Origin: a virus
DNA length: 25,668 nucleotides
IMG/VR virus record: IMGVR_UViG_3300017971_000713
Span: 1 to 25,668 of that record
Reading direction: 5' to 3' (one strand)
Shown: piece after piece, positions 1-25,668 of the stretch
How the letters are laid out: every line of letters begins with the position of its first letter
Numbering within the stretch: position 1 is the stretch's first letter
Program-made: the position numbers and the translations under genes
Notes under the pieces: generated by a model
Databases searched by the model: none
What the model was told of the DNA's origin: nothing
The model's input: the letters and a program-made list of their open reading frames with translations, nothing else

Positions 1-33
1 CGTCGTGGTCGTCGTGGTCGTCGTGGTCGTGGT
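1..33 (-). repeat. Threonine-codon microsatellite (ACG/ACC)
   Basis: Eleven consecutive Thr codons, mostly in an ACG-ACG-ACC pattern, read on the minus strand and run off the window edge. A related run of six Thr codons followed by Ala-Ala-Pro ends the tail gene at 6029-6739. The tract is low-complexity coding DNA and not a CRISPR, because there are no spacers. It may be a flexible or glycosylated linker, and may act as a recombination point between tail modules. The function is inferred. Confidence 0.85.
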
Positions 34-363
34 AGGAGCCAACACCACAAACCCGGCGATCGTCTGATTCTCACCGTCCGGATTTTCGACGTAAATGTCA
101 TAAGACCCAGGCGCAACCGCAGGCACGTCCACAGTGATCTTGTTTTGAGCGGCAACAACGATATTATCGCCGCTGGTCCCGCCTGCGCCGCCCCAGCGAA
201 CGATCATCGTGCCGAAAAATCCAGAGCCGGTATTGTCGATGTCGATATTCACGCCGGCAAGAGCGGATCCGGGATTCGCGCTAAGGGCGCCAAAAAACAG
301 AACCCCTTGGTTCCCGCCGCCGCTTTCACTTGTGCCATCACTGGCGTCAATTCTAAATGGCAT
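1..363 (-). CDS. Partial protein with IPT/TIG-like beta domain and poly-Thr tract
   Basis: The gene starts at ATG 363 behind an AGAGG ribosome site and is open to the window edge (121 codons visible), so its C-terminus is missing. It has no signal peptide. Residues about 20-75 are Gly-, Asp- and Asn-rich and look beta-structured. Residues about 75-107 (VDVPAVAPGSYDIYVENPDG and onward) resemble the end of an IPT/TIG immunoglobulin-like domain. Then comes Ala-Pro followed by at least eleven Thr. It is the last gene seen downstream of the tail-tip module and follows the secreted beta-rich gene by 12 bp. It is probably a virion surface or fibre protein, with further domains after the Thr linker. 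Family assignment is tentative; the reading frame is solid. Confidence 0.75.
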   Translation of the reverse strand, partial: MPFRIDASDGTSESGGGNQGVLFFGALSANPGSALAGVNIDIDNTGSGFFGTMIVRWGGAGGTSGDNIVVAAQNKITVDVPAVAPGSYDIYVENPDGENQTIAGFVVLAPTTTTTTTTTTT

Positions 364-375
364 AGGTACCTCTGC

Positions 376-2079
376 TTACTGCGCCGTGATATCAGTAAAT
401 TTCGTATACTGTACCGTGATTGTATCGCACGTTGGGCACTCCCAAATAGCTGCCGTGCCGGGCGTTGACGATTTATAATGTATGATATTCCCAGCTGTTC
501 CGCTCAGATCATTTCCAGGTATCGCGTCGAACACAAATGTTTTCCCATCCTGATACGTATACGTTTTTCCTGCCACGGTGGTAATGCGTGCAACAGCCCC
601 CCCAGAATCCAGATACATGGAATTTAACATTTCCAGCCGCCCGGGAATGGTATCCCCGGGAAACCAACCAAAATGAGCGTCCTCCATGCTAAACGACAAC
701 AGAGAGGTGGAGCTTCCCGATATTGCCCCGGCCGTGCTGCCCTTACCGTTTGACGTAACCGCAATTGTATCATTCGTGATATTCCACGTTCCACCGTCGA
801 TTGACAGATACCCGAGCGTATCAATTCCGGTGCCGCTATGTGTCACCGTACCAGCGGCAACTGTCAATGTGTCCAGATATATGCGGTCGGCGAAGTTAAC
901 AGTTCCACCAGGCGCATTGACATTAACGCGAGGTAGCCGTTCATTGTCGGTGGTGACTGTCGCCGCCCCCGTCAAATTAATTTTTGCCGAGCCGCGCGTG
1001 ACGGTGCAGCTATCGTATATTTCGAAACTCCCCGCACAATTGATAGTCGCGGTCTCTAAATCTAGATTCTGCCGGAGCGCGTTGAATGTTGAATATTGGT
1101 TAAACGATCCAATATTGAACGTACCCGATCCCATGCTGATTGGCATCAACCCGCCCGTGTTTTTTTGCCGGCCAATCGCAAGGTTGCCCGTGGTAGTGAT
1201 GCCGTATTGGTCAAAATCTATTGTCAAGGTTGACGCCTGATTCCCATCGTAGATATGCAATTCCGCCGCGCCGAGATCCCAATTGCCCGTCCAGCGAAAT
1301 GTATGCACTGTGGCAGTGCCTGACGCTGCGAGAACGCGAGTGTCCGTGCCAGTATACGTAAACGCGGGCATCGTAAGCACGATTGCCCCCTCGCCGCGAA
1401 ACGTGGGGGAGCGAGTTCCATTGATTGTACAACCAGTTCCGATAGAGAAGGCATCTCCGCTGGACTGCCGATAAAAGGCGAAGTGGTCATCTGTTACGTG
1501 ATTACATGTCAAGGTCGCATTATTGCCCATTGTCAACGGCGTTCCGCTTGTCTTAAAAAACTGATACAGGGCGCCGGTCGTGGTCAGGCTCTGAGATGCA
1601 GCAATGGTCAAGCTTTGCCACGTGGAACCTTTGTCAACGTCCCATGTCCCGCCGCCGTTAAACACGACATCGCACGCTGCTGCCGTCAACGAAGCAACCG
1701 CGCCGCCGATATGCACCGTGGCGTTCGTGCCGGCCAAGACCAAACTATCTCCCCACGTTGTGGCACCAGTTCCCTTGTAATTTATCGCGCTGTCGGACGC
1801 CTCGTTGACAGTCAGTTTATACGTACTCCCCATGCTCCACGCGCCACTATAGGCGGCTGTCGCGGTGATACTGTTCACCTCAAGATCCGCTGTCGCGGTC
1901 GCATTTACCACGCTGGTCGCATCGAATACCAGATCATCAGTTGTCAAGAGAGCACCCGCGCCGGAGTAATTGGCATCGTCGTTCATATCCGTGCTGCCAC
2001 CGCTCGACCACGTTCGAGTCGCTGCAGCCAAGTGATTCAGATACATTCCGATCAACAAGATCGCCAGAAATTTTTTCAT
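376..2079 (-). CDS. Secreted beta-strand-repeat protein, copy A
   Basis: This is a 567-aa protein. The start chosen is ATG 2079, behind AGGGGAG; an in-frame TTG at 2094 overlaps the previous stop and is less likely. The N-terminus MKKFLAILLIGMYLNHLAAA is a typical Sec signal peptide with a cleavable Ala-rich end. The mature protein begins with a motif shared with the neighbouring gene (RTW..., DDANYSGAGALLTTDDLVFD). It continues as about 500 residues of Thr-, Gly-, Ser- and Asn-rich short strands, as in beta-solenoid or autotransporter-associated strand-repeat proteins. Near the C-terminus, GKTYTYQDGKTFVFD is followed by a segment with a CPTC pair. A signal peptide is unusual for a virion protein, so it may be a host-surface (lysogenic conversion) protein or an odd fibre. 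No enzymatic motif is visible. Confidence 0.8.
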   Translation of the reverse strand: MKKFLAILLIGMYLNHLAAATRTWSSGGSTDMNDDANYSGAGALLTTDDLVFDATSVVNATATADLEVNSITATAAYSGAWSMGSTYKLTVNEASDSAINYKGTGATTWGDSLVLAGTNATVHIGGAVASLTAAACDVVFNGGGTWDVDKGSTWQSLTIAASQSLTTTGALYQFFKTSGTPLTMGNNATLTCNHVTDDHFAFYRQSSGDAFSIGTGCTINGTRSPTFRGEGAIVLTMPAFTYTGTDTRVLAASGTATVHTFRWTGNWDLGAAELHIYDGNQASTLTIDFDQYGITTTGNLAIGRQKNTGGLMPISMGSGTFNIGSFNQYSTFNALRQNLDLETATINCAGSFEIYDSCTVTRGSAKINLTGAATVTTDNERLPRVNVNAPGGTVNFADRIYLDTLTVAAGTVTHSGTGIDTLGYLSIDGGTWNITNDTIAVTSNGKGSTAGAISGSSTSLLSFSMEDAHFGWFPGDTIPGRLEMLNSMYLDSGGAVARITTVAGKTYTYQDGKTFVFDAIPGNDLSGTAGNIIHYKSSTPGTAAIWECPTCDTITVQYTKFTDITAQ

Positions 2080-2090
2080 AGTGCTCCCCT

Positions 2091-3746
2091 TCAATATTCA
2101 GTACTTTCCAACTGTAGAAATGTCGTGGTATCGCCCGCTGAAAATGTATACGTTGCTCCGGGTGTCGGCCGAAAACGGGCGAAGGTCGCGCGCCCGTTTA
2201 TCTGCGCATCTCCAGCCAACGCAGTACTCGGAAACGCATGCCGACCAGTACTCAAAACAGCACTATCACCCAAGGAAATCCCGCCGCCAGTTGTGAGAAA
2301 TGTGTCGGCGTTCGCAGAAACCGTCAGGCTGTCGCCAACATACACATCGGCGTCCGACATATCAAAGTAACAATTTGCCCCGATGGACAGAGTGCCAGTC
2401 ACGCTATCAGTCCCGGCGTGGTCGGTTATTGAAAACGTGTCGGCGTTCGCAGTCAAATTGCGCACCCGAAAGGCGTTGACAAAATATGCATTGGGCGACG
2501 ATGTATCGAAGGTGACATCGTACAATGATTGCCCATACAGTTCAACGTAATTGTTTCCTCCGCTCCCGGGAGATTTATAGAACGTCACGGCCGCGGTGCC
2601 CGGATTAATTGTCGGATGTCCCTGATCGTAGTTTCGCCAAAACGAGTGCACTCTGATTGTCGCGCTATCCATATTCAATGTAGTCGCCCCGCTGTCCGGC
2701 CACGATGTAAAAGCGCGGCCGAAGTCAACACCCCCCACGGTGTCGATAGATGACCCTAGGTTGACAACAACCGAGCAGGCGGCGTTCCGTTTGGATGCGC
2801 CCATCACGATCGCCCCGTCATTGTTAATAAATATCGAATTGTCAAGAACATTGTACGTCAGCGTACTGCTGTCAGTGCTGTTCACGATATAGATAGGTCC
2901 GTCAAGATGGTGATTGCCGTTTTGATTTACGATATACGCCCCCTTGCCAACGGGCTTGACAATAATCGACGTTAGATTTTGCGAACCAGCACGGCATTTC
3001 GTACAGGCGCCAAATATCGAATTGGCCTGTATGCCGTCCAGGATATATGTGCCCGATTCCACCAATTCAAAAACAAGCCAACCGCCATCATAGATAATCG
3101 TGCCGGCCGTGATGTCAAAGGGCTTTGTGGCTGGCGCCATACACCGTGCGGCCATTTCGGCCCCGGACACGTATACCCCGCCCATCATATAAACAGTTTG
3201 GCGGCACGTAAAGTCAATATTGTTACTGTATGTAGTACACTCAGGAAAAGCCATCCGCAACGAATTAATGTGCATCGTGTATGCGCGATTCTCCAGGGTG
3301 TCCCAGTTGCCCGACACTATCAAATTGAAATTGCAGGTATTCATGTAGGCGCTGGCACACGACCGGACATCTTCCAGCGAACTATCTACGTAAAATATGC
3401 CGTAGTTTCCGTAAAGCTCCATCGTATCGTTAAGATAATGATATGTGGAGCAGGCATATGTTTTGAAATACGAGTTGACTTTTATTTTGTATCCATTCTG
3501 CCGGATCAAGCTGTCGTATCCGGCAGTCAAGTGAATCCCTGCAACCGTCAGCGTATCCGTCAAGCACCAACGATGCTGACTCGTGCCGTCGAGCAACAGC
3601 GAATCTGTAGTAAGTAGTGCTCCCGCGCCCGAGTAGTTGGCGCCATCGTTCGCATTGGTGTCGCCGACCGCCGACCAGACTCGGACAGCCGACACGTTGC
3701 CAACGGTCAAGCCAGCAATGCATAACGCTAACACTATACGACTCAT
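2091..3746 (-). CDS. Secreted beta-strand-repeat protein, copy B
   Basis: This is a 551-aa protein starting at ATG 3746 behind AGGTGG; the start overlaps the upstream stop as ATGA. The N-terminus MSRIVLALCIAGLTVGNVSA is a Sec signal peptide with a good V-S-A cleavage site. Directly after it comes VRVWSAVGDTNANDGANYSG and then GALLTTDSLLLDGTS, which match the mature N-terminus of the next gene and make the two paralogues at least there. The body is beta-rich with several Cys residues and no recognised catalytic motif. The C-terminus (PGATYTFSAGDTTTFLQL) aligns with the region about 50 residues before the end of copy A, so copy B looks shorter at that end. Likely a beta-solenoid surface protein of unknown role. 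Confidence 0.8.
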   Translation of the reverse strand: MSRIVLALCIAGLTVGNVSAVRVWSAVGDTNANDGANYSGAGALLTTDSLLLDGTSQHRWCLTDTLTVAGIHLTAGYDSLIRQNGYKIKVNSYFKTYACSTYHYLNDTMELYGNYGIFYVDSSLEDVRSCASAYMNTCNFNLIVSGNWDTLENRAYTMHINSLRMAFPECTTYSNNIDFTCRQTVYMMGGVYVSGAEMAARCMAPATKPFDITAGTIIYDGGWLVFELVESGTYILDGIQANSIFGACTKCRAGSQNLTSIIVKPVGKGAYIVNQNGNHHLDGPIYIVNSTDSSTLTYNVLDNSIFINNDGAIVMGASKRNAACSVVVNLGSSIDTVGGVDFGRAFTSWPDSGATTLNMDSATIRVHSFWRNYDQGHPTINPGTAAVTFYKSPGSGGNNYVELYGQSLYDVTFDTSSPNAYFVNAFRVRNLTANADTFSITDHAGTDSVTGTLSIGANCYFDMSDADVYVGDSLTVSANADTFLTTGGGISLGDSAVLSTGRHAFPSTALAGDAQINGRATFARFRPTPGATYTFSAGDTTTFLQLESTEY

Positions 3747-4003
3747 CGTGCCACCTGCCCGCTATCGTTCGGGCTCCAAGTAATCCTGACAGTATTTCGC
3801 ACGGTGTCCACGACCATGCCGCGAGACCGTTCCATCGCGTCAACGGCGCGCCACTCACGTACAGCAAACAGTCCGGCCACGAGGGCGATCAGTGCCAGTA
3901 CAATCGCCGCAATATGCCACCCGCGCCACCACGCCACCATTGCGCCAACCACCGCCACGACTACCGCGGCAATCAGCCACCACCCTCGCGTCATCTGTTT
4001 CAC
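3743..4003 (-). CDS. Small protein with two transmembrane segments
   Basis: This 86-aa protein starts at GTG 4003, behind GAGGGAGAG; an ATG three codons in is the alternative. Residues about 8-26 (WWLIAAVVVAVVGAMVAWW) and 29-47 (HIAAIVLALIALVAGLFAV) form two hydrophobic helices joined by a short Arg-Gly turn. A polar C-terminal tail of about 38 residues follows. It sits next to a holin-like gene and could take part in lysis or membrane attachment, but I do not recognise the family. Its stop overlaps the start of the secreted copy B gene as ATGA. Confidence 0.7.
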   Translation of the reverse strand: MKQMTRGWWLIAAVVVAVVGAMVAWWRGWHIAAIVLALIALVAGLFAVREWRAVDAMERSRGMVVDTVRNTVRITWSPNDSGQVAR

Positions 4004-4054
4004 GAGTTCTCTCCCTCTTTCAGGTCATTTAATACAACGGCCGACGGATCGTAA

Positions 4055-4264
4055 CTAGCTGTCCTTCCTGTGCTTGATCCAGTTCCGAATCCCCTCGACG
4101 GCCGAACCGACCACCGTGATAATCGCAGCGGTCAACACCGGCGTATCAATCGTGACTCCCCATTCCTGGAGCTTCGGCGCGAGAACGGTTCCGACGATAG
4201 ATGCAATTGCCAACACAACGGCACTCTGCCCGGTCTTCGCTGCGGTCAACTTCGGATCGTACAT
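4055..4264 (-). CDS. Holin-like small membrane protein
   Basis: This 69-aa protein starts at ATG 4264, immediately behind AAGGGG that overlaps the end of the methyltransferase gene; the longer in-frame extension lacks a ribosome site. Two hydrophobic stretches are visible: about residues 12-30 (SAVVLAIASIVGTVLAPKL) and 39-60, ending in EGIRNWIKHRK. Size, two helices and a basic C-terminus fit small phage holins and related tail-end membrane proteins, in which a hydrophobic helix followed by RNW-KHR is common. Holins make the lesion that releases the endolysin, but no endolysin gene is in this window, so the lysis role is inferred. Confidence 0.65.
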   Translation of the reverse strand: MYDPKLTAAKTGQSAVVLAIASIVGTVLAPKLQEWGVTIDTPVLTAAIITVVGSAVEGIRNWIKHRKDS

Positions 4265-4266
4265 TT

Positions 4267-4950
4267 TCAACCCCTTTCGCGCACAAGTTTTATCACCAGC
4301 CCGCCACGTTCTTCCATTGCCACCCGCCACCCGGCCGCCGCAGCTTGCATCCGAGTCCACTCAGCGTATTCGTCCAGGTTTCGCGCCCCCCGCGATGCAA
4401 GCAGAATCGTCCCGCCGGAAACAAGCATCTCGCTACACCAATCTATAACAATGCGCCAGTCGCGCGCAAAAGCATCCGTAAAAATCCAGCGACCAAAGGC
4501 TCCAAGGCCGGCTCCGGTCTTGTCGAAATGCTCCTTAAAAATATGCTGCAGGCCGTTGCGGCAATTGATTGCATGAAATGGCCCGCGCAGCCCAGGACAC
4601 ATGCCGGCAATTATTGCCCATAAATCCACGTACCAAACCGCCAGCCGGCGCTGCTCATGTATCAATTCGACCAGTCGTAAATACGTCTGCCACCACAAGC
4701 GATAATGTTCCGCCCGTTGGCTGCGCGGTCTCTCAATTCCAACCGCATCGTTCCGCATCCGCTGCGCAACCTCCAGCATCTCACCGGCGCCGGTCCCAAT
4801 GTCCAGGATCCGCATGCCGCCGGCGTGCAACTCGGGCAAATATTGCGAGACATAGTGCTCAAATCGGCGCATCTGTTTTTGCCGATCGACCTTTTCTGCC
4901 AACGTCGGATCCGATAACAAAAGCATCCGTTCGGTGTCGCGCGATGTCAC
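4267..4950 (-). CDS. SAM-dependent methyltransferase (class I)
   Basis: This is a 227-aa protein. Motif I of Rossmann-fold methyltransferases is clear at about residues 48-58 (ILDIGTGAGEM), and an acidic strand-2 end (GIERP) follows at about 72. Late strands SGGTILLAS and a C-terminal GGLVIKLV complete the fold. The start is GTG 4950, which overlaps the stop of the glycosyltransferase gene as GTGA; an ATG eight codons later is possible. The tight coupling suggests it modifies the product of the preceding glycosyltransferase, for example by O-methylating a sugar on a virion protein, but the substrate is not shown by sequence. It does not look like a DNA methyltransferase: no N-P-P-Y or P-C motif is present. 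Confidence 0.85.
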   Translation of the reverse strand: MTSRDTERMLLLSDPTLAEKVDRQKQMRRFEHYVSQYLPELHAGGMRILDIGTGAGEMLEVAQRMRNDAVGIERPRSQRAEHYRLWWQTYLRLVELIHEQRRLAVWYVDLWAIIAGMCPGLRGPFHAINCRNGLQHIFKEHFDKTGAGLGAFGRWIFTDAFARDWRIVIDWCSEMLVSGGTILLASRGARNLDEYAEWTRMQAAAAGWRVAMEERGGLVIKLVRERG

Positions 4951-5792
4951 GACGCAACCCCCGCGGCAAAACGTGCAGCCAACTGGCGCAAAGCCAAATC
5001 GCGATCGGCGCTTGTTGTGCGCCGCGCCTCGGCAACCGCGTCACTGCCGAAGTGCTGCTCAATCGGCGCCGTGTCCAGCCCCAGCTCCTCAAATCCGAGA
5101 AGGTAGTTTCGGACCCGATCCAGAACCTGCATCGGATATGTCAGCGCGCGACCGCCCAGCTTCGCGCTGTTGAAAAAGTGAATCCACTGCAGGCGCGGCT
5201 CGCAGTAAACGTGCCGACCGTATTTTCTGTATTTTTCCTGCAAATATCCGGTTTCGCCGCCAAAGCCGCGGAACTCGCGATGGAAGCCAAGCCAGGAATC
5301 CCGCCGGCAGGCAAAAAAGCCGGCTCCCTGCGCCCATATCTCAACAGGAGCATCCGGCACCTGGTCAATCGACGGCCCCCATATCCCCCACATCCCAGCG
5401 CGCCACCGAGGAAGCCACTCGGCGCAATAGCTGCGCCAGTTCCCCCGGATAATCGGCCCCTGGTAAAGATTGTCGTCTGGGATATCCCAGGACAATGCGC
5501 CGCGCGCAAGCATGATATGGGAATCGATCACCAACACATTTTCGCCGGTCGCGACTTCAAAAATCCTATTTTTAGCCGGAGACACACCAACATGTTCGGC
5601 GTATTTTTCGTACCGCACGCCAAAGGCCGAGCCGTCCTTCTCAGCCCAAGCCTTTAGCGCCAGGTCGCCGTAATTGTCAACGACAACGATCTCCATGTCG
5701 ATATCGCCATGATACATCCGCAATGCCTGACAGGTAAACCAGACCTCGGTAAAATTGTTGTAACTCGGCATCCCAACTGTCCAACGCGGCAT
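4947..5792 (-). CDS. GT-A fold glycosyltransferase with DSH and GFGGE motifs
   Basis: This 281-aa protein starts at ATG 5792 behind a G-rich site (GGGGGGTGA). The N-terminal half is a GT2-like nucleotide-sugar domain: VGMPSYNN at 6-13, IVVVDNYGD at 35-43, and the metal-site strand VLVIDSH at 86-92. The C-terminal half has WAQGAGFFACRRDSW (153-167), GFGGE (176-180) and a later His in LQWIHFF (about 205). In mucin-type polypeptide GalNAc-transferases the metal ligands are a DxH motif plus a distal His, with a GGE loop near the acceptor site, so the resemblance is specific. It may glycosylate a protein. Its neighbours are a coupled methyltransferase and, upstream, a tail gene ending in poly-Thr. 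The donor sugar and acceptor are not known. Confidence 0.85.
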   Translation of the reverse strand: MPRWTVGMPSYNNFTEVWFTCQALRMYHGDIDMEIVVVDNYGDLALKAWAEKDGSAFGVRYEKYAEHVGVSPAKNRIFEVATGENVLVIDSHIMLARGALSWDIPDDNLYQGPIIRGNWRSYCAEWLPRWRAGMWGIWGPSIDQVPDAPVEIWAQGAGFFACRRDSWLGFHREFRGFGGETGYLQEKYRKYGRHVYCEPRLQWIHFFNSAKLGGRALTYPMQVLDRVRNYLLGFEELGLDTAPIEQHFGSDAVAEARRTTSADRDLALRQLAARFAAGVAS

Positions 5793-5795
5793 TAT

Positions 5796-6032
5796 TCACC
5801 CCCCCGACCGACGACGCAGAACTATTTGCCCGGTCAGCATCCAGGTATACATTTCGTCGATTTTCCTCCAGATCTCTTTGCGCTCATCGGACATCGCGCC
5901 TCGCAGCAACACCATATCTGCCCGGCAAGCAGCACGCGACTTCATGCGCGCGCCCCAACACACCGCACCGGCAACAATTGCGGCCACAGAAAACATCGTT
6001 GACAAAAAAATCCAAATCGGTATTTCGATCAT
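5796..6032 (-). CDS. Small single-pass membrane protein
   Basis: This 78-aa protein starts at ATG 6032, overlapping the preceding tail gene stop as ATGA. Residues about 5-27 (PIWIFLSTMFSVAAIVAGAV) form one N-terminal transmembrane helix. A basic stretch and an amphipathic, partly helical tail (SDERKEIWRKIDEMYTWML) follow. Similar one-helix phage proteins include spanin-like and tail-end membrane proteins, but no lipobox or second spanin gene overlaps it, so I do not assign a lysis role. Its short gap to the glycosyltransferase start places it in the same transcript. Confidence 0.6.
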   Translation of the reverse strand: MIEIPIWIFLSTMFSVAAIVAGAVCWGARMKSRAACRADMVLLRGAMSDERKEIWRKIDEMYTWMLTGQIVLRRRSGG

Positions 6033-6739
6033 GGCGCCGCCGTCGTGGTCGTGGTCGTATACGGATTTTCCTCATTCACCAGCTCAAGCATGCCGCTCCA
6101 GCCTCCGCCGGTGTAAAAATTGTGCGTTATGGCGCCGGCATTATAGTAGCTCGCCCGCACACCGCACAAAAGCGCCGACCCAGTATACGCCGGACAAGTT
6201 GGATCGTTGGAAATCAATACATGATCCGGCGTCGCCTCACCCCACGGCAATGCAGACTCCCAAAGGCGCGCCGTATGAAGAGTCGCAGCAACCCGCAGGT
6301 GCATATTTACGGTCGAATCGCCCAGGATCCAATGCCCGATCCGCCGCAAAATTAGCGAGAAACCCACTGGAACACTGACGGCAATTTGCTGCAGCGCGGC
6401 CGTTTCGGCCGCGGCAGCCAAGCCACGCGTATCCAAAACGCCAAGGTTTGATATGCAGCCAACGCCGCCGGACAACACCCGCAGGGTCTCGGGATTCCAC
6501 GCCGGAGCATCATACCAATTCGTTTTTCCACTCAAACGCAAACACTGTCCGGCAAACCAATCTAGCAGCGTCCGCAGCCCCGCTGAAAGGCCGGTCGGCG
6601 TTGTCGGCGACAACGTGCGCGAACCTGTTTCAATCGCGTCCAGGTTTTCGCCGATCGCATTAAGATCCGTATCCGTGACGCCATCATCCGGGATCCACCC
6701 GGTTTCCGGCGCCGTCCATCCCACCGGGGCAGTGCTCAT
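6029..6739 (-). CDS. Tail-tip or fibre protein with C-terminal poly-Thr tract
   Basis: This 236-aa protein starts at ATG 6739, overlapping the upstream stop as ATGA. Residues about 8-45 (WTAPETGWIPDDGVTDTDLN, then IGENLDAIETGSR) resemble the N-terminal trimerising or attachment region found in phage tail-fibre-like proteins. The middle and C-terminal parts look like a beta-rich domain (SVPVGFSLILRRIGHWILGD, NMHLRVAATLH). The last residues are six Thr followed by Ala-Ala-Pro, matching the Ala-Pro plus Thr run in the gene at the left edge. The position after the tail hub genes supports a distal, surface-exposed tail protein. The Thr run may be a linker or a glycosylation acceptor (inference). 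Confidence 0.75.
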   Translation of the reverse strand: MSTAPVGWTAPETGWIPDDGVTDTDLNAIGENLDAIETGSRTLSPTTPTGLSAGLRTLLDWFAGQCLRLSGKTNWYDAPAWNPETLRVLSGGVGCISNLGVLDTRGLAAAAETAALQQIAVSVPVGFSLILRRIGHWILGDSTVNMHLRVAATLHTARLWESALPWGEATPDHVLISNDPTCPAYTGSALLCGVRASYYNAGAITHNFYTGGGWSGMLELVNEENPYTTTTTTAAP

Positions 6740-7461
6740 ACTACAAGCCTCCCGTCAAGCCGCGCACGCAGCGTCCCGTCGAATTGCAGAGTCTGGCGCA
6801 CGACAACAAAATCCTGATTCGTCGTGACGCCGTTTTTGTTGTAGGTCGGAACCGTAATTTCGTCGCCCAGCTCAAGCGCCGGATAACCACGCCAGTCCAG
6901 CGCGATATCCTTCCTCGGCATTTTGTATGCCGCCAGCAGACCGTCGGCAATCGTCGCGGCCATTGTCAGCGACTGAACAAGTGCATTTTTTTTGAGCTGA
7001 TATTTTCGCAAACCATTGGACACAATTGACCCGGTGTCTTCAGTGCTGTACACCTCTTCTCCGTCGACGTTTAACGCGTGCCCGGTAATCGCGATCTTAA
7101 AATATGCGGCATGCCCAAGCCCATTCTGAACAGTGATCTCTCCGCCCCAGGCGTAATAAGTCGCCGCCGTAATAGTCAGCGTCGGCCCCAAAAGAGTTCC
7201 GTCGGCGTCGGTTTCATACGCAACGGCGGAAGCCCCAGCATACCCACCCACCGCGGAAGGCAACACCGGCGGCGAATTATACAGACACGTTGTCGCAATG
7301 GTCGCGCCGTCGCCGATCGATATCGGTTCCCTGGTCCGATATACCTCAGCCGCAACAGCGGCGGGTGTGAGCGGCTGCGTCGTGACCTCGATCTGATTTG
7401 CCAGCTCCTCGGTTTTTGCTGGCTGATCCAGGTCAAAAAAAGATGCAATGGTATAAGGCAT
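6736..7461 (-). CDS. Tail-tip protein, probable C-terminal half of a split hub
   Basis: This 241-aa protein starts at ATG 7461, sharing one base with the preceding stop (TAATG) and preceded by GAGGT. The N-terminal segment (FFDLDQPAKTEELANQIEVT) reads like an internal segment of phage tail hub proteins rather than a natural N-terminus. The C-terminal part (YPALELGDEITVPTYN, then DFVVVRQTLQFDGTLRARLD) resembles the closing domain of such hub proteins, where a GD-E/R-ITV strand is common. The gene at 8960-10147 looks like the matching N-terminal half, and the beta-helix gene lies between them. The two halves could assemble after translation. The split interpretation is inference; a tail-tip role is likely. 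Confidence 0.7.
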   Translation of the reverse strand: MPYTIASFFDLDQPAKTEELANQIEVTTQPLTPAAVAAEVYRTREPISIGDGATIATTCLYNSPPVLPSAVGGYAGASAVAYETDADGTLLGPTLTITAATYYAWGGEITVQNGLGHAAYFKIAITGHALNVDGEEVYSTEDTGSIVSNGLRKYQLKKNALVQSLTMAATIADGLLAAYKMPRKDIALDWRGYPALELGDEITVPTYNKNGVTTNQDFVVVRQTLQFDGTLRARLDGRLVV

Positions 7462-8963
7462 TAGACCTCAACCTCGATCATCGGCCAACGTATCTCCCAC
7501 GGATCGGTCTTAAGATCGTCAATTGTGTAATGTCCAGCAAATCGCATTGTCGTCACGGTCTCGCCGCCGTCCGTCAAAGCAAGCTCAACCGGGCCGTCGG
7601 TGATCGCATTTTGAATTATACAAACCACCGGCGTGCCAACACCCCAAACCTCGCCGACCAGCGCGATATTTTCGGCATAATCACTCAGCGCAATTTCAGC
7701 CGCCCGAGCGATATCTGTTCGGTTGCCGTTCGGCGTCGCGACACTGCCAGGCAACGCAAGCGACAACATCGCCGGCGTAAACTCCACAATGCGCGCAGTA
7801 ATCAACGGCACACATCGCAAAACCTGGCGACCGCCGGCCACCGGGCCAGCGCCACCGTCCACACCCTGATCTAGATATGTTGTCTGGATCTCAAATTTGT
7901 TTCCGCCAGCAGTCGCGCCGATACAGACCTCGTCGGCGAGGCCGTAGTTTTTATACACTGCGCCGGCATCAATTATCATACCCTCGGCTGGAACCTTGAC
8001 TGTCACAGCAGGCTCATGGGCGCCAATGCTAACAAGCCCATTGGCATTGGGCCTGTCGTTACCCTCTATGCCGTGGTCGTTATCGGCAAGTATGCTGGTC
8101 GTGCCAGCCGTATATAGTTGACTTGTTTTGTCAATGTTGAGGAAATTCGCGTTGGCGGGGTCAACCGACAGAAAATCGGCGGCACTAATCGGCGTGAGAT
8201 ATCCAGTGTGCGCGCCGATTGTCCCGTCATCATCAGCGCAATTGGTAAACGCAGGCCGATAGCTCCCCATTTTATAAAAAGCGCGCTGCGACGGACTGGC
8301 CGCCATGGCTACGGTATTTTTTATCCGTACTTTTGAATTAGTCCAATTGCTTGCGACAATACAGTTGCCACAGTTGTAAAAGCTACAGTTCTGCACGTCC
8401 CAATAGCCGGCCAAACCGTTGTAGTCGGTAATATACCCACGAAACAGCCTGTTAAATTTACAATTAAGAATCAGCGCGGACGAAGCGGCGTTGACATATG
8501 TGTTAAGGCCCGTAGCTTTGCTCGACACATCTAATGTGCCGTCAAAATAACAATCTTCCACCAATATCGTCGCAGGGGCGTAGTCGGCCCGGAGGTGCAA
8601 CAAAATATCAGTATAGTTGTCCAAACACCGAAACCCCAAATCGCGTATGACCAAATTGCCCTTGACAATCATGTGCCGACGCGCCACGCCGGTCGGGAGT
8701 CCGATATAATTCATGGCCGCAGGATTTCCGTCGTGTCCGGCGATCCCGCAAATCGCAAGAGTATAACTACCCGCATAGATCTCTGGCGGGGTCAAAGACG
8801 CACCCGTTTCGGTCGTATGGGCATTTGCAGCACAAGTATTCTGCAGCGTAATGTCCTGCGTAAACGGGACAGGGGGCGTCACCGTATAAATGCCAGCCAA
8901 ATATGCCAGCGCAGAGCCAAGCGAAGTGTATGTTTCGCCGGGGCCAAAATTAATGGTTATCAC
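7461..8963 (-). CDS. Right-handed beta-helix protein fused to a tail-tube-like domain
   Basis: This is a 500-aa protein. I chose GTG 8963 (GTGA overlap with the preceding stop, GTGGGG upstream) rather than the longer in-frame extension, which lies within the previous gene. Residues 1-318 form a pectin-lyase-like parallel beta-helix: a repeated pattern of short strands such as LVIRDLGFRCLD, ILVEDCYFDG, LILNCKFNRL and VQNCSFYNCG, closing with GIEGNDRPNANGLVSIGAHE, a typical end of such domains. Residues 325-500 are a clear paralogue of the tail tube protein at 13967-14527: IDAGAVYKNYG, LALPGS, ALSDY, PVVCII and WEIRWP are shared, with about half of the aligned residues identical by eye. A carbohydrate-binding or -degrading role for the helix is plausible; no catalytic residues can be assigned. 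Confidence 0.88.
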   Translation of the reverse strand: MITINFGPGETYTSLGSALAYLAGIYTVTPPVPFTQDITLQNTCAANAHTTETGASLTPPEIYAGSYTLAICGIAGHDGNPAAMNYIGLPTGVARRHMIVKGNLVIRDLGFRCLDNYTDILLHLRADYAPATILVEDCYFDGTLDVSSKATGLNTYVNAASSALILNCKFNRLFRGYITDYNGLAGYWDVQNCSFYNCGNCIVASNWTNSKVRIKNTVAMAASPSQRAFYKMGSYRPAFTNCADDDGTIGAHTGYLTPISAADFLSVDPANANFLNIDKTSQLYTAGTTSILADNDHGIEGNDRPNANGLVSIGAHEPAVTVKVPAEGMIIDAGAVYKNYGLADEVCIGATAGGNKFEIQTTYLDQGVDGGAGPVAGGRQVLRCVPLITARIVEFTPAMLSLALPGSVATPNGNRTDIARAAEIALSDYAENIALVGEVWGVGTPVVCIIQNAITDGPVELALTDGGETVTTMRFAGHYTIDDLKTDPWEIRWPMIEVEV

Positions 8964-10147
8964 AGCGGCCCCACGATCGTCAGCACATCCTCGCGACTCA
9001 TATACACCTGGCCGCAGCAAGCGCCGGCAATGTCCCGCAGGCAATCAAACACACTTTTGCGTTCAAACCAAGCCCACTCAATTTCGTAGTCGTGCAGCGC
9101 AGCCGCAATCGACCACGACAGATCAGGCATAAGACCCTGGGCATATGTCAATACGTCCTCGGCCAAATCGTACAGGTCAATGTCGTGGTATACGTCGCTG
9201 GACGTATAAATCATTTTCCGCAAGCGATCCATCCGGTCGCGCGCGGCAGTCCCCGCGTGTGTGCCGCTCAGCGGCACGTCCCAATCACCAGACCAAAACG
9301 TGCCAAGCGCCGCGTATTCGATAGAGCCGTCAGGCAAAACAAAGCCAAGCTCGGCGACGATTTTGCGACCCGCTTTAATAACCGTGTAAAGAAGGCTGTC
9401 CGTGTTTCCTGGAAAAAATCTGTCATCAACATTCTGCAAACGCAAATCAAGTTCGTTCGCCGATATGTTGCCAACGGGAAGCGACCCGTCCGAAAGCTCC
9501 CGCTCCTCCTGCAGATTAAGACTCAAAATATCGTCGGTGTAAACCTCGACAACCTCAGTATACACCTCGACTATTTTTACAACCCGGCTCGCCGCCGACC
9601 ATTTCGATATCGCCAAGCGCATCTCGGTAACGCTGTTGTATGGCGTCGACAGATCCAGCACCCACTCGACCGCGGCGTTCCCCGTAACAGTTTCAGTGTG
9701 TAGCAACGTCACGCCGTTATACAGCGTGATCGTAAAATCAACCGGGTATTCAGCGTATTTATCGTCGCCGACAACACGCAGGCGATTCACCGGGCGCGCG
9801 TCCCATGTGACGGTTAGCGTCGGATACGGGGCGCCCCATACAGCAGACCCGTCGCACCGGTCCGCGCCCCACCACCCGACCTGATAATCATCATCCTCGC
9901 CGGCGTTCGGCATCGGGTGAAAATCGCCGGTCAATTTGCAGTCCCCTGACAAATGAAACCATTTATACGGCACGGATTCTACTGCGTCGGCAACCTGGTC
10001 GGTATAAGTCACCCGGTTTTCATCATTCGCGCTGGCCGCAATCGACTGGTCAATGTCCTGGTCGGTCCAGGTAACAGTAACCCTGGCGCGCGGGTCGCGT
10101 ATCGTGGCCGTCGCAGCCGCAGTGTAATCCGCCGAAACCGACAGCAT
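8960..10147 (-). CDS. Tail-tip hub protein, probable N-terminal half
   Basis: This 395-aa protein starts at ATG 10147, overlapping the preceding stop (TGATG) with GAGGT upstream; a TTG one codon earlier is less likely. Residues 1-200 are beta-rich (RVTVTWTDQDID, LTVTWDARPVNRLRVVGDD). Residues about 225-300 (ELDLRLQNVDDRFFPGNTDS, then IKAGRKIVAELGF) and the end (VFDCLRDIAGACCGQVYMSR, then EDVLTIVG) match the pattern of siphophage tail hub proteins, whose central domain runs on past the equivalent of VLTIVG. Here the frame stops four bases into the next gene. It follows a small tail protein and the tape measure, as tail-tip genes do. Confidence 0.75.
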   Translation of the reverse strand: MLSVSADYTAAATATIRDPRARVTVTWTDQDIDQSIAASANDENRVTYTDQVADAVESVPYKWFHLSGDCKLTGDFHPMPNAGEDDDYQVGWWGADRCDGSAVWGAPYPTLTVTWDARPVNRLRVVGDDKYAEYPVDFTITLYNGVTLLHTETVTGNAAVEWVLDLSTPYNSVTEMRLAISKWSAASRVVKIVEVYTEVVEVYTDDILSLNLQEERELSDGSLPVGNISANELDLRLQNVDDRFFPGNTDSLLYTVIKAGRKIVAELGFVLPDGSIEYAALGTFWSGDWDVPLSGTHAGTAARDRMDRLRKMIYTSSDVYHDIDLYDLAEDVLTYAQGLMPDLSWSIAAALHDYEIEWAWFERKSVFDCLRDIAGACCGQVYMSREDVLTIVGPL

Positions 10148-10551
10148 CAAACCTCATCCAGCGTAATAGACACGTTTTCCCACATACCGCCGTCAGACAA
10201 CAGCATGCGCGTTTTTTCCACCGGCTGCATCAAAACCGTATACCGCTCCACACCGTCCCAGGAATCGTATTCGCTGGTCGTGGTCGTGGAGCCCTCGTAC
10301 CACACCGTAAGCTCAAGCTCGGCGTCCGCATTGTATAAATCCTCAATCGGGCGCAGGTTCCGACTTGTGATCGACGAGTAGCTGATCGTGAAGCGCTTTT
10401 TCACTGCGATCACATCCCGGACCAGCGTGCCCTGCGAAGTACGGTCCTCGCGGTGCAGCTCAATGTCTGCCTCGCTGTACTTGCGGCCATACGGCGTTAG
10501 CAGTCGCGGCGTACCGCCTACAATCCCGAGATAAATATCGCCGGCCGCCAT
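10147..10551 (-). CDS. Small tail-tip protein downstream of the tape measure
   Basis: This 134-aa protein starts at ATG 10551 (TAATG overlap with the tape measure stop, GGAGGGG upstream). Its sequence is beta-rich and polar, with RFTISYSSITSRNLRPIEDL in the middle and a short Thr run (STTTTSEYD) before the last strands. Position and size between tape measure and hub are those of a distal-tail or tail-assembly protein, but no family motif is certain. The C-terminus ends in VSITLDEV. Confidence 0.65.
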   Translation of the reverse strand: MAAGDIYLGIVGGTPRLLTPYGRKYSEADIELHREDRTSQGTLVRDVIAVKKRFTISYSSITSRNLRPIEDLYNADAELELTVWYEGSTTTTSEYDSWDGVERYTVLMQPVEKTRMLLSDGGMWENVSITLDEV

Positions 10552-13190
10552 TAGTTGCCCCTCCGTTGATCCTCGCCGATCCTGATGTCCCGCAACCGTC
10601 GCTCAAGCATTTTCAGACCAAAATTGTCGGCAATCAGCGTGCCGATATGCAGATGCACCGCACGGCCGCCAGCAGGCCCGCCAGCAGTCGCAAACGCCAC
10701 CGCTGGCACAGTCTCAGCCCTGGCAGTTTCGCCGCCCTGGCGAGGCTCAGGAAGGCTTATTTCGCTAAGGCGCCGCGTCAGTGCCTCAGCCAACGCCTCG
10801 GCGCCTGTCCGCATCGGCAGCACCAGCTCATCATCACGGCCCTCGCCCACAAGCGCCGTCGTGCCGCCACGGCCGCCGCGGATCAGACCGCCCTCCGCCA
10901 ACGCCGGCAAAGGCTTCGAGGCAATCAGCGCGACCTGCGCCGCGCCAAGGACACCCATGAGGACCGCCATCACGATCCCAAGAGGAAAGCCGAGTGTAAG
11001 GGCTTTAGAAACAGCCTGCGCCGTGTTGATTATTGCCCCGAATATCGCCGCAGCCTTGTCCCGCTTTGCCTGTTCGCGGGCCAGTTTTCGCCGTTCCTTG
11101 TCTGCCTGTTCGTCAATTGCCTTTTTTTTCGCCGCCTTTTCCTCTTCACTCAGGACCGACGCGTCGATAGCCGCCTTCTCGCGCTCGACGCGCTGGTCAA
11201 TTTCGGCCAGATGGTTTTCGGTCGACATCCGGCCCAGCTCCGCGATCTGACCGATCACAGACTGCGCGGTCGAAAGCCAGTCGTCGAAGGATTCACGCCG
11301 TATTTGCCGCTCTAACTCGGCATAATACTGCAAGATTGCCAGCCGTTCGGCGCCAAGCTCATCCGCCTTCTGCAGTGCATCCTGTTTTTCCTGCTCTAAT
11401 ATCTGCAGCCGTGTGCCGGTCATGCCCAGCAACGCCAAAGTATATCCGCGTTGATACTCGGTTGCCGCATCGGCAACCGCCTTGGCCTTTTCGGCGGCTT
11501 TTTTTCGCTCCTCTTCAGCCAACTCCTCGCGCCGCGCCGCATAAACCAGCCGAATCGCAAACGTGTCGGCCTCGATTGCCTCGGCCTGCGCAATCGCCTC
11601 GCGCTCCTCCATGTCCAATATCTGCAACCTGGTCCCGACCTGTTCGGCCAGTTTGCGGGTCCAATCGGCCTCAAACTCCTCGCGAGTCTGAGCCAACTTC
11701 ACAACCTCGGCGGCTTCTTTTTTCAACGCGGCGATCTGCTCTTCGGTGAGCTTTGTTTGCTCAACCGTTGCGGCAGCAACTGCCTGCGCGCCCTTGGCCG
11801 CGGTCGCCAGGCCCCGGCCCATCTCAAATACGCCGCCACGCACAGCATGCGAAATCTCTACCAGCCGCGCCAACTTTTCCTGCAGGTCGCCCTCAACTAC
11901 ATAGCCCAACTCGCGCGCCTGCTCGGCCAAAGCGTCAAAATCCGCGCCCAGGAGTGCCTGAGCGGCGGCCTCGTCGGACAGCGCCGCAGCATTGTCCCGG
12001 ATTTTTTTTGTGAGCGCATCCACCCCGGCAGTAAATTTCTTTACCCCGGCCTGTTCAACAGTCTGGACCGTAAAAGCGTCGTGTTCTGCTCGCAGCGTCT
12101 GATACGCCTTGACCGCCCCGTATATCGCCGCCGCAAATACCCCCACAGCCACCGCGGCGGCGATATACGGATTCGCCAGCATCGCAGCGTTAAGCTTCAG
12201 CGTCGCGCTTTTTACCAGCGCGATAGCAGGCCCAAGGATTTTGAACGCAGATATCAGCTTTCCGATAACCAAGACCAGCGGGCCGGCGGCCGCAAGCATC
12301 GCCCCGAACACAACTATATTTTTTCTCGCGCCCGAGCTCAACCCGCCGAACCACTCGACCAAACGCTGCACCGTCGGCAAAAGCCGATCCCGCAGCGTCG
12401 CCGTGACCTGCAGCGCAATCGGCAGGAACGCCTGGCCAAATTTCGCAGTGAGGTCTGCAACCTCGGCCTTAAATATCCGCGTCTGATTCGCAAGCCCATC
12501 CTGCGTCCGCGCAAAATCACCCTGCGCCGTCGTGGTCTGCGCCATAATCTCGGCCGAGGCGGCCAGGACTTTTTGCTGAGGAGTCAGCGCGTCTTTTGTG
12601 GTCTCAATAATTCCCAGCTTCATCGCCCTGGCCTTGAGCGTCGCATCGTTCAGCAGCACGCCATACCGCCGTATCGGCTCCGATTCCCCGCGCATAGCCG
12701 CGCCGATCGCGACGATTGCCTCCTCCGGAGTTGTATTGTTAAAAGATGCCAGATCGCTCGCCAGCTTCGTAAAATCTGTCGAAAACTTTACCAGATCCCC
12801 GCCGGCCATGCCCGCCGACTTTCCAAATATTGCGAAACTCGCCGCAGCATCCATCGCCTGCGTGCGCGACTGCCCCATACCCGTCGCTGTCGTTTTCGAC
12901 CAAGCCTCAATCTCGCCGGCGGATCCCTCAAATATCTCGCCGACCTTGGCAGTAGTTTCGGCCAGGTCGGAAGCCGCCTGCACCCCCTTGTATGCAGCCG
13001 CTCCCATCGCGACCAAAGGAACCGTAAAAGCGCGGCTCATACTCTTACCGACCGCAGCAACCCGCTTCCCCATACGGTCAATCGACCGCTCAAGCTTCCG
13101 CGCGTCTTTGTCGATCGTGGCGAGCTGCTTTTCTACAAGCCCGACGCCCTCGATCCCGAGCTTCCCGACCAGCGCAAACAACTCACGCAT
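10551..13190 (-). CDS. Tape measure protein
   Basis: This 879-aa protein sets tail length and is later extruded or released at infection. The start is ATG 13190, overlapping the chaperone frame by 8 bp. Residues 20-60 are coiled coil. Residues about 55-260 resemble the TP901-type tape-measure core (SFNNTTPEEAIVAIGAAMRG). Hydrophobic segments lie at about 291-325 and 341-360. A long Ala/Glu/Lys coiled coil covers 370-715, another hydrophobic stretch lies near 730-755, and the end has LAEGGLIRGGRGGTTALVGE followed by ELVLPM, a common tape-measure tail. Within the coiled coil, two copies of a 38-residue unit start at GTRLQIL (519 and 592). By the usual ruler of about 1.5 angstrom per residue the tail would be roughly 130 nm. 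Confidence 0.95.
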   Translation of the reverse strand: MRELFALVGKLGIEGVGLVEKQLATIDKDARKLERSIDRMGKRVAAVGKSMSRAFTVPLVAMGAAAYKGVQAASDLAETTAKVGEIFEGSAGEIEAWSKTTATGMGQSRTQAMDAAASFAIFGKSAGMAGGDLVKFSTDFTKLASDLASFNNTTPEEAIVAIGAAMRGESEPIRRYGVLLNDATLKARAMKLGIIETTKDALTPQQKVLAASAEIMAQTTTAQGDFARTQDGLANQTRIFKAEVADLTAKFGQAFLPIALQVTATLRDRLLPTVQRLVEWFGGLSSGARKNIVVFGAMLAAAGPLVLVIGKLISAFKILGPAIALVKSATLKLNAAMLANPYIAAAVAVGVFAAAIYGAVKAYQTLRAEHDAFTVQTVEQAGVKKFTAGVDALTKKIRDNAAALSDEAAAQALLGADFDALAEQARELGYVVEGDLQEKLARLVEISHAVRGGVFEMGRGLATAAKGAQAVAAATVEQTKLTEEQIAALKKEAAEVVKLAQTREEFEADWTRKLAEQVGTRLQILDMEEREAIAQAEAIEADTFAIRLVYAARREELAEEERKKAAEKAKAVADAATEYQRGYTLALLGMTGTRLQILEQEKQDALQKADELGAERLAILQYYAELERQIRRESFDDWLSTAQSVIGQIAELGRMSTENHLAEIDQRVEREKAAIDASVLSEEEKAAKKKAIDEQADKERRKLAREQAKRDKAAAIFGAIINTAQAVSKALTLGFPLGIVMAVLMGVLGAAQVALIASKPLPALAEGGLIRGGRGGTTALVGEGRDDELVLPMRTGAEALAEALTRRLSEISLPEPRQGGETARAETVPAVAFATAGGPAGGRAVHLHIGTLIADNFGLKMLERRLRDIRIGEDQRRGN

Positions 13191-13575
13191 GCCGCACCCG
13201 CTTTCTGCGCCGCTGGGTCGCGCGGTCCAGCCGTGAAATCCGCGCCGCCGTACTCAATGCCCGACTCACCACTGCGGCTTTTTCCGTTGCGCTCATCGGT
13301 TTTTCTCGCTCATGCAGCCCCAGGCTGCGGAGATATTCGCCAAAGCTTTTTTTTTGTCCCGCCCCGAGCTGCCAGGCAGTAAAGGATGCCGCGACAAGCG
13401 ACTGCCTTTCGGACTCAACTCTCTGCTCAGCGACATACTCAGCGGCCTGCGCATACTCACCAACTCCCCACAAGCCAAGACTTGCCATCGACAGCCGATA
13501 GTGACCAGTTACGCGCCGGAGCCTGATCGCAGCGGCGTCACGGACCGCGGCATCGACCTGTATAGGCTCCAGCAC
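13183..13575 (-). CDS. Tail assembly chaperone, -1 frame extension (gpT-like)
   Basis: This frame encodes about 130 aa to a TGA 8 bp inside the tape measure gene. Its only upstream start is GTG 13575 without a convincing ribosome site. A stop lies just before the T7 run in this frame, so it is best explained as the C-terminal part of a -1 frameshift product of the gene at 13509-13910, as in lambda gpG/gpGT. The fusion would be 242 aa (110 + 132). The sequence has an aromatic middle (HYRLSMASLGLWGVGEYAQA) and a strongly basic end (RLDRATQRRRKRVRH). The chaperone coats the tape measure during tail assembly and is absent from the finished virion. Confidence 0.85.
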   Translation of the reverse strand: MLEPIQVDAAVRDAAAIRLRRVTGHYRLSMASLGLWGVGEYAQAAEYVAEQRVESERQSLVAASFTAWQLGAGQKKSFGEYLRSLGLHEREKPMSATEKAAVVSRALSTAARISRLDRATQRRRKRVRHA

Positions 13576-13910
13576 GTAGTAAAAAAATCCCGTGCATCCT
13601 CAGAATGTACCAGATTGTCGATTACCGCCGGAAGCGCGGCGGGCGGCATTGCCTCAAATGCCTCGCGGCTTAATCCACACAACGAAGCCAGCCAGTCGAT
13701 CGTCGGCTCAAATACCGCATCGTAGCAGGCCATTACAATGCGCAGACCTATCTGTGCGATGTCGACGTCTTCGCCTGTTCCGGCCCCCTTTTTTCCGCGA
13801 GTCGACGCAATCACCCGCACCAACTCTCCGGCATTGTCGCCGAGATGACGCAGCAATCGTGTGACCAGTATCACGTCCGCCATTGTTAGCCGCCGTATAG
13901 TGATGTCCAT
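13509..13910 (-). CDS. Tail assembly chaperone, short form (gpG-like)
   Basis: This 133-aa protein starts at ATG 13910 behind GCGGGGGATT; the TTG at 13922 is disfavoured. It lies between the tail tube and tape measure genes, the fixed place of the gpG-type chaperone. The protein is mostly helical (LTMADVILVTRLLRHLGDNA) with a C-terminal region SEDARDFFTTCWSLYR. The two Phe codons (TTT TTT) form the slippery site: normal decoding continues to RSGSGA and stops, while a -1 slip enters the overlapping frame. The short product should be the more abundant. Confidence 0.85.
   Translation of the reverse strand: MDITIRRLTMADVILVTRLLRHLGDNAGELVRVIASTRGKKGAGTGEDVDIAQIGLRIVMACYDAVFEPTIDWLASLCGLSREAFEAMPPAALPAVIDNLVHSEDARDFFTTCWSLYRSMPRSVTPLRSGSGA
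13516..13587 (-). promoter_or_regulatory. Programmed -1 frameshift site with downstream stem
   Basis: On the minus strand a T TTT TTT heptamer (13587-13581) allows both tRNA-Phe to re-pair one base back. After an 8-nt spacer (ACTACGTG), CTGGAGCCT (13572-13564) can pair with AGGCTCCGG (13524-13516), a 9-bp stem with one G-U pair. Its 39-nt loop contains a smaller GCGG/CCGC stem. A slippery site, a short spacer and a stem are the three classic parts of a -1 frameshift signal, and they lie exactly where the two chaperone frames overlap. All pairings are read directly; efficiency is unknown. Confidence 0.88.
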
Positions 13911-13928
13911 AATCCCCCGCAAGGTTAG

Positions 13929-13952
13929 GCGCGGCCGGTTGCCCGGCCGCGC
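13929..13952 (-). terminator. GC-rich hairpin with GCAA tetraloop after the tail tube gene
   Basis: The minus strand reads GCGCGGCCGG, then GCAA, then CCGGCCGCGC: a perfect 10-bp stem closed by a GNRA-type tetraloop. It sits between the tail tube stop (13967) and the chaperone ribosome site. There is no U tract, so it is not a full intrinsic terminator. It could be an attenuating pause or an mRNA 3'-end stabiliser that keeps tail tube mRNA above chaperone mRNA. Confidence 0.75.
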
Positions 13953-13966
13953 TGTTACACCAGACC

Positions 13967-14527
13967 TCAGTCCTCAGTCGTCACGTCGGGCCACCGGATT
14001 TCCCAGGGCTCGGCATCCAGCGCGTCCGGATCAAAGTGCGCCGTAAACGTCACCGCCGCTACCGCCTCTTCGTTGTCCGCCAGGGCGATCTCAAGATTGC
14101 CGTCTGCAATAACATTTTCGATAATGCAGACGACAGGATCGTTGCTTCCGGCAACCTCGCCGACAATCGCGATATTGGTGTTGTAGTCACTCAGCGCCAA
14201 CGTAAGAGCGCGAGTAATCACCGTATAGTCGCCGTCGACAGCGGAAGCCGAGCCCGGCAACGCCAGACCCAGGATCGTTTCGGTGAACTCTACAAAATTC
14301 GCGACGATTTTCGCGTTCACGCGAGTAATTCGCCGCGAGCCTTTGACCGGTCCCTTTGCCCCATCCACCGGCATTTCCCGATACTCGGTTTCGATCGTAA
14401 ACGTATTCCCGCCACGCGTCGCACCAAGCAGCAGCTCGCCGGTTTCGCCGTAGTTTTTGTATACCGCGCCAGCGTCGATCACCATGCGCCGGTAACTTTC
14501 TACGGTGACTCCGTGTTGTCTTGACAT
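13967..14527 (-). CDS. Major tail (tube) protein
   Basis: This 186-aa protein starts at ATG 14527 behind a full AGGAGGG site; the longer frame is only an upstream extension. MVIDAGAVYKNYG (15-27), LLGATRGGNTFTIETEYR (33-50) and VDGAKGPVKGSRR (54-66) match the well-known pattern of siphophage major tail proteins, where a GA-GP-KG loop follows strand 3. LALPGS (88-93) and a C-terminal WEIRWP complete it. It polymerises as the tail tube, so strong expression is expected and fits the strong ribosome site. The gene at 7461-8963 carries a second copy of this domain. A hairpin follows the stop. Confidence 0.9.
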   Translation of the reverse strand: MSRQHGVTVESYRRMVIDAGAVYKNYGETGELLLGATRGGNTFTIETEYREMPVDGAKGPVKGSRRITRVNAKIVANFVEFTETILGLALPGSASAVDGDYTVITRALTLALSDYNTNIAIVGEVAGSNDPVVCIIENVIADGNLEIALADNEEAVAAVTFTAHFDPDALDAEPWEIRWPDVTTED

Positions 14528-14541
14528 TCTACACCCTCCTG

Positions 14542-14964
14542 TTAAAGATTTTCGCTCCACGCACGGCGCCCTGCGCGCGCCGTAAATACGATATTGTAAT
14601 GCCAGCCCCGCGGATCTGATTCAGGGACCGGACCGCCGGACTCGCGAAAAAATCTGATTTTATGATAGCGCGCATGTCCGGTCAGCACCTGATAATCAAG
14701 CAAGTTGTCGATCGCCTGGGCGGCTGCGCGGCCGGTTGTGCGCTTTTCGCCGTATGCCCAAATGTCAATATACACCGTAAATCTGTCCGCGACCAAATGG
14801 CCGCCTTGTTGCTTGTCAATCCGATATGTAATATAGGTTGCCTCAAAAGACAGGTCTTCCGGCGCCTGTTCGGAAAACACTGCAGGCCCGCTGCCGTATG
14901 TTGACAAACAAGCGGCCAAAGTAGAATCGCCGATCAGCGCGGACTGCAAGGCTGATTCAAACAT
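14542..14964 (-). CDS. Tail terminator or completion protein (DUF3168-like)
   Basis: This 140-aa protein starts at ATG 14964, overlapping the gp10-like stop by 8 bp; the extended frame upstream belongs to the neighbour. FESALQSALIGDSTLAACLS at the N-terminus, EATYITYRI in the middle and a late strand YHKIRFF fit the short alpha/beta fold of tail completion proteins (DUF3168 type). These cap the tail tube at the neck and lie between the gp10-like gene and the tube gene, as here. Confidence 0.75.
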   Translation of the reverse strand: MFESALQSALIGDSTLAACLSTYGSGPAVFSEQAPEDLSFEATYITYRIDKQQGGHLVADRFTVYIDIWAYGEKRTTGRAAAQAIDNLLDYQVLTGHARYHKIRFFRESGGPVPESDPRGWHYNIVFTARAGRRAWSENL

Positions 14965-15373
14965 AGTCCGTCCAAGGCTCGCCAAATATCCGCTCCACAG
15001 CGGGAGACTCCTCGCGAAGCGTCGGCACAAAAAACGGACGCGCCGCAACGTGACCAGCCGACGCTCCGGTTTTTTTTACTATCCGATCACGCGTGCCGAA
15101 CTCCAACAAGTGAGCATGGTGCGCCGGAGCGCGAAACCCCACCAAAGCCGTGTCGGCATCGACAACCGTATACGCAATTCCTTTTCGCAGGCGGCCTGAT
15201 TGCTTTCCAGGAGGCGCGCCTGCCAATGATACACCAACCCGATTTACCTTGTCCCCCAGAGCCTTTCGCACATGCTTCGCCGCGGCAAGCACGCGCTTGC
15301 GCTCAGCCTTGCGAATATCGCGCGTAACTTCGCCTAGATATGACCGATACACTGTGCCAATTGCGCGATTCAC
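14957..15373 (-). CDS. HK97 gp10-like neck/tail-joining protein
   Basis: This 138-aa protein starts at GTG 15373 (GTGA overlap, AGAGGTG upstream). A basic helical N-terminus (DIRKAERKRVLAAAKHVRKA) is followed by SGRLRKGIAY. The family signature HAHLLEFGT comes next, then ASAGHVAARPFFVPTLREE, in which the EFGT and ARPF/L elements define HK97-gp10 proteins. They help join heads to tails. The order adaptor, gp10, completion protein, tube protein is conserved. Confidence 0.88.
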   Translation of the reverse strand: MNRAIGTVYRSYLGEVTRDIRKAERKRVLAAAKHVRKALGDKVNRVGVSLAGAPPGKQSGRLRKGIAYTVVDADTALVGFRAPAHHAHLLEFGTRDRIVKKTGASAGHVAARPFFVPTLREESPAVERIFGEPWTDYV

Positions 15374-15711
15374 GCCCGCACCTCTTTACAAGTACAGACC
15401 TGCACGACGTCGCGCTCCTGGATATTTTCAACCGTCAACACCTCAAAAACGCGAGTGCCGTAGACGATCTGATCGGTTTCGCCAATCGTGGCCGCTCCAC
15501 GCAAAGATACCAAGTGCGTCGCCTCGACGTTGATCGACCGATATTCCCAAACCTGAGTCGCCCGTATCGGCGATATGCTGGCCCAATATGTCCCAGCCGT
15601 GCTATAGGCGCGCGTAAAGCCACCCTCGCCGTCGGCCGTGCGCCCGCAGGTTTTTACCGTAACGCGATGCCGCAACTCAGTCGCCAGCGTTTTGCGACCG
15701 CTACGCTCCAC
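15370..15711 (-). CDS. Head-tail adaptor (gp16-like stopper)
   Basis: This 113-aa protein has GTG 15711, with GGAG nine bases upstream, as the best start; the long upstream frame overlaps the previous gene. Family features are TELRHRVTVKT at about 11-21, an aromatic-polar loop GTYWASISPIRATQVWE, and an end TRVFEVLTVENIQERDVVQV. This matches the short beta-barrel head-tail joining proteins (SPP1 gp16 type) that close the portal channel. Normally it directly follows the connector gene, but here a 215-aa unknown gene intervenes. Confidence 0.85.
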   Translation of the reverse strand: MERSGRKTLATELRHRVTVKTCGRTADGEGGFTRAYSTAGTYWASISPIRATQVWEYRSINVEATHLVSLRGAATIGETDQIVYGTRVFEVLTVENIQERDVVQVCTCKEVRA

Positions 15712-16348
15712 AGCGATACTCCATTCGCAAAACCTGATTGTCTCGATATTCAGGCTTGACTTCAAGCATTGTTTCGGAACGATACACCGCCGCCATAATT
15801 TCGCCGTCGGTCCAGTCGATCCCAAACCACGATGTCGCGCTTGATACTTGGCATGGCCGAGAAACATGCGCGCGCCACCAACCAGATGTATCAGGATTGC
15901 CAATTGGCACACCGTTGACAAACTGATATGCCGTCGGAGCCCAGCATATATATTTGTCAACAATGCGATACCCGAACACCGGCCGCATTACCGACTCTGA
16001 AATAATCCGATCTTCGTAAAAATCGTACCGCGTCACACCTTCGCCGCCGACGCAGGCAAAACCCTCGCGCTGGAGCTGCGGAGAAACCAGGCCGGCAGTC
16101 GAAACAACCCGCACGGAGTCGGGGCGCTCCTGGACACTAATGTTGTGTAAGGCTCCGAATTCCTGTTCATAATGCGTTCGCCCGTCGCCATCTGAGCGCC
16201 AATATTCGCACCCCTCACGTATCAAGCCGGTGTCAACTCCGCGCCAAACCAATCGGCGAAGCGTGCCACCAAAACGATAATCGACCGTCGCCACATAGTT
16301 GCGCGTACCAACCGATACGCTATTTCGACGTTTCTTTACGGCCAGCAT
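15701..16348 (-). CDS. Unknown 215-aa protein between connector and adaptor
   Basis: I do not recognise the family. The start is ATG 16348, overlapping the connector stop by 13 bp. The sequence is beta-rich with many aromatic residues (YVATVDYRFGG, YDFYEDRIISESVMRPVFGY, TSGWWRAHVS, SWFGIDWTDG). It has four Cys and neither signal peptide nor transmembrane segment. A jelly-roll or carbohydrate-binding-like sandwich is possible. The place between gp6-like and gp16-like genes is usually empty, so this may be a recent insertion or an extra neck or collar protein. It ends inside the adaptor gene start. Confidence 0.8.
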   Translation of the reverse strand: MLAVKKRRNSVSVGTRNYVATVDYRFGGTLRRLVWRGVDTGLIREGCEYWRSDGDGRTHYEQEFGALHNISVQERPDSVRVVSTAGLVSPQLQREGFACVGGEGVTRYDFYEDRIISESVMRPVFGYRIVDKYICWAPTAYQFVNGVPIGNPDTSGWWRAHVSRPCQVSSATSWFGIDWTDGEIMAAVYRSETMLEVKPEYRDNQVLRMEYRCGA

Positions 16349-16974
16349 ATTCGCTCAGGATTCAGAAGGTTGTAAAACTGTTCCGGCGCCTCGCCAGCCT
16401 CGGCTGTCCGGTTTTCGTACCGCCAGGCACAGTACAGCATAATCGCATCCCGCACCGCCGCCGGGACCGTCGCGCTGGTCGCGCCATACCCGGCCACATA
16501 CCGCACCCGCACAGCATCTATCGGTCTCAGTGTCGCGGTCGGCCAAGTCGTTTCATAAGCCAACGACACGCGGCCAGGCTCGGCATAAAGATCAATCCAA
16601 AAATCATCCGTCCCAACCGACGGATCCGGCTCCGGCGTCGTGCTTGTCGTTTCGTCATTTAGGTGAGTATAGTATAGGATCGTTTCGTCGTTGTCAACGT
16701 CGAAATACGATATCTGCAGCACCTGGCGCAGCGGACACCGCGGAAGCCAAAACATAGACGCCGGGAACGCGTCAAAGCCACACTCCCAGGTCTGTGTAAT
16801 ATACGCCCGCCGCTGGAAGTCTTCTGCCAAGCGGCGCGCCGTTGCGATCCACACGTTCAACACCGCATCTTCGGCGCTGGAGTCGATTCTGGTATGCAAC
16901 CGTACCTCGGCAGCCGTCACCGGCTCAACTGTCGGGGCCGTCACAAGACGCAAGTATTTTCCTATGTGCTCCAT
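16336..16974 (-). CDS. Head-tail connector protein (gp6-like)
   Basis: This 212-aa protein starts at ATG 16974, behind GCGGGGTG; the longer frame overlaps the glycosyltransferase gene. LRLVTAPTVEPVTAAEVRLH at the N-terminus, then helices with EDAVLNVWIATARRLAEDFQ and RRAYITQTW, are the pattern of gp6-like connectors that bind below the portal ring. The C-terminal half has RVRYVAGYGATSATVPAAVR, also usual for the family. An acidic and Thr-rich insert (ETTSTTPEPDPS) lies between the helical and beta parts. Confidence 0.88.
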   Translation of the reverse strand: MEHIGKYLRLVTAPTVEPVTAAEVRLHTRIDSSAEDAVLNVWIATARRLAEDFQRRAYITQTWECGFDAFPASMFWLPRCPLRQVLQISYFDVDNDETILYYTHLNDETTSTTPEPDPSVGTDDFWIDLYAEPGRVSLAYETTWPTATLRPIDAVRVRYVAGYGATSATVPAAVRDAIMLYCAWRYENRTAEAGEAPEQFYNLLNPERICWP

Positions 16975-17678
16975 TTTACACCCCGCAACAGCCAGAAGAT
17001 TTCCCAAAACCGCCGCGAGTCGCCGTATTCGTGCTGCACGACCGCCAAGCGGTCCGGCTTCCAAGAAAACAGGTTCGCCGCGGTGCGCACCTCGGCGATA
17101 ACCGCGCCGCGCTCGCGAGCCGTTGCCGCCGTTGCCGCCAATGCCGGCATTTCGCGGGGAATTGCCGACGCGATCCAGTTTGCCTGCCACAGCCGAAAAA
17201 AATCACGCGCCGCATCCGTTTTGCGAAACCCAACAAACGCACCGTAATAAATCCGAATTGGCACGCCAACGCCAAGAGCCTGCCAAGCCCGCAAGTAATA
17301 TCCCGGCACCCGAGTATTTTCGTCCCAATCCCCATATACCCGCAGCAGCAAATCCGCCGAGTCAAGCAAATCAAACGCGCGCTCTATCCCTGACCGTTGC
17401 ACTGTCGCGTCGCAATCCAGATAAAGCGTGCTCTCATATGGCGAATAGCTCGGCAACGCTGTTTTTATAAACCGGTTGCGCCCGTCAGGCTCCGAAATAT
17501 AAACAAACTCAATGCCCTTTGCCCATTGCCAATCGCGCGAGCGATTGTTTGTGTCTATATTTGTCAACACCGTGATCGGCAAGTCGGTATGCTCGCGCGT
17601 ATAAGACACTGTTCGCGAAGCAATCCGATCGAATCGCTCCCCGAAAACGACAAAGACAATTCCGCGCTCAGCGACCAC
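16962..17678 (-). CDS. GT-A fold glycosyltransferase (neck-side cassette)
   Basis: I chose GTG 17678 (238 aa), with GGGG nine bases upstream and a 11-bp overlap with the FkbM gene; a longer frame runs further into that gene. Strand GIVFVVFGE opens a nucleotide-sugar binding domain. NRFIKTALPSYSPYESTLYL leads into the DxD metal motif D-C-D at about 88-90, as in retaining GT8-like enzymes. Later IRIYYGAFVGFRKTDAARDF and WKPDRLAVVQHEYGD form the acceptor side. It is paired with the methyltransferase upstream, and both are inserted between a small head gene and the connector. The acceptor could be a virion protein or a host glycan. Confidence 0.82.
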   Translation of the reverse strand: MVAERGIVFVVFGERFDRIASRTVSYTREHTDLPITVLTNIDTNNRSRDWQWAKGIEFVYISEPDGRNRFIKTALPSYSPYESTLYLDCDATVQRSGIERAFDLLDSADLLLRVYGDWDENTRVPGYYLRAWQALGVGVPIRIYYGAFVGFRKTDAARDFFRLWQANWIASAIPREMPALAATAATARERGAVIAEVRTAANLFSWKPDRLAVVQHEYGDSRRFWEIFWLLRGVKWST

Positions 17679-18228
17679 TGCGCAATACCCCGTATCCAGG
17701 ATGCACGACAAGCGTATCAATTGCCTCCAGCCGCGATACTAATGCCCTATGCCGTTCAGGTGCGATGCCGCACTTGTTCCAGTGCCATTGCACATGCAAG
17801 ACATCAATCAAACGTATCGCCTGCGTGTCGCAAAGGTGTTCCAGGACATCGTACTCTGCGCCCTCGATGTTCATTTTTACGACAACGTGATCAACTGCGG
17901 CAAATTGTCCCAGCCACCGCGCAAAGTCGATTGTCTGCACAACTACCGGATTCTCAACGTCAAGGTTTCCGGTGCGCTTGTTTTTGCATACCGAAGACCC
18001 CTGCACTTTTTCCGGGCGAACCCGGCTGATGTAAAACGGCAATTCGCCGTCGGCAACCCAGGCCGCTGCGCGAACAACCGTGACGCCCTCGCCGTAGTCG
18101 ACGTCGGCAAGATGCGGATTGCACTCCCAGGCATAGATCGCCGTCTGACCCTCCACAAATGCCCGCGAGCGCCGGAAGGACCCGATTGTCGCCCCGCGAT
18201 AGGCGCCCAAGTCAATAAAAACAGTCAC
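17668..18228 (-). CDS. FkbM-family SAM methyltransferase
   Basis: This 186-aa protein starts at GTG 18228 (GTGA overlap, AAGGGGGT upstream). FIDLGAYRGATI at 4-15 is the SAM-binding loop, WECNP at 34-38 the strand-2 end, and QTIDFARWLGQ followed by VVKMNIEGAEYDVLEHL at about 117-132 is the FkbM signature, in which a D/N-IEGAE motif is typical. FkbM proteins O-methylate sugars and other hydroxyls. The pairing with a glycosyltransferase in the head-tail region suggests decoration of a glycan on the virion or the cell surface, which sequence alone cannot decide. Confidence 0.9.
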   Translation of the reverse strand: MTVFIDLGAYRGATIGSFRRSRAFVEGQTAIYAWECNPHLADVDYGEGVTVVRAAAWVADGELPFYISRVRPEKVQGSSVCKNKRTGNLDVENPVVVQTIDFARWLGQFAAVDHVVVKMNIEGAEYDVLEHLCDTQAIRLIDVLHVQWHWNKCGIAPERHRALVSRLEAIDTLVVHPGYGVLRSGR

Positions 18229-18443
18229 GCGACCCCCTTCCGCGGGCGGCCCCGCCGACGCACCTCGCCGGGAGAGGAAATTGCCCGCTCAGCCGCGACA
18301 GGCGGCAAAATCACACCGTACGCCTGCAGCCTCATCAATCGCAGGCCCTCAGCGTCGATTATGTCGCCCGCCTCGCGCATCGCCGGGACGGCAGCGCCGA
18401 AAAGACGCCCGTCCACAAATCGCCGCGTAACTGTACACCTCAT
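18225..18443 (-). CDS. Small protein with AT-hook-like basic tail
   Basis: This 72-aa protein starts at ATG 18443 behind GCGGGGC. It has a compact N-terminal part (RRFVDGRLFGAAVPAM) and ends in RRRGRPRKGVA, which contains an R-G-R-P core like an AT-hook minor-groove binder. It lies between the decoration-type genes and the FkbM gene. A role at the DNA-filled portal or in capsid assembly is possible, but I know no exact family. Confidence 0.6.
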   Translation of the reverse strand: MRCTVTRRFVDGRLFGAAVPAMREAGDIIDAEGLRLMRLQAYGVILPPVAAERAISSPGEVRRRGRPRKGVA

Positions 18444-18469
18444 AGATGCCCCGCTGCTAAGATGGTGCA

Positions 18470-18491
18470 GCGGAGCCCCGCAGGGCTCCGC
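18470..18491 (-). terminator. Hairpin after the second small structural gene
   Basis: On the minus strand GCGGAGCCC, loop TGCG, GGGCTCCGC forms a perfect 9-bp stem. It starts 12 bases after the stop of the gene at 18504-18965 and has no U tract. Like the hairpins after the tail tube gene and the other small structural gene, it may attenuate transcription or protect the mRNA end of an abundant virion protein gene. Confidence 0.65.
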
Positions 18492-18503
18492 GCCAATAAG
18501 CCC

Positions 18504-18965
18504 TTATGCCGCCTCGACGTACGCACCGTCATCGATGGGCACATAGCAAACGCACCATTTCACACTACCGGTATTGCTAGCCGCGCAGTCCAGATCGATT
18601 GTGCCGGTATTCACTACCACGCCGCGAGTCTGCGCAGGAAGCGCGCCGGCATTTACCCCGATCAGCGCATCGGTGTTCAGCCCTGAAATGCCGAACAGCG
18701 TGCCGACCTCTTTGGCGGTGATGTTCAGCACCGCACAGATGTCGACGCTGGTCCCGGTTGTCGGGTTCGCGGTCAGCTTCGTGTTGTTCGCTTGCGTCTG
18801 AATAACCGTTGTGACCTCGCCGACAATCTGCGATATCAGGACACGACCCCCGACAATGTTGAAAATCGCCGCCGCGGTCGTTTGCGGCAGCGTCGCGGTT
18901 GCCCGGTCGACGCGCAAACCCAGCGTGACCTCGCGCACCGCTTTGCCCGTTGCATTGTTTGCCAC
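18504..18965 (-). CDS. Candidate capsid decoration or minor structural protein B
   Basis: This 153-aa protein starts at GTG 18965 behind AAGGGG. The protein is beta-rich, Ala/Thr-rich and neutral (TTAAAIFNIVGGRVLISQIV, TKLTANPTTGTSVDICAVLN, VGTLFGISGLN). It has no signal peptide and a short charged start (ANNATGKAVREVTLGLRVD). Small proteins of this composition behind the capsid gene are often decoration or head structural proteins; the exact family is not certain. A 9-bp hairpin lies on each side of the gene. Confidence 0.7.
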   Translation of the reverse strand: MANNATGKAVREVTLGLRVDRATATLPQTTAAAIFNIVGGRVLISQIVGEVTTVIQTQANNTKLTANPTTGTSVDICAVLNITAKEVGTLFGISGLNTDALIGVNAGALPAQTRGVVVNTGTIDLDCAASNTGSVKWCVCYVPIDDGAYVEAA

Positions 18966-18989
18966 CGTGATCCCCTTCTGTTAATGTAA

Positions 18990-19010
18990 GGGCCGCCAGT
19001 CCGGCGGCCC
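18990..19010 (-). terminator. Hairpin after the first small structural gene
   Basis: The minus strand reads GGGCCGCC, loop GGACT, GGCGGCCC: an 8-bp stem extended by one A-T pair. It lies in the gap between the stop at 19034 and the ribosome site of the next gene. No U tract follows. It is interpreted as a partial terminator or mRNA stabiliser of the preceding abundant structural gene. Confidence 0.65.
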
Positions 19011-19033
19011 TATGAAAACACCACCGGCCGCGA

Positions 19034-19525
19034 TTACGCGACCGCCGACAGGACATCCGCGCCAGTGTAACGCGGCAGCCACAGCACCGCCACAACACCG
19101 ACCAGACACGCAGTCGCGTCCACCTGGGTCATATTCAGGCGGACGTAACTGTTCCCGGTCGCGCTGTTGACGCTGGCAGCAGCCACAACCGACGGATCAA
19201 CGCTGATCTCATACATGTCATTGGCGGCCGCGGTCGTCGCAAACCCGCTGGCAGTTGCGGCAGCAAGAGCACCCCAGGCGTTTGCATTGGTCGCGGCGAC
19301 CATGCGCCGATACCGAAACGCGATCGCCGTGGTATTGCTCGGGGTCGTGTTGTCGCAGGCGTCGACCGTAATGGTTGCGGTCCCCACCGCCCCGGCGCCC
19401 TTCTGCACCAGGAACGTGCAGGCGCCAAACCCCTTGAGATTCACAACGCTCGACGCCGTGTTAAGCGCCCGGCTTGCCGGCACCAACACGTTGACGATGT
19501 TTCCGAACTTTTGTGTGAAAATCAC
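19034..19525 (-). CDS. Candidate capsid decoration or minor structural protein A
   Basis: This 163-aa protein has two GTG codons in tandem. GTG 19525 gives six bases from a perfect AGGAGG, while the first is too close, so I prefer it. The protein is rich in Ala, Thr and Val strands (VLVPASRALNTASSVVNLKG, AVGTATITVDACDN, ASVNSATGNSYVRLNMTQVD). It has no membrane segment, which fits a head decoration or abundant surface protein. The strong ribosome site, directly after the capsid gene, supports high expression. No known family is certain. Confidence 0.72.
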   Translation of the reverse strand: MIFTQKFGNIVNVLVPASRALNTASSVVNLKGFGACTFLVQKGAGAVGTATITVDACDNTTPSNTTAIAFRYRRMVAATNANAWGALAAATASGFATTAAANDMYEISVDPSVVAAASVNSATGNSYVRLNMTQVDATACLVGVVAVLWLPRYTGADVLSAVA

Positions 19526-19550
19526 CACTGACCTCCTCTGATTGATACCC

Positions 19551-19597
19551 AAAACAACAGTGTTGTGACGGTCGCCCCTCTATGCCCGCCGCGGCGG
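19551..19597 (-). terminator. Inverted repeats after the major capsid gene
   Basis: Directly after the capsid stop the minus strand has the 12-bp palindrome CCGCCGCGGCGG (19597-19586). It is followed by ACAAC-ACT-GTTGT (19566-19554), a weak 5-bp hairpin leading into TTTT. The second resembles a poor intrinsic terminator. Both could lower read-through into downstream genes. The structure is only suggestive. Confidence 0.45.
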
Positions 19598-19599
19598 TG

Positions 19600-20919
19600 T
19601 TACGCCCGCGCTGCCAGTGTCACAAACGGCGAAAGCGTGTTTGTGCTGTTCGCCGGCGTCAGCGTGCTCGACCACATCGGCTGGCCGTCGACGCGCGTCA
19701 CAAACCGGAAAACAGTTTCGTCATACACAAACCGAACATGGATCGACTCTGCGCGCTCAACGCCGCCCTTGTCAATTGTCATATACTGCGACAGGTCCAG
19801 CAGCATGATGTCGCCCAGGTCGCCAAGCGTGTCCGCCTGTTCGATCGGCTCAACCGGCCGCCCCATAAGCGTACCGTAGGGCGCGCCGGCCGCCCCGTTC
19901 GCGGGCAGATACACCGGCACACCGCCAACGCCGACCACCAGCGCCATTGTGAAGAGCTGAGGCTCGATGTCCTGATTGATATACCAGGTTGCATTCCGCC
20001 GCGAGCGGGCAATCATCCGAGACCACATCTTCACGATGTTTTCATAAACGATCGTGTCAGCGGTCTGCCCAGCCTCTTTGGCAACAGTCACCAGCGACGG
20101 CGAATTGAGGATCCCCAGCGGTTGCCCGGCGCCATTGCCGCGGATGATCGCATCGTCGATCAGCCAAGCAAACTCCTCCGGGAAGGCCTCGGAAATTACC
20201 GCGCCAAGCGCCGCGGCATCGTCGAGCAGCTCATCGGTTGCATAGCACAAAGCCGCCAGCTTTTTTAGCTTCAGCTCCATTTTGCGGAACTTCGGCTTGC
20301 TCGCGGTTTTTTCGTCCGCCTCGGCCAGCCAGTAGCCGCGCACGCCGCCCCACCTGGACCCGGTTGCCCGGCTTGTTTCGTCGATCCCGTTGATCGTGAG
20401 CCCGTTCGCGGTCGCACCAACGGGAATGTTCCGACAGCGGCGCGCCAGCGTCGAGGCGTCCATCGCCATACGCAGCAGCTCAGTCGCGTGTGCGGTCTGC
20501 ACCAGGAAACCACCATCGGCCGGCACACCCTCGGAAAGCCCGGTCGCCGCGCGCATCTCATCCGTAACCCGAGCACGCACACTGGCACCGGCGGGCGCAC
20601 ACATCGACGCGACGACCTGCAAAAACTGCCCAAAGCGCAGCATGCGCTCGCGTGCAGTTTCCCGATCAACCGGGCGCCCATTTCCAACCAACGAAGGCGT
20701 CACGGGCGGCGGCGTGCCGTGCATCTCAAGCTGCTGCAGCCGCTCCTCATTTTCAATCTCGGCCTGCAGTTGATCGACCTCGCCGTTCAGCGTTTGCCAC
20801 TCGGCACCCTCGGCCTCGGTCATGCGCCGATCGTCGCGTACCCCTGCGGCGTCTGTGATTTCGCGCATGCGCTTGATTTTCGCAGCGCGATCCTTTTTCA
20901 TCTGCTCCACATTTCTCAT
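19600..20919 (-). CDS. Major capsid protein (HK97 fold)
   Basis: This 439-aa protein starts at ATG 20919, seven bases after AAGGAG; the GTG two codons earlier is too close to it. Residues about 1-70 form a charged coiled-coil delta domain (MKKDRAAKIKRMREITDAAG, NGEVDQLQAEIENEERLQQL) that acts as internal scaffold and is normally cut off by the protease. The mature part has GVPADGGFLVQ at about 131, KLKKLAALCYATDELLDDAA, AIIRGNGAGQPLGILNSPS and a late YLPANGAAGAPYGTLMGRPV, all HK97-family landmarks (E-loop and P-domain). It forms the icosahedral shell. Confidence 0.95.
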   Translation of the reverse strand: MRNVEQMKKDRAAKIKRMREITDAAGVRDDRRMTEAEGAEWQTLNGEVDQLQAEIENEERLQQLEMHGTPPPVTPSLVGNGRPVDRETARERMLRFGQFLQVVASMCAPAGASVRARVTDEMRAATGLSEGVPADGGFLVQTAHATELLRMAMDASTLARRCRNIPVGATANGLTINGIDETSRATGSRWGGVRGYWLAEADEKTASKPKFRKMELKLKKLAALCYATDELLDDAAALGAVISEAFPEEFAWLIDDAIIRGNGAGQPLGILNSPSLVTVAKEAGQTADTIVYENIVKMWSRMIARSRRNATWYINQDIEPQLFTMALVVGVGGVPVYLPANGAAGAPYGTLMGRPVEPIEQADTLGDLGDIMLLDLSQYMTIDKGGVERAESIHVRFVYDETVFRFVTRVDGQPMWSSTLTPANSTNTLSPFVTLAARA

Positions 20920-20939
20920 CCCCACGCTCCTTGATAGGG

Positions 20940-21599
20940 TTAGGTTTTTTCCAACACGTCAAGGCGCCGGCAATTTAGATCAAGCTCGCGCTGCGCCATT
21001 TCCCGCGCGCGCTCGACGGCGCTTTGTTGCGCCCGCAAAATCTCCCGGTATTCGTCCACAGCTCCTTCGGCAGAGCGCAGGCCCGCCGACGTCTGATGAT
21101 ATGCCGGGTTAGTCACCGGGCCAATCTCAAGCAGTTCGGCCCGCAAGATTTCCCGATAATATACCCCCTTTTTTTCAGTCCATTCATCACCGCCCTCGGG
21201 GACGACAAACGCAAACGACGCGCCGCGGACGTTGCCGCGCTCGATGTTTACCTCCAAGTCGCGCCCGTAGGATGTCGGAGGGATCGGCGTGTCAAACTTT
21301 ACGCCGCTCCTGTTTTCGGTCAGCGCCAACGCCGGATCGCTATGGGTCGTCGACAACACAAAATTGGAGTCGTGATTAAAAAAGGACTTCACTTCATGCC
21401 CATCGGCCAGCGACTCGGTAAATGCCCCCTCGCGTATCCGTTCCCGGAACCCCGGAAAAATCTCGACCTCACGCCCATACACAACCCCGTAGCCAACAGC
21501 CCGGCGCGGAGCGTCGCCCTCGGCTCGCAATTCAACACGATCGTTGGACTCCAGCGCAAACGCGCGGACGTTGATCCGATCAAGCTTAAACTTCATCAT
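20940..21599 (-). CDS. Prohead protease (HK97 family, S78)
   Basis: This 219-aa protein starts at ATG 21599 or 21596 behind GCAGGGGGTG, inside the end of the portal gene. The conserved core reads AVGYGVVYGREVEIFPGFRE, then FFNHD with catalytic His at about 76, and GNVRGASFAF with nucleophile Ser at about 128. TNPAYHQTS then ends the protease domain. These are the usual His-Ser residues of S78 prohead proteases, which trim the capsid delta domain and digest themselves. The C-terminal 40 residues are a charged helix. Confidence 0.93.
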   Translation of the reverse strand: MMKFKLDRINVRAFALESNDRVELRAEGDAPRRAVGYGVVYGREVEIFPGFRERIREGAFTESLADGHEVKSFFNHDSNFVLSTTHSDPALALTENRSGVKFDTPIPPTSYGRDLEVNIERGNVRGASFAFVVPEGGDEWTEKKGVYYREILRAELLEIGPVTNPAYHQTSAGLRSAEGAVDEYREILRAQQSAVERAREMAQRELDLNCRRLDVLEKT

Positions 21600-22848
21600 C
21601 ACCCCCTGCGCCGCCATCGCCTGCGCCGGCGGCAATCTGTTGCCCGGCCTGATCGGCCGGCGTCATGTTGCCAGGAACCAGATACATATCGCCATCTGGC
21701 ACCGGATTCATATTCTCAAGCTCGCGAACGTCATTCACCGAGAGCCAGCCCCACTGTCGCCCGGTCGCATACGCCGTATATCGATCGCTCAATTTTCCAC
21801 GCAACAACGCAGCGACCAAAAACTCGGCAAAATGTTCGTTGTCAATCGAAAATAGCTTCGAGGCAATTTCCTGTTCCCATTGAGTCAAATACGGCTGAAG
21901 CGTATACGTCACAAAGCCAGCATTAAGCTCCTCCAAGCCGCTTCCCCAGGATGTCGATTTTTCATGCGACTGCAGCAAATGCAGCGGCACGTTGTAAATC
22001 CTGGCGATGTCGGAAATTGAAAATTGCCGCGACTGCAGGTACTGAGCGTCTTCTGGAGGCATGCCGACCCGCTCAAATTTCATGCCGTCTTCAAGGAACA
22101 TAAGGCGATGCGAGCGCCCAAGCCCCTCATACGGCAAAAACCGTGCCCGGAGTGCCTCTTCCGATTGTTCCTTCATCCGACCCGGATGCGTCAGCAGTCC
22201 AGCCGGGTTAATGCCCTGGCCAAATGTTTTGGCGCCGAACTCGGTCAACGCCAGGCTCATCCCAATCGTTTCGCGATGTACGCCGATCGGCGAAAGCCAT
22301 CCGCCGGTCTGCGCCTGCAGCGACGTAAACACAAGCACGCGATACGCCTGCAGGGCGCGAGTAGTGCCGTCGTCAAGCACAATTTCATAATACAATGCCC
22401 TGGAGTCCGTGCGTTTCGGATTCACGCGCCAAGGCGGAAGAGGCCACAATGCCAGCGCCTCGCCGTAGCGGTCGAACTCGATTTCTGCAATGCCAGCCCC
22501 CCACACATTTTGATGCACCGCCAACAGACGGCGCCAATCAAACGCAGTCAGTTCCGGACACGGCTGATTGTGCAGCAGCCGATACAGCGGATGCTCAGGC
22601 GCACGCATTTTTCCGCGCGGGTCAAGCCGACGATAAACCGGCATCGGGAGCATTGCGATCGCGTGCGCGATCAGCCGGACGCAAGCCCACACCGACGTAA
22701 CCCCAAGCGCGATTGACTCGGAAACAGCCGCCCCCGCTGCGGTTTTTTCTGCAGTCAAATCTGCGACAACCCAAGGGGATTCACCGCGCAAGCCAAAGCT
22801 CGCGCTGCGCTTGTCGCGTCGGCCGAAGAGTTTTGATACCAAGCCCAT
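21586..22848 (-). CDS. Portal protein (HK97 family)
   Basis: This 420-aa protein starts at ATG 22848 behind AGGGGAG, just after a hairpin with a U tract. N-terminal SIALGVTSVWACVRLIAHAI, MLPMPVYRR, a central LLAVHQNVWGAGIAEIEFD, and FSISDIARIYNVPLHLL at about 276-292 are strong HK97 portal signatures. The protein forms the twelve-subunit ring through which DNA enters and leaves. The C-terminus ends in an acidic, Gly-rich tail. It overlaps the protease start by 14 bp. Confidence 0.95.
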   Translation of the reverse strand: MGLVSKLFGRRDKRSASFGLRGESPWVVADLTAEKTAAGAAVSESIALGVTSVWACVRLIAHAIAMLPMPVYRRLDPRGKMRAPEHPLYRLLHNQPCPELTAFDWRRLLAVHQNVWGAGIAEIEFDRYGEALALWPLPPWRVNPKRTDSRALYYEIVLDDGTTRALQAYRVLVFTSLQAQTGGWLSPIGVHRETIGMSLALTEFGAKTFGQGINPAGLLTHPGRMKEQSEEALRARFLPYEGLGRSHRLMFLEDGMKFERVGMPPEDAQYLQSRQFSISDIARIYNVPLHLLQSHEKSTSWGSGLEELNAGFVTYTLQPYLTQWEQEIASKLFSIDNEHFAEFLVAALLRGKLSDRYTAYATGRQWGWLSVNDVRELENMNPVPDGDMYLVPGNMTPADQAGQQIAAGAGDGGAGGDDEV

Positions 22849-22862
22849 CGACTCCCCTCGGT

Positions 22863-22901
22863 AAAAAACGGCCCCGCGCCGCCGCTGCAGTTTGGGGCCG
22901 T
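22863..22901 (-). terminator. Intrinsic terminator-like hairpin before the portal gene
   Basis: On the minus strand ACGGCCCC pairs with GGGGCCGT across an 18-base loop and is followed by six T. This is a full stem plus U tract, only about 15 bases before the portal start codon. An upstream GTCCGCC/GGTGGAC pairing in the same leader is also possible. It may end the terminase transcript or attenuate a new one. Confidence 0.75.
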
Positions 22902-22942
22902 CCACCACCTAGCGGGCAAGAGGCGGACCCACTACTACCGAT

Positions 22943-22971
22943 AGTATATATGCAATTCGGGGTAAATGCAA
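22943..22971 (-). promoter_or_regulatory. Sigma70-like promoter candidate for the structural operon
   Basis: The minus strand has TTGCAT (22971-22966), a 17-base spacer, and TATACT (22948-22943). The -10 matches five of six consensus bases; the -35 matches only three. Transcription would begin near 22936, leaving a leader of about 90 nt that contains the hairpin at 22863-22901. The spacing is ideal but this is one candidate seen by eye. Confidence 0.45.
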
Positions 22972-22997
22972 GCCCTGGCCTGCTTTTTTTGGGCTGG

Positions 22998-24704
22998 TCA
23001 AACAAACAGCACCCGAGGCGGCCCAGCGTCCCACGGGTATACCATAGCCCGCACATGGGCATTTATGCAAGCAGCGGCGGGGTCGATCCGCTGTTTGGAT
23101 TTCTTTTTGTTAAGTATTAAATTGCGATTCCGGTCCACCTCGTCGGCAATTGCATTACCCAGCGCCCAGGTAAGCACCGGATTTCCATTGTGGCGTACCC
23201 GGCCAGAATACACCATCTCTCGAAAATCTTTCGTCGGCTCGGACAATGTTTTGATCCCCTGTATAATCTCGACAACAGTCTCGCCGGCGTCGGCCAGCTC
23301 GCCACTAATCTGATGCCCGCCCCAAGGATCCAGACACCACTCGGCGATGTAGTAGCCGGCGCCCTTAGCACGCTCCTCCACCCAGGCGCGAATAAACCGG
23401 TAGTCAATTGTAGCGCCAGGCACGGTTGATATCCAGCCATCGCGCACCCACTGCGCATACGGTACGCGATCAACCCGTTCGCGGGTCGCCACGACCTCTG
23501 CCGGCATGAAGGAGTGACTCTCCACGATATACAGCTCCCCGATCCGAAACTCAAAAGCCACCGAACACAAATCTATTTTTGCGGATAGGTCCAGCCCAAC
23601 AATGCACTCGCGCCCACTCAACTCCGGGATCTCACCACAGCAAGCTCCCCACCGGGCAAGGCTCATGTAGCTGCACTCATCCATCTGGACCCATACGTTC
23701 ATGTGCTTTGTTAAAAAATTGCGTAGCTTTTCCTCGGCGTCAATCGCCTCAACTTGTTTTCGACGCAAATACGCAACGCCTTCCGGATAGCTGCAAATAA
23801 TCGGATTTGCCTTAGCCCAAGCGGTTTCATCTTTTATGCTGTCGACTAATTCGCCTTTTTCATCTTTGTCTAGTTCATTTACCATTGCAAAATACGATTC
23901 GTTGCGGATCGGATTGTCCGGATCTAGTATCCGCGCGACATAATCGTATTCAACACGATAACACGGATATGTCAAGTCAAAGCCGGCGGTTGTAATGATC
24001 GCCATAAGCGGTTCGGCCCTGGCACCCATCCCCGAGTCAATAACGTCGTAAATTTCCGATGTATCGTGCGCGTGATATTCGTCAATCACGCCACATTTTG
24101 GATTCAACCCGTCCCCCGTCCGCTTGTCCTCTTCAGACAGCGCGCGCATAAACGACCCGGTTTTTATGTGTCTAATTCTGCCGTATGATTCCTTCCACTT
24201 GCCCTTGAGCACGTCGCAGCCACGAAGCATTGCCGCCGTTTCGTCGTAAATGATCATCGCCTGCTCGCGCTTTGTTGCCGCGCAGTAAACTTCGTTGACC
24301 TCGACGCCGCTTTCGTCAAAAGCCATAAGCTCATAAGATGCAACAGCCGCCAACGATTGACTTTTGGCATTTTTGCGAGCGACCTGCCAATATAGTTTTG
24401 AAAACCGCCGATAACCTGTGTTGACATCTATCCAGCCGTAGATATTTCCAAAAACAAATTTTTGTATTATGTGCGGCTCAATATACTTACCCTTCAATAC
24501 ACCTTTTCGGTGTTTGAAAAGGCCCATCCACCGAAAAAACCGCGCCGCCTTCTCAGGCTGAAACACATAAGGAAAATCAGCGCATCCAGCGCGCTCAAGG
24601 TCGCACAGAAAACGCTCACAAGCCCAGCGATGTTTTTGACAAGCAACGATTTTGCCGGCAATTACCGAGTCGGAATATTCACGCAGCTCGCTCAGCAGGT
24701 CCAT
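22998..24704 (-). CDS. terL: Terminase large subunit
   Basis: This 568-aa protein starts at ATG 24704, 13 bp inside the preceding small gene. The N-terminal ATPase has YWQVARKNAKSQSLAA, a Walker A variant at about 109-116, and CGVIDEYHAH at about 204-213, the Walker B with catalytic Glu. The C-terminal nuclease shows IVGLDLSAKIDLCSVAFEF from about 368, with the first metal-binding Asp at about 371, a later CLDPWGG, and the closing KKSKQRIDPAAA. All fit the Terminase_1 family that cuts and pumps DNA into the prohead. Length is normal. A 149-bp regulatory gap follows. Confidence 0.96.
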   Translation of the reverse strand: MDLLSELREYSDSVIAGKIVACQKHRWACERFLCDLERAGCADFPYVFQPEKAARFFRWMGLFKHRKGVLKGKYIEPHIIQKFVFGNIYGWIDVNTGYRRFSKLYWQVARKNAKSQSLAAVASYELMAFDESGVEVNEVYCAATKREQAMIIYDETAAMLRGCDVLKGKWKESYGRIRHIKTGSFMRALSEEDKRTGDGLNPKCGVIDEYHAHDTSEIYDVIDSGMGARAEPLMAIITTAGFDLTYPCYRVEYDYVARILDPDNPIRNESYFAMVNELDKDEKGELVDSIKDETAWAKANPIICSYPEGVAYLRRKQVEAIDAEEKLRNFLTKHMNVWVQMDECSYMSLARWGACCGEIPELSGRECIVGLDLSAKIDLCSVAFEFRIGELYIVESHSFMPAEVVATRERVDRVPYAQWVRDGWISTVPGATIDYRFIRAWVEERAKGAGYYIAEWCLDPWGGHQISGELADAGETVVEIIQGIKTLSEPTKDFREMVYSGRVRHNGNPVLTWALGNAIADEVDRNRNLILNKKKSKQRIDPAAACINAHVRAMVYPWDAGPPRVLFV

Positions 24705-24991
24705 ACCCGCCCGACATTCTTCACTTTTCCCAATGCCAACAACTGCCGCGCGGCCGCGGCTTTAACTTTGATATACGGATTTTCGATCGGCGTGCCGGTC
24801 CGCGGATGTAAAACGACATTGCCGTTCTCACGGATGTTGGTCTCAGCCTCACGATAGTCTAATACGGCGTCGGCATATAAGCATATCTGATCTTTTCGCG
24901 CATGCGGATTGTCAAACGTCAAAATATCCACAAGCCGGGCCCGTTCTACGCCGCGCAACAAAACCGCCCCTTCCATAATTACTTCGCCCAC
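24692..24991 (-). CDS. Second small-terminase-like (P27) protein
   Basis: This 99-aa protein has GTG 24991 with AAGGGG eight bases upstream as the best start; ATG 24976 is possible. The core (LYADAVLDYREAETNIRENG, then NPYIKVKAAAARQLLALG) follows the P27 small-terminase pattern, in which a Y-EA helix, a G-containing loop and an NPY helix recur. It is directly coupled to the large terminase by a 13-bp overlap. Because a fuller P27 protein lies upstream, this may be a second DNA-recognition subunit or a truncated copy. Confidence 0.7.
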   Translation of the reverse strand: MGEVIMEGAVLLRGVERARLVDILTFDNPHARKDQICLYADAVLDYREAETNIRENGNVVLHPRTGTPIENPYIKVKAAAARQLLALGKVKNVGRVWTC

Positions 24992-25145
24992 ACACGAAGC
25001 CCCTTAAACATATCCAACTGCTCGGCCTTAAACGCCTTGCTTACATCCGACGCGGCATACCCGCCGTAACAGGCCCAATGGCCTCAGCCGCTGAGCGAAA
25101 CGACTCTACAGCACGCGCGCGACGCTTCGCTGGGGCGCCTGTCAT
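24979..25145 (-). pseudogene. Two short overlapping frames between the two small terminases
   Basis: The first frame starts at ATG 25145 (ATGA overlap with the TerS stop) and reads 34 aa (MTGAPAKRRARAVESFRSAA, then EAIGPVTAGM) to TAA at 25041. The second frame, -1 relative to it, is open from 25083 to TAA at 24979 and reads like coding sequence (YAASDVSKAFKAEQLDMFKG, then LRVWAK), with no good start. Together they look like one small gene of about 55 aa broken by a frameshift, or a site of ribosomal slippage. The product is unknown. Confidence 0.4.
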
Positions 25146-25630
25146 ACGTTACCAAACCCGGCGCGCTTGAGCGGATCCTCCGCCGGAGGCGCGGCTTTCC
25201 GGATTACGTTCCGGACGCGGGCAAGCGGAGTCAAAAATAACACGCCCTCAAGCCGTAAAATTATCTCGTTTTTTTTATTGAGCTGACCCTCGACGGTCGC
25301 TAGATCTTCACTGTCCGCACCCGCTACGATCTGAGCCCGCAACTGCCGCAAATTTTCATACTCTGAACAGGTCGCGCAGTACCGAGCCATCACCTCGACG
25401 TCGGCACTGGTCACAAAGCTCGCATCGGTTTCAACAAAAAGAGCGACAAGCTCGCGCCATTTTCGACTCGCCACCTTGTCCCCGCGAAGATGCCCGGGCA
25501 TCTTGAATTTGCCCTTGGTCCCGAGCCGGATTTCCCCGGCGCGCCGCCGGCCAATCTCAGCGCGGCTGAAATGGCCAGGATTGCCCTGCAAAACATGGAG
25601 CTCGATCGGCTTCCCAGGTCGCCCACCCAT
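25142..25630 (-). CDS. terS: Terminase small subunit (P27 family)
   Basis: This 162-aa protein starts at ATG 25630 behind ATGGGGG; the TTG one codon upstream is less likely. MGGRPGKPIELHVLQGNPG at the N-terminus matches the P27-family opening (basic, K-P-x, then L-GNPG). VASRKWRELVALFVETDASF and TSADVEVMARYCATCSEYEN continue the helical core, and LEGVLFLTPLARVRNVIRKA closes it, where LTP-xR is typical. It recognises the packaging site and recruits the large subunit. The packaging site normally lies close to this gene, so it may be at or just beyond the right edge. Confidence 0.9.
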   Translation of the reverse strand: MGGRPGKPIELHVLQGNPGHFSRAEIGRRRAGEIRLGTKGKFKMPGHLRGDKVASRKWRELVALFVETDASFVTSADVEVMARYCATCSEYENLRQLRAQIVAGADSEDLATVEGQLNKKNEIILRLEGVLFLTPLARVRNVIRKAAPPAEDPLKRAGFGNV

Positions 25631-25654
25631 CAAAAACCCCCATAAAAAGCAGTT

Positions 25655-25666
25655 TTTTCGCGAAAA
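25655..25666. repeat. Perfect 12-bp palindrome upstream of terS
   Basis: TTTTCGCGAAAA is a perfect inverted repeat, 25 bases before the terS start codon. Position next to the small terminase makes a packaging-site element or an operator possible, but a 12-bp AT/CG palindrome can also arise by chance. The window ends two bases later, so the context is cut off. Confidence 0.4.
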
Positions 25667-25668
25667 GC

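Follow-up and report, generated by a model that had tools for sequence, protein, structure and literature searches.

A putative virion glycosylation cassette at the head-connector junction of a metagenomic phage and its relatives

Results

Glycosyltransferase and methyltransferase genes among the virion genes

The window, i.e., the whole stretch of DNA analysed here, corresponds to the complete IMG/VR record IMGVR_UViG_3300017971_000713, a linear metagenomic fragment of 25,668 bases in which all identified virion genes lie on the minus strand. On the head side, genes for the small and large terminase, the portal, an S78-type protease and the HK97 major capsid protein are followed by a decoration-like ORF, a 153-aa ORF, a 72-aa basic ORF, an FkbM-family methyltransferase gene, a glycosyltransferase gene and the head-tail adaptor gene. 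After the adaptor, a 215-aa ORF precedes the head closure, neck, terminator, major tail protein, tape measure and tail-tip genes, and a further glycosyltransferase and methyltransferase pair is located beyond the tail genes. Neither a sugar-nucleotide synthesis gene in the window nor a sign of lysogeny either way in the 25.7-kb record was found. The features relevant to this study are the following:

19600..20925, minus strand: major capsid protein, HK97-type (PF05065, E 1.5e-47), anchor for the comparison
18225..18443, minus strand: small basic 72-aa ORF that bounds the neck slot on the left (relatives L103 and L104 have a homologue in this position)
17668..18228, minus strand: FkbM-family methyltransferase, 186 aa (PF05050 over cut-off; homologues in phage cassettes)
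16962..17678, minus strand: glycosyltransferase GTd, 238 aa, GT-A fold, DCD motif (AlphaFold and Foldseek/VIA, homologue alignment)
16336..16974, minus strand: head-tail adaptor (Ad1, gp6-like), which bounds the slot on the right (PF05135, phrog_442)
15701..16348, minus strand: g215, cassette-linked 215-aa protein (position in L105, L103, L104 and L108; AlphaFold)
4947..5792, minus strand: tail-side GT2, polypeptide-GalNAc-transferase-like, 281 aa (PF00535 over cut-off; GalNAc-T matches)
4267..4950, minus strand: tail-side class I methyltransferase, Methyltransf_23 type (PF13489 over cut-off)
1..363, minus strand: truncated ORF, candidate glycan acceptor (translation ends ...VVLAPTTTTTTTTTTT at the contig edge)

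The methyltransferase of the neck pair scored 25.1 bits against PF05050 (E 2e-5), above the curated Pfam cut-off of 22.7 bits, and carried the SAM-binding and FkbM motifs, with residues D6, G8, G12, E122, G123 and E125, as well as the K118-NIEGAE block, being invariant across ten homologues. Its identity to the homologues in phage cassettes ranged from 38 to 56%. A PDB sequence search with the FkbM alignment returned only noise. We assign this protein to the FkbM family; it may O-methylate a sugar.

For the glycosyltransferase GTd, the homologue alignment and the overlap geometry favoured GTG 17678 as the start codon (238 aa) over TTG 17720 of the ORF at 16962-17720 (minus strand). No Pfam match was found for GTd, and a PDB profile search gave no glycosyltransferase match. 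An AlphaFold model (pLDDT 92), for which nine homologues were used, adopted a GT-A fold, with glycogenin, LgtC, GT8, GT6, GT24 and UGGT as structural matches in Foldseek/VIA (Z about 16), and the fold is accompanied by a DxD motif, whose D88 and D90 (DCD) were invariant in the nine homologues. Homologues of both GTd and the neck FkbM, at 41-56% identity, occupied the same slot in other phages, and this recurrence indicates that the neck pair is real beyond chance. These relatives were reached only via a search with the tail-side GT2, followed by two-sequence alignments; single-sequence searches with GTd and FkbM retrieved nothing from phage records or IMG/VR, and no GTd match was obtained in six bacterial genomes with related prophages.

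The initial annotation had placed an FkbM methyltransferase and a DCD-motif glycosyltransferase between the head and connector genes, and the PF05050 score, the GT-A model and the invariant aspartates bear this out. Its neck gene set was incomplete with regard to a third cassette gene, ORF 15701-16348, and the start of the glycosyltransferase was moved to 17678. The product of this third gene, g215, was modelled (pLDDT 88) as a beta-supersandwich fold like that of galactose mutarotases and of beta-galactosidase domain 5 (VIA Z about 17). L105 carries a g215 homologue within its cassette; in L103, L104 and L108, the homologue follows the adaptor. Because of its location within the L105 cassette, we assigned g215 to the cassette.

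The FkbM gene starts with a GTG and shares 4 nt (GTGA) with the small ORF before it, the GTG start of GTd overlaps the FkbM stop by 11 nt, and the adaptor ATG at 16974 overlaps the glycosyltransferase stop by 13 nt. These overlaps, which span the neck pair and both of its flanks, fit a translational coupling to the flanking virion genes, which makes the coupling put forward in the initial annotation plausible. The counts for a separate promoter or terminator inside the cassette were near chance, and the idea was dropped. Since the GC content of the cassette genes (0.56-0.58) falls within the range of their neighbours (0.51-0.67), composition gives no sign of recent import.

A GalNAc-transferase-like enzyme in the tail-side pair

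The second pair, also listed in the initial annotation, was confirmed at 4267-5792, where the products of both genes exceeded the cut-offs of PF00535 and PF13489 and the methyltransferase gene overlaps the GT2 ORF by 4 nt. No homologues of the genes flanking this pair were found among the compared loci. When a profile of 18 GT2 homologues was searched against the PDB, GalNAc-T10 (E 3e-7) and GalNAc-T7 (E 1e-5) were the top matches, followed by chondroitin synthase (6e-5). The DxH motif, the distal His and the GGE motif of GT27 enzymes are conserved in GT2 as D90-S-H92, H205 and GFGGE. D90, H92 and H205 were invariant in the 18 homologues, and the DSH motif and the distal His align to GalNAc-T10; we take these three residues to correspond to those that bind Mn in GalNAc-transferases. 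A C-terminal ricin-type lectin domain is absent, the 281-aa ORF stopping after the catalytic region, and for this reason GT2 was kept out of GT27 and is described as an enzyme that would work like a member of that family. Judging by its best matches, GT2 resembles the animal polypeptide GalNAc-transferases, the enzymes that start mucin sugars, and a transfer of GalNAc to Thr/Ser is predicted. No membrane helices were predicted in the cassette glycosyltransferases or methyltransferases (maximum KD19 of 1.1 in the window glycosyltransferases), which fits cytoplasmic protein glycosylation.

Several other features were observed in the tail region of the window. A 527-aa tail protein (7461-9044, minus strand) carries a C-terminal major-tail-protein domain (phrog_885, E 3e-30), and a separate major tail protein is encoded at 13967-14560. 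Two tail-region genes in tandem (376-2094 and 2091-3746, minus strand) encode paralogues of 572 and 551 aa that had no homologue in any other compared locus, and two overlapping ORFs before the tape measure gene (13183-13575 and 13509-13922, minus strand) look like a frameshifted tail-assembly chaperone pair.

Occupancy of the neck slot in relatives

About 100 relatives were gathered by means of the capsid protein, and their gene order was compared between the capsid and connector genes. The usual order consisted of decoration, fibre-like or 153-aa ORFs, a small ORF and the adaptor. In L010, L024 and L075, which contain ORFs similar in size and position to the 72-aa ORF of the window, the small ORF is followed directly by the adaptor, with no cassette. 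By adaptor, L075 and L024 are, after L103, the closest relatives among the cassette-free phages; their contigs (23.7 and 39 kb, respectively) contained no GT2, FkbM or Methyltransf_23 gene anywhere. Given these empty slots in close relatives, the neck pair represents a clean insertion between the small ORF and the adaptor, the kind of insertion point that the initial annotation had suggested looking for by a comparison of gene order. L103 and L104 share exactly the order of the window, namely FkbM, glycosyltransferase, adaptor and 215-aa protein; the contig of L103, which is the closest relative, stops within the tape-measure gene, leaving any tail-side pair out of view. When the occurrence of slot-borne glycan enzymes was mapped onto an adaptor-based tree of 63 phages, at least eight changes were required.

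Other glycan enzymes were found at the same or a neighbouring junction, such as GT2 and FkbM in L066 and FkbM with a methyltransferase in L099, while L098 contains a GT25 between the adaptor and the closure gene, and the L129-type lineage carries clusters of FkbM, GT11 and GT4 between the capsid and adaptor genes. Based on these gene orders, the head-connector junction emerges as a place where unrelated phages appear to insert glycan enzymes repeatedly.

A different capsid type was observed in L127, L129, L130, L131, L132, L135, L147 and L152, all with FkbM genes between the capsid and adaptor genes; in those checked (L129, L135 and L152), they stand with GT11- and GT4-type enzymes. These FkbM genes probably mark a second, independent virion glycosylation island. 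In L078 (14180-17186) and L080, a major-tail-like gene is followed by two methyltransferase genes, a GT2-like gene and a chaperone-like gene, and this tail-side glycan cassette is unrelated to that of the window. The capsid-connector region also carries other cargo, i.e., a zinc-finger/HNH-like ORF after the capsid gene in L004/L005, and a ParB-like ORF in L003 (10033-11217) that may carry a DNA methyltransferase part. An Anp1-like match in L013 was below the cut-off and was not counted.

One cassette in relatives, two places in the window

Homologues of the neck FkbM, the neck GTd and the tail-side GT2 were found together in the neck slot of five phage types (L102, L105, L106, L108 and L109). 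L101 and L102 were recovered through the tail-side GT2 search, with L101 being cut off inside FkbM. In L102, the slot comprises GT2 (57% identical to the tail GT2 of the window), FkbM (46%), a 334-aa protein, a class I methyltransferase and a neck-type glycosyltransferase (41%), followed by the adaptor. This order (GT2-FkbM-x334-MT31-GTd) is shared by L106, further genes are added in L105 and L108, and the arrangement in L109 is x334-GT2-FkbM-GTd; L107 displays the first part of the cassette up to the contig end. The 334-aa protein x334 had no database match above noise, though it is GT-B-like by eye, and hence it was not named. The L108 cassette also contains a UDP-GlcNAc 2-epimerase (PF02350, E 2e-105), which suggests an N-acetylhexosamine-type donor in that phage.

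Gene fusions were also found. In L164, GT2 precedes the adaptor, and a 471-aa protein encoded after it fuses the neck GTd to the tail-side methyltransferase type (MT23), its C-terminal domain being homologous to the tail-side methyltransferase of the window (E 3e-31). In a different setting, L111 carries a fusion of the neck GTd to FkbM. A correspondence between the tail-side methyltransferase and MT31 of L102 was tested and rejected, the true partner being the L164 fusion domain. Furthermore, in the GT2 tree the tail copy of the window branched inside the neck-cassette clade (support 88 and 94). In view of the shared neck cassettes, the fusions and this tree placement, the two pairs of the window are best read as a split cassette, so that the window probably holds one pathway distributed over two places.

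Thr-rich ORFs as candidate acceptors

Thr-rich, mucin-like ORFs were located just upstream of GT2 (each at 0-1.1 kb) in 11 of 60 nonredundant GT2 loci, which are related, so that this count amounts to about six branches, compared to none in 99 capsid relatives without GT2 (1,173 kb; Fisher p 1.2e-5). In L105-L108 and at further GT2 loci, the ORF immediately preceding GT2 contains tracts such as TTTTGTTTTGTTTT. Of the tracts checked for codon usage, most (those of L105-L107 and L166) used all four Thr codons, which argues against a plain DNA triplet repeat and points to selection on the protein. No strong Thr tract was in view in L102, L109 and L164, where GT2 is present.

In the window, the Thr tract of the edge ORF is visible for 11 residues, is encoded by ACC and ACG codons only and is located about 4 kb from GT2; by itself, it is a weak candidate acceptor. 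The contig breaks inside this (ACCACG)n poly-Thr tract of ORF 1-363, after an Ig-like-looking segment, and the repeat is probably where assembly failed. In other phages, long mucin-like ORFs rich in Thr or Ser/Thr were also seen near FkbM or GT2 genes, namely in L133 (11725-15474), L124 (9530-11284) and L227 (2039-5272).

Discussion

We consider it reasonably probable that the neck and tail pairs constitute one phage-encoded cytoplasmic O-glycosylation pathway for the phage's own virion proteins, with O-methyl capping. Working from computed features, namely the enzyme families, the slot, the empty slots in relatives, the gene linkage and fusions and the absence of predicted membrane helices, we infer a joint pathway with a virion target, a Thr-rich acceptor, an order of steps, and a sugar together with its methylation. 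Such a pathway would act late in infection: the tail-side GT2 would probably attach the first sugar to Thr/Ser residues in a stalk or linker of the virion, the GT-A enzyme of the neck would extend it, and O-methylation by the two methyltransferases would cap the sugar. The genes form one island in relatives, between the head-decoration genes and the head-tail adaptor, an island that would be split in the window phage. More tentatively, and as a possibility that we would not yet favour, phages may encode mucin-type O-glycosylation in general, in which a GalNAc-transferase-like initiator acts on poly-Thr/Pro virion stalks encoded next to it, other glycosyltransferases extend, methyltransferases cap, and the island moves as head-connector cargo that can be split between the head and tail modules.

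The initial annotation had interpreted the two pairs as separate cassettes that produce two different glycans, one for the head and one for the tail. Decoration of virion proteins remains probable, and the location of the pairs in different structural modules, each with its own methyltransferase type, together with the L078 methyltransferase/glycosyltransferase group that stands alone after a tail-protein gene, would be in line with two glycans. However, homologues of the neck GTd, FkbM and the tail GT2 are neighbours in a single cassette in relatives, GTd is fused to the tail-type methyltransferase in L164 and to FkbM in L111, and the window GT2 falls within the neck-cassette clade, which makes two independent cassettes unlikely. 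If the pairs are the halves of one pathway, their location does not tell which protein each of them decorates. Modification of a host surface polymer (LPS, capsule or wall), resulting in a superinfection block or serotype conversion, seems rather unlikely. In favour of this explanation, gene clusters for cell-surface glycans often contain FkbM enzymes and GT2 glycosyltransferases; yet the window genes have no separate promoter or terminator beyond chance, no ORFs for the membrane glycosyltransferase and flippase set of gtr-type serotype conversion were found beside the window glycosyltransferases, GT2 resembles protein-modifying GalNAc-transferases and Thr-rich ORFs adjoin GT2. The presence of the glycosyltransferase genes among virion genes is what would be expected for virion glycosylation.

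The patchy presence of the genes, with its eight or more changes on the adaptor tree, and the capacity of the slot for other cargo, e.g., the HNH-type ORFs of L004/L005, could also reflect neutral cargo that landed in a permissive gap of the late operon. We regard this as improbable, as the catalytic residues are invariant across 40-56% identity, and these enzymes co-occur, form fusions and turn up again in phage lineages that are not related. Glycosylation and methylation of phage DNA bases, to which a sub-threshold match of the L078 glycosyltransferase to a TET-associated glycosyltransferase might point, is highly improbable: no base-hydroxylating or hydroxymethylating gene was seen in the window, and its glycosyltransferases match protein- and saccharide-acting enzymes.

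Compared with known systems, the preferred pathway of virion O-glycosylation shares some features and differs in others. Mycobacteriophages use glycosyltransferases of their own to glycosylate capsid and tail-tube proteins (PMC12363180), and virion glycosylation is reported for Che8, Corndog and Myrna (Freeman et al. 2023, cited in PMC12363180). As in those phages, phage-encoded glycosyltransferases would act on capsid and tail proteins here, where this is deduced from the genes. Unlike them, the window, from a phage with different hosts, contains a multi-enzyme neck-slot island with FkbM and other methyltransferases and a GalNAc-transferase-like initiator, and tblastn of the window glycosyltransferases against 50,697 phage records revealed no homology to mycobacteriophage glycosyltransferases. 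The flagellin glycosylation islands of Enterobacteriaceae, which are patchily distributed, place glycosyltransferases, FkbM and other methyltransferases and glycosyltransferase-methyltransferase fusions in a structural operon beside the acceptor gene (PMC4875605). The window cassette resembles them in the kinds of enzymes, the fusions, the insertion in a structural operon and the patchy distribution, but those islands serve bacterial flagella with different enzymes and flagellin as acceptor, whereas the acceptor of the window would be a virion protein.

At the enzyme level, GT2 is like the GT27 polypeptide GalNAc-transferases in its best PDB profile match, its DSH and distal-His metal residues and its GGE motif, but it is phage-encoded, is filed by Pfam in PF00535 and lacks the C-terminal lectin domain, and both its donor and acceptor are predictions. 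GTd shares the fold (Z about 16) and the DxD motif with retaining GT-A enzymes of the GT8/glycogenin/LgtC type, at only about 9-14% identity and with no Pfam match, and it forms a separate phage family. The capsid glycosyltransferase of Chlorella virus PBCV-1 (PDB 2p72; Z 15.4) is likewise a virus-encoded GT-A enzyme implicated in capsid glycosylation; unlike the window phage, PBCV-1 is a eukaryotic algal virus, and the likeness to the GTd model is structural. Virion glycosylation as such is already known, while the cassette and its mucin-like logic look new.

To our knowledge, glycosylated virions have been demonstrated in only a few phages, with the targets of the enzymes usually being unknown. 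A conserved cassette with a probable acceptor encoded alongside makes the question of enzyme and target directly testable, and the head-connector junction provides a useful search key for new glycosylation systems. Should the initiator indeed be like a GalNAc-transferase, phages would possess mucin-like O-glycosylation, which would bear on host attachment and on the recognition of phages by antibodies and might offer a bacterial route to mucin-type glycoproteins.
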